Source of the DNA: Sporocytophaga sp.
GTDB taxonomy: Bacteria; Bacteroidota; Bacteroidia; Cytophagales; Cytophagaceae
Reading direction: 5' to 3'
Length of the DNA: 64,000 nt
Assembly (NCBI RefSeq): GCF_017745095.1
Contig: NZ_JAGHZZ010000010.1
Location: 82,997-146,996 of the forward strand
The position numbers and the translations under genes are program-made. Positions within the stretch are counted from its first letter, which is position 1; each line of letters opens with the position of its first letter. Shown one piece after another: positions 1 to 64,000 of this stretch. Under the pieces are notes generated by a model, which saw only the letters and a program-made list of their open reading frames with translations, was not told the DNA's origin and ran no database searches.

Positions 1-40
1 CCTTATGCGGACTGCTAGAGAAGGCATGCATGACTTCACT

Positions 41-320
41 CTAGCTAATCTTGGCATTTTTGATTGAATCTTCATGACTTGCTCCCGAACTATTATAAGT
101 CCTTGACTCTTCTTTATGCATAATAGAAGGTAATTCTTCCCAGTTCATTATACTATATTCTTTACTCAATTTGGAAAGGTTGTATGACCTTGGATGCCAT
201 ATTGAAGATCTGCTTGATCAAAATGTAATCCCCGTTCTATTTCTCTAACTACTGTAATTTAAAGGCTAAACTGTAATCTCGTTGGCTGTGCTTTCGCCTT
301 AGGTGTGTGAGGCTTGTCAT
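41..320 (-). pseudogene. Decayed IS3-family transposase OrfA fragment
   Basis: Translating the minus strand from 320 gives an arginine-rich start followed by HSQRDYSLAFKLQ. A one-base frameshift follows, and then VVREIERGLHFDQADLQYGIQG in the next frame. This is the order seen in the helix-turn-helix OrfA of IS3 elements (xxDYSxxFKLQ, VxExExG, YGIxG). Beyond it the frame shifts again and reads MNWEELPSIM, which resembles the region after the HTH, and it ends at a stop at 41-43. No orfB is in the window. The sequence TGTCATCCTGTAATAAGTTG read on the minus strand from about 357 could be the old element end. At least two frameshifts make it non-functional. Confidence 0.6.
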
Positions 321-364
321 ATTGTTGATTTCGGTGTCAACTTATTACAGGATGACAGTACTAT

Positions 365-403
365 AAAAGAAAAGACTGCCCTTTTGAGACAGCCTTTTCT
401 TTT
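365..403 (-). terminator. Intrinsic terminator of the giant adhesin gene
   Basis: Two 16-base arms (365-380 and 388-403) pair with only two G-U pairs around a 7-base loop. Read on the minus strand, the 3' arm ends in TTTTCTTTT. It lies 17 bases after the adhesin stop codon, the expected place for its terminator. The reverse orientation also has T-rich ends, so it may work both ways. Confidence 0.75.
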
Positions 404-419
404 ACAAAGTTTAAGAATT

Positions 420-3400
420 CTATTTTAATAATGTTACTTTACCTTCTTTTTTATAAGGCCCTCTGCTTTCTGGATCTTCCCCTTCATATGTGATGATATA
501 TGGGTAGGTTCCGATAGGCATTAACTGTCCTTTATAATATCCATCCCAGGCTTCATCTTTATCTCCTGTTTCAAATATTATTTCACCCCATCTGTTGAAA
601 ATCATCATTTTGTAATTAACAACATATTTTCCATATGCTCTGAATGTTTCATTTTCAGGAGTTTCATGCTTTCCTGGAGTGAACACGTTTGGTACATCCA
701 AACGAGGGTTGCAAAGATCCCTCACGAGAATTGTATCAGTTATAGAACAATTTTCTTTATTTGTTATAAGTACAAAATATGTTCCAGGTGTAGGTACTTC
801 AATTTTACTTGTGTCTTTGTCAGATACAGGATTTATTGATGTCCATTTGTACATGTAGTTTACATTGTAACCTGCATCAAGTGTTACTTTCGCTCCATAT
901 TCAGGACAAAGTTTGGTGAATTCAGGTAGTTGTGATACTGGTAATGCATTGAATAGAACATGAGCAGAATCATTAGTTGTACATTGACCTAAAGTTATTG
1001 AAACTACATATAATGCTGACTCTGTTACATTAAGTGAATCGTTATTTACATGCATGTCATTATTTTCTTTAAACCATGCATAGTCAGGAACAAATGGTGC
1101 AAATTTATCCATGTTTGAAGGTGTTCCAACCAAAGTTACTGTTTGTCCTGCACATGACACCACATCAGAAAGATTGATAATTGGTCTTTCTATACCGATA
1201 ACCATTACACTATCAGAACTATTGCAACCAAGAATATCCGTAACAGTTGCTCTAAAATAGTTTGTATCTGCTGCAACCGGAACATTAATGGAATTTAGGT
1301 CTCTACCTTGCTCACCAGTTATCCATGAATAGTCAACATTGTTAACATCAGATACTATTGTAATTGGTAAAGTAGTACCAATACACCCAAGAACCGGCTG
1401 TCTTGTCAGAGCAGGAGGGTTGGTTACATTGGTTGTCTTTTCAGTAGAACAGTTACCATATTCATAAACAACTCTGAACAAACCATCGCTTTGTGGTGCT
1501 ATGGCAGATTTGTTCTCACTATTTAGAATGACACCATCTCTGTACCACTGATATTGACCAGGAACAGCTGGTAGTCCACTTGCCAAAGAGTGAATGATCA
1601 AAGTATCACTGTAGCAATAATGATCAAGCATATCAAATTTCGAATTGTTGAAATCAAATACTCCTACATTGATACTGTCTAAAACTGGGCATCCTTTATA
1701 GTCTTTAACTGTCAGAGTAATCGCTGAATCACTTGCAGCAGTTATGCTAAAGACAGGATCAGTGCTGATAATAGTACCTGCTTTGTTTTTCCACTCATAA
1801 GTAATACCCGGACTAGTTTTAGCTTCAAGGATTATCGTGGTTCCTCTACACACAAACTGATCTTTTCCTGCATCTGCAATTGGCAGAGGATCAATTTTCA
1901 ACACAGTACTGTCAGAGACAGCAGGGCAAGCGCCATTGATGAATGAAGTAAGTTTAAGTACTACCTGTCCCTTATTAAAATCATCCATAGTAGGGTAGTA
2001 TTTAGCATTCAGGTCTGCTGCATTTATTGCAAATACTCCTGTTCCTGAAGTAGACCATTTACCACCAGAAGCATTTTTGATATCTCCAGCAAGCTGTGAA
2101 CCATCCTCTATGGCACAAATCATAGCTGTTCCAGCATTCACAATAGGAGATTTGTCAACATAAAGCGTCATGGTATCCTGACTGAATTTGCATATACCAT
2201 TTCCTGTTGTGATAAATACTAGGTCTACAGAACCAGATGTTTTATCTGCATCTGATGGGAAATAGATTGCATCCGGTTTGTTGAAGTCGTCAAATGAACC
2301 TGTACCCGATGTGAACCATGCCCCGCTTGTAGAGTTTTTATGTATTCCATTCAGACTATAAGAATTCAATATATTACAAGTTGTCTGATCAGGCCCAGCA
2401 TCTGCTTGTGGAGCCGGAAGTATAGTGATTACCGAAGTTTTTGAAGTTGCAGGACAGCTTCCTTTTCCTGCAGCAGTTAATTTTACCACTACCTTTCCTA
2501 TAGATTTATCCGCATCTGTAGGAGAATAGATTGAAGTTACTTTGTTATTAGGATTAAATGTTCCTGTTCCTGTACCTGTCCAGGTAACTCCATTATCAAA
2601 CTGAGAAGTTCCTCTTAAAACAAGCGTTACAATGTCAGAGCAGTAGGATTTGTCTGTTCCTGCATCTACGACTGGTGGTTGTATAATTTTTACCTGAGTA
2701 GTTTGCATTACTGGAGCACATGTTCCATTACCTGTTGAGGTTAATGTTAATCCTACTACTCCATTTTGTATATCAAGTTTTGATGGGAAATAAGTAGCAG
2801 TAAGTGTTGCAGCATCTACTGCAAATACACCAGATCCACTTGATTTCCAGATACCACCGGTTGCTATTGTTACATTACCATTTAATGGGATGGAGGCCTG
2901 AGCTAATCCGCATATGTCAGGATATGATCCTGCAGTAACAACAGGAATAGGTGTCAAAGTTACACTCATATCATCTGATACCGCGCTACATTGGCCGTTA
3001 TTAGCAGTTGTTAAGGTCAATACAAAATTTCCAGTAGCTTTATCTGCCAATGATGGAGTATAAGAAGCATTTAGAGTATTTATATCAGGAGTAAATGTTC
3101 CAGTACCTGAAGTTGACCATATTCCACCTCCGGCATTTGATACATAACCTGATAATTTTACAGATCTGAGATCTTTACACGTAATTATATCTGCTCCTGC
3201 ATTTACTATAGCTGATGGAGAAGGGATCACATTGATTACAATGAAGTCTGAAACAGCATTACACAATCCGTTACCTGTGGAATTCAGCGTAAGTATTATC
3301 CCTCCGGCTTCGTTATCTGCAGGTGAAGGAATATAAGTAGTGGATAAAGATGTTCCATTAGCAAATGTACCGGTACCTGTTGTAGACCAAACACCTCCAG

Positions 3401-6400
3401 TTGCGTTTAGTACTGTTGCTGAAAGGATTGCGTTAGCCTGACCTGCGCATATTGTCTGATCAGCACCGGCATTTACCACTGGTTTCGGTGCAATGTCTAT
3501 TTGGAGATTGTCAGTAACTGCATTACAAGTTCCATTGTCTGTTGAGATAATAGAAAGTGTTACAGCGGTTTGTCCTTTATCAGCATCTCCAAGGTAATAC
3601 ACTGTACCTAATGAATTTGCACTCGGTGCAAAATAACCATCTCCGTTACTGCTCCATTTTCCACCAGCAGCTACAGTTACAGCTCCAGCAATGTGGATAG
3701 TATCTTTGTCTGCGCAAATTGAATGATCTAATCCGGCAGTGATAGTAGGTGCTTTAGTAAAGCTTAGAACCAATTGGTCACTTACTACATTACAAAGGGG
3801 ATTACCTGCTGAAGCAAATGTCAATGTCACACTACCGTTGGTTTTGTCAGTTGAAGATGGTGTATATATCGCATTAAGAGCATTTGCATCATCAAATGAT
3901 CCGGATCCTGATGTTGTCCAGATACCTGCCGGAGCATTTTTAACTTTTCCGGCTAACTGGTAAGAATTAACATCAACGCAGGCAGATTGATCCAATCCGG
4001 CATTAACAACAGGTATTGGAGTAATCAAGATGGAAACTGTACTTGAAACTTCATGGCACAATCCATTATTGGTAGTTGTTAATGTTAGGTTTATCGACCC
4101 TGCCGCTTTCTCAGCTGCTGTAGGAGTATAGGTTGTATTTAAGCTGTTGGGATCAGCGAAAGAACCACCGCTTGTACTGCTCCAGATAGAGCCGAGTGCC
4201 ACAGTTCTGTTTCCTGACAAGGTAATTGCGGTATTGTCAGCGCAAACAGTCTGACTTGGACCAGCATTTACAGTAGGTGCAGGATTAATTGTAACAACTT
4301 TATCTTCTGACACAGGAGTACATGTACCATTTCCTGTTGTTGTAAGAGTCAGAGTTACTCCTAAGTTGTTAATATCATCAGCAGAAGGGATGTATGTAGC
4401 ATTTAGGGTATTGTCATTAGGACTAAATATCCCGGTTCCGGAAGTAGTCCAATGCCCTCCTGATGCAATCTGAACAGAACCATTCAATACAATATGGTTA
4501 GCATCAGCACAAATGGTTTCATCATTTCCTGCATCTACAGTAGGTGCAGTGCCGATATTAATTACAAGGTCGTCATAAACAGTACTGCAATTGTCTGTAG
4601 GATTTGATGTTAAACGTAGAGTAACACTTCCATTGCTTATATCGGCAGGGGATGGCGTGTAGCTAGTTGAAACTAGTGCAGCGTTTGCAAAAGTACCGCT
4701 TCCCGATACTATACTCCAAGAACCTCCAGTTGCCCCTGTAACTGTACCTTTAATATTGATAGCACCCACATTTGCACAAGAAGTGATATCGCTACCTGCA
4801 TCTACTGTTGGAGCAGGAGTAAAGGTAAGTGTCAGCGTGTCAGCTTCAGGTCTACAAATATTGGTGTTTATTGTAGTTGCAAATAATCTTATAACACCAG
4901 TTATAATGTCTTGAGGTGATGCAGTGTAAACTGTCGATGCAGAAGATGCATTAGAGAATGTTCCGTTACCTTCTGTTTTCCAGATGACGCCGTCAGCATC
5001 TGCATATGTTGCGGTAATATTTGCTATAGGATTATTTTCACATATAGAAAGATCAGTTCCTACGTCTATTGACGGTCCGCGTAATAAATCAATTACCATG
5101 GTATCTTTACCCGCTATACAAGATCCTAAGGCTGCTCCGGTTAATATCAACTGTACTTTTGTACCTATTTCAGCTGCAGTTGGTGTATATGTCGCACTCA
5201 AGGAAGTAGAATCTGAGAATGTACCCAAGCCGCCTGACCAGGTTCCATTACCAGAACCATTTAATTGTACTGGTAACATATTTGAACAGAATTGCTGATC
5301 CGGCCCTGCATCTACTGGAGTAATTTTAAAGCTTATGGTCATGTCATCAGTAACAGGAGTACAGAAACCATTACCTGTTGAAGTAAGTGTTAACTGAACA
5401 GTACTTCCGTTTACATTTTCAGCAGCTGAAGGCACGTAAGTTGCATTCAATGCAGTAGGATCCGGAACAAATGTTCCAGTTCCTGAAGTAGACCAAGTTC
5501 CACCTGTAGCTTTCTTTACTGTTCCGGAAAGTGCTATTCCTGGAGCTCCGGCACAAACCTGTACATCAGGTCCTGCATTTACCACTGCAAGTGGAGAAAT
5601 ATTAATTACAAGATTAGCTGATACTGATTTACAGTTGCCGAATCCAGTGGTTGTAAGTGTCAGGTTAGCCTTGCCATTAGCAATCTGATTTGCAGAAGGC
5701 ATAAATGTCGCATTCAAATCTGTGTTTGAAGGACTAAATGTACCATCTCCTGATCCTGTTGCCCAAATTCCGCCAGTAGCACCTGTTGTTATGACTCCAT
5801 TTAATGGAACTCCTGTTGTAGTTGCACAAATGTTGATAGTAGGACCAACATTTACAGTTGGAGCAGGAGTTATAGTAACAGTCATGTTATCTGTTACAAC
5901 TGAACAATTCCCATTCCCTGTTGAGGTAAATGTAAGTGTTACATTTCCGCTGGTTTTATCCTGAGCAGATGGTTTGTAAATTGCATTTTTATCATTTACA
6001 GAAGGTGAGAAAGTACCTGTTCCTGATGTAGTCCATATTCCACCTGTAGCGACTGTATAGTCACCACTAAGCTGTATATTTGCATTGTTAGCACAAACAG
6101 TTTGATCAGGTCCTGCTGTTATTGTCGGAGCAGGAGTTAAAGTTACATTCAACTGATCTGAAGTAGCGTTACAAGCTCCGTTTCCTGTTGTTGTAAGTGT
6201 TATTGCAACTGAACCTCCAGCAATGTCATCCGCAGATGGAATATAGGTTGCTGAAAGTGATGTATTTCCTGGTGAGAATGTTCCATCTCCAGAGCTTGTC
6301 CACATAACGCCTGTAGCAATAGTTTTAACTCCACTTAAAACAACGTTAGAGTTATTAGCACAAAGCGACTGATCGGCTCCCGCATTTACTGTCGGTACTG

Positions 6401-9400
6401 GATTGATAGTATATATTTTCTGATCTGATGCAGGTGGACATGCACCATTACCAGTTGAAGTTAATGTAAGTACCAGCGAAGTTCCAGAAAGATCTGCAAC
6501 TGAAGGGTTATAAATCGCATTGAGTGTATTGTCATCAGGAGTGAAGGTTCCACTTCCGCTTGTACTCCATGTTGCGCCAGTTGCATTTACAACACTACCT
6601 GACTGCTGAAGGAATTCTTTGTCAGCACAAATCGTTTCATCAGGCCCTGCATTTATTATTGGAGTTTTTTGAATGGTTACAATAAGACTATCAGAAACAG
6701 GAGTACAATTTCCATTACCTGTTGTAGTAAGTGTCAATGTCACTTTTCCACTGATGGTATCATTAGCGGAAGGTACATAAGTAGCAACAGTGCTAAATGC
6801 ATTCGGACTGAAAGTTCCTGATCCTGAAGTTTTCCATGAACCGCCACTTGCAACTGATATTGTTCCGTTCAGAGGTGCACCTGTACCACTGGCACAGATA
6901 GTCTGATTCGTTCCGGCTTCAATAGTAGGAGCAGGTGTAATAGTTATATTGACTGTATCTGAAACAGCATTACAATCGCCGTTGCCGGTTGAAGAAAGAA
7001 TAAGTTTCACAGAACCAGCAGTATTATCGGCTACAGAAGGAGTGTATGTTGCAATCAGACTGTTTGGATCAGGTGAAAATGATCCACTTCCAGTGGTAGT
7101 CCATGTTGCTCCGGTAGCAACCGTAACAACACCATTTAGTGAAATCTTAGAATTATTTGCACATACGGTTCTGTCAGCTCCTGCATTAACAGTAGGTGCA
7201 GGTGTGATAGTAACAGCCAGTTGATCGCTAACTGGTTTACATAAACCGTTTCCTGAAGAAATTAATGTAAGAGTAACGGTTCCTCCTGAAATATCTAATG
7301 GAGAAGGTATGTATGATGCATTTAAAGAAACTGTATCAGGAGTAAAGGTTCCTGTTCCGCTTGATCTCCAGTATCCTCCGGTCGCAACAGATACTGTTCC
7401 ATAAAGGCTAATTTCAGCATTGTTTCCGCACACAATTTTATCGGCTCCTGCATTAACAGTAGGTGCTGGTGTGATTGTAATATTCATTGTATCGACAACA
7501 GCATTACAATTTCCGTTTCCTGTTGTAGTTAATAATAACCTTACTTTTCCTGACGCTCTGTCAGATACTGAAGGAACATATGTCGCAGTTGGAGTGACCT
7601 GGTTAGGGAAGAAAGCGCCACTTCCTGAACTTGTCCATTCAACGCCTGCCAGACTGGTTCCGGTAAATGAACCTGCAAGTGTAACTCCCATAAGGTCTTC
7701 ACAAATAGTCTGATCTGGACCAGCATTAACTGTTGGAGATGCCCCTACAGAAATAGTCATCTGGCTGGTTTTGGCTTTACATAGTCCGTTTCCGGTAGTT
7801 GTTAATGTAAGTGTTACACTGCCATTGTTAATTTCAGAAGCAGAAAGATTATAGGTAGCATTCAGAGCCGAACTATTCGCGATGAATATTCCAGTTCCTC
7901 CGGACCAGATTCCTCCAGATGCTACAGTTACAGATCCATTAAGGGTAAGCGTTGCATTATTAGCACATACATTTCTGTTGGTACCTGCATTAACTGTCGG
8001 AGCAGGAGTGATGATTACCGCAACTATATCTGATACCGGTGAACAAGCACCTGCTGCATTGGTAGTTAGAGTAAATGCTACTATTCCCTTGCTTATATCT
8101 GCTGCTGAAGGAATATAAGTTGTAATAGGCGAATTCGAATTCGCAAATGAACCCGTTCCATCTGAAGTCCAGAGGCTACCAGATGCAACTGTGATTGCAC
8201 CGTTTAGGTTGATTGCTGCAGTATCAGCACAAACTGTCTGATCCTGACCTGCATTTACAGTAGGCGTTGGATTCAGGTTTATAATAACTTGATCAGATGT
8301 TCCGTTACAAATTCCACTTCCTGTACTGCTAAGTGTTAATGTAACAGCAGTACCTTTATCAGCTTCAGATGGTATATATGAAGCATTCAATGCTGTAAAA
8401 GAAGGAGAGAAGGTTCCACTGCCTGATGTACTCCAACTAGCGCCTGTGGTATTCGCTTTATAACCTGCTAATTGTACCGATGGAACATTCGCGCAGAGAG
8501 TCTGATCTGGTCCTGCTTTTATTACTGGAGCAGGTGTAAATTGGATTGTTACATTATCAGTAACTGAAGCACAAGTAGGTGTGCTGGCAGAAGTAATTGT
8601 TAATGTAACTGATTTGGCTGCAGTATCCGCGGATGACGGAGTATATGTTGCCAGCAATGTTGTTGCGTTTGGCGTAAATGAACCAGTTCCAGATGTAGTC
8701 CAGGTAATTCCTGTTGCATTATTTGCAGTACCATTTAACTGAATTCCTGTAAGACTTGCACAAAGGGTTTGGTCAGGACCTGCATTTACGGTTACAGTTG
8801 GTGATATTGTCAACTGCATTGTATCTCTGGTAGTTGAACAAATCCCTGTTCCTGTAGTGGATAATATTAAATATACCGAACCTGCAGTTCTATCAGCAGT
8901 GGATGGTGTATAAGTTGCACTTAATGTTGAAGCGTTAGGAGTGAATGAGCCAGTTCCGGTAGTTGTCCAGAAACCTCCCGTCGCAGCATTGTTTATTGTT
9001 CCGTTAAGTTTGTAATTCGTTAAATTTCCGCACATTACAAAGTCAGCTCCCGCATTGGCGGTAGGAGCAGGTGGAATTGTAAATTTAACCTGATCAGAAA
9101 CTACAGGACATGCACCACTTGCTATTGTAGTAAGAGTTAGCGTAACTGTACCAGTGGTTATTTCTGATGCAGAAGGCATATATGTACCATTCGAAGTATT
9201 AGCATTTGGCGTAAATGTTCCGCTTCCTCCTGTCCAATTTGCTGCTGATCCTGAACCTGCTAATTTTATAGGAAGGTCATTAGCACACACTACCTGGTCT
9301 GGTCCCGCATTTACAGTCGGAACGGTTGTAAAGGAAAGTACAACCTGATCTTTAATTGCTTGGCATAGGCCATTACCTGTCGTAGTTAATGTTAATGTTA

Positions 9401-12400
9401 CATTTCCTGCAGTTTTATCTGCTGTAGAAGGAGCATAACTCGCATTAAGCGTGTTTGCATTCGGAGAAAATGTTCCAGTTCCGGATGTTGTCCATACCCC
9501 ACCTGTTGATCCTGTTACATTACCAGATAGTGTAACTGAAGATACAGCTCCGCATAAGATTTGGTCTGCTCCAGCATTTACTGTTGGAGCAGGTGCTATT
9601 GATATTATGATCTGATCTGACACTGGATTACAAATTCCATTTCCTGAGGTTGTTAAAGTAAGAGTAACGGAACCGGAATTAATTTCAGAAACAGTGGGCT
9701 GATAGGTTGTAGTCAAAGTAGAATTGTTAGGTGTAAATGTTCCCATTCCACCTGACCAAGTACCACCAGTTGCAACAGTTACAGAGCCTGTCAAAGAAAT
9801 TGCAGGACTATCTGCACAAACAGATTTGTCTGCTCCTGCATTTGCAGTAGGAGCAGGGGTGATGCTTACAGAAACCTGATCAGAAACCGGAAGACAATTA
9901 CCATTTCCTCTTGTAGTAAATGTAAGTGTTGCTGTTCCAGCTGCTATTTCAGCTGCAGATGGTACATATCTTATATTTAATGAATCTATATTCGGTGTTA
10001 TAGTTCCACTTCCCCCAGTCCATGTACCTCCAGCTGCAATAGTAACTTTTCCACTAAGATTTACCGCAGGATTGTTAGCACAAACTGTCTGATTTGTACC
10101 AGCATCAATGGTTGGAGTTTTGGTTATAGTTATTACTACCTGATCCTCAACTTCATTACAGTTTCCATTAAGTGTTGATTTTAAAGTAAGAGTTACAGAT
10201 CCTGAAGCAATTTCACCTGCAGTAGGGGTATATTTGGCATTTAATGTAGAAGCATTTGGTGTGAAAGTTCCTGCTCCCCCAGACCAGATTGTTCCATTTG
10301 CATTAGTAGCTGTACCATTTAGGTTAATAACGACGTTGTTAGCGCAAACAGATTGATCCGGCCCAGCATTTACCACTGGTGCAGGTGTAAAATTGATAGT
10401 GACCTGATCTGAGTGTGAATTACATGATGCTCTATTAGCAGTTAGAGTCAATATTACAGATCCTGAAGCAATTTCATTCGGAGTTGGAATATAAGTAATA
10501 TTTAAATCAGTAGCACTTGGTTGGTATAAACCAGATCCGCCTGACCACGATGAAGATGTAGCGTCTGTAGTAGTACCTGCCAAAGCAATATCTGGTTTGT
10601 TTTCACAAACCGATTTGTCAGATCCTGCATTGGCTACAGGAGATGGCTCGACAAGTATTAGAGTTGAATTAGAAACGGCATTACAAGTTCCATTACCAGT
10701 TGTGGTAAGTGTAAGAGAAATCAAACCAATTGACACTTCATTGGCACATGGAATATAAGTAGCATTTAACGTAGCATCATTTGGTATAAATGTTCCACAA
10801 CCACCAGTCCATTTACCACCAGTAGCTCCAGTTACAGATCCGTTAAGTGTAACGTTTGGATTGTTAGCACAAACTGTACTTCCCGAACCAGGTGTTGAAA
10901 TTGGTGATGGAGTGAATGATACCTGAACTTGGTCTGAAACAGATGGACATCCTGGTTTTGAAGCGGTAAGTGTTAATGTTACCGGACCAGCATTGGTTTC
11001 AGAAGTTGGTGAGGTATATGTAGTTGTTAATGCATTTGCATTTGAAAATGTACCAGCGCCTCCTGACCATGTATAGGTTGTTGCATTGGTGGAAGTACCC
11101 GAAAGATTTGCAGTCGGGTTGTTTTTACACACAGAAATATCTGCACCTGCATTTACAGTAAGTGCAGGTTGAATGATCACATTTACTTGATCAGTAACAG
11201 TAGCACAACCAACTTTAGTTGCGGTAAGTGTAAGTGTTATTGAACCTGACTTTTCTGAGCTGTGTGGTGTATAAACAGCATTTAAGCTGGAATTATTTGG
11301 TGAAAATGTACCTTTTCCTCCAGACCAAGTTATAGTTGTGTAATTTGTAGCGCTCGCAGCTAAAGTAGCGGTTCCACCGGCACATATCGTTTGGTCAGGT
11401 CCTGCATTTACAGTTGGGGCTTGCTCAATTGTTACAATTTTTGTAACACTTTGCGTTGCAGGACATACACCATTACCAGTAGAAGTAAGTGTTAAAGAAA
11501 CATTTCCTGATGCAATATCCGCCGGTGATGGAATATAAGTCGCTACCAGATTTGTGGCTGCAGGTGTGAAAGTACCAGTTCCTGAGCTGCTCCAAATTAC
11601 TCCTGTAGCATTTTGCACCGAACCATTCAAAGCAACCTGAGGGTTATTGGAACATACTGTAACTGCAGGTCCTGCTATAACTGAAGGAATTGCCTGAAAC
11701 CTAAGTGTCAGAGTATCTCTTATAGATGGACAGGCACCATTACCTGTAGAAACTAGAATAATTCTCACTAATCCTGCCGCTTTATCTGCTGCAGAAGGAG
11801 TATAGGTTCCGTTCATATTTGTTACATCGGAAAATGTTCCTGTGCCTGTTGTGGTCCACATACCTCCACCAGCATTTTGCACAAGACCACTAAGAGTATA
11901 AGCACCAACAGATCCGCAAATTGTCGAATCATTGTCTTTTGCATCTGGAATTCTAGTATCAGCATCTACAACAATGCCTGGAGGAACAGTATTGTCAGTA
12001 ACATCTGAAGTCGAATCCGCATACCACCAGGTGTTGACTGTATTTCTATTTCCATAATCTTTTGAAGTATTATCGGAACCATACCATGTCCATTGATGGC
12101 AAGGGTTATTACATCCTGCCAGGTTCTGACTTCCATTAGCTGCGGGAATATTTTTATCATCCCAATATAATTTTATGGGTGTTCCTGTTACAGGTCTTAC
12201 AAGATTTACAATATACCCATTGGGGTTTCCTTCCACATCATATAAAGGGATGTGTGTAAGCCCATTATAAAAATCTGTACGTGTTCTGATTGTTACAGCT
12301 GTCGTTACTCTGTTACCTAAACCATCTTTTCCATCCCATGGTATACATGTTTTAGGAGGGGTTACCACTGCTGAAATTGCCCGGTCTTTTGTTCCTGGCT

Positions 12401-13301
12401 GATGACCTGGAATTCCATTCAAATCAAGGAAGATTTGGGCAAAACCGGGTTTGTCTACAAACACATTTAAACAAAAGTTTGTAGGTGGGCAACCTGAAAC
12501 TGTTGTTGGAGCTGTAATTTTACCAAACTGACCTGTAGGGAAACAAGATTGATCCGGATCGTTAAGAAATACTTTGTATTTAGGATAGGTTGATGAACCT
12601 ACTTTTGATTGTCTGTCTAAATCAGGATTACCGGTATTTCCTGTACCGGTCATGTTAGCGTTCAATACGAACACATAAGGCTGCATTCCGTTAAAATTCA
12701 GAGAAGTAACAATACCATCATCTGCATATATATACATCAAACCTTTGAACGCATTGGTAAAACTTTTGGTAGACATCATCCAGGATTGAGACCAGATTCT
12801 TCCTTTTATGGGAGTATTGGCAGCAGATGCTACAGTAATATCAAACAAATCAAATTCTCTTCTTGGATTTCCATTAGGAAGTAAAAATTCAATGTAGTAA
12901 TCACCTGTTTTTGTAGGGGTAAAAGACATAGCGTCGTATCCGCTAGTCCCAACAATGGCAGAAGGTCCTGCTACTGCACGATTGTATGAAGAAATATAAC
13001 CAGAGCCAGTATTTGGAACATTAGTCTGGGGGACTACAATAACTCCACTGGAGTCTTTGATTCTAAATTTAACGTCATTATTCGGTTGATTAAAACCGAA
13101 ATATACTTTTTCACCAATGTTACAGATTCGTATATTTAATCTGCTGGTAGTCGGACAACCATATGTTGCAAATGGCGACCATCCAGGATCAAGTACAACA
13201 TATCCGTTATCCGTAGATGCAGGTCTTATCTCTTTTGTACCCTCTGAAAAACCCTGAGTAAAGAAGATAAACGAAAACAAGATCAATAGTGAGAATTTCA
13301 T
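420..13301 (-). CDS. Giant SprB-like repeat adhesin with T9SS type B (gliding motility) C-terminal domain
   Basis: A cell-surface adhesin of about 4,290 residues. I chose the ATG at 13301 because it begins a compact signal peptide (MKFSLLILFSFIFFTQGFS); an in-frame ATG at 13346 would add 15 basic residues. After a non-repetitive N-terminal region of about 450 residues come about 38 tandem units of about 85 residues. Each has an NAGPDQTVCANN-like start, a central W-T/S-G-x-G-x-F core and an LTLTTTGNG-like end. An Ig/PKD-like segment follows, then a C-terminal domain from about residue 4200 with NVFTPG, IFNRWGEIIF, WDG and PxGTYPYII. That is the gliding-motility-associated type B sorting domain. 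By family knowledge such proteins leave through the T9SS with help from PorP/SprF, encoded upstream at 16912-17961. Ligand unknown. Confidence 0.93.
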   Translation of the reverse strand: MKFSLLILFSFIFFTQGFSEGTKEIRPASTDNGYVVLDPGWSPFATYGCPTTSRLNIRICNIGEKVYFGFNQPNNDVKFRIKDSSGVIVVPQTNVPNTGSGYISSYNRAVAGPSAIVGTSGYDAMSFTPTKTGDYYIEFLLPNGNPRREFDLFDITVASAANTPIKGRIWSQSWMMSTKSFTNAFKGLMYIYADDGIVTSLNFNGMQPYVFVLNANMTGTGNTGNPDLDRQSKVGSSTYPKYKVFLNDPDQSCFPTGQFGKITAPTTVSGCPPTNFCLNVFVDKPGFAQIFLDLNGIPGHQPGTKDRAISAVVTPPKTCIPWDGKDGLGNRVTTAVTIRTRTDFYNGLTHIPLYDVEGNPNGYIVNLVRPVTGTPIKLYWDDKNIPAANGSQNLAGCNNPCHQWTWYGSDNTSKDYGNRNTVNTWWYADSTSDVTDNTVPPGIVVDADTRIPDAKDNDSTICGSVGAYTLSGLVQNAGGGMWTTTGTGTFSDVTNMNGTYTPSAADKAAGLVRIILVSTGNGACPSIRDTLTLRFQAIPSVIAGPAVTVCSNNPQVALNGSVQNATGVIWSSSGTGTFTPAATNLVATYIPSPADIASGNVSLTLTSTGNGVCPATQSVTKIVTIEQAPTVNAGPDQTICAGGTATLAASATNYTTITWSGGKGTFSPNNSSLNAVYTPHSSEKSGSITLTLTATKVGCATVTDQVNVIIQPALTVNAGADISVCKNNPTANLSGTSTNATTYTWSGGAGTFSNANALTTTYTSPTSETNAGPVTLTLTASKPGCPSVSDQVQVSFTPSPISTPGSGSTVCANNPNVTLNGSVTGATGGKWTGGCGTFIPNDATLNATYIPCANEVSIGLISLTLTTTGNGTCNAVSNSTLILVEPSPVANAGSDKSVCENKPDIALAGTTTDATSSSWSGGSGLYQPSATDLNITYIPTPNEIASGSVILTLTANRASCNSHSDQVTINFTPAPVVNAGPDQSVCANNVVINLNGTATNANGTIWSGGAGTFTPNASTLNAKYTPTAGEIASGSVTLTLKSTLNGNCNEVEDQVVITITKTPTIDAGTNQTVCANNPAVNLSGKVTIAAGGTWTGGSGTITPNIDSLNIRYVPSAAEIAAGTATLTFTTRGNGNCLPVSDQVSVSITPAPTANAGADKSVCADSPAISLTGSVTVATGGTWSGGMGTFTPNNSTLTTTYQPTVSEINSGSVTLTLTTSGNGICNPVSDQIIISIAPAPTVNAGADQILCGAVSSVTLSGNVTGSTGGVWTTSGTGTFSPNANTLNASYAPSTADKTAGNVTLTLTTTGNGLCQAIKDQVVLSFTTVPTVNAGPDQVVCANDLPIKLAGSGSAANWTGGSGTFTPNANTSNGTYMPSASEITTGTVTLTLTTIASGACPVVSDQVKFTIPPAPTANAGADFVMCGNLTNYKLNGTINNAATGGFWTTTGTGSFTPNASTLSATYTPSTADRTAGSVYLILSTTGTGICSTTRDTMQLTISPTVTVNAGPDQTLCASLTGIQLNGTANNATGITWTTSGTGSFTPNATTLLATYTPSSADTAAKSVTLTITSASTPTCASVTDNVTIQFTPAPVIKAGPDQTLCANVPSVQLAGYKANTTGASWSTSGSGTFSPSFTALNASYIPSEADKGTAVTLTLSSTGSGICNGTSDQVIINLNPTPTVNAGQDQTVCADTAAINLNGAITVASGSLWTSDGTGSFANSNSPITTYIPSAADISKGIVAFTLTTNAAGACSPVSDIVAVIITPAPTVNAGTNRNVCANNATLTLNGSVTVASGGIWSGGTGIFIANSSALNATYNLSASEINNGSVTLTLTTTGNGLCKAKTSQMTISVGASPTVNAGPDQTICEDLMGVTLAGSFTGTSLAGVEWTSSGSGAFFPNQVTPTATYVPSVSDRASGKVRLLLTTTGNGNCNAVVDTMNITITPAPTVNAGADKIVCGNNAEISLYGTVSVATGGYWRSSGTGTFTPDTVSLNASYIPSPLDISGGTVTLTLISSGNGLCKPVSDQLAVTITPAPTVNAGADRTVCANNSKISLNGVVTVATGATWTTTGSGSFSPDPNSLIATYTPSVADNTAGSVKLILSSTGNGDCNAVSDTVNITITPAPTIEAGTNQTICASGTGAPLNGTISVASGGSWKTSGSGTFSPNAFSTVATYVPSANDTISGKVTLTLTTTGNGNCTPVSDSLIVTIQKTPIINAGPDETICADKEFLQQSGSVVNATGATWSTSGSGTFTPDDNTLNAIYNPSVADLSGTSLVLTLTSTGNGACPPASDQKIYTINPVPTVNAGADQSLCANNSNVVLSGVKTIATGVMWTSSGDGTFSPGNTSLSATYIPSADDIAGGSVAITLTTTGNGACNATSDQLNVTLTPAPTITAGPDQTVCANNANIQLSGDYTVATGGIWTTSGTGTFSPSVNDKNAIYKPSAQDKTSGNVTLTFTSTGNGNCSVVTDNMTVTITPAPTVNVGPTINICATTTGVPLNGVITTGATGGIWATGSGDGTFSPSNTDLNATFMPSANQIANGKANLTLTTTGFGNCKSVSANLVINISPLAVVNAGPDVQVCAGAPGIALSGTVKKATGGTWSTSGTGTFVPDPTALNATYVPSAAENVNGSTVQLTLTSTGNGFCTPVTDDMTISFKITPVDAGPDQQFCSNMLPVQLNGSGNGTWSGGLGTFSDSTSLSATYTPTAAEIGTKVQLILTGAALGSCIAGKDTMVIDLLRGPSIDVGTDLSICENNPIANITATYADADGVIWKTEGNGTFSNASSASTVYTASPQDIITGVIRLFATTINTNICRPEADTLTLTFTPAPTVDAGSDITSCANVGAINIKGTVTGATGGSWSIVSGSGTFANAALVSTSYTPSPADISNGSVTLRLTSNPTDNCSTVYDDLVINIGTAPTVDAGNDETICADANHIVLNGSVQIASGGHWTTSGTGIFSPNDNTLNATYIPSADDINNLGVTLTLTTTGNGTCTPVSEDKVVTINPAPTVNAGPSQTVCADNTAITLSGNRTVALGSIWSSTSGGSFADPNSLNTTYTPTAAEKAAGSINLTLTTTNNGLCHEVSSTVSILITPIPVVNAGLDQSACVDVNSYQLAGKVKNAPAGIWTTSGSGSFDDANALNAIYTPSSTDKTNGSVTLTFASAGNPLCNVVSDQLVLSFTKAPTITAGLDHSICADKDTIHIAGAVTVAAGGKWSSNGDGYFAPSANSLGTVYYLGDADKGQTAVTLSIISTDNGTCNAVTDNLQIDIAPKPVVNAGADQTICAGQANAILSATVLNATGGVWSTTGTGTFANGTSLSTTYIPSPADNEAGGIILTLNSTGNGLCNAVSDFIVINVIPSPSAIVNAGADIITCKDLRSVKLSGYVSNAGGGIWSTSGTGTFTPDINTLNASYTPSLADKATGNFVLTLTTANNGQCSAVSDDMSVTLTPIPVVTAGSYPDICGLAQASIPLNGNVTIATGGIWKSSGSGVFAVDAATLTATYFPSKLDIQNGVVGLTLTSTGNGTCAPVMQTTQVKIIQPPVVDAGTDKSYCSDIVTLVLRGTSQFDNGVTWTGTGTGTFNPNNKVTSIYSPTDADKSIGKVVVKLTAAGKGSCPATSKTSVITILPAPQADAGPDQTTCNILNSYSLNGIHKNSTSGAWFTSGTGSFDDFNKPDAIYFPSDADKTSGSVDLVFITTGNGICKFSQDTMTLYVDKSPIVNAGTAMICAIEDGSQLAGDIKNASGGKWSTSGTGVFAINAADLNAKYYPTMDDFNKGQVVLKLTSFINGACPAVSDSTVLKIDPLPIADAGKDQFVCRGTTIILEAKTSPGITYEWKNKAGTIISTDPVFSITAASDSAITLTVKDYKGCPVLDSINVGVFDFNNSKFDMLDHYCYSDTLIIHSLASGLPAVPGQYQWYRDGVILNSENKSAIAPQSDGLFRVVYEYGNCSTEKTTNVTNPPALTRQPVLGCIGTTLPITIVSDVNNVDYSWITGEQGRDLNSINVPVAADTNYFRATVTDILGCNSSDSVMVIGIERPIINLSDVVSCAGQTVTLVGTPSNMDKFAPFVPDYAWFKENNDMHVNNDSLNVTESALYVVSITLGQCTTNDSAHVLFNALPVSQLPEFTKLCPEYGAKVTLDAGYNVNYMYKWTSINPVSDKDTSKIEVPTPGTYFVLITNKENCSITDTILVRDLCNPRLDVPNVFTPGKHETPENETFRAYGKYVVNYKMMIFNRWGEIIFETGDKDEAWDGYYKGQLMPIGTYPYIITYEGEDPESRGPYKKEGKVTLLK
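1920..11960 (-). repeat. About 38 tandem ~250-bp repeats inside the adhesin gene
   Basis: The protein-level repeat is clear by eye and the count of about 38 comes from the AGxD...C motif at the start of each unit. Units diverge in DNA sequence, length and the cysteine-flanking residues, so this is an old domain array rather than a recent slippage array. Several units share longer identical stretches (ITPAPTVNAGADK-like joins), so recombination between units remains possible. Unit boundaries are approximate. Confidence 0.9.
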
Positions 13302-13525
13302 TCTCTTTTTGATCAATTTGTTCGATTTAAAATCTCCCGGAAACATGTTAGTAGTATTTTGTTTGACAAATTATAGATCCTTCAATATCCTTTTAAATCA
13401 TTTTAATAATTGTGTATGGATAATTACGACACAATTATTACTGCCTTTTACGGAAATCAAAATCTATAGTTGTTTTGTCTAATAAAATATTTATTTAATC
13501 TAATAGTTTTGAGGAGAGAAAAGTC

Positions 13526-13575
13526 AAAAAAAAGTAACAAAAAGTAAAAAAAAGTAAAAAAAATGTAAAAAAAAA
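13526..13575. other. Phased A-tracts (predicted curved DNA)
   Basis: Five runs of 5-9 A residues, broken by GT, GTAAC or TGT, follow each other. The GT steps fall at 13534, 13544, 13554 and 13565, close to one helical turn apart (10, 10 and 11 bases). A-tracts in phase with the helix are known to bend DNA. The tract lies between the terminator of the upstream gene and the adhesin start. On the minus-strand transcript it gives a string of U-runs just after that terminator hairpin. Confidence 0.7.
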
Positions 13576-13608
13576 TTGTGCCCTAATTACTTATATTTAG
13601 GACACAAT
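13567..13608 (-). terminator. Intrinsic terminator after the second TPR/PD40 gene
   Basis: Arms 597-608 and 575-586 (all +13000) form a 12-bp stem with one G-U pair and a 10-base loop. On the minus strand it is followed by nine T residues. The TAA stop codon of the gene ending at 13587 lies in the loop. This suggests that the adhesin downstream is at least partly transcribed from its own promoter. Confidence 0.75.
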
Positions 13609-15209
13609 TTTATATTTTTTTCAATTTCTTCGAATTTTTCAAGATTAGAAAAATTCAAAACGTCAGCACATACATTATAGTTTTGGCTGGTAATTGAGAA
13701 ATTATAATTTCTTCCTTCAGGAAGGATGACGATATATTTGCCAGTGGAACTGTTAGAATTAAAAATTCCGATAATTTCATTGTTCTTGCTATCTAATACC
13801 TTTATAGTTGCATCCAAAGGCCTTGAGGTTAAAGAGTCAGATATGATTCCTTTTAAAACAACTAATTTAGCGGCTTCTTTATATACTTCTGAGTAATATA
13901 TATCACGGTCACCAAAACCTTCAGGACGAGTAGTAGAGAAATAGATTTTTTTACCATCTGCGGTCCAGGAAAAATGCATATCATCATGAGCAGTGCTTAT
14001 CGGGTAACCAATATTCTCTGGTTCACTCCAGCTAAAGGTTGATAAATCAAATTTGGACATGAAGATGTCAAATCCTCCCATACTTTTATGACCATTGGAG
14101 CTGAAATATAATGTTTTACCATCATGGTGAATAAATGGTGCGTCTTCGTCATATGGTGAATTGATTACTCCTCCAAGGTTCATGGGGAGAGCCCATTGGC
14201 CGTTGGGAAGTTTTTTAACGATGTATAAGTCCAGACCTCCAAATCCTCCGGGACGGTTGCTAGAGAAAATCATAAACTTTTCATCAGAGGAAACACTTGC
14301 ACTTGGCTCCCAATTTTTGGTGCAGATTTGAGATGGCAATACTACTGGTTTTGTCCAGTGCATCCCCTTTAATTCACTTACATAAAGGTTTCCCTGTGAG
14401 CTTAAACCAAAATATTCCTTTTCAGATTTATATAGTAAAAGTTTTTGCCCATCGGCTGATAATGAAATACTTGCATCGTGATCTGCTGTATTGATGCTGT
14501 CGCCAATGCTTACAGGAGCACTCCAGCCTGTATCTGTTTTATGAGAAATATAGATATCTTCAAAATACTGACCGTCTATTTTGTCAATATTTCCACCTGT
14601 AGTGGTTGGTCTTCCGGAAGTGAAAATCAATACACTTTCATCAGCAGATAAAATAGGTCCGTGCTCAGGAAAAGGAGAGTTGATAGAACTTCCAAGATTA
14701 GTAATTTTAATATCAAGGGGCTTAGCTATAAGTTCTTTACCGTTGTGGCACATCTCAATATCTCTATAGACCTCTTTCAAAAGAGCCTTATTGCTTTTTT
14801 TCTTTGCAGCTACCAAAAGTGATTTATAGGTTTCATAATTGGTAAGTGCTTTATCAAATTCCAACTGTAAATGATATGCTTTTCCGGTATAATAGTAAAG
14901 TCTGTCCGGATATTTAGATGGTTCTTTCAGACATTTCTCAAAATAGCTAAGTGCTTTTGCCTCTTCAACTTTGTTCAGATAACAAACTCCTAACGGATAA
15001 ATGTATTTAGGGTTATTGGGAAGCAGACTATCAAGATAATGATAAATGGGAAGAGCAAGATAAAACTGTTCATTTATCATCAGTTCTTTTGCATGCGCTT
15101 CAACTTCTTTATATTCTTCTCCAACATGGTTATATTGACCGTTGGTAATAAAGGGGACCAATAAAAATAAATAAATGCTTAATCCCAGAATGTATTTTCG
15201 GCACTTCAT
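13587..15209 (-). CDS. TPR / PD40 beta-propeller protein, PorE-like but without OmpA domain
   Basis: A 540-residue protein with a signal peptide (MKCRKYILGLSIYLFLLVPF). An N-terminal TPR-like region of about 140 residues is followed by WD40-like PD40 repeats with motifs such as LIFTSGRP, FMIFSSNRPGGFGG, LYFSSNGHKSMGGFDIF and IYFSTTRPEGFGDRDIYY. A short carboxypeptidase-regulatory-like beta domain ends it. This order matches PorE-type T9SS periplasmic or outer-membrane proteins, but the protein stops where their peptidoglycan-binding OmpA domain would begin. It is a tandem paralogue of the next gene upstream (15262-16884); many blocks are nearly the same in both. Probably supports assembly or anchoring of the neighbouring PorP/SprF and adhesin; that role is inferred from context. 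Confidence 0.85.
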   Translation of the reverse strand: MKCRKYILGLSIYLFLLVPFITNGQYNHVGEEYKEVEAHAKELMINEQFYLALPIYHYLDSLLPNNPKYIYPLGVCYLNKVEEAKALSYFEKCLKEPSKYPDRLYYYTGKAYHLQLEFDKALTNYETYKSLLVAAKKKSNKALLKEVYRDIEMCHNGKELIAKPLDIKITNLGSSINSPFPEHGPILSADESVLIFTSGRPTTTGGNIDKIDGQYFEDIYISHKTDTGWSAPVSIGDSINTADHDASISLSADGQKLLLYKSEKEYFGLSSQGNLYVSELKGMHWTKPVVLPSQICTKNWEPSASVSSDEKFMIFSSNRPGGFGGLDLYIVKKLPNGQWALPMNLGGVINSPYDEDAPFIHHDGKTLYFSSNGHKSMGGFDIFMSKFDLSTFSWSEPENIGYPISTAHDDMHFSWTADGKKIYFSTTRPEGFGDRDIYYSEVYKEAAKLVVLKGIISDSLTSRPLDATIKVLDSKNNEIIGIFNSNSSTGKYIVILPEGRNYNFSITSQNYNVCADVLNFSNLEKFEEIEKNIKLCPKYK

Positions 15210-15261
15210 TGCTTAAATTCCGATGGTTTTTTTTTAATACCTTAAAATTAACATATTTAAC

Positions 15262-16884
15262 TTAATACTTTTCAAGTATTATATTTTTTTCGAGTTCTGT
15301 TGAATTATTTGATCCGGATAAATCAATATTTTCGGTAATTATCTGAAAATTAATTGATTCAAATGAAATTCTATATTTTTTTCCAGTATGCAATACAGCA
15401 ATATATTTGCCGGTAGTACTATTGGTGGTTACGTTGGTAATTATTTCGTTGGTTTCAGGGTCACTAATTCTGATTAAAGCTTCTAACGGTTTTTGATCCT
15501 TTGCATCTAAGATTTTACCCTTTAAAATCAGAATATTATTGTTATTTTTTTTAATTGATGCGTAATAAATATCCTTGTCACCATATCCTCCTGGCCTTAC
15601 ACTTGAGAAATATATTCTGGTTCCATCGGCAGACCAGCTGAAATAAAGGTCGTCCTGAGCAGTGCTTATAGGATAGCCAACATTTTCCGGGGAAGTCCAT
15701 TGCTTTTTGGTATCATCAAATCTGGTTATAAAAATATCATAACCACCCATAGAACGATGACCTGTAGAGCTGAAATACAATGTTTTACCATCAGGAGAAA
15801 TAAATGGAGAATCTTCATCATAGGGTGTATTAATCACAGGGCCAAGATTCCATGGTTCAGCCCATTCACCATTTGGAAGTTTCTTTATGCTGTAAATATC
15901 TGTTCCTCCAAAACCACCTTGGCGATTGCTCACAAAATAAATTATCCTGTCATCGTCTGGCAGACTTGCAGAAGGCTCCCATCCGGGAGAATTGATATTG
16001 TCTGCCATTCGTTCTGCTTTTTGCCATTGGCCATTTTTATGTTCGGATAAATATAAATCTCCCGATGCAGAAGATAAAAGCTTATCTTTTCCATATCGGT
16101 ATATAATCATCTTTTCACCATTTGGATTAATGCCTTTGCTCGCATCATGTCCAGAAGTATTCAGTTCTGCCATCTGCACAGCAGAAGTCCATCCATTTGA
16201 GGTCTTTTGGGAAATGTAAATATCTTCATAAAAAATGCCATCATCAGTTTTTTGTCCTCCAGTAGTATTTGGTCTGTTAGAAGTGAATATAACCTGCTCT
16301 TCGTCAGCTGTCACAACCGGGCCATAATCAGGATATGGCGAATTAATATCGGGTCCAAGATTAAAAACTTCCAATGGAAGTGGAGCTTTAATCAGCTCTT
16401 TTCCGTTCCTGCACATCTCAATTTGCCTGTTGAGGTTAGCAATGATAGTAACTTTGTTTTTGTCACCTTCTTTATTTACAAACCCTTTATAACGCTCATA
16501 ATATTTTATGGCTTCATCAAATTTATGATTGAGATGATATGCTCTAGCAGCGTAATAGAGTATAGCTTTGGGATATAATGTAGCTTTTTTTAACCCAGCT
16601 TCAAATATAGGAAGAGCTTTATCTTCCTTGTTGTTATAGATATAGCAGACTCCAAGTTTATAGCCGTAGTCCGGAGTGTTTGGCTTAAGGGAATCCAATT
16701 TATAGTATAAAGACTCTGCCAGACTATATTTCTCCAATGAAAAATAATTGCTGGCCTGGTGTTCCAGTGGTTGTAAGTCTTTTCCTGAAACAATTGGCTG
16801 ATTTTTTTGTGCTAAACCAGTAGATAGATAGCTAACAAAACAACCAAGAAGGAAAAGCACTTTAAAATCGAAACTGAATTTCAT
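15262..16884 (-). CDS. TPR / PD40 beta-propeller protein, PorE-like but without OmpA domain (paralogue 1)
   Basis: About 540 residues from the ATG at 16884, which starts a good signal peptide (MKFSFDFKVLFLLGCFVSYL); a possible start at 16908 adds 8 residues. It has TPR-like helices (KYSLAESLYYKLDSL, AYHLNHKFDEAIKYYERY), then PD40 strands with VIFTSNRPNTTGG, IIYFVSNRQGGFGGTDIY, GKTLYFSSTGHRSMGGYDIF and RIYFSSVRPGGYGDKDIYYA. The end is a carboxypeptidase-regulatory-like domain; no OmpA domain follows. It begins just after the PorP/SprF stop at 16912 and is followed 53 bases later by its paralogue, so the three are probably co-transcribed. Confidence 0.85.
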   Translation of the reverse strand: MKFSFDFKVLFLLGCFVSYLSTGLAQKNQPIVSGKDLQPLEHQASNYFSLEKYSLAESLYYKLDSLKPNTPDYGYKLGVCYIYNNKEDKALPIFEAGLKKATLYPKAILYYAARAYHLNHKFDEAIKYYERYKGFVNKEGDKNKVTIIANLNRQIEMCRNGKELIKAPLPLEVFNLGPDINSPYPDYGPVVTADEEQVIFTSNRPNTTGGQKTDDGIFYEDIYISQKTSNGWTSAVQMAELNTSGHDASKGINPNGEKMIIYRYGKDKLLSSASGDLYLSEHKNGQWQKAERMADNINSPGWEPSASLPDDDRIIYFVSNRQGGFGGTDIYSIKKLPNGEWAEPWNLGPVINTPYDEDSPFISPDGKTLYFSSTGHRSMGGYDIFITRFDDTKKQWTSPENVGYPISTAQDDLYFSWSADGTRIYFSSVRPGGYGDKDIYYASIKKNNNNILILKGKILDAKDQKPLEALIRISDPETNEIITNVTTNSTTGKYIAVLHTGKKYRISFESINFQIITENIDLSGSNNSTELEKNIILEKY

Positions 16885-16911
16885 TTGAGAATAAATAAAT
16901 ATGCCCAAGGA

Positions 16912-17961
16912 TTAGAAACTTGGGCATGGCATACGACGCATCGGTTTTTTCTTCTTTAATTTTTTGGTGAATACATAAGTAAGATTAAACTCATGGGATC
17001 CACCGGTTCTTGCTATGGCCAGTTTAGAAACTGTAAAGTCATAACTATAACCGAACTTTAGTCCGACAGCTGTTTTAAATCCAAGAAATATTACAACTGA
17101 CTCATTATTCTGGAACCGGTGTTCATACCTTTTAAATGGTATACCTCTGTACCATCCACCTGCTAGAAACTGATTATAAACTCCGTAAAGACCAAGATCG
17201 AACTGATCAGATTTACCTTGAGATTTATAATTGAATGTAGGAGTAAGACTTATTTCATTGTCCTCATCTGTGTAATATTTTTTCTTATCATTGCTGAAGA
17301 GAAATTTATAACCTCCCAACACAGCAAATTTAGCCGGTAATCTGCTTATATCTCCATAAAAACTTTGATTAGGAGTGTTGATGTGATGTGTTGAAAAACC
17401 TAACCACAGGTTTTTAGAATAAAATACCCCACCTGCAGATATGTCAGCAAATGATTTTCTTGGAACACCTGCATAGTTGTTATTTGGGTCAAAGAATCCC
17501 TGCTCATCATTAAACTGAATAGGAAATCTCAGATCTGCATAGTCTATATACCTCGAAATCATCGCAAGTTGCAAACCAGGTCTGAAGACAAGCTGACTGT
17601 TGATGTGTAACTCATAGCTATATTGAAATCCTATTTCAGTAGAGCTGATCGTATTGGATCCTTGCCAGTCTTTTAATGCATAAACACCAAATCCACTATT
17701 GTATTTTGGTGAGTAAGTGTCGAATGAAGCAAATGATGTAATGTATTTTCCGTCGAGCTTTGGCCACTGTAATCTTTGGTGGATCGTTGCTCTCGGTTGA
17801 TGCACACTTCCTGCAAATGCCGGGCTTATAAACAGGGGTACATTATAAAACTGACTAAATTGAATGTCCTGAGCCAACACCCCCGTATATGTAAAAAATA
17901 AGAGGCACAGCAAAATCCCGCTGACTGTTAACTTATTTTTCATATTGTAAAATTTATTCAT
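16912..17961 (-). CDS. PorP/SprF family type IX secretion-associated outer-membrane protein
   Basis: 349 residues with a signal peptide ending near VLAQ, followed directly by the family hallmark DIQFSQFYNVPLFISPAFAG. Further family signatures are RATIHQRLQWP, GFGVYALKDWQGS and the terminal barrel strand LKFGYSYDFTVSKL. In Flavobacterium, SprF is needed for export of the SprB adhesin, and PorP binds PorE, PorK and PorN. Here it lies upstream of two PorE-like proteins and an SprB-like adhesin with a type B signal, so it is most likely the dedicated partner of that adhesin. A second ATG at 17943 is an equally possible start. Confidence 0.92.
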   Translation of the reverse strand: MNKFYNMKNKLTVSGILLCLLFFTYTGVLAQDIQFSQFYNVPLFISPAFAGSVHQPRATIHQRLQWPKLDGKYITSFASFDTYSPKYNSGFGVYALKDWQGSNTISSTEIGFQYSYELHINSQLVFRPGLQLAMISRYIDYADLRFPIQFNDEQGFFDPNNNYAGVPRKSFADISAGGVFYSKNLWLGFSTHHINTPNQSFYGDISRLPAKFAVLGGYKFLFSNDKKKYYTDEDNEISLTPTFNYKSQGKSDQFDLGLYGVYNQFLAGGWYRGIPFKRYEHRFQNNESVVIFLGFKTAVGLKFGYSYDFTVSKLAIARTGGSHEFNLTYVFTKKLKKKKPMRRMPCPSF

Positions 17962-17974
17962 TCAAGTTAATCTG

Positions 17975-18364
17975 TTAATAAAAACTGAACTTCCCACTGT
18001 TTACTTTGGAATCCTTGTATTTATTGGTTTTATTCAAAGTATTCAGGTATTGGGCCTGAGAGTTTTTTCTCTTAGCCTCATATTTCTTATATTTCCTGGA
18101 TTCCTTTAAATCTTTATGCGCACGGAGTGTAGGGTCTTCAACCTTTTCGTAGGTTGCTGCACTCGGATGATATTTGTTAGATCGGTAATTAGCTTTTACT
18201 TTTTTGTTAGATGATTTTTTACTCTCGGAAGCTACGGCACCCGAAGAAGATGCTTTTTTATGACTCATTTTGTTTTTTCCCCCTGTGATACAGGACGAAA
18301 GAGTCAAGGCAATTAAAATTAAAAGAGTATAAATTTTCCTCATAATTCCGGAATTTGTCTTCAT
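17975..18364 (-). CDS. Small very basic lipoprotein at the head of the T9SS/adhesin cluster
   Basis: 129 residues, or 122 from the ATG at 18343, which is the more typical lipoprotein start. The signal sequence ends in the lipobox LSSC, so the mature protein should be lipid-anchored. The rest is unusually rich in Lys, Ser, Asn and Tyr (RKYKKYEAKRKNSQAQYLN) with no recognisable domain. It ends 13 bases before the PorP/SprF start, so both probably share an mRNA. I do not recognise the family; a structural or cell-envelope role beside PorP/SprF is only a guess from position. Confidence 0.75.
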   Translation of the reverse strand: MKTNSGIMRKIYTLLILIALTLSSCITGGKNKMSHKKASSSGAVASESKKSSNKKVKANYRSNKYHPSAATYEKVEDPTLRAHKDLKESRKYKKYEAKRKNSQAQYLNTLNKTNKYKDSKVNSGKFSFY

Positions 18365-18384
18365 CGAATTTATACGTGGGTTTA

Positions 18385-18417
18385 TTGTAAAAGGATGAAA
18401 AAATAGAAATATTTTTG
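18385..18417 (+). promoter_or_regulatory. Bacteroidota-type promoter for the gene at 18488
   Basis: TTG at 18385-18387 and TATTTTTG at 18410-18417 match the Bacteroidota -33 (TTTG) and -7 (TAnnTTTG) elements, with 22 bases between them. Transcription would begin near 18424. The -7 match is exact; the -33 is only a core match. Confidence 0.5.
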
Positions 18418-18487
18418 TACACAGAAGTGAGGCTTTGTTGTGGATTTTATGGATTACTTCTTAGTTTTGAAATATTTTCAAAACTTT

Positions 18488-20062
18488 ATGAATCGTCAAA
18501 TTATTTTACTTCTTGTATTAATTACTTTTTCACAATCTTATTTATACGGCCAAAAAGTTTTATGGGGGAAAATGGAGCAAGAACCTATAAACGGAATGCT
18601 CAGAGATCCTGAGACTTTGACAGATCAAGGAATTTATGCTGTAAAAGGCTATGGCGGAGGACCTTATTCTGATTTTTATACTTTAAAGAAAGAAATAAAT
18701 CTTGAAAAATTTGACCTGGCATTTAACCTGAAATATACAATTGCATTACCACTTCCTGATTATGAGGGTTCAAAAGTGAGGCGTGAAGGTATTGTCAGTT
18801 TTGCAGGGAAAGAGCTTTTGTTCTCTTCCTGTGTAAAAGGCGGAGAACAAATATATCTTTTTACTCCATTATCTCCGTCCGGAGTAACTAATCCATATAA
18901 CGTATTAGGGCGACTTACAATTGAGGGAAAGGATCCTGCAGAGTTAGTCATAATTAAAAAGAATGATAAACTTTTTATTCATAATCAGAATTCAAAAGCA
19001 AGAAAAAATTATTCCTTCTTCTATACCTTCGTTTTGAATAAAAACCTTCAAGTAGAAGTTACCAATAAAGTAAAATTAGACTTGCCATCGGAATCGTACT
19101 CGATACTTAAATGTGAAATAGATAGGTTTGATAACTGGCATTTACTTGTTAAGAATAAATCGGGAAAAGATAATACCGAGACCAGTTCAAAAAAGGAGTT
19201 TGAGTATCAGTTATTTTCACTTATGAAGGGGGCTGTACAACAAACTAAAATAGTGGCTGAGTCAAAAGCAATCAAACAAATTAAAATGTCATCTCAGGGA
19301 GATGATTTAATTATCACGGGATTCTATAGCGATAAGATTATAACAGGATCAGGGGAGTGGAAGACAGTAACAATAGTAGATAAGCAGTCAGGAGTTTTTT
19401 ATGGAAGGGTTAATTCTTTAGAACCATTTAAACTTAAAATTGCAAACATTGATTTTGGGCCTGAATTTATTGATGTTGAAGATAAAAAAGATAGTTATGT
19501 AATCTCTGCTGATTTTCTGTTACAGGATATATCTGTAACTGACGATGGCAAGTGCTATATCTTCTCAGAAGAAATTTCAAATAGTAGCTACGGTACTTTT
19601 GCAAATTTTTCAAGTAATGGAGCAGGGCCATTTTTTGTTGGTGCTGCGGGGTATACTATATATTACAGAGATATACTCATAATTGAATTGGACAAAGAGG
19701 GGAAAATTAAACGTCATGTTGTGGTCAGAAAAAAGCAAGATGGAAAAGATAGTCTTATTCCATATTGTTCATATGTTAAATCTGTCAAAGATGGCAAGAT
19801 CAGATTAGTATTTTCAGATGATAATAAAAATATTCCTGGAGAGAATAAAAAGGCTCATTTTAAAAATTCCAACTATGCTATTACTGTGGTTTGTACAATT
19901 GATGAGCAGAGTAATGAGAAAAGGGTTGTTGTTGATTTTACCGATGAAATAGGATTGATTAAAATTTCTGAAATAATTAAAAAAAATGAATCTGAATTTG
20001 TAGTGTATAAAAACAATACAAGAGCTGAAACTTTTATGTTTGGAGTTTTAAAGCTTGAGTAA
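18488..20062 (+). CDS. Secreted protein of unknown function
   Basis: 524 residues from the ATG at 18488, chosen because it starts a clean signal peptide (MNRQIILLLVLITFSQSYLYG); an earlier ATG at 18440 would give an unlikely 16-residue extension. The mature part is rich in alternating beta-strand patterns with repeated aspartates and lysines, as in propeller-like secreted proteins, but I see no catalytic motif and no T9SS C-terminal signal. It is divergent from the T9SS cluster and ends 35 bases before a GH97 gene on the same strand, so the two may be co-transcribed. I do not recognise the family. Confidence 0.75.
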   Translation: MNRQIILLLVLITFSQSYLYGQKVLWGKMEQEPINGMLRDPETLTDQGIYAVKGYGGGPYSDFYTLKKEINLEKFDLAFNLKYTIALPLPDYEGSKVRREGIVSFAGKELLFSSCVKGGEQIYLFTPLSPSGVTNPYNVLGRLTIEGKDPAELVIIKKNDKLFIHNQNSKARKNYSFFYTFVLNKNLQVEVTNKVKLDLPSESYSILKCEIDRFDNWHLLVKNKSGKDNTETSSKKEFEYQLFSLMKGAVQQTKIVAESKAIKQIKMSSQGDDLIITGFYSDKIITGSGEWKTVTIVDKQSGVFYGRVNSLEPFKLKIANIDFGPEFIDVEDKKDSYVISADFLLQDISVTDDGKCYIFSEEISNSSYGTFANFSSNGAGPFFVGAAGYTIYYRDILIIELDKEGKIKRHVVVRKKQDGKDSLIPYCSYVKSVKDGKIRLVFSDDNKNIPGENKKAHFKNSNYAITVVCTIDEQSNEKRVVVDFTDEIGLIKISEIIKKNESEFVVYKNNTRAETFMFGVLKLE

Positions 20063-20097
20063 AGTATTATAATATACTAAATCCAATATAACCTGAT

Positions 20098-21981
20098 ATG
20101 AAGTTAGAATCTCCCGATGCGCGTTTAAGTATAAATATTGAGGAATCACAAACTGGGGTAATTCTCTTATGCGCATATCAAAGAAAAAATTTTCTTAAAT
20201 GCAGTCTTCGAGGCTTTGATACAACTGAAGGAAAAATTGGGGAGCATCTAAAAATCAGAAGTGCTGAACGTGTGTCATCGAGGGAGAATTATAATCTTTT
20301 TTCAGGAAAATCCAGTAAAGCGATAGCAATATATAATCAAATCATCTTGCATTGTCAGGATCGTTCAGGAAGCAGGTATCATATTGATATAATTGTAAGG
20401 GCATATAATGAAGGATTAGCTTTCTATTATAAGTTTTCTGAAAGTGAAAATTATGAACTTCATATAATTAACGAGAACAACCACTATTCTCTGATTGATT
20501 CAGATGTTACCTTGTGGCCAATGTATCTTAATTCGTTTGCCACCAATTATGAGGAGTTGTATCATAAGCAGACTATTTCTGAATTGATACCTGAACGTTT
20601 AATAGCCTTACCATTTTTAACTCACAATGAACACCTTGCTTTTGCAATTACAGAAGCAGCTCTCATAGATTATGCCGGAAGTTATCTGAAATGGGATATT
20701 GAGACCAAATCTATGTATAATGTATTGTCTCGTCGTTCTGATGACCTTATAGCTGTAAGAAAAAGTGGTCCATTTCAAACTCCCTGGAGAGCTGTGATGA
20801 CTGGAGATCATGCTGGTAAATTAATAGAGTCAAATCTACTGAACCATTTAAATCATCCTTCTAAAATTACTAATGCTGAAGAGTGGATACATCCTGGAAA
20901 ATATGCCTGGGACTGGTGGTCGAATGCGGTGGTTAAAAAGGAAGGAATATCGGGGGGGATGAATACCGATACCTTCAAGTATTATATAGATTTTGCCAGT
21001 TCTTTTAACCTTGAATATATACTTATAGACGCCGGCTGGTACGGCAGTCATGATGATATAGAAGCAGATATTACAAAATTCATTCCCGAACTCAATCTTC
21101 ATGAAATTATAAAATATGGAAAAGAAAGAAATGTAGGCATTCTTTTGTGGCTCAATTGGAATTGTATAAAAAGACAAATGCATGAAGCATTTCCACTATT
21201 CAGACAATGGGGAATTAAAGGAATAAAAATGGATTATATGGATAGAGATGATCAGGAGATGGTTCGTTTTTATGTTGAAGTTACGGAATTTGCAGCAGAG
21301 AATCTTTTGCTCCTTGATATGCACGGAGCCCATAAACCAACCGGCTTATCTAGAACTTATCCTAACTTACTTACATATGAAGGTGTTAGAGGAATGGAGT
21401 ATAATAAATGGGCTAGTACTATGCCTTCTCATCATGTAACAATACCATATACAAGAATGCTTGCAGGTCCTATGGATTTTACACCTGGTGCATTTCGTAA
21501 TGTATCTTTGGAAAAACATAGACCGGATTGGCAAGAGCCAATGGCTATAGGGACAAGGTGCAGTCAGCTTGCGATGTATGTTGTATATGAAAGTGGTTTA
21601 CAAAGTCTATGCGATTATCCTGATGCGTATTATGGGCAGCCAGGATCAGAGTTTTTAAAGATTGTACCTGCATCTTGGGATGAAACAAAGTTTCTGAAAG
21701 GGGAGGTTGGACAATACATTGTATTAGCGAGAAGAAAAGGAAATCAATGGTTCATAGGGGCCATGACAAATGAGGAGGAGCGATTTGTAGAAATAGATTT
21801 ATCTGTATTGGGAGAAAAAACATTCAGTTACATTTTATATAAAGATATACCAGAGTCCAAAGTATATCAGGAAAAGCTGGAAGTCGAAGAGGGAACATAC
21901 TTAATTGAAAAAACTTTTATAATATGGATGGCGCCAGGTGGAGGGATGGCAGGTGTTCTGAATATAATGGATAATGATTAA
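20098..21981 (+). CDS. Glycoside hydrolase family 97 protein without signal peptide
   Basis: 627 residues. GH97 hallmarks are present in order: WIHPGKYAWDWWSNAVV near the start of the barrel, YILIDAGWYG, GILLWLNWN, GIKMDYMDRDDQEMVRFY (Asp379), LLLDMHGAHKPTGLSRTYPN, YEGVRGMEYNKW (Glu428), then MLAGPMDFTPGAFRN and the C-terminal beta domain. GH97 covers alpha-glucosidases (SusB type) and alpha-galactosidases; I cannot tell substrate or inverting versus retaining mechanism by eye. Unlike most relatives there is no signal peptide: the ATG at 20098 has an in-frame stop (TAA) three codons upstream. A cytoplasmic enzyme is therefore implied. No susC/susD genes are nearby. Confidence 0.9.
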   Translation: MKLESPDARLSINIEESQTGVILLCAYQRKNFLKCSLRGFDTTEGKIGEHLKIRSAERVSSRENYNLFSGKSSKAIAIYNQIILHCQDRSGSRYHIDIIVRAYNEGLAFYYKFSESENYELHIINENNHYSLIDSDVTLWPMYLNSFATNYEELYHKQTISELIPERLIALPFLTHNEHLAFAITEAALIDYAGSYLKWDIETKSMYNVLSRRSDDLIAVRKSGPFQTPWRAVMTGDHAGKLIESNLLNHLNHPSKITNAEEWIHPGKYAWDWWSNAVVKKEGISGGMNTDTFKYYIDFASSFNLEYILIDAGWYGSHDDIEADITKFIPELNLHEIIKYGKERNVGILLWLNWNCIKRQMHEAFPLFRQWGIKGIKMDYMDRDDQEMVRFYVEVTEFAAENLLLLDMHGAHKPTGLSRTYPNLLTYEGVRGMEYNKWASTMPSHHVTIPYTRMLAGPMDFTPGAFRNVSLEKHRPDWQEPMAIGTRCSQLAMYVVYESGLQSLCDYPDAYYGQPGSEFLKIVPASWDETKFLKGEVGQYIVLARRKGNQWFIGAMTNEEERFVEIDLSVLGEKTFSYILYKDIPESKVYQEKLEVEEGTYLIEKTFIIWMAPGGGMAGVLNIMDND

Positions 21982-22071
21982 ATTCTGAATGTTTAACCAA
22001 ATTGAATGTAACTTAACTTTTAATTTTGGGTTTGATAAAATTAAAATACATTTGAAATAAATTAGAAAGTC

Positions 22072-22296
22072 ATGAAAAAGAATTCACTTTTGGTAATCAT
22101 CATTTTTGCAGTGCTTGGTGTCTTTGCTTACGCAGTAACGGAGCATTTAAAATTGGAAGAATGTAAGAAAGAAAAAGATAGTAGCCGTAACACTTCATTT
22201 AGTGTGATTAAAAATCTAACAGAAGAAAATCATTTACTGCGAGCTGCAAATGATTCACTGCAAAATGAATTGAAAAGTCTCACACAACAGAAATAG
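22072..22296 (+). CDS. Small single-pass membrane protein with coiled coil
   Basis: 74 residues: a lysine start, one hydrophobic segment (LLVIIIFAVLGVFAYAV), then a charged helix with heptad spacing (VIKNLTEENHLLRAANDSLQNELKSL) likely to be a coiled coil outside the membrane. It lies 90 bases after the GH97 gene and ends 14 bases before the convergent gene at 22311. No family recognised; the orderly helix pattern suggests a real gene. Confidence 0.6.
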   Translation: MKKNSLLVIIIFAVLGVFAYAVTEHLKLEECKKEKDSSRNTSFSVIKNLTEENHLLRAANDSLQNELKSLTQQK

Positions 22297-22310
22297 CTTT
22301 TTCCAATGAT

Positions 22311-23270
22311 TTATGAGTACACGAAGTCTAGTCGGTTTGCAAGATCCTGAATATATTTTCTTTTTGTCAGTTTTTCAATCCAGTTTTCAGGAATAGATTT
22401 ATAACCATAATATAGACCAGCCAGTCCTCCTGTGATGGCTCCATTAGAGCTTGTATTGTTGCCAAGATTTATTGATTTGAGCACAGCTTCTTTGTATGAA
22501 TCAGTCTTTAATAAACACCATAGTGATGTTTCCAGTGATTCTATGACATATTCTCCTGATCTTAAATTTACTATAGAACAATTAGTGATATCAGATTGAA
22601 TTATCCTTTCAAAGTATCTTGTCTCATTTTTGTCAAAGCATATAACATCCCAAAGTTCCTTTATATCAAGCCTTGCCTGATAATATGCATCTGATTTTTC
22701 ATGACCATTTAAAATGTATTCTGCCACTTTTAAATAAATCATACAACACATAGCAGCCCTGATATGGTTATGAGTAAGTGATGAGTTGCTCCAAATGATA
22801 TCAAATTGAGTTTTAATATTTTTCTCTTTTATCACATATAGCAAAGGAAGAATTCTCATTAAAGAACCATTACTATTGTCAATGCCAGAAGCATAAGAGA
22901 ATAAAGTTTGATTTCCTTCCTTACTTTGATTTATTATCTTTTCCAGTCTGGATATGGCTTTAACGGTTGTATTGTTATTATTAAAAATATACCCTTTCGC
23001 GCTCTTGAAAGATGCATTTTTCCACCCTATAAAATTTGTAGCTGTTGTTTCCAGATCATAACCATTAGCTATGGATTCTGCGAGGCAAAATGTAAGAGCA
23101 CTACTATGTGACCATGTTCCAGGAGGTTGGTTATATGCTTTAAAACCAACCATATCAGAAGCAGGGTTTTTAAACATATCAATTCTTCCCAATGATTCAA
23201 ATGGTACTCCAAGCGCTTCTCCCACAGCGATTCCAAAGAGAATGTCTTTAGCGAATCCTTTTGTATTCAT
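22311..23270 (-). CDS. ADP-ribosylglycohydrolase (DraG) fold protein, probable pseudoenzyme
   Basis: 319 residues with the DraG/ARH fold signatures in order: GIAVGEALGVPFE, PPGTWSHSSALTFCLAESI, GIDNSNGSLMRILPL, SLTHNHIRAAMCCMIYL and LGNNTSSNGAITGGLAGLYYG. Active relatives have GDALG, TWSDDSSLTFCLA and GNDTDTxAAITGGLAG, where the acidic residues hold magnesium and the substrate ribose. Here residue 18 is Glu instead of Asp, residues 55-56 are His-Ser instead of Asp-Asp, and residues 272-275 read Asn-Thr-Ser-Ser instead of Asp-Thr-Asp-Thr. Loss of both metal sites with the rest of the fold intact argues for a catalytically dead, possibly binding, protein. Convergent with the 22072 gene. Confidence 0.85.
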   Translation of the reverse strand: MNTKGFAKDILFGIAVGEALGVPFESLGRIDMFKNPASDMVGFKAYNQPPGTWSHSSALTFCLAESIANGYDLETTATNFIGWKNASFKSAKGYIFNNNNTTVKAISRLEKIINQSKEGNQTLFSYASGIDNSNGSLMRILPLLYVIKEKNIKTQFDIIWSNSSLTHNHIRAAMCCMIYLKVAEYILNGHEKSDAYYQARLDIKELWDVICFDKNETRYFERIIQSDITNCSIVNLRSGEYVIESLETSLWCLLKTDSYKEAVLKSINLGNNTSSNGAITGGLAGLYYGYKSIPENWIEKLTKRKYIQDLANRLDFVYS

Positions 23271-23729
23271 AAATATAACAAGTTGGGCTTATATCAATTT
23301 TCAGAATTATTAATCCATTGATCCTATGAATCTTATATGAAACTGTGTTTGAGATATTTGGTTATAACCCAAAAAGAGCGCGAATCTATTAATACCAAAT
23401 GTGTAATTGAAGTCTAATGTATTGTATTGAAAATCTTTACGTTAAAAGTTTTGAGATGATGGAAAAAATAAACAACTTGTAATCAGATAGAATAATGGTG
23501 ATGATACTATCCGCAAAATCACTATTAAAATTATAAAATTATAAGTTCCAGAAAATCAGACAAATGTTAGAATTGATTGCATTCTTGCGTAAATTGAAGG
23601 TAACTAAGATTATGTAAGCGGCGTATCAAGCTCTCTACAAAGGATTTATAATATTGGTCCTTACCACTTTTGTATTTATTCCTCTGATTATTAAGTTGAA
23701 TTAGTTTTTCTTTCTAAATCTATTATTGC
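23271..23729. other. Divergent intergenic region, 459 bp
   Basis: AT-rich spacer between two divergent genes, which should hold both promoters. I found no clean TTTG/TAnnTTTG pair, no hairpin followed by a T-run and no plausible small gene in it. Confidence 0.4.
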
Positions 23730-25598
23730 ATGATTAAAACTCTACGATGGATATTTGTGATTTTTTCAATCACAACTTATGCCCAGAAACCGACATTTAC
23801 CGCCAATGATGTTGTTGAACCATATTCAGGAATTTTTGCATATGGTACAAACCCGGGTTATTATAGCGGATTTAATAATAATGCACCTACAGACAAATTG
23901 TTATCTGACTTAATGGAAAAGGCTGGCTTATACTCCATGCGTCCAAAGCTTAATGATAAGTTTGTTGAAGACTATGGAATAAATGTGAGACTTAGCGAAT
24001 TCAAATATTATGTTGAGAACAAAAAAATGCATGATATTACTTTGTTTCTTGATGGTGATATTTTAGCATCTCATCAATCTACCGAAACTATCACATGTGG
24101 AACGAAGACTTTGAATAGTCAGGTGTTTAAGAACATGTATCTTCCGATATGGGATGCCAGTGATCCTAATAAAACTCCTATTAACGAGAATAACTATTAT
24201 GCAAATTTTGTATATAAAGTTATTCAGACATATGGTGATTATATCAGATTTGTAGAGGTATGGAATGAACCTGATTTTACCTATAGCGGTCTTGGTGATA
24301 AGAATAAAGGGGAGACAGGTAACTGGTTTGATAATGATCCTAATCCTTGTGACTTGCCCAATTTGAATGCTTCGATACCTCAGTATGTGCGTTTGTTAAG
24401 AATTACCTATGAAGTTGTAAAGGCGTTAAAGCCCAATCTATATGTGACTACAGGTGGTATTGGATATGCAGGTTTTTTAGATGCTATGCTCAGAGTAACA
24501 GATAATCCTGATGAAGGAAAAGTTTCAACAGAATATCCGTTAAAAGGCGGTGCTTATTTCGATGTATTAAGTTATCATTCCTATCCACAATACAACCAAA
24601 GAACATGGAACAATTCTAAAGGTGATTTTGATTACTTCAGACATTCTGATAAAGCTGTTCAGGCAATGTTGGATCAAAAAGAAAAGCTCAATAATGTTCT
24701 TGATAAGTTTGGATATAATGGAACTACATATCCTGAGAAAATATGGATTATCACTGAAACCAATATTCCAAGAAAGACTTATACAGATGCAACTTGGATA
24801 GGATCTCCTGAGGCACAACGCAATTTTGTTGTAAAAGCATTTGTAAAAGCTCAGATGAATAATATCGTGCAACTATATACTTATAAGCTTGGAGATGATA
24901 CTGATGAGTCTGCTAGTACTTCACCAAAGCAAGGAATGGATTTAATGGGAATGTTTTATAACCTTAACACTGCAACACCTGCAACAGCCAAAATTACTCC
25001 TGCCGGAGTTGCAACTAAGTCGCTTACATGGCTTATACATGGAAGTGTTTATGATCCGGATAAAACACTTGCACTCAACCTATCTGCATCAGGAGCAGAT
25101 GGAGCTGCATTTACAAAAGGTAATGAAACTTATTATGTGCTGTGGGCGAAAACAACTCTGGACAGGAATGAAACTGCTTCTGTTCAATATACACTTCCTG
25201 GTACTCCTGCAGCTGGATCTATGATTTATAGCTGGGACTATTCTTCTACTAATAAAGGACAAGCTCTTACCGCTAATACAATAACATTAACAGGATCTCC
25301 CATTGTAATAAAGGCAGATTTTACTTCAGTCACATCAGGAATAAATAGCTCTTTATTAAAGGCCTCTGTTAAATTTTATCCTAATCCTGCTGATGATTCT
25401 TTAACAATTGAAAGTACCAATGAGGTAGGATATCTATCTGCAGATTTATTAAAAACAAATGGATCTTTAGTTCGTAAGATTGATATCGGGCTTCAATTGC
25501 AAAAGACATTAGATATATCAGATCTTAATTCAGGTATATACTATCTAAAGTTTTCAAATGGTAAAGGTACCTGGACACAGAAGCTTGTAATAGAATAG
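23730..25598 (+). CDS. T9SS-exported clan GH-A glycoside hydrolase
   Basis: 622 residues with a signal peptide ending near TYAQ. The catalytic part looks like a TIM-barrel clan GH-A enzyme (GH39/GH5-like): FVEVWNEPDF puts the acid/base Glu at residue 180, and WIITETNIP puts the nucleophile Glu at residue 343. The 163-residue gap and the strand contexts fit that clan. YFDVLSYHSYPQ supplies a conserved His. The end (VKFYPNPADDSLTIES...SGIYYLKFSNG...KLVIE) is a type A T9SS sorting domain, so the enzyme should reach the cell surface or medium. Substrate unknown, probably a plant or microbial polysaccharide. A strong terminator follows at 25619. Confidence 0.85.
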   Translation: MIKTLRWIFVIFSITTYAQKPTFTANDVVEPYSGIFAYGTNPGYYSGFNNNAPTDKLLSDLMEKAGLYSMRPKLNDKFVEDYGINVRLSEFKYYVENKKMHDITLFLDGDILASHQSTETITCGTKTLNSQVFKNMYLPIWDASDPNKTPINENNYYANFVYKVIQTYGDYIRFVEVWNEPDFTYSGLGDKNKGETGNWFDNDPNPCDLPNLNASIPQYVRLLRITYEVVKALKPNLYVTTGGIGYAGFLDAMLRVTDNPDEGKVSTEYPLKGGAYFDVLSYHSYPQYNQRTWNNSKGDFDYFRHSDKAVQAMLDQKEKLNNVLDKFGYNGTTYPEKIWIITETNIPRKTYTDATWIGSPEAQRNFVVKAFVKAQMNNIVQLYTYKLGDDTDESASTSPKQGMDLMGMFYNLNTATPATAKITPAGVATKSLTWLIHGSVYDPDKTLALNLSASGADGAAFTKGNETYYVLWAKTTLDRNETASVQYTLPGTPAAGSMIYSWDYSSTNKGQALTANTITLTGSPIVIKADFTSVTSGINSSLLKASVKFYPNPADDSLTIESTNEVGYLSADLLKTNGSLVRKIDIGLQLQKTLDISDLNSGIYYLKFSNGKGTWTQKLVIE

Positions 25599-25618
25599 TA
25601 AATTTAAAAAAAATAAAA

Positions 25619-25662
25619 TACGCCCCATCATAACATCTGGTTATGTTGGGGCGTATTTTTTT
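25619..25662 (+). terminator. Intrinsic terminator after the GH-A glycosidase gene
   Basis: TACGCCCCATCATAAC (25619-25634) and GTTATGTTGGGGCGTA (25640-25655) pair with one mismatch around a 5-base loop, followed by a run of seven or more T residues. It begins 20 bases after the stop codon. The upstream flank is A-rich, so it could also act on the other strand. Confidence 0.9.
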
Positions 25663-25898
25663 AGAATACAATCAGTTCACCTTAAATTTTTTCTGGTCCA
25701 TTTTAAAAATGGGTGATTGACTGTTTTAATAGGATAGTAAATATTCTTTTATTAGATATTGTACACTGTTTCAGATTTTTATGTGTTGCTCTGTCATCTA
25801 AATTACTTATCTTACAGACATAGTGAATTGATCATCCATTTCTTTTCTATTAAAAGTTGTGAATGAATAAATTAATTAACTGATTAATTGAATCTATC

Positions 25899-26882
25899 AT
25901 GAATTTAATGAAAGCAATAACTTACTCCAGGTATGGTAATCCGGAAGTTCTTCAAATGAAAGAGATAGAAAAACCTGTACCTGGTGACGATGAAGTGCAA
26001 GTAAAGATTTATGCAACTTCAGTAAATTCATGGGATTGGGATTTGCTGAGAGGAAAACCCTATTTATATAGGTTATTATTCGGTGTATTTAAGCCTAAGT
26101 ATAAGATTATAGGTTGTGATATAGCTGGAAGAATTGAATTGGTGGGAAAAAATGTTAAATATCTAAAGGCTGGAGATACAGTAATGGGAGATATATCTGC
26201 ATGTTGGGGAGGTTTTGCGGAATATGTTTGTGTTCCTGAAAAATTGCTAACATTAAAACCTTCTGATCTGTCTTTTGAACATGCCGCTGCAATACCTCAG
26301 GCAGGTGTACTTGCCTTACAATCTCTGTATGATGGTGTGTCAATTAAACCAGGTTATAAAGTATTGATCAATGGTGCCGGAGGAGGTGTGGGGACCTTCG
26401 CACTACAGATAGCAAAATCACTTGGGGCAGAGGTGACTTGTGTTGATAGTTATCAAAAGCTGGAGATGTTGTACAATCTTGGAGCAGATCATTTAATTGA
26501 TTACAAACATGAGGATTTTGCAGAAAAGGGTTTTCGATACAATCTGATTATTGATGTTGTTGCTAATCATTCTGTCTTTGCTTATAAAAAAGCTTTATTG
26601 CCCGGAGGAAGGCTGTTTGTTATAGGAGGAACAATACCCTGTTTATTACAAGTTGGTATACTAGGAGCTTTAATTTCTGTAAATGATGACAGAAAGCTAC
26701 GGATTCTGGTACACGAACCGAATAAAGGCTTAGGCCTTCTGCTTGACTTAATTAAAAAGGGTCTTGTAAAGCCTGTTATAGATTCTACATATCATTTAAG
26801 GGATGTTCCCCAAGCATTGCAACATCTGGGTGATGGTAAGGCAATGGGGAAAATTGTAATTAAAGTAAACGAAGAAGGTTGA
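25899..26882 (+). CDS. MDR family NAD(P)-dependent oxidoreductase (quinone oxidoreductase-like)
   Basis: 327 residues, the usual length for zinc-free quinone reductase-like members of the medium-chain dehydrogenase/reductase family. The N-terminal GroES-like domain carries YGNPEVLQMKE, VNSWDWDLLRG and GCDIAGRIELVGKNV; the Rossmann domain has the NADPH motif INGAGGGVGTFALQIAKSLGA, followed by GADHLIDYKHEDF and the typical LPGGRLFVIGG. The structural zinc cysteines of alcohol dehydrogenases are absent. It would be a cytoplasmic reductase of quinones or unsaturated carbonyls; the substrate cannot be told. A 300-bp AT-rich spacer precedes it. Confidence 0.9.
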   Translation: MNLMKAITYSRYGNPEVLQMKEIEKPVPGDDEVQVKIYATSVNSWDWDLLRGKPYLYRLLFGVFKPKYKIIGCDIAGRIELVGKNVKYLKAGDTVMGDISACWGGFAEYVCVPEKLLTLKPSDLSFEHAAAIPQAGVLALQSLYDGVSIKPGYKVLINGAGGGVGTFALQIAKSLGAEVTCVDSYQKLEMLYNLGADHLIDYKHEDFAEKGFRYNLIIDVVANHSVFAYKKALLPGGRLFVIGGTIPCLLQVGILGALISVNDDRKLRILVHEPNKGLGLLLDLIKKGLVKPVIDSTYHLRDVPQALQHLGDGKAMGKIVIKVNEEG

Positions 26883-26981
26883 TTTGTTTAGAAGCATTAT
26901 TGACATCTTGGGAGCTATCCTTACATTGGGACTCTCAATAAACATTTCGTTTGATAGAAAGTAAGACCCAAAATTAAGCCC

Positions 26982-27371
26982 GTGAATAAAGATATTCAAG
27001 AATACAATGATGCATTATCTATCGAAGATAAAGCGATCAGCGACTTGTTGGCAAAGGAAATTAACCGCAATTTGCCTGAAGCTGAAAATAAAATATGGCA
27101 TAGACATCCTGTATGGTTTTTAAACGGGAATCCTATTGTTGGTTATAGCAAATTGAAAAACTGTGTCCGGTTGTTGTTCTGGAGTGGACAGTCATTTGAA
27201 GAGGATGCCTTGCAGGTGGAAGGAAGTTTTAAAGCTGCAGAAGTTCGATATACATCAGTGGAGCAGGTCAATATAAAGGATCTGAAGCGCTGGCTTGAAA
27301 AATCAAAAGTAATTCAATGGGATTATAAGAACATTGTTAAGCGCAAAGGTGTTCTGGAGCGGTTAATGTAA
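26982..27371 (+). CDS. DUF1801 domain protein
   Basis: 129 residues. The pattern IWHRHPVWFLNGNPIVGYSKLKNCVRLLFWSG is typical of the small DUF1801 (YdhG/YdeI-like) family: an alpha-beta fold with conserved tryptophans and a strand reading as xxGxxxxKxxxxLxFW. These are cytoplasmic proteins of unknown role, some linked to metal or stress responses. It follows the oxidoreductase by 99 bases on the same strand and may share its transcript. Confidence 0.75.
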   Translation: MNKDIQEYNDALSIEDKAISDLLAKEINRNLPEAENKIWHRHPVWFLNGNPIVGYSKLKNCVRLLFWSGQSFEEDALQVEGSFKAAEVRYTSVEQVNIKDLKRWLEKSKVIQWDYKNIVKRKGVLERLM

Positions 27372-27646
27372 ATAAATAAAGAAAAGACTTATATCATTGT
27401 ACCTATCTACATTAATCAATGACATCGGTTACAGAGTAAGTTACTTTTATATGTTAAATATTGCAGCTATTGCGATGATTTTTGTTATTGAAAAGTACAG
27501 AGTAATGAATGGTCAAAATCGCGGCGGTGTCAGAATTCTTTGTGACTATCCTGTGAGCATTCTTGTATAGATTTATGCTATGTATAAATGAATCCTGACT
27601 TGTATTTTTCAGCATATTCGTGTCCTAAATACTTAAAGTCCTATAA

Positions 27647-28708
27647 CTATTCGTTTATTGACCAGAAGGAATTGGATTCTGTTACAAGAGCTCTGCGGTG
27701 TTCTTCTCTAAGTGTATTTAGAATAGCTGGTCTTCGAAGGTCCTCTAAGAATTGAACATCATAAATTTCTTCCACACTGTTCTCATAATTGATATATCCA
27801 ATCTGATTTCCGGTAGGAAGGTGTATTGCTGCAATACCACAGGAGAGAGGCTCCCGGGTTATCGGCAAATCCCGGAATGTACTTGAGCTCTGGCGTAACT
27901 TTGATAATCCTATAAAAAGTATGTCATCTTTTTTACACATACCTCTTAAAAAACCTTTCAATTTAGTAATAACATCATACTTGCCGGTTGTGGTATCTAC
28001 ACATATTAACTCACCTGTGGCAGAGCACAGGGCATACAACTTGCCATCATAAAGTCGGGGAGAATGCGGCATTGGCAAACCACTTACTATAATCTCTTTA
28101 GTCTCCACATCTATCAGAGCACCTCCGTTTTGGACATTGGATCTCCAAGCTTTAGGTTCATTGGTTGTTCCCAAAGCTGTTACATACTTCGGTTTTCCTC
28201 TTTCCATCGCCATACCGTTCAAGTGACAACGGTCGTCCGGAGTGAGGTCCGTAATGAATGATGGAATCCATTTGCTTTTAAAGCTATAATCCTCATTGAT
28301 TAAACTCAGACAGGAAAATCTTGTATTTACAGCCCATAAGCCTTCATTTCCCCAGGCCATATCATGCAGATCAATCTCTCCGCTATAATAGGTAGCACGA
28401 GGAAGATAAAGCCCATCATAAGATCCTGGTTTGGTTCCATAATTTTTTGCAAGGTCATTGGAGTTAGCTAATACTTGCACTTCGTACTGAGTGGCAATAG
28501 CAAGCTTATTCTGGTATACTGCTAAGCCCATTGCCTTATCATATTGGCGAGGTAACTGGATGATTTCTTTATTATTTATCGAGCTGATGAATATAAGTTT
28601 GCCAGCTTGGTAGGTCGTAATAGCTAATGTGCCTCTTAGGTTCCATAAAAGCTCCGGCACATTTGAAGAAATAGAGCAGGAGAAGGGAGGTAAAGATTGT
28701 GTGTTCAT
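27647..28708 (-). CDS. TIGR03032 family protein
   Basis: 353 residues without a signal peptide. The start (FSCSISSNVPELLWNLRGTLAITTYQAGKLIFIS), the middle (EIDLHDMAWGNEGLWAVNTRFSCLSLI, CHLNGMAM) and the end (LSKLRQSSSTFRDLPI) are characteristic of TIGR03032, a family of predicted beta-propeller proteins of unknown function often found beside TPR or glycan-related genes. The conserved His and Arg residues in DLHDMAWG and NTRFSCL suggest a binding pocket. It sits between a convergent DUF1801 gene and an upstream T9SS gene from which a hairpin at 28723 separates it. Confidence 0.85.
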   Translation of the reverse strand: MNTQSLPPFSCSISSNVPELLWNLRGTLAITTYQAGKLIFISSINNKEIIQLPRQYDKAMGLAVYQNKLAIATQYEVQVLANSNDLAKNYGTKPGSYDGLYLPRATYYSGEIDLHDMAWGNEGLWAVNTRFSCLSLINEDYSFKSKWIPSFITDLTPDDRCHLNGMAMERGKPKYVTALGTTNEPKAWRSNVQNGGALIDVETKEIIVSGLPMPHSPRLYDGKLYALCSATGELICVDTTTGKYDVITKLKGFLRGMCKKDDILFIGLSKLRQSSSTFRDLPITREPLSCGIAAIHLPTGNQIGYINYENSVEEIYDVQFLEDLRRPAILNTLREEHRRALVTESNSFWSINE

Positions 28709-28722
28709 TAGATTGAGTTTTA

Positions 28723-28760
28723 ACAGAAAAAGGATATAGGTTATCCTACATCCTTTTCTG
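28723..28760 (-). terminator. Hairpin terminator after the cadherin-repeat T9SS gene
   Basis: CAGAAAAAGGAT and ATCCTTTTCTG form a stem with one bulged A around a short loop; on the minus strand the 3' side is T-rich. It lies 24 bases after the stop codon of the gene at 28784 and upstream of the TIGR03032 start. Confidence 0.6.
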
Positions 28761-28783
28761 AAATATTTAAATATTAAATAAAG

Positions 28784-31348
28784 CTATTCAATTACAAGCT
28801 TTTTCATTCCGGTCTTTCCATCCTGAGTAAATTCAAGCATATAAATTCCAGTAGCAAGTCCTTCCATACTAATGATCTGATTATTCATCTGACTTTGTCT
28901 TACAACGTGCCCCGATAAATCCAGTATACGAACCATTACAGATCCTTCCAGGTTTGTCATAACTGTTTCCTTGGCAGGGTTAGGATATAGCTGTATAGTG
29001 GCTGAAAATTCATTTTTTTCAGCAATTCCTGTTTCTGCTACATTTTCTATTGTAATGTCGAAAATGCGTTCCAAGCTTAATCCTCCCTGATCAGTTGATT
29101 TTACTCGAATAGTATAAATATCCTTTGTCTCAAAATCAGGACTTTCAACGATGTGTAATTTATCTCCGACTATGGTAAAAGATGAGTTATCGTCATCCCC
29201 AACACCTGCTACAAGTTTGTATGTGAAAGAATCAGTCTCATCTAAATCAGTCGTTGCAAAAGTGCCAACTACTGCATTGTCAGGCTCATTCTCATCCAGT
29301 GTTGTAGAGCTTATGTAAAAATCTATTGGAGCTTCGTTTATATTTATAATATCAATGGTTAATACTTTTTCAAAGCTTAATCCTTTCTGATCTGTTGAGC
29401 GCACACGAATACTGAAGTCGTCCATCGTTTCAAAATCAGGACTTTCTTTTACTAATAGTTTATTTCCTTCGATAGCAAAAGAGGCATTATTATCACTTCC
29501 TGTTCCTTCTACTAAAGTGTATATAAATGTATCAGCAGCATCTTCATCAGTTGTTGTGAACGTGCCTACTTCTGTATCTAAGGGTATATTTTCAACTACA
29601 GATGTAGAACTGAATGAAAGATCTGTTGGAGCTTCATTTACATTTATAATGTTAATAGTGAATACTTTTTCAAAAAACAATCCTCCCTGATCTGTAGAAC
29701 GCACACGGATGCTATAGTTATTCTTTGTTTCAAAGTCTGGAGTTACTTTTATTTGAAGTTTATCATCTGCAATTATAAATGAAGCGTTGTCCGTATTACC
29801 TGCTCCAGCTACCAGTGTATAAGTGAACGTGTTGTTGATATTAACGTCTTCAGTTGTAAATGTGCCAATGGTTGTATTAGCTGCTGCGTTTTCATTTACA
29901 ATGTTTCCGCTAAGTGCAATACCTGAAGGAGCTTTGTTTGCCTCATATCTTTGAGCATATACTCCATTTGCGCTACCATCCTGATTTGCACTTGTCCAAG
30001 CAATGATAAAGTCATTATCATTGTCAATTGCTATCGCCGAACTTCCTTGTGAACCAGCTATATAAGAATTAACTCTGAATTCATCTCCTTGTGCAAGTCC
30101 AGAAGCATTAAAACGCTGCGCATAAACTCCGGTTTCACTTCCGTCTTGTCCATTGCTTGTCCAGGTAATTATAAATTCATTGTTATTCATTGCAACTGCC
30201 GGAGTGGATTGCGCACCTGTTTGATAGGTATTGACATGAAATTCTGTACCTTGTCCAACTCCACTGGCATTAAATCTTTGGGCATAAATACCGTCACTAT
30301 TGCCAGTACCTTCCTGACCGATACTTTGCCACGCAATTACAAAATCTCCGTCCTGATCCATGGCTGCAGCTACTGATTTTTGGCTATTTTCGGTAATTGT
30401 ATTTACTCTGAACTCAGATCCCTGAGGAACTCCATTGACGTTAAACCTTTGTCCATAAATACCATAAGAACTACCATCTTGTTCACTTTGCCACGCAACC
30501 AAGAAATCTCCATCATTGTCCATAGCAATAGTTGAGAATCGTTGAATTCCTGTTGTGTAAGTGTTAACATGTATCTCTCCAGTTTTAGCAGCTCCTGTGG
30601 CATCAAAACACCTTGCATAAACACCATAGGAAGGATCTGCATCATTAGGACTACTCCACGTAACAGCGAAGTCTCCATCACTATCCATAGCTACAGCTGA
30701 CGAATATTGGTTCCCAGATGTAGTAGTATTAACCTGAAACTCAGATCCGATAGCTTGTCCAGCTGCATTGAATCTTTGTCCAAACACTCCTCCCATATTT
30801 CCATCCTGACCACTACTTGTCCAGACTATTACAAAATTACCATTATCGTCCATGGCTATTGCCGGATTGCTCTGTCTGTCAGGAGTGTAAGTGTTTACTC
30901 TGAACTCTGCTCCCTGGGCCACTCCTTGAGCGTTATATCTTTGGGCATAAATTCCATATTCAGTAGGGGTATCTTGCCCTCTGCTTGCCCAGGTAACTAC
31001 AAAGTCGCCATCACTATCCATTGCAGTTTTGGCATACATTTGCACATTTGTGGTGTATGTATTTACTCTGAATTCATCTCCTGCCGGAAGAGTCTGAGAT
31101 GATGATTCTGTTGCTGTCAAGCCAATTCCAACAGTCGTTGCAAAAGCAAGACTACCGTATTTTAATTTATTTTCAATTCTTGATAACTGCAATTTCAATT
31201 TTTCAAGTCTTCTTAAAAGCTTGAATTGTTTTTGTTTGCTAAGTTCTTTGAATCTTCCTGTAGAAAAGTTTTTGTTTAATCGCAGTTTCAGCTTATAGAA
31301 CAAAGCCAGTATACGATTGTAGTGATGATTAAGTAGAGGTTTTTTCAT
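28784..31348 (-). CDS. Surface protein with seven FRVNTYT repeats, three cadherin-like repeats and T9SS type A signal
   Basis: 854 residues. The first 60 residues are strongly basic and helical, followed by a delayed hydrophobic segment (YGSLAFATTVGIGLTATESSSQ) that acts as the signal peptide; such extended N-termini occur in large Bacteroidota exported proteins. Seven repeats of about 63 residues follow, each with an FRVNTYT start, AMDxDGDFVVTW and YAQRFN; the aspartates suggest calcium binding. Three cadherin-like repeats of about 97 residues come next (VENxPLDTEVGTFTTTDED, PDFETxDxxSIRVRSTDQ). The type A sorting domain (IQLYPNPAKETVMTNLEG...GIYMLEFTQDG...KLVIE) ends it. Probably a calcium-dependent surface adhesin. 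Confidence 0.88.
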   Translation of the reverse strand: MKKPLLNHHYNRILALFYKLKLRLNKNFSTGRFKELSKQKQFKLLRRLEKLKLQLSRIENKLKYGSLAFATTVGIGLTATESSSQTLPAGDEFRVNTYTTNVQMYAKTAMDSDGDFVVTWASRGQDTPTEYGIYAQRYNAQGVAQGAEFRVNTYTPDRQSNPAIAMDDNGNFVIVWTSSGQDGNMGGVFGQRFNAAGQAIGSEFQVNTTTSGNQYSSAVAMDSDGDFAVTWSSPNDADPSYGVYARCFDATGAAKTGEIHVNTYTTGIQRFSTIAMDNDGDFLVAWQSEQDGSSYGIYGQRFNVNGVPQGSEFRVNTITENSQKSVAAAMDQDGDFVIAWQSIGQEGTGNSDGIYAQRFNASGVGQGTEFHVNTYQTGAQSTPAVAMNNNEFIITWTSNGQDGSETGVYAQRFNASGLAQGDEFRVNSYIAGSQGSSAIAIDNDNDFIIAWTSANQDGSANGVYAQRYEANKAPSGIALSGNIVNENAAANTTIGTFTTEDVNINNTFTYTLVAGAGNTDNASFIIADDKLQIKVTPDFETKNNYSIRVRSTDQGGLFFEKVFTINIINVNEAPTDLSFSSTSVVENIPLDTEVGTFTTTDEDAADTFIYTLVEGTGSDNNASFAIEGNKLLVKESPDFETMDDFSIRVRSTDQKGLSFEKVLTIDIININEAPIDFYISSTTLDENEPDNAVVGTFATTDLDETDSFTYKLVAGVGDDDNSSFTIVGDKLHIVESPDFETKDIYTIRVKSTDQGGLSLERIFDITIENVAETGIAEKNEFSATIQLYPNPAKETVMTNLEGSVMVRILDLSGHVVRQSQMNNQIISMEGLATGIYMLEFTQDGKTGMKKLVIE

Positions 31349-31625
31349 GTAATTCTAAAAAGGTAATTGAACTTTGCAAGATACTAAAGAAGAGGTATTT
31401 TTTACTTATTAGATTAAATTTTCATTAAAAAAGGTATGAATATAAGGGGGATTAGGCTTGATAATAAGGGGATTATCTGATAAATGTTGATCTAAAATTG
31501 AGACTGAATTAGGTGATTGAGAAAAAGGTGTTAAGAAGGTCTGATATGTGGGATAATAATTAAGTAGAAATCAGAGATTGGGTAAGGTTCAATGTTTTAA
31601 ATCAGAAGAATTGCAAGAACACTCT

Positions 31626-32426
31626 TTACCATCCCGTCACCAATAGATTTCTTGCTGATTTTTCACTGCATTTCTGATACTTCGAGTACGCCATTGCAGC
31701 TCTTGTTCTTATTTTTTCATTAGTTTCATTATTTACATATCCACTTATGGAATCGTGTATAGTATAAGCTTCAGGACACATAAATCCTGTAGTCCATACG
31801 ATTGGGTTAATCTTGGCTGATTTTAGATGAGACGAATAATAATTTTTACTTATGCAAGCCAAAATGATTACATCTCTTGTTTTGTTATCTGTATTTCTGA
31901 AAGCTTCAGATAGTTGAAAATCCATGAGACCATTATGTCCGATATAAGCCATTAATTCTGCGTTTCCTGATATTCCAATTACCTTATTATTTATCCTTAT
32001 TGTATCTTTTAATTGGCCTGAACTGCTTCTGAGAAAGTCAGTGGTACATTGCTTAATGTATCTGCCATTATATGCATCTGCAATCAGATAGTAATTTTTA
32101 GCAGTGTGTTTAAATATTAGTCTTTCCAGTCTTATTGAATCTATTTTTTGAAGCTTTACTAGTTTCCATTCTTTACTTTTTTTAAAATATGTTTTTATTC
32201 CAAATCCACAACCCCAATATAAATTGTTATCAGGATCGTGGCCATTGCCTATTTTAGTTGGTACTGGTACAATTCCCTGATATTTGTTATCGCAAAGAGC
32301 TACGAAGATATGAATAACTTTAGCACTCGTGTCAATTTGAGCGGTTGGGTTTTGCTTTTGAATATCTTGAGAATAACTGAATAATGCTTTGCAAAAAATT
32401 ATGATTGTTAGAATTAATGGTTTCAT
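31626..32426 (-). CDS. Secreted protein with caspase-like His/Cys pattern, function unknown
   Basis: 266 residues from the ATG at 32426, chosen because it begins a signal peptide (MKPLILTIIIFCKALFSYSQ); an earlier in-frame ATG at 32534 would overlap the upstream gene and bury the signal. The mature part has IHIFVALCDNKYQGI, then YIGHNGLMDF (His164) and DVIILACISKNYY (Cys191). A beta-strand ending in His-x-Gly followed by a strand ending in Ala-Cys-x-Ser is the arrangement of clan CD (caspase/gingipain-fold) peptidases. The assignment is by pattern only. It follows the membrane protein at 32509 on the same strand, so the pair may be co-transcribed. Confidence 0.6.
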   Translation of the reverse strand: MKPLILTIIIFCKALFSYSQDIQKQNPTAQIDTSAKVIHIFVALCDNKYQGIVPVPTKIGNGHDPDNNLYWGCGFGIKTYFKKSKEWKLVKLQKIDSIRLERLIFKHTAKNYYLIADAYNGRYIKQCTTDFLRSSSGQLKDTIRINNKVIGISGNAELMAYIGHNGLMDFQLSEAFRNTDNKTRDVIILACISKNYYSSHLKSAKINPIVWTTGFMCPEAYTIHDSISGYVNNETNEKIRTRAAMAYSKYQKCSEKSARNLLVTGW

Positions 32427-32508
32427 GAGGCTAGTTTTATGGAGCTTTATTAATCGTTGGAGCTTTATTTTTAAAATAGCATTATTAAAAAATGTCAGAT
32501 AGAAGGTT

Positions 32509-33330
32509 TTAAAGAGATTTAAATAATGGTTCACTCATATCCCAAAAATCATCCTTATTCTTTTCTGTTAATTTTAACTGTTTTGATCTATATGCTCCTG
32601 TTGTTTTTTCAATTCTGTATTGAATAACATCCCAAGTTTCACTATCGGCTTGTTTAATTCTTATGCTATCTTCAGATATCCGTTGCCAAAGGAAATGGAA
32701 TCCATGATTTTCTTTAATAGTACCTTCCCAAAAATTATATTCTCCTGCATCATTGTCTTTGAAATTCAAACTCCATCCGAATATAGCCAATAATCCACTG
32801 CCATCATCTTCTCTTGTCCATATTCCAAGCAATTCGTCTTTAGCCTCTTTTTTCTCTACAAATTTTAAAGTCAAAGAACCGGTAAGGAAACATAGACTGA
32901 GTATTATACTTAAAAGGTAATATCTGTCATAAGGCACTTCGTTGTACATCAAATTCCTTATGCCATCCCTACAAGCAGTACATTCTGCGATTAGCCTTTC
33001 GCTGTCAATGAGAGTAATGATGAATGTTGTTAAGAAGAAAATGAGGACAGTGCAGATAATAATCTTTGATATGTTTATCCTTGGGGTAATATATAAAATA
33101 AAAAAAGTCAATGAGATAAATAGACCTGAAACAACAACAAAGAGTTCACTTGGGAATAAGTGAAAGTTCTTACCTGTAAACTGGATATTTTCTCCATTGA
33201 ATAAAATGAATAAATACCTGATTAGCCTTCTGTAATAGTCTTCAAACATAATAGCTAAAGCAACACCGATGATAAAAAGTCCTGAGGTTGTTAAAAGAAT
33301 TTTATAATTGAATTTTATTATTTCCCGCAT
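32509..33330 (-). CDS. Four-TM membrane protein with soluble C-terminal domain, unknown
   Basis: 273 residues. Four hydrophobic segments occupy about the first 160 residues (ILLTTSGLFIIGVALAIMF, LFVVVSGLFISLTFFILYI, IIICTVLIFFLTTFIITL, LLSIILSLCFLTGSLTL). The remainder is a soluble domain starting LLGIWTREDDGSG and rich in Trp and charged residues, similar in feel to lipocalin-like domains that begin with GxW. No family recognised. It lies 82 bases upstream of the caspase-like secreted protein on the same strand, which suggests a functional pair. Confidence 0.65.
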   Translation of the reverse strand: MREIIKFNYKILLTTSGLFIIGVALAIMFEDYYRRLIRYLFILFNGENIQFTGKNFHLFPSELFVVVSGLFISLTFFILYITPRINISKIIICTVLIFFLTTFIITLIDSERLIAECTACRDGIRNLMYNEVPYDRYYLLSIILSLCFLTGSLTLKFVEKKEAKDELLGIWTREDDGSGLLAIFGWSLNFKDNDAGEYNFWEGTIKENHGFHFLWQRISEDSIRIKQADSETWDVIQYRIEKTTGAYRSKQLKLTEKNKDDFWDMSEPLFKSL

Positions 33331-33500
33331 ATACCTGATGTTAGATAGAAAAAATTCTACAATGCTTCAAAGTGAAGCTAATGTGAAATTCATCCTAATT
33401 AACTTATGGAGAATTTCATCTAATTAAATTTATATAATTTTTAGAAATTAAATAAAAGATATTTAGATAACATCATTAAAAGGGATCTGTATTCGGGATT

Positions 33501-34166
33501 TCAAAACCATTTCTGAACTGAAACTTCAGCAAAGAAGGGCAGGGTAGGATTGTCTTTAAAGTTTTCTCCGTAATGTTTACCTACTGTTAGAAAAGCGCTC
33601 CATGAATTAAAAGTATACTGGCCTCGTATACCAAATTTGAATGTTCCTCCGGATGTTCCGTACCAGCCATCTCTTATTTCAGGATAATATTCTTTAAGCT
33701 TTTCATTTTTGATATATGTTGAGATGTTCTTGTCATAGCAAGCTATTGCAAGTAATCCCCATTTGGGTCTCAGGTAACCAAAATTGACAGATAAATCAGC
33801 TGCTGTATTGTACATCAGCGCTAAAGGTGATTCATATTTTCTTACAACAAATGACGGTTTAATGGAAAAGGAGAAGTGATCATTATGCCATACTTCAGCC
33901 TGAATGCTGAGTTTACCTTTCCAATCATCTAGGATTTGCTTTCCAAAAGGTAGTATAAATTCACCACCTATTACTACTGGAGTTATTTTGTTCTTCAGAA
34001 GATAACCATAGGAAGCTCCAAAATAGGAACTGTAGTCAGCTCCAAAGTATAAAGAAGCAAGATACTTTTGATTATCTGTTATGCTCCTCCAATTCACATC
34101 TTGCGCCCATGCTGAATTTATAACGACAAATGACAGTATTGCTATGAATAATTTTAATCTTTTCAT
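33501..34166 (-). CDS. Predicted outer-membrane beta-barrel protein
   Basis: 221 residues with a signal peptide ending AWAQ. The mature protein is a series of alternating beta-strands with aromatic residues (YLASLYFGADYSSYFGASYGYLL, VVIGGEFILPFG, WGLLAIACY) and it ends in Trp-Phe, a usual barrel terminus. I do not recognise a named family. Its ATG overlaps the stop of the upstream hydrolase gene by 4 bases (ATGA), so the two are translationally coupled. Confidence 0.75.
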   Translation of the reverse strand: MKRLKLFIAILSFVVINSAWAQDVNWRSITDNQKYLASLYFGADYSSYFGASYGYLLKNKITPVVIGGEFILPFGKQILDDWKGKLSIQAEVWHNDHFSFSIKPSFVVRKYESPLALMYNTAADLSVNFGYLRPKWGLLAIACYDKNISTYIKNEKLKEYYPEIRDGWYGTSGGTFKFGIRGQYTFNSWSAFLTVGKHYGENFKDNPTLPFFAEVSVQKWF

Positions 34167-35149
34167 TTTACTTGGTTTAAATAGTTTTTCACTTTTGGAT
34201 AAAGGTCTTCCCAGCCAAAATAAAGCATCTCATGGCCGCAATTGTACACCAATTGAATTTCTTTGTTAGGATAGGGCGCAGATACTTTTTCAGCCCAGCT
34301 TGGTCCATAAGCTTTATTGCGCTCACTATAGAGAAAGAGAATCTTAGGAGTATACTGATTCAGATTTCCTGTAAAGTCAAAACTGTTTCTTTCGGCATTA
34401 TCTATCAATGATTCAAAAGCTACAGCTCCGTTTCTCCAGAATGGGTAAGGGCCTGCATTGCCAATGGTATTGCCAGGTGCATTTTCATAGTTGGAAAAAA
34501 AACACGCTTTATAATCCAGAACTTCCTGTTCAGGGCGACCTGATATTATCTGTTCCGGGAAAATGGCGTCGTTAAGTGCCTCAGAGAAAAACTTTATCTT
34601 ATTGGAGCGGCTAAGGTATTCCTCTGTTTGGGGCCAGGTTAAGCCACCTGGCTCGGCTAATATGGCTCCGCTGATCCTTTGTGGGTTTTGATTAATATAG
34701 GCAGTGGCCAACATGGCTCCCCATGAATGTCCTAAGAGATAGACCTTTTGTGAAGACGAAATCTGGAAATGATTGATAAGGCTGTGTAAATCATCAATAT
34801 ATAGCTGGACAGCATTGGCCTGTTCGTATTGAGACTTATCTTCTCTTTTGGAAAGGCCGGATCCTCTTTGGTCATAAAAAACCACATGAAAGCCTTCATT
34901 CGCAAATGCCTTGGCATTCAGCATTGAACGATAATCGCCTCCAGGTCCTCCATGAATGATTACAAGTAAAGGATTAGATGGATTGCCGTAACTTTCAATA
35001 TGAAGTAGTGTTCCGTTAATCTCGATAGAAGGGAGGCTGGAATTCTGATCCACAGTAAGGGGAACCAGAGCACCGGGCTTTGCAAGGTCTTCTTTTTTGC
35101 ATGCACCTAAAAGCACACAGATTAAAGCCGTAAAAATTACTTTACGCAT
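34163..35149 (-). CDS. Alpha/beta hydrolase lipoprotein, proline iminopeptidase-like (S33)
   Basis: 328 residues. The start MRKVIFTALICVLLGAC has an LGAC lipobox (Cys17), so it is a membrane-anchored lipoprotein. The alpha/beta hydrolase fold is clear: HGGPGG oxyanion loop, VVFYDQRGSGLSK as in proline iminopeptidases, nucleophile elbow GHSWGA, and the catalytic His in YNCGHEMLYF. Members of family S33 cleave N-terminal prolines or hydrolyse small esters and amides; the substrate here is unknown. The downstream barrel protein overlaps its stop by 4 bases. The AraC-type membrane regulator just upstream on the same strand may control both. Confidence 0.87.
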   Translation of the reverse strand: MRKVIFTALICVLLGACKKEDLAKPGALVPLTVDQNSSLPSIEINGTLLHIESYGNPSNPLLVIIHGGPGGDYRSMLNAKAFANEGFHVVFYDQRGSGLSKREDKSQYEQANAVQLYIDDLHSLINHFQISSSQKVYLLGHSWGAMLATAYINQNPQRISGAILAEPGGLTWPQTEEYLSRSNKIKFFSEALNDAIFPEQIISGRPEQEVLDYKACFFSNYENAPGNTIGNAGPYPFWRNGAVAFESLIDNAERNSFDFTGNLNQYTPKILFLYSERNKAYGPSWAEKVSAPYPNKEIQLVYNCGHEMLYFGWEDLYPKVKNYLNQVK

Positions 35150-35263
35150 AACAGAGTTTTTTTTCAGTAAAGAAAATCAAATGTGAGTTCTCTGTCGTAC
35201 GTCCTTACAAGGCCGCACATGGTTTAAGCGTTCGCCTGTAATTGTTCTCTGTAAATGAGCATA

Positions 35264-36376
35264 TTAAGATTGAATCAGTTCGGATGGAGTTTTACCTGTA
35301 TAGATCTTAAAGTACTTATTGAATGTCGTTTTTGAATTAAACCCACAATCATAAGCCAGGGCAAGAAAAGTATATTTTTTATTTTCAGGTAAAGATGAAA
35401 GACGTAAAAATTCTTTTACCCGATATACATTGATGTAATGATAGAAGGTATTACCTGTTTTAGAATTGATTACCTGAGATAATTGATTGGGATGGATGTT
35501 TAACTTTTGAGATAAATCGTTTAATGTTAATTCACTGTTTTTAAATGGTTTTTCCGTAATCATTAATTGTTCAAGCCTTTCCAAAATTTCATAAACTTCA
35601 TTTACTTCAAGGCGGGATTTGGCATATTTTATTTTTTCTGCAGGCTCATTACTTAACTCGATAGTTTTTTTAGTTTCCAGGTTAATTGATTCTACTTCTA
35701 CATAGGAAAACACAGGTGCCTGATTAATTCCAAAGAAGCCAATAAAAAAAACAAATATTACGACTCCGCTGTAAATAATATGATCATCAAAAAACAAAAC
35801 TAACAACCAGATGAGAGCCAGGCCAATGGATAAATATTCCAGCCATTTCAGCATTTTTTTATCAATATTGGACTGTCGATCCTGAATATTTTTTCTGTGT
35901 TTATGTATTTTGATGATACTGGCAATTGAATAGGAAAATCCTGAAACCAGAATACTCATAAGTTGAATCATAGAATACCATTCAAACCCTTTACCCTGAT
36001 TTTTGAATACTTCAATTTTTTCCTGAGATGGTAAGATATAAAAAGGGACAGCAAGAACTAACAATAAAAAGAAAGGAATCAGGTGGAATAGAAAATTAGA
36101 CTTAAATAGAACTTTTTTTCCAGTTAACTCTGAAGTATATCCATACAAAAATATTCCATTGAGGATAGGCAAAGCTAAGGTGAGCCCAAGGGTTTGCGGG
36201 TATTTATAAGTAAATCCGGTCTGATGAGAATAAAAAGAAAGTAGGAGGATTGTGATTAATGTTATCCATCCTGTTAACATATAATCTGAATTTTGTTTTC
36301 CCTTTTTAAATAATAACAGCACAAGCAGGAAAATAGCTATTATTATTCCTGTAAAAAAAAACATTGTTGATGTCAT
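35264..36376 (-). CDS. Membrane-anchored AraC-family transcriptional regulator
   Basis: 370 residues. The N-terminal 225 residues hold about seven hydrophobic segments (FFFTGIIIAIFLLVLLLF, ITLITILLLSF, FLFHLIPFFLLLVLAVPF, LALIWLLVLFF and others). The C-terminal 110 residues form an AraC DNA-binding domain: LTLNDLSQKLNIHPNQLSQVINSKTGNTFYHYIN, then FLALAYDCGFNSKTTFNKYFKIYTGKTPSEL. This 7TM-AraC layout is common in Bacteroidota and is thought to sense envelope signals. It lies between MepB (21 bases upstream, same strand) and the hydrolase/barrel pair downstream, which are candidate targets. Confidence 0.88.
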   Translation of the reverse strand: MTSTMFFFTGIIIAIFLLVLLLFKKGKQNSDYMLTGWITLITILLLSFYSHQTGFTYKYPQTLGLTLALPILNGIFLYGYTSELTGKKVLFKSNFLFHLIPFFLLLVLAVPFYILPSQEKIEVFKNQGKGFEWYSMIQLMSILVSGFSYSIASIIKIHKHRKNIQDRQSNIDKKMLKWLEYLSIGLALIWLLVLFFDDHIIYSGVVIFVFFIGFFGINQAPVFSYVEVESINLETKKTIELSNEPAEKIKYAKSRLEVNEVYEILERLEQLMITEKPFKNSELTLNDLSQKLNIHPNQLSQVINSKTGNTFYHYINVYRVKEFLRLSSLPENKKYTFLALAYDCGFNSKTTFNKYFKIYTGKTPSELIQS

Positions 36377-36396
36377 CCTTCTGATTATTAATTAAT

Positions 36397-36939
36397 CTAC
36401 TTTATGATTAGTGTTTCGTTCTGGTATAACTTGGTGGCTCTTTCTATGTCAACATTTGCATCCCCCTGAATTCGGAGGAAATATCGCAATTGCCAGCCTT
36501 GTGTCTTTTCTGCTTGCTTACTTGTTGCTTGTTCCCAGGGAGGGTATACTCTGATGCCTCTTTTACCATCTTTATTGCTTCCGGAGATGATTCCTTTTTC
36601 CAACAGCATTGATTTGGGAAATACAAACTGTCCTAGATGATTGTCTTTCCTGGTGCTGATGACAATTAAATCAAAGTCATCAGAAATGTCATATGGCTGT
36701 ATCGGCCCATTGTTAATTCTTTTCCATATAGTAACAAATTGTCCGTTTTTAGTTGGAGTGGTTTTAGCAACTCTGAATATGATTGTTTTTTTATGAATGT
36801 TGAAGCTACATGCTCCGTATTCAGCACTTTCAGGTTCTGCTTGTGGAGCGGAGCATATGAAGCCACATTGGTTATAAACATGTTCTTTGGCAATAAAAAA
36901 ATCTTCAGATATGAGATTGGGAATAGGCAGGTTACTCAT
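36397..36939 (-). CDS. MepB family protein
   Basis: 180 residues matching the MepB pattern: YGACSFNIHKKTIIFRVAKTTPTKNGQFVTIWKR, then DDFDLIVIS, GQFVFPKSMLLEKGIIS and GKRGIRVYPPW. MepB is known from the Staphylococcus mepRAB multidrug locus but has no settled biochemical function; many Gram-negative genomes carry it without mepA. There is no signal peptide. It is followed 21 bases later by the AraC regulator on the same strand. A MATE efflux gene, the family MepA belongs to, lies about 2 kb away at 38498, but in a separate operon. Confidence 0.85.
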   Translation of the reverse strand: MSNLPIPNLISEDFFIAKEHVYNQCGFICSAPQAEPESAEYGACSFNIHKKTIIFRVAKTTPTKNGQFVTIWKRINNGPIQPYDISDDFDLIVISTRKDNHLGQFVFPKSMLLEKGIISGSNKDGKRGIRVYPPWEQATSKQAEKTQGWQLRYFLRIQGDANVDIERATKLYQNETLIIK

Positions 36940-37100
36940 CCTTTTTTAATATTACTTGTTTTATGTAAAAGTACTTTTTATATGAATAAAAGTAACAATT
37001 ATCTAGTTAAAGTTAATTTGTAAAAAAGTAAATGATTTTTAAATCAAACACTTATGTTATCTCTTTGGTGCCAAGGCCTTAATATGTTGTTTATTTTTCT

Positions 37101-37108
37101 TAAATTTG
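37101..37108 (+). promoter_or_regulatory. Promoter -7 element for the gene at 37158
   Basis: TAAATTTG matches the Bacteroidota -7 consensus TAnnTTTG exactly. A TTG lies only 11 bases upstream, too close for a normal -33 element, so the -33 is not identified. A purine-rich ribosome site (AAAGGGAG) is just before the start codon. Confidence 0.3.
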
Positions 37109-37157
37109 AACTTGGAGATCCAGAGAAAAGCTCTTTTGAAAGGGAGTAAGAAGTTCA

Positions 37158-37595
37158 ATGAAAAAATTAATATTATTTATTCTAGTTATTTTATTGGTTT
37201 GTGTGAATTTACTTTTGCCATATGTAAGTTTTGATCATGGCATCAATCAAAAGAATTCATTGATTTATTTAATAGTAAATGAGGAATACAGAGAAGAGAC
37301 GCTTATTGCATTAACCGCTCTCTATCCTTTAGTTTCTACAATTTTATATTTCATATTTAAAAATATATCTGGATCAATTTATGGAAAGGTTCTTTTATTC
37401 TTTTGGGGAGGCCTAGGGATCCTATCTACAGCTTTACTTTGGTTGATTATGAATCTTCATCTTGATGTAAAAATTGTATCTTATAACTTTTCATACTATT
37501 CAATTCTCATTACTCAGATTGTTGCTTCACTTATTACCGTGATTTTCTCTTTAATGCCAAAGAAATTTCTTAAACCTTCTCAGTTGGCTATATAA
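37158..37595 (+). CDS. Small four-TM membrane protein, unknown
   Basis: 145 residues with hydrophobic segments at the N-terminus (LILFILVILLVCVNLLLPYV), LIALTALYPLVSTILYFIF, VLLFFWGGLGILSTALLWLI and YSILITQIVASLITVIFSL. No charged active site or known signature. A good ribosome site precedes the ATG. It is alone on this strand between MepB and the gene at 37630. I do not recognise the family. Confidence 0.65.
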   Translation: MKKLILFILVILLVCVNLLLPYVSFDHGINQKNSLIYLIVNEEYREETLIALTALYPLVSTILYFIFKNISGSIYGKVLLFFWGGLGILSTALLWLIMNLHLDVKIVSYNFSYYSILITQIVASLITVIFSLMPKKFLKPSQLAI

Positions 37596-37629
37596 ATTGA
37601 CAGGTATTGTTGCGAGCTGAAATTATTCT

Positions 37630-38301
37630 TTAATATTTTTCGTCAGCTTTAAATAATGCACCTTGCCCTAATATCTCTTCAAATGATTTATATGCATTAA
37701 AAACTCTTTGATTAATTTCAGAAGGTTCCATTTCCATTCCTGCTCCAGGCTCATAATCTGAATGAACGAAAATTCCAATGTTTCCAATTAAGTTATCAGG
37801 TAAGATGATAACTTTTTTAATGGCTTGTCTTTCTATTTCATTCAATATTTGCCAATTTTTTAAATAATCATAAGGACGTTCTAAAAACATATTAGGATTT
37901 AATTTTACATACTTCCACTCCAAACTATCATAATGGGCTATAAATCTATGTTTAAGTGGCTCTATAATCATTTTATTCTTTTGTTTGACAGAATCGACCT
38001 TTCCATGTGACCAGTTATCTTCTAGCTTGATCCTTACAGTAATAGTGTCTGGTTTGTTATAAATACCATTTCTGTTATAAATGGGACTTATAGAGGCATT
38101 TATAAAAAAAGTTTCTGAGAAATGTAGGAGTATTTCATCAGATCTGTTTTCAATTCTCCATGAATTGTCTAGTAATTTCTTTCTAAGTTGTTTTGAGAGT
38201 TCAGATTTAACTGAATCAATGGAGCTCTGGCATTGAGAAGGAGTTCTACCTATAAAAGTTAGTATTAATATTTTAATATGTATTTTTAGATTAATCTTCA
38301 T
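37630..38301 (-). CDS. Probable exported protein, unknown
   Basis: 223 residues from the ATG at 38301 (a second candidate is at 38313). The start MKINLKIHIKILILTFIG is a likely signal sequence. The mature part is charged and mixed alpha/beta (IENRSDEILLHFSETFF, DTITVRIKLEDNWSHGKVDSVKQKN, KKVIILPDNLIGNIGIFVHSDYEPG). It has no catalytic motif that I can name. It is convergent with the membrane protein gene at 37158 and separated from the MATE gene by a terminator at 38440. Confidence 0.6.
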   Translation of the reverse strand: MKINLKIHIKILILTFIGRTPSQCQSSIDSVKSELSKQLRKKLLDNSWRIENRSDEILLHFSETFFINASISPIYNRNGIYNKPDTITVRIKLEDNWSHGKVDSVKQKNKMIIEPLKHRFIAHYDSLEWKYVKLNPNMFLERPYDYLKNWQILNEIERQAIKKVIILPDNLIGNIGIFVHSDYEPGAGMEMEPSEINQRVFNAYKSFEEILGQGALFKADEKY

Positions 38302-38439
38302 TCGGCTTACCATTTAGTAAATCACATCTATAATTGATTCAATAGGTTTTTATAAAGTTAAATATTTTTTAAGTGATGATAAAATCCATATGAAGAGGAG
38401 AATTTTGATTGAAATATTTTTCTCTTAAATAAAAATAAT

Positions 38440-38473
38440 AAAAGCTCCGGAGTTTTATATTTCCGGAGCTTTT
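38440..38473 (-). terminator. Intrinsic terminator after the MATE gene
   Basis: AAAAGCTCCGGA (38440-38451) and TCCGGAGCTTTT (38462-38473) are perfect complements with a 10-base loop. On the minus strand the hairpin is followed by ATTATTTTTATTT. It marks the end of the operon running from 42109 to 38498. Confidence 0.85.
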
Positions 38474-38497
38474 CTAATGACTTTAGTTGTATTCATT

Positions 38498-39886
38498 TTA
38501 TACTTTTATCTCTTTCCATTTTCCTAGGTTAAAGTAGTACCAGGAAAGAAGTGCTATAAGCGCCTGTGCTGCCGGAACTGCGATGATTGCTCCTGCTGAT
38601 TTCATGTCCAATCCTTTGGCAAGGAAATAGGCGAATGGAATCTGAAAAACCCAAAAGCAAATGATGTTTATGATAGTTGGTATTTTAGTGTCCCCAGCTC
38701 CATTTAAGGCTGATGTCATGACCATTCCGATTCCATAGAATATATAACCGCCTCCAATGATCTGAAGCGACTCTACACCATATTTTATTACTTGTTCATC
38801 GGTGCTGAAAAATCTTACAATAGGTTCGGAAAAGAAAAGAAATAAAATCATTACCAATCCTGTGAAAATGCTGTTGTACTTTGTAGCAATAAGTACACTT
38901 TGTTCAGCTCTTTCAAATTCCTTAGCTCCGAGATTCTGCCCCACAAGGGTTGCGGCAGCATTGCTAAGTCCCCATGCAGGTAATATAAAGAATACAAAGT
39001 TTCGGAATGCTATCTGATAACCGGCAGATGCAGCAGTGCCTTCCAGTTCTGCTACCAGTCTTGTAATGACGATCCAGCTTCCGCTTGCTACAAGAAACTG
39101 AAATGTGGCTGGCCATGCAACATTGGTCAATGATTTTATAATTTCTTTGTCAAAGTCAAAATGTTCTTTGCAAAACTTTATTATTCCATTTCCTTTCATC
39201 AGGTGATATACCTGATATAATACTCCGCTGCTTCTTCCTATTACAGTAGCAATAGCTGCTCCCATTAATCCCCAGAAGTATATCAAAATAGGGCAGAGGA
39301 CTATATTGGTAAAACTGGCGATCCAAAGGCTTTTCATAGCCATAGAAGCATCACCAGCTCCCCTAAAGATTCCGTTGATTAGAAATAATAACATGATGGC
39401 AAGACTTCCTCCCAGCATGATCTGAGTGAATATAGCACCTTCAGCGATTACATCTTTATCAGCACCCATAAGAGCAAGTATTTCTTTTGCATAAAAAATA
39501 CCTGCAATGGTAATAGGTATGGTAATTATTGTTGAAATCAGTATCGATTGAGCTCCAGAATGTGCAGCTGCATCAGGATTCTTTTCGCCAATCCTTCTTG
39601 CAACAATAGCAGTGGCTGCAGTACTTAAACCTATAGCTAAAGAGTAAATAAGCGTGATAAAAGATTCGGTTAAACCTACAGTTGCTATTGCGTTTTTTCC
39701 AAGTTTACTTACAAAAAACATATCCACTACGGCAAATACACTTTCCAGACTAAGCTCCAGAATCATTGGTATTGCCAGTAAAACAACTGCTTTGGAAATA
39801 TTGCCGGATGTAAAATCCTGATGTTCTCCGTTCAAAGATTGCTTTATAATCGCAAAAACTTTACGGGAGTTATTTAATGTAATCAT
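38498..39886 (-). CDS. MATE family efflux transporter
   Basis: 462 residues with about twelve membrane segments. MATE signatures are present in both halves: AVVDMFFVSKLGKNAIATVGLTESF, GAGDASMAMKSLWIASFTNI, AAATLVGQNLGAKEFERAEQ and ALNGAGDTKIPTIINIICFWVFQIP. Such transporters expel cationic drugs or metabolites using sodium or proton gradients in the inner membrane. It is the last gene of a tightly spaced run of six minus-strand genes and begins 28 bases after the DHFR-like gene, so it is probably expressed with the VOC, DoxX and AHSA1 proteins. Its substrate is unknown. Confidence 0.9.
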   Translation of the reverse strand: MITLNNSRKVFAIIKQSLNGEHQDFTSGNISKAVVLLAIPMILELSLESVFAVVDMFFVSKLGKNAIATVGLTESFITLIYSLAIGLSTAATAIVARRIGEKNPDAAAHSGAQSILISTIITIPITIAGIFYAKEILALMGADKDVIAEGAIFTQIMLGGSLAIMLLFLINGIFRGAGDASMAMKSLWIASFTNIVLCPILIYFWGLMGAAIATVIGRSSGVLYQVYHLMKGNGIIKFCKEHFDFDKEIIKSLTNVAWPATFQFLVASGSWIVITRLVAELEGTAASAGYQIAFRNFVFFILPAWGLSNAAATLVGQNLGAKEFERAEQSVLIATKYNSIFTGLVMILFLFFSEPIVRFFSTDEQVIKYGVESLQIIGGGYIFYGIGMVMTSALNGAGDTKIPTIINIICFWVFQIPFAYFLAKGLDMKSAGAIIAVPAAQALIALLSWYYFNLGKWKEIKV

Positions 39887-39914
39887 TATAAATTCTATAA
39901 ATTATGTTTATTCC

Positions 39915-40469
39915 TCAGAATGCTTCATAGCAAAGCATGACATTCCCGGATTTAAATATTTTAGCTGATTTCAGCTTTAGATTAAGTTTTTCAGTGATGC
40001 CTTCAAATAGCCTTTTACCTTTTCCTAAAACGAGAGGATTTACCATTATTCTGTATTCATCTATCAAATTATGCTTAATAAAAGTAAGGGCAAGATCTGA
40101 ACTACCGAATATTGCCATATCTTTCCCTTGTTCCTTTTTCAGATTCATTACAAGCTCATTGATGTTCTCATTTATTACTTTGGTATTCTGCCAGTTGGCG
40201 GATTTTAGCTTTTTTGAAAATACTATTTTTGATAGGTTATTCATTCTTTCTGCCACAATAGGACTATCTTTTATCGCTTCTTGCGTTGGCCAGTAGCTTG
40301 CCATCAGGTCAAAAGTGATTCTTCCGAAAAGTAAAATATCAAGGTTGTTAAGCAGGTCAATGGCGTATTCGTTAAATTCCTCATCTACATTATGCCAGTC
40401 TATTTCTTTATTGGGGCCTTCATAAAGACCATCCACAGAAATCATCATCTGAAATATCAGTTTTCTCAT
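39915..40469 (-). CDS. Dihydrofolate reductase / RibD C-terminal-like family protein
   Basis: 184 residues. MRKLIFQMMISVDGLYEGPNKEIDW, then LLFGRITFDLMASYWP, MAIFGSSDLALTFIKHNLIDEYRIMVNPLVLGKGKRLF are the signature blocks of the short DHFR-like (YwjB/RibD C-terminal) family. The Gly-rich GSSDLA segment binds NADPH in relatives. True folate reduction is unproven in most members. It starts 11 bases after the AHSA1-type gene and is followed by the MATE gene; this pairing is common in Bacteroidota stress-type clusters. Confidence 0.85.
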   Translation of the reverse strand: MRKLIFQMMISVDGLYEGPNKEIDWHNVDEEFNEYAIDLLNNLDILLFGRITFDLMASYWPTQEAIKDSPIVAERMNNLSKIVFSKKLKSANWQNTKVINENINELVMNLKKEQGKDMAIFGSSDLALTFIKHNLIDEYRIMVNPLVLGKGKRLFEGITEKLNLKLKSAKIFKSGNVMLCYEAF

Positions 40470-40480
40470 AGCTGTGATAT

Positions 40481-40906
40481 TTATTTCTCCAAATATTCTT
40501 TTAATGATGTTCCAATAATGTAGTTCCAGCCTTGTACAAAGTTTTCCTTAGCGAAATCAGGAACATTATCAGGAAAGGTTTCCAGGCCTTCATGTGTTAG
40601 CTTTAATCTTGTATTGGTTCCTTCTTCAGATAGTTCGAATGTAACAATTGTATATCCTTTGTAACCTTCGTAGGTCCAGCTATAAGACAGTTTTCTGCCA
40701 GTAATTACTTCTACAATCTTACAAACATGCGTGTATTGATGATCAGGATCCTTTCCTCCTTTAAACCTGAACTCAAATCCTGGTTCAGGTTTAAAGTCGG
40801 CAAGGTTGAAATACCAGTTTTTCATTTCATCCTTGTCTGTAATTGCTTTCCAGACTTTCTGCGAGGGAGCTTTAAATACTGCTTCTATTTCAAATGGGTG
40901 AGTCAT
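40481..40906 (-). CDS. SRPBCC / AHSA1 domain protein
   Basis: 141 residues that cover a complete START-like SRPBCC domain: IEAVFKAPSQKVWKAITDKDEMKNWYF at the first helix, FEFRFKGG, KLSYSWTYEGYKGYTIVTFEL, and the last long helix FVQGWNYIIGTSLKEYLEK. This is the activator-of-Hsp90-like (AHSA1) subgroup, small ligand-binding cytoplasmic proteins whose ligands are mostly unknown. It is in the middle of the six-gene operon. A second member of the family is at 55728-56177. Confidence 0.88.
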   Translation of the reverse strand: MTHPFEIEAVFKAPSQKVWKAITDKDEMKNWYFNLADFKPEPGFEFRFKGGKDPDHQYTHVCKIVEVITGRKLSYSWTYEGYKGYTIVTFELSEEGTNTRLKLTHEGLETFPDNVPDFAKENFVQGWNYIIGTSLKEYLEK

Positions 40907-40947
40907 AATATATTTTTTGATTTCTTTTCTAATAGCTGTTTTGCTAT

Positions 40948-41163
40948 CTAATCAGGTAAAACTTCCGCATGGCATCCAAGTTTGCTGAGAAAGGTTATAA
41001 GAAAATCTGTATTGAACTCACTTTCACTCTTTACCCGAAGGATATTTTCTTCATCATCAAGATCAAAATTAGCTTGATATCCTTCAAAATTTTTGTGGAT
41101 CAGGCTGACTAAAATATCAGCCATGGCCTGATCACATATATTCGTTTTAAATACTTCTATCAT
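40948..41163 (-). CDS. 71-residue conserved-looking protein, ferredoxin-like pattern
   Basis: 71 residues: MIEVFKTNICDQAMADILVSLIHKNFEGYQANFDLDDEENILRVKSE. The order strand-helix-strand-strand-helix resembles heavy-metal-associated (HMA-like) small proteins without a CxxC motif; only Cys10 is at the usual loop position. Such small proteins of AHSA1/DoxX clusters are frequent in Bacteroidota. The spacing to its neighbours (69 and 41 bases) and orientation fit the operon. Function unknown. Confidence 0.65.
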   Translation of the reverse strand: MIEVFKTNICDQAMADILVSLIHKNFEGYQANFDLDDEENILRVKSESEFNTDFLITFLSKLGCHAEVLPD

Positions 41164-41232
41164 CTCTTTACTGATTAAAATGCTTTCCGATATCCCAGAG
41201 ACTAATAGATTAATTATTAATAATCTTTAGGA

Positions 41233-41610
41233 TTATCTCAAAGCAAGTATGGATTCGTAATTTTTTCTGTATACAAATGCTAAGAACAGGTTCGCCGCAA
41301 GTATGGCTATTGCCATTGGCACTTGTTCCGGAGCAAGAAATACATTGACTAATACAATATTGACTATTATTGGAAAAATGACTACAGTTGCCAGAGGTGC
41401 AAAAAAACCGGTAATGAGTGCAAGTCCGCAAACAAGTTCGATGGTTTTTACGACCGGAAGCAGATAGCCAGATGCATTCATTCCCTCAAAAAAGGTTTTC
41501 ATCGGTCCGGTTAATTCTGGCTGAGGTCCTAGTTTGAATAGAAATACTACACCCGCAAAAGCCATCATAAGGCCAAGAAGAACACGTACTACAATTGTTG
41601 CTATTTTCAT
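41233..41610 (-). CDS. DoxX family membrane protein
   Basis: 125 residues with four membrane segments. ATIVVRVLLGLMMAFAGVVFLF with a Arg-x-x-x-Gly pattern, GYLLPVVKTIELVCGLALITGFFAPLATVVIFPI and VPMAIAILAANLFLAFVYR are typical of DoxX/DoxD-like proteins. Several relatives take part in thiosulfate oxidation or redox balance in the membrane, but this small type has no assigned reaction. It lies 64 bases after the VOC gene and belongs to the same operon. Confidence 0.85.
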   Translation of the reverse strand: MKIATIVVRVLLGLMMAFAGVVFLFKLGPQPELTGPMKTFFEGMNASGYLLPVVKTIELVCGLALITGFFAPLATVVIFPIIVNIVLVNVFLAPEQVPMAIAILAANLFLAFVYRKNYESILALR

Positions 41611-41674
41611 AAGTTGTTTTTGTTATGTTATATGGTTATTAATTGTTGAAGTTTTATTTAGAAAGAACATAAGG

Positions 41675-42109
41675 TTAGTTCTTATTTTCGTAGTCATAGT
41701 TGACCATCCAATGTATTCCAAACTTATCTGTAAGCATTCCGAAATAAGCTCCCCAAAAGGCCTTTTCAAGGGGCATGATAATTTTTCCTCCCGCAGATAA
41801 GCCATCAAACAATCTTCTTGCTTCTTCTTCGCTTTCTGCGATTACAGCAACAGAAAAGTTATTGCCTTGCACTACAGGATCTCCTCCGAATACTTCAGGA
41901 CTATCACTTCCCATAAGAATGCTATTTTTTCCAATGGGTAAAGTCATGTGCATAATCTGTTCTTTAGCTCCCTCTGGTAATGGATGTTCCGAAGGTACAT
42001 CCTTGAATCGCATTACAGAAGGAAAATCTCCTCCAAAAACAGATTTGTAAAAATTAAATGCCTTCTCACATGTGCCATTAAAGGTCAGATACGAATGAAT
42101 TGCAGCCAT
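41675..42109 (-). CDS. VOC superfamily protein, PhnB-like
   Basis: 144 residues. The start (AIHSYLTFNGTCEKAFNFYKSVFGGDF) and later blocks (HMTLPIGKNSILMGSDSPE, EEARRLFDGLSAGGKIIMPLEKAFWGAYFGMLTDKFGIHWMVNY) are typical of the PhnB-like (3-demethylubiquinone-9 methyltransferase-like) VOC proteins. Members form a metal-binding beta-alpha-beta fold and have no general reaction. It is the first gene of the six-gene operon, with an AT-rich region upstream. Confidence 0.87.
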   Translation of the reverse strand: MAAIHSYLTFNGTCEKAFNFYKSVFGGDFPSVMRFKDVPSEHPLPEGAKEQIMHMTLPIGKNSILMGSDSPEVFGGDPVVQGNNFSVAVIAESEEEARRLFDGLSAGGKIIMPLEKAFWGAYFGMLTDKFGIHWMVNYDYENKN

Positions 42110-42447
42110 ATTTTATGGTTTTATTTTTACTGTTGAAAGATGAGTTTGAGTTGAACTTGCAACTTAAATCATTTAAAGAAAACTTATATCATTCACTCCA
42201 TTAATTTTATTAATTGAATTGCTGATAAGAATCTTCATACAAAACTATATTGATTTACTCAATAAATCAGGGTGTGAATTTGCCAATAAAAGGGTTGTTT
42301 GCGACAGGAGAAAAGGCCTTATAAGGAATCTAATGCATTGATAAAATGTTGAAAAGTAATATATTAACCTTGCTCTTTTTTCAACATTCAAGTACTTCTT
42401 TCAAGAAAAGTCTTTTTGAGGAGGCTTAAATAACAAAAAATAAAAGT
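42110..42447. other. Intergenic region with the probable promoter of the VOC/MATE operon
   Basis: About 340 AT-rich bases between the operon start at 42109 and a terminator for the DUF2911 gene. The sequence TAGTTTTG (minus strand, 42240-42247) matches the -7 element TAnnTTTG, but the nearest TTG is only 12 bases away, so the promoter call is weak. Nothing else seen. Confidence 0.3.
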
Positions 42448-42473
42448 AAGGCTGCTTCAGATGAAGCAGCCTT
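42448..42473 (-). terminator. Intrinsic terminator after the DUF2911 gene
   Basis: AAGGCTGCTTCA and TGAAGCAGCCTT pair perfectly. On the minus strand ACTTTTATTTTTT follows. It lies 34 bases after the stop codon of the gene ending at 42507. Confidence 0.85.
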
Positions 42474-42506
42474 TGGTAGTAATAATCAATTTTTAAACTT
42501 GACTTA

Positions 42507-43034
42507 TTATTTTATTGCAACTGGTATTTCAGTATTTTCCCAAAGCAATGAAAAGCCTGTTGGGGTTATTTTATAAGCCAGTCTTTCGTTGGGTGATGTT
42601 GTTTTACGAACCTTTACATGAGTTCTGAGTGCATCCTGCTTTTCATCATATTTATAAGCTCCCCATTGATTAAAGTTTTTATTGAAGATTGCCGTCCAGT
42701 CACCTTTTTCTGAGGGTATCACAAAGAAAGAGTAACTTCCTGCAGGAAGCGTTTTACCCTCAATGGTGATTGGTTGATCTGTTTTGAAAACGGTAGCTTC
42801 ATTTGCTCCGGCTCTCCATACCTGATCATATGGAACAAGGCTTCCCCAGATTTTTCTGCCTTTTACGGATGGACTGCTATACTTAATGGAAATGTTCGCT
42901 TTTCCAACTTTCCCGCTTACGCTGTCAAGAGGGCTTGCACGATTTTCGGTTGGCTTTTGCGCGAATGCGTTGATTGAAAATAATGTTCCGAAAAGAAAAA
43001 AGGAAAAAACTTTAAGTAAGAGATTCATTTTCAT
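42507..43034 (-). CDS. DUF2911 secreted protein
   Basis: 175 residues with a signal peptide (MKMNLLLKVFSFFLFGTLFSINAFAQ). The mature part matches DUF2911: KVGKANISIKYSSPSVKGRKIWG, LVPYDQVWRAGANEAT, GKTLPAGSYSFFVIP and WTAIFNKNFNQWGAYKYD. This beta-rich periplasmic family is very common in Bacteroidota and has no known function. It lies 96 bases after the serine acetyltransferase gene on the same strand but is probably independently expressed; a terminator follows. Confidence 0.9.
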   Translation of the reverse strand: MKMNLLLKVFSFFLFGTLFSINAFAQKPTENRASPLDSVSGKVGKANISIKYSSPSVKGRKIWGSLVPYDQVWRAGANEATVFKTDQPITIEGKTLPAGSYSFFVIPSEKGDWTAIFNKNFNQWGAYKYDEKQDALRTHVKVRKTTSPNERLAYKITPTGFSLLWENTEIPVAIK

Positions 43035-43130
43035 TTTTACAAGTTGTTTAGATAGATATGATTGTAAATTAAGCTATTGAAAACTAAATAATTCAGGAAA
43101 ATGTTTAAAGAGTTTTTTAAACCTTGCTCA

Positions 43131-43949
43131 TTAAACTACCTGCTCTTTTGAATCTATTCGTAGCTGATGGGTATTAAATACATTGGAATATGCTTTTACG
43201 CTCCTTGTTAAAAATACACTTCCTCCGATAATACTGTCACGACCGATCACAGTATTACCTCCGAGAATGGTTGTTCGGGCATAGATAATCACATTGTCTT
43301 CAACCGTAGGATGTCGTTTAACATTTGACAACTGTTTGCTAACTTGAAGCGCTCCCAGAGTGACACCCTGATAAATGCTTACATTATTCCCGATGACAGC
43401 AGTAGAGCCTATTACAATACCTGTTCCATGATCTATAAAGAATGGTACTCCAATAACTGCATTCGGGTGAATGTCTATGCCTGTCTTTCCATGAGCTAGT
43501 TCTGTCAGGACTCTTGGTAGAATAGGAATGCCTAAAAGTGAAAGTTTATTCGCAATTCTATAAACAGCAATGGCATAAAAGCCTGGATAAGTCACTACAA
43601 CTTCGTTTACACTGGTAGCAGCCGGATCGCTTTCAAATATTTTGAGAGCATCACATCGCAGATTATTATAAATCGTATCCAGGTCATCATAAAATGCATT
43701 AACTGCAAATTCAATATCGTAATCCTTAGGGTCGAGATAGCTAAGTAGCATGTTCTCCAGGTCAATTTGATTCTTTTTAAGTATACCTTCATAGGTGGAA
43801 TACCTGTTGAGCCGAGTGTTAGGGAATAGAAATTCTATTAAATCCGAAAGCCAGGCTGAAGCTCCCTGAATAGAAGGGGAGGCTTCCCATTCTGCTTTAT
43901 GGGTTTGGTTCAGTAGTTCAAGAAATGAATGTACTTTGGTATTTTTCAT
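43131..43949 (-). CDS. Serine O-acetyltransferase (EpsC-type) of the encapsulin locus
   Basis: 272 residues. The C-terminal left-handed beta-helix of a serine acetyltransferase is clear: GKTGIDIHPNAVIGVPFFIDHGTGIVIGSTA (with the catalytic-type His in the DHGTG block), then IGNNVSIYQGVTLGA and hexapeptide turns to SIIGGSVFLTRSV. The N-terminal 110 residues are helical. The enzyme makes O-acetylserine, the precursor of cysteine, from serine and acetyl-CoA. Family 2A encapsulin operons often carry this gene next to the cysteine desulfurase, as seen here (109 bases downstream). A terminator-like hairpin at 43997 lies between the two. Confidence 0.9.
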   Translation of the reverse strand: MKNTKVHSFLELLNQTHKAEWEASPSIQGASAWLSDLIEFLFPNTRLNRYSTYEGILKKNQIDLENMLLSYLDPKDYDIEFAVNAFYDDLDTIYNNLRCDALKIFESDPAATSVNEVVVTYPGFYAIAVYRIANKLSLLGIPILPRVLTELAHGKTGIDIHPNAVIGVPFFIDHGTGIVIGSTAVIGNNVSIYQGVTLGALQVSKQLSNVKRHPTVEDNVIIYARTTILGGNTVIGRDSIIGGSVFLTRSVKAYSNVFNTHQLRIDSKEQVV

Positions 43950-43996
43950 CCTTTCTAATTTCTGTTAAAAAATATGAATAACCTTGAAGGTGTATG

Positions 43997-44040
43997 AAAA
44001 AAAAACTGCACAGCTTTTCCATAGAAAAGTGTACAGTTTT
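43997..44040 (-). terminator. Hairpin terminator between desulfurase and acetyltransferase genes
   Basis: On the minus strand AAAACTGTACACTTTTC and GAAAAGCTGTGCAGTTTT pair with one G-U and one bulge around a short loop, followed by nine T residues. It sits 18 bases after the desulfurase stop and 48 bases before the acetyltransferase start, so it may reduce or stop read-through into that gene. Confidence 0.75.
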
Positions 44041-44057
44041 TCTAAATTATTCCGTCT

Positions 44058-46001
44058 TTATCTAAACGAGATGGGCTTAGCGCTACGTAATCTGTGTAAT
44101 GTAGCAACTAGCGTATCAATTTCTCCGCAGGTATTATAAAATGCAAGAGAAGGCCTTACTGTTGCTTCCACACCAAATCTTCTGAGGATAGGCTGGGCGC
44201 AATGGTGACCTGATCTTACAGCTATTCCTTCCTGATTTAAAGCCTTACCAACTTCTTCGGTTCGATATCCTTCCAGAACGAAAGAAAGAACGCTTGCTTT
44301 GTCTGGAGCGGTTCCTATAAGTCGCAGTCCAGGAACTTCCTTAAGTAATCTGGTAGCATAGACTAACAAATAATGTTCGTATTGATAAATAAGATCCATG
44401 CCAATCCTGTTTACATAGTCAATAGCAGCTCCCAAGCCTACTGCATCTGCAATGTTTCCAGTACCAGCTTCAAATCTTGCCGGTGCATTATGATAAGTGG
44501 TATGCTCAAATGTAACATCCATGATCATATTTCCTCCACCTTGCCAAGGTTGTGTTTCATTGAGTAAGGCCTGTTTACCATAAACAACTCCTATCCCTGT
44601 AGGGCCAAATACTTTATGGCCGGAGAAGACAAACCAATCACAGTTTAGAGACTGCATATCAACTTTCATGTGAGAAACAGACTGGGCTCCGTCAACTAAT
44701 ACTTTAGCTCCTGCAAGATGTGCCATTTCGATAATCTGCTTGGCAGGGGTAACAGTACCAAGAGCATTGGAAACCTGAGTAAAGGAAACCAGCTTTGTCT
44801 TGGGGCCAAGTAATTTGGCATATTCACTCAAGATTACCTGTCCCTCTTCATCTACTGGAATTACTTTAAGTTTCAATCCTTTTCGTTCTGCAAGCTGCTG
44901 CCAGGGAACTATGTTAGCATGATGCTCCAGGTGACTGACAATGATTTCATCACCAGCACTTAGATTTTGCTCACCCCAACTTTTGGCCACAAGGTTAATA
45001 GCTTCTGTAGCTCCTCTTACAAAGATAATTTCATCCGGAGAAGAGGCATTAAGAAAGGATTGTACTTTTTGACGAGCAGCTTCATAAGCATCCGTGGCAC
45101 GAGCTGCAAGTTCATGAGCGGCTCTGTGAATGTTAGAATTCTCGTGTTGATAGAAATATGCAATTCTGTCTATTACCGATTGGGGCTTTTGGGTTGTGGC
45201 AGCGTTGTCAAGCCATATCAAAGGTTTTCCATTGACCTTTTCTTTTAGAATAGGAAAATCCTGTCTTACAATATTTACGTCAAAAGGTGGACTTGCAAGA
45301 CTTGAAATTCCTTTGTTTGGCGATATAACGTTTTCTGAACCTTTAGTAAAACTTAACGGCTCATTGACTGAAATAAAGTAATAAGAGCTATTGTTGATTC
45401 CAGAAAAGTCGCTTGGGAGCTGTTGCTTCGGAAGTGATAAGTTAACACTCTTCAAAGCTTCTTTTAACTCCGTTTCAAATGGTTGTTCCTGCTCATAAGG
45501 CAGTAAGTTTAGAGCACTCTTTGGATCAAGTAGTTTTGCGCTTTGAAAAGGATGTGATGGATTAAAAGCGTTACTATTACCCTGAAAAGGATTGCTGTTT
45601 ATCAGGGTTTCCGGATTTTGTTTTGATAGTGATGGAGATATTCCGCTTCCTGCGACAGACTTAGGACTTAATCCATTGCCGGTCAAATAAGGATCAGGTG
45701 AATTATTGAACGATTGCTGAAGATCTATCGGAGCAGTTTTATCAACTGCTGTCGGAGATATTCCGCTTCCCGCCACAGACTTAGGTATCCCTGTTTTTTC
45801 CGGAAAATGTGGATCCGGAAGACTAGTCTGAGGATTAGTCAGGTCAAAATGATTTTCCTTAGGAACCAAAGGATCCTTTGCTTGTAGTGATTGGAGAAAA
45901 TCATTAGGAATCCCTCCAGGCAGAGCAGCGAAGAATTCATTAGCTAGTTTCTCCAAACTGCGTTCGTCAGGAAATAGATTTGGATTAGTAGTTGTACTCA
46001 T
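44058..46001 (-). CDS. Encapsulated cysteine desulfurase, SufS-type with long cargo-loading N-terminus
   Basis: 647 residues. The C-terminal 410 residues form a SufS-like class V PLP enzyme: LIWLDNAATTQKP, FVRGATEAINLVA, SHLEHHANIVPWQ, FSGHKVFGPTG (PLP lysine at residue 463) and RSGHHCAQP (Cys601 for the persulfide). The N-terminal 230 residues are Pro/Ser/Asn-rich and disordered-looking. They carry ALPGGIPNDFLQSL (26-39) and the motif KSVAGSGISP twice, at 74-83 and 114-123. Such extensions load desulfurases into family 2A encapsulin shells. The shell gene directly upstream overlaps its start by 17 bases. The enzyme would remove sulfur from cysteine inside the compartment. Confidence 0.94.
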   Translation of the reverse strand: MSTTTNPNLFPDERSLEKLANEFFAALPGGIPNDFLQSLQAKDPLVPKENHFDLTNPQTSLPDPHFPEKTGIPKSVAGSGISPTAVDKTAPIDLQQSFNNSPDPYLTGNGLSPKSVAGSGISPSLSKQNPETLINSNPFQGNSNAFNPSHPFQSAKLLDPKSALNLLPYEQEQPFETELKEALKSVNLSLPKQQLPSDFSGINNSSYYFISVNEPLSFTKGSENVISPNKGISSLASPPFDVNIVRQDFPILKEKVNGKPLIWLDNAATTQKPQSVIDRIAYFYQHENSNIHRAAHELAARATDAYEAARQKVQSFLNASSPDEIIFVRGATEAINLVAKSWGEQNLSAGDEIIVSHLEHHANIVPWQQLAERKGLKLKVIPVDEEGQVILSEYAKLLGPKTKLVSFTQVSNALGTVTPAKQIIEMAHLAGAKVLVDGAQSVSHMKVDMQSLNCDWFVFSGHKVFGPTGIGVVYGKQALLNETQPWQGGGNMIMDVTFEHTTYHNAPARFEAGTGNIADAVGLGAAIDYVNRIGMDLIYQYEHYLLVYATRLLKEVPGLRLIGTAPDKASVLSFVLEGYRTEEVGKALNQEGIAVRSGHHCAQPILRRFGVEATVRPSLAFYNTCGEIDTLVATLHRLRSAKPISFR

Positions 46002-46905
46002 AATAGTTTCCGATTTCTACATCATCAAGTACTGCAATAGCATCATCTACCAATACAGCTAATGAGCAATAAAGAGAAACCAGATAAGATGCAATTGCTT
46101 TATCATTTATTCCCATAAATCTTACTGAAAGACCAGGTGTTTGTTCTCCAGGAAGGTTAGGCTGATAAAGACCTACTACACCTTGGCGACTTTCTCCGGT
46201 TCTGATCAGAAGGATTTTGGTTTTGCCATTCTCAATTGGAACCTTGTTGGAAGGTATAAGTGGAATACCTCTCCAGGTTATAAACTGGGAGCCGAAAAGA
46301 GAAACAGTTGGCGGGGGAACACCTCTTCTTGTACACTCACGACCAAAGGCAGCAATAGCTAATGGGTGAAGCAAGAAGAAGCCTGGTTCTTTCCATACTT
46401 TAGTAATAAGTTCATCCAGATCGTCAGGAGTTGGAGCACCTTTACGTGGAGTTATTCTCTGGCAAGGAGCAATGCTGCTGAGTAAGCCATACTCTTTATT
46501 GTTGATTAGCTCACTTTCCTGTCTTTCTTTTATTGTTTCAATGGCAAGTCTAAGCTGCTCACTGATCTGATTATAAGGTCTGCTGTAAAGGTCAGAAACA
46601 CGAGTGTGTACATCAAGTACGGTATTTACAGCACTCAATAGATATTCTCTTGGATCTTCAATATAGTCAACAAAAGTTGAAGGAAGTTCTCGTTCGTCTC
46701 TTGCAGAGCAATCTACCTGTACGCTGTTTGCATCTCTTACCTTGTTTACTCTGTAAATACCTGATTCTACCGGTATCCAGTTTAGCAAGTGTGTTAACCA
46801 GCGAGGGGTAATGGTTGATAATTGTGGGACAGTACGCGTGGCGATAGCCAACTGCCTAGCTGCCACATCACCTAAAGCGGTTTGTGGAATTTTTTCCTCA
46901 GACAT
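45985..46905 (-). CDS. Family 2A encapsulin shell protein
   Basis: 306 residues, the length of family 2A shells (SrpI-like) with the HK97 capsid fold and without the cyclic-nucleotide domain of family 2B. Characteristic blocks are ALGDVAARQLAIATRTVPQ, TPRWLTHLLNWIPVESGIYRVNKV, HTRVSDLYSRPYNQISEQLRLAIE, PDDLDELITKVWKEPGFFLLHPLAIAAFGRECTRRGVP and ENGKTKILLIRTGESRQGVVGLYQP. Copies should self-assemble into a hollow cytoplasmic shell. Its C-terminal codons overlap the desulfurase start by 17 bases, which supports coupled expression of shell and cargo. The upstream 490 bases contain a promoter candidate at 47037. Confidence 0.95.
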   Translation of the reverse strand: MSEEKIPQTALGDVAARQLAIATRTVPQLSTITPRWLTHLLNWIPVESGIYRVNKVRDANSVQVDCSARDERELPSTFVDYIEDPREYLLSAVNTVLDVHTRVSDLYSRPYNQISEQLRLAIETIKERQESELINNKEYGLLSSIAPCQRITPRKGAPTPDDLDELITKVWKEPGFFLLHPLAIAAFGRECTRRGVPPPTVSLFGSQFITWRGIPLIPSNKVPIENGKTKILLIRTGESRQGVVGLYQPNLPGEQTPGLSVRFMGINDKAIASYLVSLYCSLAVLVDDAIAVLDDVEIGNYYEYNY

Positions 46906-47036
46906 GAAAGTATATTTTTTAAATCAAACAAAAACGAAAGAGACCACAACAAGTCATTTGATAACTGAACAATGATTGTTTAGATCATTTAAGACTTGTT
47001 TGGCTAAAACAATTTATCATTTGGCCGGATGATATT

Positions 47037-47067
47037 CAAAAGTATGGCTTTATCAGAAATATGCAAA
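47037..47067 (-). promoter_or_regulatory. Bacteroidota-type promoter for the encapsulin operon
   Basis: On the minus strand TTTG (47067-47064) is followed after 19 bases by TACTTTTG (47044-47037). Both fit the -33 TTTG and -7 TAnnTTTG elements of Bacteroidota with normal spacing. Transcription would begin near 47030, giving a leader of about 125 bases before the encapsulin ATG at 46905. Confidence 0.6.
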
Positions 47068-47397
47068 AAATATCTGGGTATCATACCAGTATAAAGAAGT
47101 CTATAATGTTGGTCTATTATTTAGATTAATAGTAGTAGAGTAGAGTTTTCGTTTTGCATCCATATATAAATGAAATAATTTTGGTGTCTTAGAAAAGTTA
47201 TAATTTAATAAAAGTGGTTGGGTTGTTCTTTATTACGTTTTGAAGTAGCGAAGAAATCGCCATTTTCTTGAATACTTTATAACTTTATTTTCTATCGTAA
47301 AGTGAACAAGGAATATTATTATTTGTGCATAGTTTTATATATGACAAGTTCCTGTTATGCGGAACTGTATATCTTGTGACTGAACTACTTTTAAATT

Positions 47398-47634
47398 GTG
47401 GCCAGTCACAGACGATAGCCGTCAACTTAAGCAAGTTTAGAATTACATAATTCTTAATTAAAGTAAATTAGCAACAGTTTGAGCAACAGCAAGACTATTT
47501 CTGGAATATTTTGTTGCTGTTGCTCAAACTGTTGCTCTCTTTTTCCATTATTACTTCTCTTTTATATAGCAGGGAAAACTATTTTTTTACTTGTCTCATC
47601 ACTAAGTTGACGGCTATGGTCACAAACAGGCCAC
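47398..47634. mobile_element. 237-bp MITE-like element with 32-bp terminal inverted repeats
   Basis: The left end (47398-47429) and the right end (47603-47634, reverse complement) both begin GTGGCC and end ATAGCCGTCAACTTA; 26 of 32 positions agree. Nothing codes inside. A perfect 23-bp palindrome pair lies at its centre (47470-47536). Terminal repeats with no gene between them are the layout of a miniature inverted-repeat transposable element. I see no target-site duplication. It sits between the stop codon of the giant gene at 47658 and the encapsulin promoter region. Confidence 0.6.
47470..47536. repeat. Perfect 23-bp hairpin at the centre of the element (copy 1 of a repeat)
   Basis: AGCAACAGTTTGAGCAACAGCAA (47470-47492; 23 bases) is the exact reverse complement of 47514-47536, with a 21-base loop. 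A T-run follows on the plus strand and T-rich sequence on the minus strand, so it may act as a terminator for the giant gene. A decayed copy in the same orientation is at 54548-54616. Confidence 0.8.
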
Positions 47635-47657
47635 TGGTAGAAACTCTTCTATATCTA

Positions 47658-50600
47658 TTAAAGCATTTTTAAAATCTCTCCAGCTTTTCGGACAACGTAA
47701 GGCAGACCTGTTACATTATCTAATGCAATATCAATACCTGCACCATCGTAGCTTATCCAATCACCTGTAGAATGGAGTTTATAAATAGCAAAATTGTCTG
47801 CATTCGCAGGAGTGGCGCCGATTATCCATGTTTCATCATTCTGCCCAATGGCAAGACTGCTTACCTTTTCAGGTGTAGTTTCCTGACTCCATGAAGTTCC
47901 GTCAAAGGAAAACAAGTCGCCAGGCTTATTGATGACCCAAGGGATATTATTTGAAGCCATGAAGATTTTTATTGCTCGCCCAGTTATTTGATCCGTAGAT
48001 GAATTAGATACATTGAATCTCACTACCTCAAACCCATTGGCATCGCCATTCTGATCTTTTAAGATCCAGATATTCCCATTGTCATCTATGCTCACATCTG
48101 TTGCTGTTGTGGAAAGTCCTGGAAACTTCTTAAACGAATTATTCTCTACATGAAAAATCATATTATTGGAATCAATTAGCCAAGGGGCAAGCGTTCTATC
48201 AACTAAAACTTTTTTGGCCCCATCAAAAATAGGAGCTGCTGAAACTATAGTCGCCTTTCTATCAACAGAGTATAATTTCACATTATTGTCAAGAAGAGTA
48301 GAGCCGACTATCCAAAGAAAATCTTTTCCAATGGCAAAATCTGTTGCTGAAAGTTCGGGGATTCCAGTTGAAACTTTAGACCATGAGGTTCTTACAAATC
48401 CAATTTCAGCAGAACAACTGTTAGCGTCCATGATAGCTTCAATGGATTGAAACAGGTCATAGCAGTCTTTAGTTATTGTAACTGTTCTTTTTTGCTTAAG
48501 GGGGCCCCAATGTTCTCTGTTCATTCTAATCCCCAATGCTGCCAATACAACCGAAAAGGCTGGATTTATATAAATGAGCTGCTGGAATTTTACACCAGCC
48601 GCATTACTACTTTCATTGGACGCTCGGTGTGGTCTTGGATTTGAGATTTTGTTATTCCCAATTTTAAAAATATCAAGCATATTTCCTCTTGACTGTAGTT
48701 CAGTGTATATCTCATACAAATCATGTATATCCTTAAAACGAGGAGTTGTATTTCCCACGCCAATACTTCTTGACATTTGAAAAAAGCCGGCTTCCGATGC
48801 CTCGCTCTGCTTTGTTTCAGCTGTTTCCCCTGTATCCAGATTTAAACCTGCGCTATACTGCCCTTCACTTTCCTGCATCCCGAGACCGAAGAGAAGAGTA
48901 AATACCTTTCTTAATGTTGGGATTCCGGCGGCATGATCAGTAATTCCCAGGCCGGGCTTGCCATTGCGACCAGTTGTAAATTCTAGATCGTAATGATTTA
49001 ATGCATCAGTATCATCATTGGCTACAGGAGCCTTACTCATGGCAGTAGCGAAACGTTCATTCTTTTTTATCAAGGCATAAAAACGCCCATACATAAGGGC
49101 CATACCCACCACAAAACCAGCATGATCAATTGGTTTACCGCGATCTGCAGAATAGTTTTGATTAATCCATGCTAATCCACTGACTGCGTCGATAATCTGT
49201 TTCTCACAGGCAGTCTTTGCAAGACTTTTTAGAGTAGCAAAAGTTTGGGCTGCATCTGTACCTGAATTTTTGCCTTCTCCAAGAATGGCATCTTTAAAAT
49301 GAACAATCTGAATAAATAAATTGCTGGAAGGATTATCTGTCACCATTGCCTGGTACTGACTCAGAAAATCAGAGAAGGATTCTTTCTGCTCTCCATTTAC
49401 GGCTGGGTCTAAAAAGACTAGCTGGCTGTTTTCTTCTGTACCATCTCCATCATATCCTATAAGGATTTTGGCATGAGGTGAAAGATTCGAAGTGGCATCA
49501 CTGTCAACCGTAATCCAGAGTGGACCATAGGTTTTCATCCAGTCCAAATAGGTATTGAATGTATAGTTTGCCGGCGGCTCGCCTATCATTCCAAGAGGTT
49601 CAATAAATGCTGTCTTTTCACTTGCCAGCAATGGTTGATTATTGTTGTATTTAGTTAAATATTCGTCTGAAACCATTGATAAGACATCCTGTATTGAATA
49701 CGTTTTACCATCTTTCCAGCTTTTCATCATCGTGGCGGCAGCAGCCCAACATGCATTTGCCTTATCACCTTGAAGGATGAGAGGAACTTTTGGCCCCGCT
49801 ACTCTGTAATTTTGTGTATTACCAGCCCCAATCTCTACTGACTCAGATTTTCCTTCACTATCGATACTCGTCGCTTTTACTGGCTTGCCCTGGTCTGCTG
49901 CTTTTACTGCAGCATCTGTGAGAGATGGTTTTGTGTTCTGTGTATTTTCCTGTTCTGCCTTTTTGGTCTGACCTCCGTCTACCATTTGTCCGAAATGGTC
50001 TTTTAATAGTTTCGCTTTCTCCTCTTTTGTCAGCTCAGGTGAGTTCCTGATTGAGTCAGCGATCTTGTCTGAATGCTCTGTATTATGGCCAATGGTATAA
50101 ATTTCTTTAGCCATTTGTGCAAAGTCTTTTGCATTCTGCTGGTTGGATAGGTAAGTCTGCATTGCATTCTTCTGGTTTTGATCCAGACCAGTAATGTCTT
50201 TAAATACATCGCTTTTGCCGAGTAGATCAGAAATGCCCGCCAGACCTGCACCTGGTGTTGGAGTTGCCGGTGCATTCTGGATATTGACGATAGGTGTGGC
50301 AAAGTCCTTAAATGCCGCCTTCCAGTCTGTAACAGTAGGTACAGGGACAGTAACAGGATTGATAGGAGTTGGTTCATCCGTTTTGAATACATTCCAATCT
50401 TGCGAGGAGTTTTCCTTTACTTTTTCACAGGCATCACAAGCTCCTTGTACTGCTTCTGCAAAGACTCCTTTGCTTGGAATACTTATGCGGTAAGGAGGGA
50501 TAGGAGTAAGGGGCTTATAATGTTCAAGCAGATCTATTTCTACTGCAGGGCCTTCAATGGGTTGCTCTACCACAAATGTCCTGTCTATTTTGTATCCAGG

Positions 50601-53600
50601 CGCTACCGGCATAATCAATGAGTTTCCAGAGATACCAATCAGTTCATTTTTTACTACGGAAGCTAAACTTCTATATCCTACAGGAAGTCCGAAATCGTTA
50701 TATGTTTCGATACTGAAACCATCCAACAACATATATCTCCTATCAGGATCAAGCGCTCGCCACAATACTTTATTGTAGTATTCAAGATTGCTATTAAGAT
50801 GTACAATAAGCTTTTGAGCCATGTACTGATCTTCTTTTTTAGGGTTGCGTTTTTCGTTGGCGTTTTCCGGAGTATATAATGTACTTCCGTCAACTAAATC
50901 ATCGCCTACAAAGCCACTATATAGAATGCCATTATAATGCGGGGTAGAGTAACGAACTGTCACATTTTTAACAATGAGTGTAACAAGGTCATTGGTAAGA
51001 CTTGCTGCATTAAAGAAACCAATTTGTAATTGGGAAATCTCATTCCTCTTCTTATTGGATCCGCTGCCTCTAAGATTTATTCGCATTTGAGTATTTCCCC
51101 CTTTGTATTTGGTCTCTGTTGAAAAATCTACCGCTGAAAAACTACCGAGACTCAGGCTTCTGGATATTGTTTCAAAAATAAGAGGTGCTATGTCATTGTA
51201 GAAGATGCTATCCCATTCAGAGATCAATCGATCTTTAAAATAATATGCTAGCATATCAAAGGTGCCTTTGTTAAGTAATTTTGCATAGGCATCCCATTGT
51301 GATTTATCAAAGCCTCCTTCTTCGAAGAAGTTCTGATCAATCTTTTTTATTCGAATACATTGGGCAGGGGGAACGCTTGCAAAATTTGCATCCACAGAAA
51401 TGTAATCATCGATCACACTATATGCATCAGGTTTTAAGCTTCCATCCGGATTTAAATAACCTCCAACAATTGCACCAAGAGGTCCTCCAAGGATACCACC
51501 GATTAATGCAGCTGACCAAGACCAAATAGATTTTTTCTCAATCGGCCATGATTTTATCCTGTCATATTTTGATTTTGGACGAGGCAGATTCGTTTGTATA
51601 TAGATCTCGCCGGTAATAAATGTAATGACCTCCTCATCATAGGCACCATCGGGAAAGTCCACATTTTCATAATTGGTTTTTATCCTGTCAATAGCATCAA
51701 AAGCTCTCAGCAAAGGATGCTGGCGACCAATTCCTACAAGAGTGAATGGTTGAAGATAAGTTTCAGAAGGCATAGGTAATAAATGGCTTGCCAACACATC
51801 ACGCCATTTGAAGACATTTTCCCTCGTGAAATTTGTCATTAATAAAGGAATAAAAAGACATTCTTCTACAAATGTAAGTTCTTGATAAATCGCGTAGTGT
51901 CTCAGTACCTCAAAATACATCATAGTAAGAGAATGACAATGATTGTGGTTGGCAATCACTTCTGTAGTTACTCCATAATTTTGTCCTTCCTTCACTGTCG
52001 ATATCACGGAGGCATTCAACTCACGGTAACTTTGTGCATTCTGATTTATTGCATTTTTGAATTGTTCATTAAAATATTCTGATACGGATCGGGAACTGTT
52101 TTGAGAAGCGGTAGAGTGAGAATTGGCAACTCCTCCAGATACACCAAATGCACCACCTATTCCCTGAATAATACCTGCAAGACCAAACCCAGCACTTACT
52201 CCTGAGGTTGTGGCAGAACTACTGCCTTTCGTTGATTCACTTAAGTTCCCCGCAATGGTGTCTGTTATACTTCTGTCATTGACAAGAGAAGAAGTCAATG
52301 ATTCACGTTGAGAGACAGTTTGAGATTCGCTTCCAGTCAAGGTATGACTTTGTTCAAATATGACGATCTCCTTTTTTTGCCCAGGAGCAAGCGGTAAGGA
52401 GTACAATAATTCTCCCATGGAGTAACCATCTGCTTTAGTCACTATGTTGTAATGAAGGATATGGCCAGTGGCTACAGTGACTGCCTGATAAATAGAAAGG
52501 TTCACATGGGCATCAGGTGCATCCTGCCAGTAAATTGGGTTGCTTAAATCAATCGGCTTACGGACAATTTTAGTCAGGCCTCCTTCCAACCTAAAGTTGC
52601 CTTTTTCATCTCTGGCAAGGGTGTAGTTGGCCACATCAGGATCGGATGTCCTGACGATCGCCAATTGAGAATACTCATTAATCGTCCTATTGGGTGTAGA
52701 AAGATTGACACATGAACCACCTATATCCTGAGAGTAAGAATCAGATTTTATCAGGTCATCTTGACCAGGAAGACGATTTGATTTTTTTACATCATGACAT
52801 CCACAATCATCCTCTTCGTCTTCATTTGTCTCGCAATTGGCATCCTGTAATAACAAGTAGAGAAAATCATCTGAGATAGTTTCATTTATTGAAACGTGCT
52901 CTTCATCCGCATAAACGTTGATATCTGCCGGACTATTTGGTGTCAATGAGACCAATGCCTGAGCGGATAAGTAATTTCCATATGGATAAGGCAGTGAGAA
53001 ATTTCCAGAACTGTCTGTAGTTGCCGAACCTACAATTCTCCATATGGTATCACCTTGTTTTTTTGCTTGTATTACTATAGTAAGATCATTTAACTTGCAA
53101 AGGCCAGACATCTCAAGCACTTTACCCGTTAATTTTTTATTTCCCCCAGATGGCTTGGGTCCATTGTCATTAGTTATGACTTGAGGTCTTGTAAGTGGAA
53201 CTTCAATGAGTAAATTTTTTAACTCAGGATTGGTGGCTTCATACTGATTTTCCCAAGGGATCGACCCATCATAGCTTTTGACTCTTATGCTTAGTGGACC
53301 GCTTATGAAATTAGTTATAAGTGGCTGGAATATGAATGGAATTTCATTGTTCGTGTTCGGTTGAGCGCTTGTCCAATCAAAACTGATTGAATGAGGATAA
53401 GCATTGAGAGCTGTGTCCTGTATAACATACTCAAGGGATAAATTAAAAAAGTTAAAATCCTTGGCTGAGACAAGTGAACCGTCAGAAGTATTAATCTTGA
53501 ATGTTCCTTTGATTTCTGCAGTGGTTATTTCGGGAACAGTAACAGGAAAATCAAATAGGTCATCTGTAATAATATCTTTAAGGGTATTGATGGATTCATT

Positions 53601-54314
53601 TCTGCCTATCCCAAAATTCGTTTTTAGAAAGGGGATAAGTTCATCTAGGTTAATTTTGATTTTTGGTTTGCCTGATGATACATCTGTTACGTGTGAAATG
53701 ATAAAAAGTAAAGCGTATTCATTAAATCTAGGTTCTGCTGATCTAAACTGAATTGCTGCTTTTGAAAAAGAATCTTTATTTATAACAAAGACATTCTTTC
53801 GTATATAGTCGATCAAGTCCAATTCTAATCTTTCTGCGGCACCTTCATTGACAACAACTCCTGAATTAAGTGCCGCTTTTCGATCCATGATTTCCCTATA
53901 TTTCTCTGAAGCGGTGGATAGACTATAAAGAGAACGCATCTGAGTTTGCCCAAATAGATTTCCTTTATTGTCTTTAATTTCAACTTCGATCTCTGCCGAT
54001 AAAGCATCCAGAAGATGGAGATCATTGTTTGTGAAACCAATCGTACCAAGGTATTCATAGAAGAGTTTCACTGAATTTGAGTTAGAGCCAACGAACAATT
54101 CGTTAGGGAAGGAAATTTCATAACTCTCATCCTTTAGTTTTTTATTTATAATCTTTACTTCCTTACCAATAGCATTTCTTTGAGGAAAAGGCCTCCCATC
54201 TCTTAAAAATGTATCGAATTCAAAAGTGGGAATTTTGAAGTTGAGATTAACTTCGCTTAAAACTGTAGCTGATGAATCACCAGCATACTTGAATGTTCTT
54301 TGTAGAGTTGCCAT
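47658..54314 (-). CDS. Giant multidomain protein: papain/C39-like peptidase, lysozyme-like domain, tectonin-like propeller; no signal peptide
   Basis: 2,218 residues without a signal peptide (MATLQRTFKYAGDSSATVL). Residues 1-390 are mixed alpha/beta; about 395-470 is a carboxypeptidase-regulatory-like beta domain; about 690-760 is rich in Ser/Thr/Gly with hydrophobic glycine stretches, and a second glycine-rich segment (AALIGGILGGPLGAIVGG) is near 940. A papain-like (C39/AvrRpt2-type) peptidase shows ANACWAAAATMMKSW (Cys1522), SPHAKILIGYDG (His1614) and FLDPAVNG (Asp1636/Asn1640). A lysozyme or lytic-transglycosylase-like block has GMQESEGQYSAGLN (Glu1815) and EAGFFQMS (Gly1843-Gln1846). From about 1975 to the end are tectonin-like propeller repeats (TDVSIDDNGNIWILKD, SSLAIGQNDETWIIG). 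It resembles an injected effector; nothing here proves delivery. Confidence 0.8.
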   Translation of the reverse strand: MATLQRTFKYAGDSSATVLSEVNLNFKIPTFEFDTFLRDGRPFPQRNAIGKEVKIINKKLKDESYEISFPNELFVGSNSNSVKLFYEYLGTIGFTNNDLHLLDALSAEIEVEIKDNKGNLFGQTQMRSLYSLSTASEKYREIMDRKAALNSGVVVNEGAAERLELDLIDYIRKNVFVINKDSFSKAAIQFRSAEPRFNEYALLFIISHVTDVSSGKPKIKINLDELIPFLKTNFGIGRNESINTLKDIITDDLFDFPVTVPEITTAEIKGTFKINTSDGSLVSAKDFNFFNLSLEYVIQDTALNAYPHSISFDWTSAQPNTNNEIPFIFQPLITNFISGPLSIRVKSYDGSIPWENQYEATNPELKNLLIEVPLTRPQVITNDNGPKPSGGNKKLTGKVLEMSGLCKLNDLTIVIQAKKQGDTIWRIVGSATTDSSGNFSLPYPYGNYLSAQALVSLTPNSPADINVYADEEHVSINETISDDFLYLLLQDANCETNEDEEDDCGCHDVKKSNRLPGQDDLIKSDSYSQDIGGSCVNLSTPNRTINEYSQLAIVRTSDPDVANYTLARDEKGNFRLEGGLTKIVRKPIDLSNPIYWQDAPDAHVNLSIYQAVTVATGHILHYNIVTKADGYSMGELLYSLPLAPGQKKEIVIFEQSHTLTGSESQTVSQRESLTSSLVNDRSITDTIAGNLSESTKGSSSATTSGVSAGFGLAGIIQGIGGAFGVSGGVANSHSTASQNSSRSVSEYFNEQFKNAINQNAQSYRELNASVISTVKEGQNYGVTTEVIANHNHCHSLTMMYFEVLRHYAIYQELTFVEECLFIPLLMTNFTRENVFKWRDVLASHLLPMPSETYLQPFTLVGIGRQHPLLRAFDAIDRIKTNYENVDFPDGAYDEEVITFITGEIYIQTNLPRPKSKYDRIKSWPIEKKSIWSWSAALIGGILGGPLGAIVGGYLNPDGSLKPDAYSVIDDYISVDANFASVPPAQCIRIKKIDQNFFEEGGFDKSQWDAYAKLLNKGTFDMLAYYFKDRLISEWDSIFYNDIAPLIFETISRSLSLGSFSAVDFSTETKYKGGNTQMRINLRGSGSNKKRNEISQLQIGFFNAASLTNDLVTLIVKNVTVRYSTPHYNGILYSGFVGDDLVDGSTLYTPENANEKRNPKKEDQYMAQKLIVHLNSNLEYYNKVLWRALDPDRRYMLLDGFSIETYNDFGLPVGYRSLASVVKNELIGISGNSLIMPVAPGYKIDRTFVVEQPIEGPAVEIDLLEHYKPLTPIPPYRISIPSKGVFAEAVQGACDACEKVKENSSQDWNVFKTDEPTPINPVTVPVPTVTDWKAAFKDFATPIVNIQNAPATPTPGAGLAGISDLLGKSDVFKDITGLDQNQKNAMQTYLSNQQNAKDFAQMAKEIYTIGHNTEHSDKIADSIRNSPELTKEEKAKLLKDHFGQMVDGGQTKKAEQENTQNTKPSLTDAAVKAADQGKPVKATSIDSEGKSESVEIGAGNTQNYRVAGPKVPLILQGDKANACWAAAATMMKSWKDGKTYSIQDVLSMVSDEYLTKYNNNQPLLASEKTAFIEPLGMIGEPPANYTFNTYLDWMKTYGPLWITVDSDATSNLSPHAKILIGYDGDGTEENSQLVFLDPAVNGEQKESFSDFLSQYQAMVTDNPSSNLFIQIVHFKDAILGEGKNSGTDAAQTFATLKSLAKTACEKQIIDAVSGLAWINQNYSADRGKPIDHAGFVVGMALMYGRFYALIKKNERFATAMSKAPVANDDTDALNHYDLEFTTGRNGKPGLGITDHAAGIPTLRKVFTLLFGLGMQESEGQYSAGLNLDTGETAETKQSEASEAGFFQMSRSIGVGNTTPRFKDIHDLYEIYTELQSRGNMLDIFKIGNNKISNPRPHRASNESSNAAGVKFQQLIYINPAFSVVLAALGIRMNREHWGPLKQKRTVTITKDCYDLFQSIEAIMDANSCSAEIGFVRTSWSKVSTGIPELSATDFAIGKDFLWIVGSTLLDNNVKLYSVDRKATIVSAAPIFDGAKKVLVDRTLAPWLIDSNNMIFHVENNSFKKFPGLSTTATDVSIDDNGNIWILKDQNGDANGFEVVRFNVSNSSTDQITGRAIKIFMASNNIPWVINKPGDLFSFDGTSWSQETTPEKVSSLAIGQNDETWIIGATPANADNFAIYKLHSTGDWISYDGAGIDIALDNVTGLPYVVRKAGEILKML

Positions 54315-54547
54315 GATTTATATATTATGAGAATACACATGCATGATCGTCGCAGCCCTAAATATTCATCTGGGAAATTAGGCCACAAGCTGTATTGAAA
54401 ACTTTAATAGCTATTTGCTATAACTGACTGTAAGAATCACAATATCAGAATATTTCATATATATTAATAAATATTTTAAAATATTTATTAATCAATTTAT
54501 TTTTTATAAGGTGTTCGTCTTGTGTGAAACTTATTGAGGAGTATATC

Positions 54548-54616
54548 AGCAACAGTTTGAGCAATAGTAAGGGTGTTTCTGAATTCTTTGGTTGCACTTG
54601 TTCAAATGGTTACTCC
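54548..54616. repeat. Degenerate copy of the 67-bp hairpin repeat (copy 2)
   Basis: AGCAACAGTTTGAGCAATAG at 54548 matches the left arm of copy 1 almost exactly, then TTTCTG and a diverged right arm (TTGTTCAAATGGTTACTCC). It has the same orientation as 47470-47536 and lies 230 bases before the start codon of the giant gene. No terminal inverted repeats like those of the element at 47398 are visible here. Confidence 0.65.
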
Positions 54617-54661
54617 TTTCTGGCTCGGAGGCAGTATTATCTCCATTTCATTTTTTACACC

Positions 54662-54669
54662 TATCTTTG
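54662..54669 (+). promoter_or_regulatory. Promoter -7 element for the RlmF-like gene
   Basis: TATCTTTG matches TAnnTTTG exactly and lies 17 bases before the ATG at 54687. I see no convincing -33 TTTG at the right distance. The remaining 370-bp region between the divergent genes holds only the repeat at 54548 and AT-rich sequence. Confidence 0.35.
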
Positions 54670-54686
54670 TAATCTGAATACAAGAA

Positions 54687-55643
54687 ATGAAATCTAGACC
54701 GATTGTTGAAAAAAACAATTTACATCCCAGAAATCAACATCGATTGGGGTATAATTTTGAAGAGTTAATAGCTGTTTATCCTGAGCTTCAAAACTTTGTA
54801 ATGATCAATGAACATGCTATTGAAACCATTGATTTTAGTAATCCCCAAGCTGTAAAAGCACTCAATAAAGCCTTGTTATTCGCCTATTACGGCATCAAAT
54901 ATTGGGATATACCAGAAAATTATCTTTGTCCTCCCATTCCTGGCAGAGTAGATTACATTCATTACCTTGCTGATCTATTGGCTTCCAATAACAACGGAAT
55001 TATTCCTCAAGGCAAAAATGTTCAAGTATTGGATATTGGCACGGGAGCCAATTGTATTTACCCAATATTAGGAAATGCTGTTTATGATTGGTCTTTTGTT
55101 GGAACTGATATAGATGAAAAAGCTCTCATGAATTGCGAAAAAATCATCAAGAATAACCCGCAATTAATGGATGCGATTAGTTTGCAACAACAAATTAAAT
55201 CTCGTTTCATTTTCAAAAATATTATTACAGCTGAGGATAAATTTGCACTCACAATTTGTAATCCACCTTTTCATAATTCAGCGGAAGAAGCTCGAAAAAA
55301 TGCGCTTCGAAAAATCTCTAATTTAAAGCTGAATGCCAAAAATTCAGATAAAGCTGTTTTAAACTTTGGGGGGCAAAATGCCGAATTATGGTGTGAAGGC
55401 GGCGAATTGGGTTTTATAGCACAAATGATTAACGAAAGTGTCAATTATCCTATGCAATGTCTTTGGTTTACTACCTTGGTTTCCAAGAAAGAAAATCTTT
55501 CTAGCCTTTATAAAATCCTCAACAAAGTAAATAGCGCGGAGGTCAAAACCATTGATATGTCACAAGGACAAAAAATCAGTCGAATCTTAGCTTGGACATT
55601 CCACTCAAAAAACCAGCAGAAAAATTGGAAGTTTGGAAGATAA
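54687..55643 (+). CDS. rlmF: 23S rRNA (adenine-1618-N6)-methyltransferase
   Basis: 318 residues. The start LHPRNQHRLGYNFEELIAVYPEL, then IKYWDIPENYLCPPIPGRVDYIHYLADLL, the SAM motif VLDIGTGANCIYPILG, FVGTDIDEKAL and the catalytic amine-binding motif NPPFHNSAEEA match RlmF (YbiN). The enzyme methylates N6 of adenine 1618 in 23S rRNA in the cytoplasm. It is a housekeeping gene that separates the giant gene from the AAA+/DUF4157 pair. Length and motif order are normal. Confidence 0.95.
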   Translation: MKSRPIVEKNNLHPRNQHRLGYNFEELIAVYPELQNFVMINEHAIETIDFSNPQAVKALNKALLFAYYGIKYWDIPENYLCPPIPGRVDYIHYLADLLASNNNGIIPQGKNVQVLDIGTGANCIYPILGNAVYDWSFVGTDIDEKALMNCEKIIKNNPQLMDAISLQQQIKSRFIFKNIITAEDKFALTICNPPFHNSAEEARKNALRKISNLKLNAKNSDKAVLNFGGQNAELWCEGGELGFIAQMINESVNYPMQCLWFTTLVSKKENLSSLYKILNKVNSAEVKTIDMSQGQKISRILAWTFHSKNQQKNWKFGR

Positions 55644-55665
55644 GAGTTTAAATCAATAAAAGGTA

Positions 55666-55691
55666 AGAAAAAAGCCACCTAATCAGTGGCT
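55666..55691 (-). terminator. Terminator between the convergent RlmF and AHSA1 genes
   Basis: AGCCAC (55673-55678) and GTGGCT (55686-55691) form a short stem with a 7-base loop. On the minus strand a run of six T residues follows, as expected for the end of the gene at 55728. On the plus strand the downstream sequence is only weakly T-rich. Confidence 0.65.
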
Positions 55692-55727
55692 GTTATTCAA
55701 TAAATATAATCAGAATTCCTGAAATGA

Positions 55728-56177
55728 TCAGGCATCCGGTATGTTAGGCTCAACCAGTTTAATTAGTTTTTCCAGAGATTCCTGCCATCCCAGGTAACAC
55801 ATTTCTACAGGAATGACATCGGGAATACCTTCCTGTAACACTTTCAGTTCGGTACCAACAGATGTCTTTTGAAACCAAGCGGAGGTAGTCATAATACCTG
55901 GCATGTTGGGGTCATCAAATTTGTCTGTATACTTAAGAAACTCATTAGGTTTAACTTCCACATATTCCCCTCCAAAAGAGTGTCCGTTACCGGTAGTAAA
56001 ATTGTGAAATGACATTTTAAATGTACCGCCTACCTTCACGTTCATGTCATGTACTGTGCAAAGAAAGCCATAAGGAGGCAACCATGCAGCAATTGCAAGT
56101 GCTTCGGTAAATGCTCGGTATACCTTTTCCGGAGAAGCTTTAATGACTCTGTGTAATGATACTTTGTTTCCTGACAT
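55728..56177 (-). CDS. SRPBCC / AHSA1 domain protein
   Basis: 149 residues with the START-like fold: SLHRVIKASPEKVYRAFTEALAIAAWLPPYGF, GGTFKMSFHNFTTGNGHSFGGEYVEVKP, the strand block EFLKYTDKFDDPNMPGIMTTS, and the long last helix PVEMCYLGWQESLEKLIKLVEP. It belongs to the AHSA1/YdhM-like group of small cytoplasmic ligand-binding proteins with no known reaction. It is convergent with rlmF. It is only distantly like the AHSA1 protein at 40481. The 339-bp upstream region has no regulator gene, although ArsR-type regulators often precede such genes. Confidence 0.88.
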   Translation of the reverse strand: MSGNKVSLHRVIKASPEKVYRAFTEALAIAAWLPPYGFLCTVHDMNVKVGGTFKMSFHNFTTGNGHSFGGEYVEVKPNEFLKYTDKFDDPNMPGIMTTSAWFQKTSVGTELKVLQEGIPDVIPVEMCYLGWQESLEKLIKLVEPNIPDA

Positions 56178-56516
56178 TTTAATAAAATCTTTTTGCGTTG
56201 ATCCTACTCATTTGGCTTTTCGGGCTCGCCCGTTTTTTTATGTGGCTGCTGCTCCACTTTAAGATTGTATTACAATAACTTTTCTTTAGCAAAGATGATA
56301 TTAAAAATAGACCCTAATGAGGGCTTGATACGACAAATTCAAGGATTTTTACGACAGTAAAAACAATAAAATAAAATAGCAGCGCAGGCGGAGATACTTA
56401 GGTGTTTATTCAGAACAATATACATGGAAGTAGGGATGCAATCGCTTTTCTCGGTAATCCTTGATACAATCAAGGACTGTTGGGTTTGCCAGAGAACAGG
56501 TTCTGGCTTAAGAAAA
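56178..56516. other. Intergenic region, 339 bp
   Basis: AT-rich with one short GC-rich spot, CGGGCTCGCCCG followed by seven T residues at 56221-56239, which could be a weak plus-strand terminator. A minus-strand open frame of 65 codons across 56339-56536 overlaps the end of the ATPase gene and looks accidental. I see no other feature. Confidence 0.4.
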
Positions 56517-57872
56517 CTAGGGGAGTGTTTTTCCATCTTTATTGTATTCTTTGGCTATGCCTTTGATAAAATCTTCTTTTCTTAAAATAAAGTCTTCTCT
56601 ATTCACTGCCATTAAAGAAACATAGCGAATAACATTTGTAATGGATCCTCCAGACAGTTCATAATTTTCTGCGATTGTTTTAAGGTTAACATCCTCATCT
56701 AATTTCATTTCAATTGGTAAAGAATTTTTCCATAAATCTAATCGCATTGTGTGATCCGGCATTTGGAAATGTATGAATGATTGGAACCTTCTGGTGAATG
56801 CATCATCCATGTTATTTTTAAGATTGGTGGCAAGTATGATCAATCCTGGATAATCTTCAATTCTTTGTAATAAGTACGAAATTTCCTGATTGGCATATCT
56901 GTCATGCGCATCTTTGGCTTGGGTCCGTTTGCCAAATAATGCGTCTGCTTCATCAAAGAATAGTATCCAATTTTGCCTTTCAGCCCTGTTGAAAATATTT
57001 GCCAGATTTTTCTCAGTTTCTCCAATGTATTTAGATACCACCATGGATAAATCAATCCTATAAACATCAAGATTGTTCGCTTTGCCAAGTAAGGCAGCGG
57101 TTAAAGTCTTACCAGTACCTGGTGGGCCGTAAAATAAAGCTCGGTATCCTAATTTTATTTTTTTGGATAATCCATAGTTGTAGAGAACTTTCTTTCCATG
57201 CTTAATCCATGCATTGATTTCTTCAATCTCTTCTATAGTTTTCTCATTTAATATCAGATCACTCCATTCTTGTCTTGACTCAAGTATACTGGCAGGAAAA
57301 GAAGTAGTGTATTCAGGTTTAAATGACTTTGCTGTTGCTATAAAATGTATTGTCTCCTGAGTCGGCAATACAGCTTTAGAAGTAAATGGATCTATAGGTG
57401 AAGGATTAAAAAACTCAATTAAATTATGCTGCACCAACTTACAATTGGTATGGAAATACTTCAATAAACCTATTCTTTGTATGGCATCATCTCCTGCCAG
57501 TATAAAAAGTACAGTTTCAATTGTAGGGATTAACCCGTGATAATTTTTAGTATTGCCAGTTATGCCTCCAACATAAGATAGGATATGATTTTTACTTTCA
57601 CACTGAATTACTAAATCGTCAAGTAAACCAGGGTATAAAGTTGGTGCCAGTGAGGTTGCAAGCGTGATTCTCTCTAAGGCGGTCAATGTATGGGTTTGAA
57701 TAATTCTTCCATAAGGGGAATCGTCCGGAACTGTAAAATTTATATTCTCAGGAATTAATTCTTTTTGATCTTTTTGGATAAGATTATTTATACGGAAGTT
57801 GATCAGATTTTGAAGGATTTCGAAATCTTGAAAAAGACAGGTGTCTTTAATTTCCAAGTGGTTAGTTAACAT
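56517..57872 (-). CDS. AAA+ ATPase of the eCIS-associated type
   Basis: 451 residues from the ATG at 57872; a TTG three codons earlier (57881) is less likely. An N-terminal helical domain of about 200 residues, unlike classic AAA proteases, is followed by one AAA+ module: Walker A GPPGTGKT, Walker B ILFFDEADALFGKR, sensor 1 LILATNLKNN and the arginine finger block DAFTRRFQ, then GGSITNVIRYVSLMA. Such N-domain/AAA proteins (Afp15-like) accompany extracellular contractile injection systems and are thought to help assembly or effector loading. It is divergent from the DUF4157 gene by 89 bases. No sheath, tube or baseplate genes are in the window. Confidence 0.8.
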   Translation of the reverse strand: MLTNHLEIKDTCLFQDFEILQNLINFRINNLIQKDQKELIPENINFTVPDDSPYGRIIQTHTLTALERITLATSLAPTLYPGLLDDLVIQCESKNHILSYVGGITGNTKNYHGLIPTIETVLFILAGDDAIQRIGLLKYFHTNCKLVQHNLIEFFNPSPIDPFTSKAVLPTQETIHFIATAKSFKPEYTTSFPASILESRQEWSDLILNEKTIEEIEEINAWIKHGKKVLYNYGLSKKIKLGYRALFYGPPGTGKTLTAALLGKANNLDVYRIDLSMVVSKYIGETEKNLANIFNRAERQNWILFFDEADALFGKRTQAKDAHDRYANQEISYLLQRIEDYPGLIILATNLKNNMDDAFTRRFQSFIHFQMPDHTMRLDLWKNSLPIEMKLDEDVNLKTIAENYELSGGSITNVIRYVSLMAVNREDFILRKEDFIKGIAKEYNKDGKTLP

Positions 57873-57896
57873 AATACTCAAATATATAGAATTAAT

Positions 57897-57926
57897 TTTG
57901 ACGTGAATTTAATTATAATAAATTTG
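57897..57926 (+). promoter_or_regulatory. Bacteroidota-type promoter for the DUF4157 gene
   Basis: TTTG at 57897-57900 and TAAATTTG at 57919-57926 match the -33 and -7 elements with 18 bases between. Transcription would begin near 57933, 29 bases before the start codon. The same 90-bp region must hold the ATPase promoter on the other strand, which I could not place. Confidence 0.6.
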
Positions 57927-57961
57927 TCATAGTGCTGTCCATTTTTTAATTACTAATAATT

Positions 57962-59512
57962 ATGATTGTCAATTCCAGAAATAAGAAAACCCAATTTTCA
58001 AAGCAGAATGAAACTTTGTCTTCACAAGGGAAATCCATTAATGAACTAAATGCTCAAAATTATTCAGTAAACAATCAGTTATTGGGTATCTCGAACAACT
58101 CCGACTCTGAGATACAAAAAAAAGAAACTAACACTAATGATAATTCTTTTTCTGCAATGCCAAATGAATTGCAGGCAAAAATGGAAAACTCTTTTTCTTC
58201 GGATTTTTCTAATGTGAAAATTCATAAAGAGTCTAACAAGGCCTCACAAATGGGAGCTCATGCATTTACGCAAGGAAATGATATACATTTTGCTCCTGGT
58301 AAGTTTGATCCTTCCGGAAACTCCGGACAGCAATTACTTGCACATGAATTAACACATGTTGTTCAACAACGGAATGGGAAAGTAAACCCTACTGCACAAT
58401 TAAGTGGGATTTCAATAAATAATGATCCCACTCTGGAAAAGGAGGCAGATATTATGGGGGCTAAAGCAATCAAAGGAGAAAAAAATTTCTCAGCTAAAGC
58501 TTCATCTGAAAATAACAATGTAGCAAATGTAGTTCAAGGATTTTTTACCCAGACACATAAAACCAAACCATATAAAGTTGCAGACGATTTAAGTTTGGCG
58601 GTTGAAGTCGGCTATCCGAATCATATCTTGTTTGCAAAGGCTGGTATGGCTGCTACTGCCAATACAAAACTAAATGCTGTTGGATCAGGCATAGAATTAC
58701 AAGAAACTTCTACTTCAGATACATTTTCTAATGGCTCAAAAAGCGAAACGCTAAAACAAGTATTACCTAAAAATAAGAAAAACAGTACTCAAGGGACTAA
58801 TATGAATCTTTGGGCTGATTGTGGAAAGAGTAATGCAGAAGTGGTTGGTGGTTCCAGCAGAAAGGCAGCTTATAAAGATGGTGGTGCATTAAAATGGACT
58901 GCAGCCGGATCTCCCGCGGAAATGAAGTCTGAGATAATGAAGAATTGGTTAACGAAAAAGTATAACAATGTCAGTACTCCTTCGACAACTAAAATGCAAA
59001 TTAAGTCTGTATTGGATGCTGCCAAGGTTATTGATAGTAATATGGCTAAGCAACTTGATGCATATGGTAAAGCAAAGACAGATAAAGAGCGTGAAACTAT
59101 TGCAGATAAATATTTTTCCCTTCAAGATGAGAAAGCAGAAAAGCTCTGGGAATATTACAATGGCCTTCCGACAACTTCTAAAGAATCAATCGATAAAGAG
59201 TTGGCTATAAACAGATATGCGAAACCAACAATAGGTGAAGGTTATACTACATCATCCGGGGGAACTCCTGTAGCAGGTTATGAAAATAATACATGGAATT
59301 TCCATTGGGGAGGTGTAGTATTAGAAAGTACTGATACCTCGGATAAAGTAGTATTAGAGAATTATGCAGTAGGAGATGCCTCTGTTGAAAATGATCTATG
59401 GGAATTCGCCATGTATGGTACATCCAAAAAAGGTCAGACTTTTCACGATGTGCATTCTGATACCAATCAACACGGGACAAGTCCAACGACCATGAGAATA
59501 AACAAAGCATGA
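57962..59512 (+). CDS. DUF4157 effector-like protein with HExxH motif and C-terminal Cys-His-Asn domain
   Basis: 516 residues, no signal peptide, Asn/Ser-rich start. Residues 60-140 form a DUF4157 domain: [23 protein letters not shown], the block [17 protein letters not shown] and [13 protein letters not shown] with the HExxH site at 128-132. DUF4157 marks effectors of extracellular contractile injection systems, where it may serve as a loading or processing domain. The C-terminal part has [10 protein letters not shown] (Cys287), [12 protein letters not shown] (His448) and [10 protein letters not shown] (Glu466-Asn467), an order that recalls NlpC/P60 or papain-like cysteine enzymes. A lipoprotein gene overlaps its stop by 4 bases. 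Confidence 0.83.
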
Positions 59513-59922
59513 AAAATATAATTTTAGTAGTAGCAGTTGGATTTTTTCTTTTCAATTGCCAAAAGAAAAGTAATATGAGCGAAGTACAATCAATTAAAGA
59601 AATAAAGGAAAACCAAGGCAAAGACTTAACAGTAGTAGGAACTTACAAACCTGTTAGTTTAAATCAAAAGCCCGGCACAGTAGAATATTCAGGTCATTAT
59701 AAGATCGAGGTAAATGATACACTATCGATTGTTTTACTGCCACCTTACAATTCAGAATCCAAAAGACCTACAGATGAGATTCAGAAATTTGAAGGCAAAA
59801 GAGTAAAGGTAAGTGGGATTATTTCTGATAAAACCTATATGGAACCACCTTCCATTCAAAATGCGCCATTAACTTTATCTCTTCCATGTTTTACTGAAAT
59901 TAAGTCAATAGAGCTTGAGTAA
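59509..59922 (+). CDS. Small lipoprotein translationally coupled to the DUF4157 gene
   Basis: 137 residues. The start [17 protein letters not shown] gives a lipobox (Cys17), so the protein is anchored in the envelope. The mature part is beta-rich with a [14 protein letters not shown] strand ([24 protein letters not shown]) as in OB-fold proteins. Its ATG overlaps the TGA of the upstream gene (ATGA). Tight coupling to an effector gene and an envelope location fit a cognate immunity protein, but no direct evidence shows that. Family not recognised. Confidence 0.75.
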
Positions 59923-60000
59923 TCAATTAATTCTGGAAGAGTTAAAGTGGCTGCTAAATAATAAGAAAAAAGTGGTTTATGCATTTGTAATAGAAAGAAG

Positions 60001-60957
60001 ATGATTGAGTTGATTTTAAAATCCAGAGATTTTCACAAAATCAATAATACAAATGAAATTAAAGATGAAATGATGGATTTTATATCTATTCAGTTTCTTG
60101 ATTTCAAGCAAGAGGAAATTGATTGGGTAAAGGAGAAATTCGGACTTGATTTTTCAATTATGAATCATACTGAAGACATTGAAGTAAGTTCTCATTATTT
60201 TGAAAATGAAAATCAGGCTTCTTTTCACTTTTCCATTCCTTATTTTAATAAAACAAAACATATGGTTGAAGAGCCATTGTTTATTATAATATCTTCTAAT
60301 AGGGTATTCGTTTTTCTTACTTCCAGTCTCGATGACTTTTTTAATAAAACATATTCGTTTAAGTTTAATGCTAGTATAAAGCATTTGTCTGACCCAAAGG
60401 GCATGTTTAAAATGCAGGTTGAATATATCTCTGATTACTATGCAGATGTTACCGAAAGCCTAGCAAAAAGAATCAAGACTTTAGCAAGCAGAGTGTTGAT
60501 TGAAAAAGAGTTTACAGATAAAGACCTTGATATTATTACTCAATATAATTTCAATAATTTACTTGTAAAGGAATCAATTAATGAAACGAAGCGAATTTTT
60601 TCAATGTACAAAAAAGGCGAATGGGAAAAGAGAATGAATGTGAAAGAAACCATTGACATTGAACTTAATGATCTTGCTGTGGTATCAGATTATATCCAAT
60701 TTAACTTTGATCGTCTGGATGATTTGAAAGAAAACATCAGTAATAAAATTGAGTTGGAACAAAATCATATTTTTAAAATACTTACAATGGTCACTGTATG
60801 TATAGCATTTCCAACATTAATTGCTGGTGTGTACGGTATGAATTTCGAAATGATGCCGGAATTAAAATGGAAATTTGGTTACCCAACTGCAATATCTATC
60901 ATGTTTTTAAGTGTAGTTTTTCCAATTATCTATTTTAAAAGAAAGAGATGGTTGTGA
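60001..60957 (+). CDS. CorA-family divalent metal ion transporter
   Basis: 318 residues. The long cytoplasmic N-terminal part is charged and helical; the two C-terminal membrane segments (IFKILTMVTVCIAFPTLIAGVYGMNF and TAISIMFLSVVFPIIYF) flank the signature YGMNFEMMPEL with the GMN ion selectivity motif. CorA proteins form pentameric channels for magnesium, cobalt or nickel in the inner membrane. The length is typical. It starts 78 bases after the lipoprotein gene on the same strand but is probably unrelated in function. Confidence 0.9.
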   Translation: MIELILKSRDFHKINNTNEIKDEMMDFISIQFLDFKQEEIDWVKEKFGLDFSIMNHTEDIEVSSHYFENENQASFHFSIPYFNKTKHMVEEPLFIIISSNRVFVFLTSSLDDFFNKTYSFKFNASIKHLSDPKGMFKMQVEYISDYYADVTESLAKRIKTLASRVLIEKEFTDKDLDIITQYNFNNLLVKESINETKRIFSMYKKGEWEKRMNVKETIDIELNDLAVVSDYIQFNFDRLDDLKENISNKIELEQNHIFKILTMVTVCIAFPTLIAGVYGMNFEMMPELKWKFGYPTAISIMFLSVVFPIIYFKRKRWL

Positions 60958-61376
60958 TTGATTGCTATGATTGTCTACGTTTGTAAAGCAAATACATATC
61001 GATTCAAGCACCATTCTATGATTGAATATTTTCTTTGAATTGACAAGTTCATTGTTACTGAAAAAAAATTCCGAAAGTTAAATTCCTTCTCTTCGTGGTT
61101 TCTGCAGCAACTATTTTCTGAATCTTATGAAACCACATCTGAAAAATTTATAAATGTTTGTCAGTTAGTTTTGACGATAATGTAGTTTTATGATTTTGGA
61201 ATACTTAATCATTATACAGAAAGTTTAAGGATAATTGCATAATGAAGAGGAACATCATACGGTTTAGATTTTATCTCAAATAAGTAACCACTAGAAATAA
61301 ATTAGTTCAATAACAGAATCTAAGAATTTACCTAATTACTAGAAATTATAAATGGGGAAGTTTGACGAAGGAATGC
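60958..61376. other. Intergenic region, 419 bp
   Basis: AT-rich sequence between the CorA stop and the terminator of the next gene. A distant 8-bp inverted pair (GTGGTTTC/GAAACCAC near 61097) is too weak to name. No gene, repeat or promoter is convincing. Confidence 0.4.
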
Positions 61377-61410
61377 AAAAAAAACGCCCGGTACTTTTGG
61401 TACCAGGCGT
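61377..61410 (-). terminator. Intrinsic terminator of the T9SS-sorted protein gene at the right edge
   Basis: ACGCCCGGTAC (61384-61394) and GTACCAGGCGT (61400-61410) pair with one G-U around a 5-base loop. On the minus strand eight T residues follow. It lies 27 bases after the stop codon at 61438. Confidence 0.9.
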
Positions 61411-61437
61411 AAAACCATTATTGGAAAAAGTTTATGG

Positions 61438-64000
61438 CTATTCAGTTTTGATCACTTTAATAGTTTTAGTTTCCTGCTCAGAACTTAAACGAATAAAATA
61501 AATTCCTTGAGGTAAATTCTTTCCTAATCTATAAATCTGATTTTGCTGAATGGATTCTCCAATGCTAACAGATATTCCTTGACTGTTAAAGATATCAATC
61601 TTGTAAGTCTTAGACTGTCCGGCACGAATTTCCAGACTTGCTTCCTGACTAAATGGATTTGGATACACAATGAAATTAGATGCAGATTCTACATTGTTTT
61701 CAGATCCTGACCTATCAACTCTGCAGCCAGGACAAGAATACGAAGAACCGCATGCCAGCTTTATTATCGCCCCATCTGTAAAACCAGAACCGTAAGTTCC
61801 CTGAAGTGGAGAAATTGTTTCAAAGTCTAAACTTTTTGTTTCACCTACCACAATAATGTTTCCGGTATTATCCATTTCAAGATTATAACTTACATCATTA
61901 TTTTGGTCAACGTTATTGGTACTGCCGCTACCATAATATGTCAACCAATCAGGTGTGAAATTATTTCCCTTGAAACGTGCAATAAACATATCCTGGCTTC
62001 TTGTAGGATCAGGGGAAAAAGGTCGATAACTGGTATGGGTATCGTGGTAGAATAAATAGGATGGATTAGCAGAACTGAAAACAGCATCAAGGTCATTACT
62101 AGCAGTATATCCAGAAACATATACATTACCTGCATTGTCAGAAATAATTACGTACGGCACATCGGAATCAGCGCCTGCTATAACTTTTGTTGCCAATGTA
62201 GCTCCTGTTGCAGAATTAACTCTTTCAAGATATATGTCTGCATTTATTACCCCGTTAGGTCCAGAACCACTACCATTCTGCACTCCGGATAAAGCCAATG
62301 TATTACCATCTACACAAAGACCAGTATACCCATCATTAGCAGTGGAGCCAGTATATCTATGTGCCCACTTGATTGTTCCGGAAGGGGTAACTCCATATAC
62401 AACACCTAGGCCGACAAAGCTTCCTCCTGAACAAGAGTTGTAAGACTCATTACCTGCAATATAAATATCTCCGGATCCGTCTACGACTATGTTAACAGCT
62501 GTTTCACTGCTATTTGAACAAGGGTTTGTAGTTCCCGTGATGGTTGAATAATCCAGTAGAACACTCCAAATATCTGCCGCATTGGATTTCGCAACTTTCA
62601 TAACAAACATATCTCCACTTATTATTGATTGTTGGGACAATAATCCTCCACCTGTTACCATTGGCAAATCAGCTCTGTTAGGGCTACTGCCGGTCACGCC
62701 AAAAGCACTGCCTCCGATATAAACATGCCCATCATTGGCAGAAACAATAAAATGAGCCGAAGCACTCATATTGTACTTTTTACTCCAGTTCACAGTTCCA
62801 TTTGAATTTAACCGGAATAAACTGTTTTGTTGCAGCCCTGTACCAATATAACTGTATGTATAACCTGTAAATGCATTGTTAAAATGCTGTATGATCAGAT
62901 AAATGTTATCATCACTTTTATCTATGGTCATATCCATTACATGGTATGGAGCTTCAGCATGAATATAGTCTATCCAAAGTACTTCCTGACCATCTTCGCT
63001 GATCTCAGCCATAAACATTTCACCGCTTCCAGTGCCAGTAGACGTACCAATATCTCTAACTACAGTTGAAGTTGTAATAGGAAGCGATTTCGAAACACCG
63101 TCTGTATTTCCAAGGACAACAATGTTGTTATTACTTTTTACAACAACCTTAGAAACCTGATCCTGTTCAGTTCCTCCAAAAAATGTTGCCCAATACGGTC
63201 CCATATTAGGAGCAGTAAGCTCATAAGAAACTGTAGTTTGGCAACCATGTATATCGGAGTAGGTAACACTATATGTTCCAATGGCAGTTACACTAATACA
63301 TTGAGTTGTCTCACCATTGCTCCACACATATGTCGGAACAACAGCATCAGTTACATTGAATGTCCAGGCTGAATTAGTCCCTGATGCATTTCCTGATGGT
63401 AATGTAGGAGAGTTATCTCTTACCCATGAAGTCGCGGTTCCAATAGCGCTTAATATACTATTTCTTGTGCCGGTTACACTAAGGGTAGAAAATTTTCCAT
63501 TATCAACTTCAGTGGCAAAATCTCTTGCAGAAACACCGTTTACTAGTCCAGGAGGAAGATATGAGTTGGTCGCTGTTACTGTTCCTGAAGTGATCCAGCT
63601 ATTGCTTGTGAGAGCATAAATGAAACGCGGTGCACTTGAAGTACCTTGGTATGCAATGATCTGATCTCCTGTGTCAGTAAGATTGAATCCTGAAATAGTT
63701 ATAACTTGTCCTGCCGGAATTGTCGTAGCAGCAGTATAAGTATAGGTCATTTCTGAAGTCGTTAGGCTATTTGTAGCATTATTCCAACCATTGTCCGTAA
63801 AGTATATTGTTGTACCTGGAGAAAGGTTTACCAATGGTACAAAGGCAAAGTCATCAATAGGGTCTGTACGATACCTTATGATCGCTATATCTCCTGGAAT
63901 TAATTGTTCATTTACAATTGCACAAAGATTTGTTGGTTGTCCAGCGCAGATAGAATTATCTTCTACTTCAATAATCACCTCTGCAGAAGTAACGGCGCTG
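61438..64000 (-). CDS. Large T9SS type A-sorted secreted protein (5' end beyond the window)
   Basis: At least 853 residues; the frame stays open through 64000, so the true start lies outside. The visible part begins with SICAGQPTNLCAIV, which looks like the end of an Ig/PKD-like module. A lamin-tail-like region follows (GDIAIIRYRTD, LSPGTTIYFTDNGWNNATN, ITISGFNLTDTGDQIIAYQG), then another PKD-like strand and SBBP-type beta-propeller repeats of about 60 residues with GNIIVVGETKS, GDIYIAGNES and GNVYVSGYTAS motifs. The C-terminus FIVYPNPFSQEASLEIRAG...LPQGIYFIRLSS...KVIKTE is a T9SS type A domain. Probably a surface or secreted protein of unknown ligand. Confidence 0.88.
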   Translation of the reverse strand, partial: SAVTSAEVIIEVEDNSICAGQPTNLCAIVNEQLIPGDIAIIRYRTDPIDDFAFVPLVNLSPGTTIYFTDNGWNNATNSLTTSEMTYTYTAATTIPAGQVITISGFNLTDTGDQIIAYQGTSSAPRFIYALTSNSWITSGTVTATNSYLPPGLVNGVSARDFATEVDNGKFSTLSVTGTRNSILSAIGTATSWVRDNSPTLPSGNASGTNSAWTFNVTDAVVPTYVWSNGETTQCISVTAIGTYSVTYSDIHGCQTTVSYELTAPNMGPYWATFFGGTEQDQVSKVVVKSNNNIVVLGNTDGVSKSLPITTSTVVRDIGTSTGTGSGEMFMAEISEDGQEVLWIDYIHAEAPYHVMDMTIDKSDDNIYLIIQHFNNAFTGYTYSYIGTGLQQNSLFRLNSNGTVNWSKKYNMSASAHFIVSANDGHVYIGGSAFGVTGSSPNRADLPMVTGGGLLSQQSIISGDMFVMKVAKSNAADIWSVLLDYSTITGTTNPCSNSSETAVNIVVDGSGDIYIAGNESYNSCSGGSFVGLGVVYGVTPSGTIKWAHRYTGSTANDGYTGLCVDGNTLALSGVQNGSGSGPNGVINADIYLERVNSATGATLATKVIAGADSDVPYVIISDNAGNVYVSGYTASNDLDAVFSSANPSYLFYHDTHTSYRPFSPDPTRSQDMFIARFKGNNFTPDWLTYYGSGSTNNVDQNNDVSYNLEMDNTGNIIVVGETKSLDFETISPLQGTYGSGFTDGAIIKLACGSSYSCPGCRVDRSGSENNVESASNFIVYPNPFSQEASLEIRAGQSKTYKIDIFNSQGISVSIGESIQQNQIYRLGKNLPQGIYFIRLSSEQETKTIKVIKTE

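Follow-up and report, generated by a model that had tools for sequence, protein, structure and literature searches.

In the portions of the source used here, polymorphic toxin systems are described as a conserved N-terminal part joined to exchangeable C-terminal domains; a releasing-peptidase role is assigned to some papain-like domains and a toxin role to a C-terminal OmpA domain (Zhang et al. 2012, PMC3482391). Toxins associated with eCIS, as presented in the relevant parts of Geller et al. (2021, PMC8213781) and Danov et al. (2024, PMC11297309), are multidomain proteins with no apparent signal peptide, and peptidoglycan hydrolysis is among their proposed activities. The giant protein encoded in the window (the whole 64,000-nucleotide stretch of Sporocytophaga sp. 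DNA analysed) resembles the polymorphic toxins of those portions in its general build, in the papain-like peptidase placed before the end domain and in the OmpA domain found on the C-terminal side of some relatives. By contrast, it has no recognised trafficking domain or adjacent immunity gene, and its conserved core is not among the polymorphic-toxin domains met in the parts of PMC3482391 consulted. It shares with the eCIS-associated toxins, so far as those parts describe them, a multidomain, signal-less build with a predicted peptidoglycan-directed activity, a genome with an eCIS and, in two genomes of the genus, a nearby eCIS_core gene, but it lacks DUF4157, lies outside the eCIS cluster and has relatives whose genomes lack Pvc16 or eCIS_core.

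Across the minus strand of the gene (Table 1), 2,218 codons run without interruption, and the plus strand there is rich in stops. This confirms the frame given in the preliminary description, from which the strand was absent. Given that a homologue in a second genome of the genus (G016) is 92% identical across the full length, and that third-position substitutions exceed those at first and second positions taken together in all five regions compared, the giant gene is, on sequence grounds, real and selected, not a chance frame. In a hydropathy scan with 19-residue windows, none of those that began upstream of residue 306 reached a mean of 1.2; thus, no signal peptide is apparent, as had been claimed, and the N terminus is without a hydrophobic segment. 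The domain order assigned by homology is N-terminal region, weak beta-sandwich-like piece, conserved core, C70 peptidase, endolysin-type module and tectonin-type propeller.

Table 1. Coordinates of the giant gene, its parts and two neighbouring genes in the window
Feature	Position	Strand	Basis or remark
P0001, whole gene, 2218-aa open reading frame	47658..54314	-	Single match in own genome
N-terminal region, residues 1-320	53355..54314	-	Matched only in closest relatives found: G016, Pontibacter/G167, G404
Weak beta-sandwich-like matches, residues 395-480	52875..53132	-	Profile and structure-database matches
Conserved core, ~900 residues (about 545-1445)	49980..52682	-	Alignments, hmmsearch, genome searches
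Charge-free Gly/Ser/Ala-rich stretch in core, 45 residues, 697-741	52092..52226	-	Candidate membrane-active hairpin
Cys793, NHCH motif	51936..51938	-	Co-varies with Cys1296
Second charge-free Gly-rich stretch, residues 929-956	51447..51530	-	C19orf12-like, sub-threshold
Cys1296, CxxCE motif	50427..50429	-	Co-varies with Cys793
Peptidase_C70 (AvrRpt2-type papain-like), residues 1510-1654, triad C1522/H1614/D1636	49353..49787	-	Pfam PF12385
Endolysin-type lysozyme-like module, residues 1684-1965 (PHROG 33367 across 1722-1965)	48420..49265	-	E1815, E1841, Q1846 conserved
Tectonin-type beta-propeller, residues 1966-2218	47661..48419	-	AlphaFold2 model and Foldseek
AAA+ ATPase, context only	56517..57881	-	AAA 1.3e-27
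eCIS_core (DUF4157) protein, context only	57962..59512	+	eCIS_core 5.6e-29; about 4 kb from giant gene

The core, which the preliminary description missed, is a larger finding than the domains listed there. No curated family model for it was found in Pfam, NCBIfam, PHROGs or PADLOC, the best PHROG match being only 0.0052. It is also present in Proteobacteria, Actinobacteria, one cyanobacterium and haloarchaea; within the order, 13 of 291 genomes carry it (10 of them with a strong core), and within the genus two of four. As with the 697-741 stretch, the longest run free of charges within the part scanned is rich in Gly in 14 of 16 aligned cores (exceptions, L050 and L051). Among 25 aligned rows, Cys793 and Cys1296 are both present in 18 and both missing from seven, with no mixed row. 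Parsimony requires three changes between these states; given that just one is forced by well-supported branches, few events may underlie the co-variation.

Relatives retain the core and change what comes after it. Identity to the Pontibacter protein falls from 73% (residues 1501-1600) to 54% (1601-1700) and 18% (1701-1800), and identity to the G404 protein from 66% (1301-1400) to 29% and then 22%; homology places C-terminal exchange at these two points. Among the 24 long core proteins, a peptidoglycan-related end is present in 10 and a metallopeptidase-like end, below Pfam cut-offs, in one (G404). As judged by homology, the recognised ends are mostly domains that would act on or bind peptidoglycan. 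This swapping of the tail among cell-wall-related domains suggests a modular weapon directed at other cells, and the effector-like modular build proposed earlier gains support from it. In G042, an Amidase_3 gene (6.3e-29) starts 2 bases after the gene of a long core protein that has a weak core match and no recognised end. A haloarchaeal plasmid encodes the core together with DUF2272; haloarchaea, to our knowledge, have no murein of their own, and other cells are therefore indicated as the target. No end was recognised in the remaining 13 long core proteins (a number that includes G114, left out of the scan), and six short ones of 435-466 residues have little space for a warhead. The role of the core itself may thus be something other than attack on the wall.

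The papain-like triad of the preliminary description is present, and the Pfam profile identifies the domain as Peptidase_C70 (E value 5.2e-25, 88.4 bits against a cut-off of 19). In an alignment of the window protein, the Pontibacter protein and two stand-alone C70-like proteins, Cys1522 and His1614 are identical in all four rows and the Asp1636 position reads D, D, D and N. Profile match and catalytic triad are thus shared with peptidase family C70 (AvrRpt2); by contrast, the domain here lies within a giant protein beside an endolysin-type module, and a host target is not evident.

The PHROG 33367 profile matches the module at 3.1e-17. This family, whose entry records no enzyme activity, includes phi1402 gp39, phi1422 gp01 and MAC3UK_0039 of Bdellovibrio phages together with relatives in IMG/VR, with which residues 1722-1965 align, including a conserved E...E-A-G-x-x-Q block. 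An alignment query with the module retrieved 167 relatives from viral contigs (IMG/VR). The E...GxxQ block noted earlier at 1815-1846 is present and conserved: E1815, E1841 and Q1846 are invariant, and G1843 is found in at least 90%, of 54 rows (the window protein and 53 viral relatives). PG_binding_1 was found in all nine of the 167 viral relatives that were scanned, Amidase_3 in five and GH25 in one; by this domain content, the nine are endolysin-like. Viral forms, inspected by eye, occur with Amidase_3, GH25 or PG_binding_1, or alone after an N-terminal hydrophobic segment, whereas the module here is part of a 2218-residue cellular protein. The AlphaFold2 model of the module is helical, and a joint Foldseek search with the propeller was dominated by the propeller among the 50 matches listed. 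The proposed lysozyme-like domain is supported as an endolysin-type domain (PHROG 33367), but a profile search of residues 1684-2218 against solved structures gave nothing better than E 0.33.

The core might also be a structural component of a virion that bears a tail lysin, left by a phage tail or prophage, and the endolysin-type module would suit this. The end of the Caballeronia core protein matches a phage baseplate-hub family (phrog_196, 7.8e-39), and residues 395-480 weakly resemble a tail fibre (PDB 9e7m, 0.0064); their other beta-sandwich-like matches, phage_tail_N (0.057) and CarboxypepD_reg (0.066), are both below Pfam cut-offs. However, the core's own best PHROG match is poor, and no core relative was found in viral contigs by three protein or alignment queries and one pattern scan, which reach close relatives only (one single query found no relatives of 1684-2218 where the alignment query found 167). 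Among 50,697 phage records the core occurred in one, itself an unverified scaffold, and no phage genes were recognised by eye beside the homologues. We regard a phage origin of this kind as most improbable.

The propeller repeats described earlier are borne out by modelling, in which the region from residue 1966 is predicted to fold as a beta-propeller. The best Foldseek match of the AlphaFold2 model was tectonin 2 (5fsb_A; E value 1.9e-9, TM by target 0.73), which held ranks 1-3 among the matches listed, with other propellers from rank 4. The Pfam Tectonin match (3e-4, 20.7 bits) fell below the gathering score of 30. The predicted fold is like those of tectonin 2 of Laccaria bicolor (5fsb) and fish-egg lectin (4rus), but identity to tectonin 2 is only 17-20% and the likeness is one of predicted fold.

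Two further explanations bear on these domains. The protein could be a cytoplasmic store of murein hydrolase with which the producer lyses itself in a programmed way, differentiates or turns over its wall, consistent with the lack of an apparent signal peptide, the single match in the genome, an endolysin-like module of the kind seen in phage lysis proteins and the lack of an immunity-gene candidate (the 752-base downstream gap holds only open reading frames of at most 54 residues). Against such self-directed use, a tectonin-type propeller fits foreign or outer-surface glycans, the haloarchaeal member carries DUF2272 and presence is patchy in both genus and order; we consider it unlikely. Peptidase, endolysin-type module and glycan-binding-type propeller, with the metallopeptidase-like end in G404, would also suit a secreted complex for digestion or predation, by which bacteria, dead or alive, are broken down as food. 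In this group, however, digestive enzymes are normally marked by a Sec signal and a T9SS tail. Neither is apparent in the giant protein, and such a complex is very unlikely.

The preliminary description saw the DUF4157/AAA+ pair as the likely link to a non-Sec route of delivery. On this view, the protein would be cargo that the nearby eCIS_core (DUF4157) and AAA+ proteins help to load into the contractile injection system of its own genome for injection into targets. The pair is real, and the genome has 10 eCIS_core matches (11 in G016); its eCIS cluster, with a Pvc16 gene and a match to the sheath, lies on contig C55. The giant gene, however, is on C1, and its product has no eCIS_core domain. 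In G016, the genes flanking the giant gene are kept and the pair is missing at the matching place. A different eCIS_core protein (358 residues, 1.4e-9) is encoded about 6 kb away, so some link within the genus is favoured. According to the parts of PMC8213781 and PMC3482391 used, eCIS- or PVC-linked toxins include some with peptidoglycan hydrolases and some with OmpA ends. Pvc16 is present in six of 10 strong-core genomes as against 74 of 291 in the order (one-sided Fisher p 0.020; rows not independent) and, with weak cores counted, in seven of 13 (p 0.024; rows again not independent). All four genomes of the genus carry Pvc16 and 9-12 eCIS_core matches, yet only two have the giant gene. No eCIS_core match lay near the core gene in any of the 10 other core-bearing genomes (G001, G063, G114, G167, and G028, G033, G090, G226, G404 and G412, the last six with no such match anywhere), and Pvc16 is absent from G167 (Pontibacter), G226, G028, G033 and G404. 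The earlier description had held unrelated contexts among homologues to count against its reading, and outside the genus the contexts are unrelated. The link it drew is accordingly weak, and the DUF4157/AAA+ neighbourhood is meaningful, if it means anything, only within the genus; delivery as eCIS cargo is unlikely. The T6SS sheath protein VipB was found in none of the 12 genomes searched, a search that divergent Bacteroidota T6SS might escape; G167 and G404, the closest relatives from other genera, have neither a Pvc16 nor a VipB match.

The explanation that we tentatively prefer, and hold to be possible rather than established, is that the giant protein is a modular, Sec-independent anti-cell-wall effector. 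It would be synthesised in the cytoplasm and leave the cell when some producers lyse or by another route, and the propeller would attach to glycans or LPS on the target surface. The core may then help the protein to settle on or cross the outer membrane, by means of its Gly-rich stretch and of a bond that would form between Cys793 and Cys1296 once they are outside the cytoplasm. The C70 domain, probably a releasing peptidase, would cleave at a point after itself and before the endolysin-type module, and the freed module would degrade peptidoglycan. Counting against the effector reading, no secretion signature or delivery system is tied to the core family, the downstream gap offers no immunity-gene candidate, more than half of the long core proteins have no recognised warhead, and searches of Pfam, NCBIfam, PHROGs and PADLOC gave no trafficking domain or signal in the giant protein. 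It is doubtful that the core is a self-sufficient delivery scaffold, present in Bacteria and Archaea, which takes exchangeable murein-attacking tips across the target envelope without a secretion machine and so represents an interbacterial weapon of a new class, distinct from the cargo of known systems.

These results suggest that the viral family PHROG 33367, which is listed without a known function, serves as an endolysin module. If the effector explanation is true, a core with no model in four family libraries would join bacteria and archaea, bear swappable, mostly cell-wall-related ends and add another body to the polymorphic-toxin-like carriers. It would also raise the question of how a signal-less protein of some 2,000 residues reaches another cell's wall where the genome has none of the injection-system markers searched here.

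The giant protein (P0001) gave a single match in a search of its own genome, and a full-length homologue with 92% identity was found in another species of the genus (genome G016). Comparison of the two genes revealed 27, 13 and 185 substitutions at codon positions 1, 2 and 3, respectively, across residues 391-1450, and 44, 28 and 106 across residues 1-390. This third-position excess indicates purifying selection on the giant, which is stronger in the middle of the protein. A Sec signal was not apparent, given that 19-residue windows starting before residue 306 never reached a mean hydropathy of 1.2; the preliminary description had likewise reported no signal peptide.

Features of the giant gene, its surroundings and the eCIS (extracellular contractile injection system) loci
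Feature	Location	Strand or orientation	Remarks
Giant ORF (P0001)	47658-54314	minus	single frame, 2,218 codons
Family 2A encapsulin set	43131-46905	minus	shell (4.3e-161), cysteine desulfurase cargo (2.9e-276) and serine acetyltransferase gene, consecutive
AAA+ ATPase	56517-57881	divergent from eCIS_core gene	best PADLOC matches IetA
eCIS_core protein	57962-59512		pairs with AAA+ ATPase gene
eCIS cluster, same genome (G000)	L040 11442-19901 and L041 (contig C55)		profile matches for sheath and Pvc16; further genes read as tube-, spike- and baseplate-like
Different eCIS_core protein, G016	L007 2453-3529		358 aa, 1.4e-9; ~6 kb from G016 giant gene

Peptidase_C70 (AvrRpt2-type, papain-like) was the sole Pfam family above cut-off in P0001 (residues 1510-1654, 5.2e-25). 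The papain-like triad recognised previously, Cys1522/His1614/Asp1636, falls inside this match and is intact; in the C70 alignment Cys and His were present in all four rows and Asp in three, with Asn in the remaining row. A separate C70-region match, with 36% identity over residues 1475-1676, was observed in a frame holding one TAA (L012, G090:C123).

Residues 1684-1965 had no match in Pfam. The same residues matched the viral family PHROG 33367 (3.1e-17) and proteins of three Bdellovibrio phages, one of which is annotated as a putative peptidoglycan binding protein. The portions of the Bdellovibrio phage and spanin literature available to us do not describe this endolysin-like protein. A scan of viral contigs yielded 167 relatives of the module; 80 of them were retrieved, 53 entered the alignment, the ORFs of 25 were inspected and nine were scanned. 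PG_binding_1 was present in all nine scanned proteins, Amidase_3 in five and GH25 in one, which is the make-up of modular endolysins. Residues E1815, E1841 and Q1846 were invariant across the 54 rows of the module alignment. Judged by sequence, PHROG 33367, which has no function assigned to it, seems to serve environmental viruses as a building block of modular endolysins (L091-L170, L087-L089). A module of this type was also observed on a Sinorhizobium terangae plasmid (L090, 1740-4690), in a short protein whose N-terminal part has a hydrophobic stretch; its gene adjoins a gene that, by eye, is caspase-like with GH25.

An AlphaFold2 model of residues 1684-2218, produced with the 53 viral relatives, placed a beta-propeller after a helical part (mean pLDDT 74.8, pTM 0.68); the relatives cover the helical part only, and the propeller (block pLDDT mostly 60-79) was modelled from one sequence. 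The three top Foldseek ranks went to tectonin 2 of Laccaria bicolor (best 5fsb_A, E 1.9e-9, TM 0.73 by target); other propellers came next, with a fish-egg lectin at rank 20. The tectonin-like propeller proposed for the C-terminal side was thus recovered in the model. Propeller hits dominated this search, which is therefore no separate test of the helical part. The lysozyme-like domain of the preliminary description corresponds to a putative endolysin-type module by its PHROG 33367 match and viral relatives, with E1815 and Q1846 invariant.

Searched against Pfam, NCBIfam, PHROGs and PADLOC, the core of the giant (residues 545-1445) reached at best sub-threshold or weak scores with curated families, and its profile gave one match to solved structures (E 0.93). 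Related cores were found in 13/291 genomes of the order and 11/395 of the phylum, two sets that overlap; 29 plasmid records out of 72,556 also held one, with hosts that included Streptomyces, Embleya, Ruegeria, Novosphingobium, Caballeronia, Psychrobacter, Polaromonas, Nostoc and the haloarchaeon Haladaptatus; nine of the 29 plasmid matches were opened, the rest being mostly S. clavuligerus. The 24 long core proteins comprise P0001 and those of G016, Pontibacter, G404, G001, G226, G028, G033, G090, G063, G114, G412, G234, G189, G042, Caballeronia, Psychrobacter, Polaromonas, Ruegeria, Novosphingobium, S. clavuligerus, S. nigrescens, Haladaptatus and Nostoc, those of G042, G234 and G189 matching the core weakly (E 6e-9 to 5e-6). 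In G033, the core gene is divided into two overlapping frames (L046, 10692-16011) and is probably broken or affected by a sequencing fault. Six short proteins (435-466 residues; same phylum or class) carry the most conserved core part and the CxxCE motif; six were inspected and one was scanned by Pfam, a further short match (G389) being left out. The S. clavuligerus protein gave a tectonin match within the core region (30 bits, at cut-off), so a tectonin-type domain recurs among core proteins. A core match with 78% coverage was also noted on an unverified 20-kb scaffold deposited under a phage name (L065; MT835996, 'Bacteriophage sp.'), which we suspect to be of bacterial origin given its long dense ORFs and absent annotation.

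Within the core, residues 697-741 form a charge-free Gly/Ser/Ala-rich stretch, and in 14/16 aligned cores the part scanned has a Gly-rich segment as its longest run free of charges. Two cysteines located 503 residues apart, Cys793 (NHCH motif) and Cys1296 (CxxCE motif), co-vary: both occurred in 18 rows, neither in 7 and only one in 0 (Fisher p 2e-6, uncorrected for kinship), the 25 rows being 19 of the 24 long proteins and the six short ones, with G033, G090, G042, G234 and G189 excluded. Other Cys column pairs without mixed rows include a column with Cys in just 5 or 6 rows, which we take to be the short proteins. Parsimony needs three changes of the Cys label, and well-supported branches force just one. 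The simplest reading is that the pair would form a disulfide or a shared metal site; a disulfide, if real, would imply life outside the cytoplasm.

The C-terminal ends of the core proteins differ. Per 100 residues, P0001 and the protein of Pontibacter sp. 172403-2 agreed at 46-88% up to residue 1600, at 54% in 1601-1700 and at ≤22% beyond, where the Pontibacter protein ends in Amidase_2. With G404, similarity stops near residue 1450 and the end contains a metallopeptidase-like HExxH region (motif by eye; every metallopeptidase match under the Pfam cut-off). Other ends were DUF2272 in G001 (3.7e-19) and Haladaptatus (2.6e-15), Peptidase_M23 in G226 (2.1e-18) and OmpA behind the core in G028 (3e-11); Psychrobacter gave OmpA at 25.7 bits, 1.5 bits below the Pfam cut-off of 27.2. 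Caballeronia carries a lysin-like domain of the phage baseplate-hub type (phrog_196, 7.8e-39), and an endolysin-like stretch was seen in Nostoc, where the assignment rests on a PHROG match of 9.4e-5. Overall, ends were peptidoglycan-related in 10/24 long proteins, metallopeptidase-like in 1/24 and unrecognised in 13/24, with G016 assigned by alignment and G114 by likeness to G063 (both outside the Pfam scan) and G033 scanned in its downstream frame only. G042, among the 13, is followed two bases on by an Amidase_3 gene (6.3e-29). The final ~250 residues of the Polaromonas protein (L062, 7147-10758) had no Pfam match and contain what we take to be a YEIKP-like nuclease motif; this may be a non-wall end. 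Homology of the sequences identifies the domains and indicates that the ends are exchanged.

We tentatively favour the explanation that the giant is a cytoplasmic, Sec-independent, modular wall-attacking effector, and infer its activity, autoprocessing, passage and release. Here, the propeller would engage surface glycans, the core would contact or pass through the envelope, C70 would cut the chain, possibly its own, and the endolysin module would act on murein. Haloarchaea are not known to contain murein; because the Haladaptatus member carries DUF2272, foreign murein is the suggested target, provided that DUF2272 is indeed active. Rival explanations are self-directed lysis or wall turnover of the producer, and a digestive complex. 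In the portion of PMC10318531 available, DUF2272 is placed in the NlpC/P60, CHAP and amidase group as a possible peptidoglycan amidase, with a conserved serine where the catalytic cysteine is expected. That the giant is a phage-tail relic is a further rival, against which stands the absence of viral relatives of the core from three protein or alignment queries and one pattern scan of viral contigs, the single queries being of a kind that picks up close relatives only; a phage origin of the core was rejected for the same reason.

The surroundings of the giant gene were also considered. No immunity gene candidate was found within the 752-base gap downstream, and the promoter/terminator scan gave counts below the shuffled mean. 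PADLOC gave no match to the giant, with IetA-type matches restricted to the adjoining AAA+ gene, and a role in anti-phage defence was rejected. The encapsulin genes are a known type of set, lie downstream of the giant in the same orientation and are near it in G016 too (by eye); inspection by eye showed no encapsulin gene next to the homologues in Pontibacter and G404, and the set is regarded as a neighbour only, not as part of an operon with the giant. Elsewhere, 420-13346 encodes a repetitive 4,308-residue protein whose N-terminus looks hydrophobic by eye and which is likely secreted or located at the surface.

The preliminary description had proposed the adjacent DUF4157 (eCIS_core)/AAA+ pair as the link to delivery, which raises the alternative that the giant is eCIS cargo. 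Contig C55 of the genome carries an eCIS sheath match together with a Pvc16 gene, and the genome as a whole gave 10 eCIS_core matches, of which one lies in the window beside the AAA+ gene. In G016, the matching place is occupied by a RibD_C gene instead of the AAA+/eCIS_core pair; an eCIS_core gene is nevertheless in the neighbourhood of the giant in both same-genus carriers, for which we estimate random placement to be improbable (<3% each, with 10-11 eCIS_core genes per 6.3-6.6 Mb). The second eCIS_core gene slightly raises the cargo explanation and slightly lowers that of an independent wall-attacking effector. Pvc16 was commoner in strong-core genomes of the order (6/10 vs 74/291 overall; one-sided p 0.020, rows not independent). 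Against this, Pvc16 was not found in the core-bearing Pontibacter (G167), G226, G028, G033 and G404, and in none of 10 other core-bearing genomes did an eCIS_core match lie close to the core gene, six of them having no eCIS_core match at all. Within the genus, Pvc16 was present in 4/4 genomes and the giant in 2/4. VipB (T6SS sheath) was found in 0/12 genomes. Neither annotation nor inspection by eye revealed an eCIS cluster beside homologues in the neighbourhoods listed, in which gene names in the G-numbered genomes were mostly read from sequence starts and S. nigrescens neighbours were not included. Delivery as eCIS cargo is therefore considered unlikely; the link may hold within the genus and cannot be general.

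As far as the available part of PMC3482391 extends, swappable ends and built-in peptidases are already known in polymorphic toxins, which the giant resembles in its exchangeable ends and internal peptidase; eCIS-linked toxins with peptidoglycan hydrolysis are likewise known from the part of PMC8213781 available. Titles and abstract openings on C70, AvrRpt2, tectonin and injection-system toxins, a partial coverage of the literature, did not describe this build. The giant thus appears to be a variation on known modular toxins, with a carrier core that appears to be undescribed.
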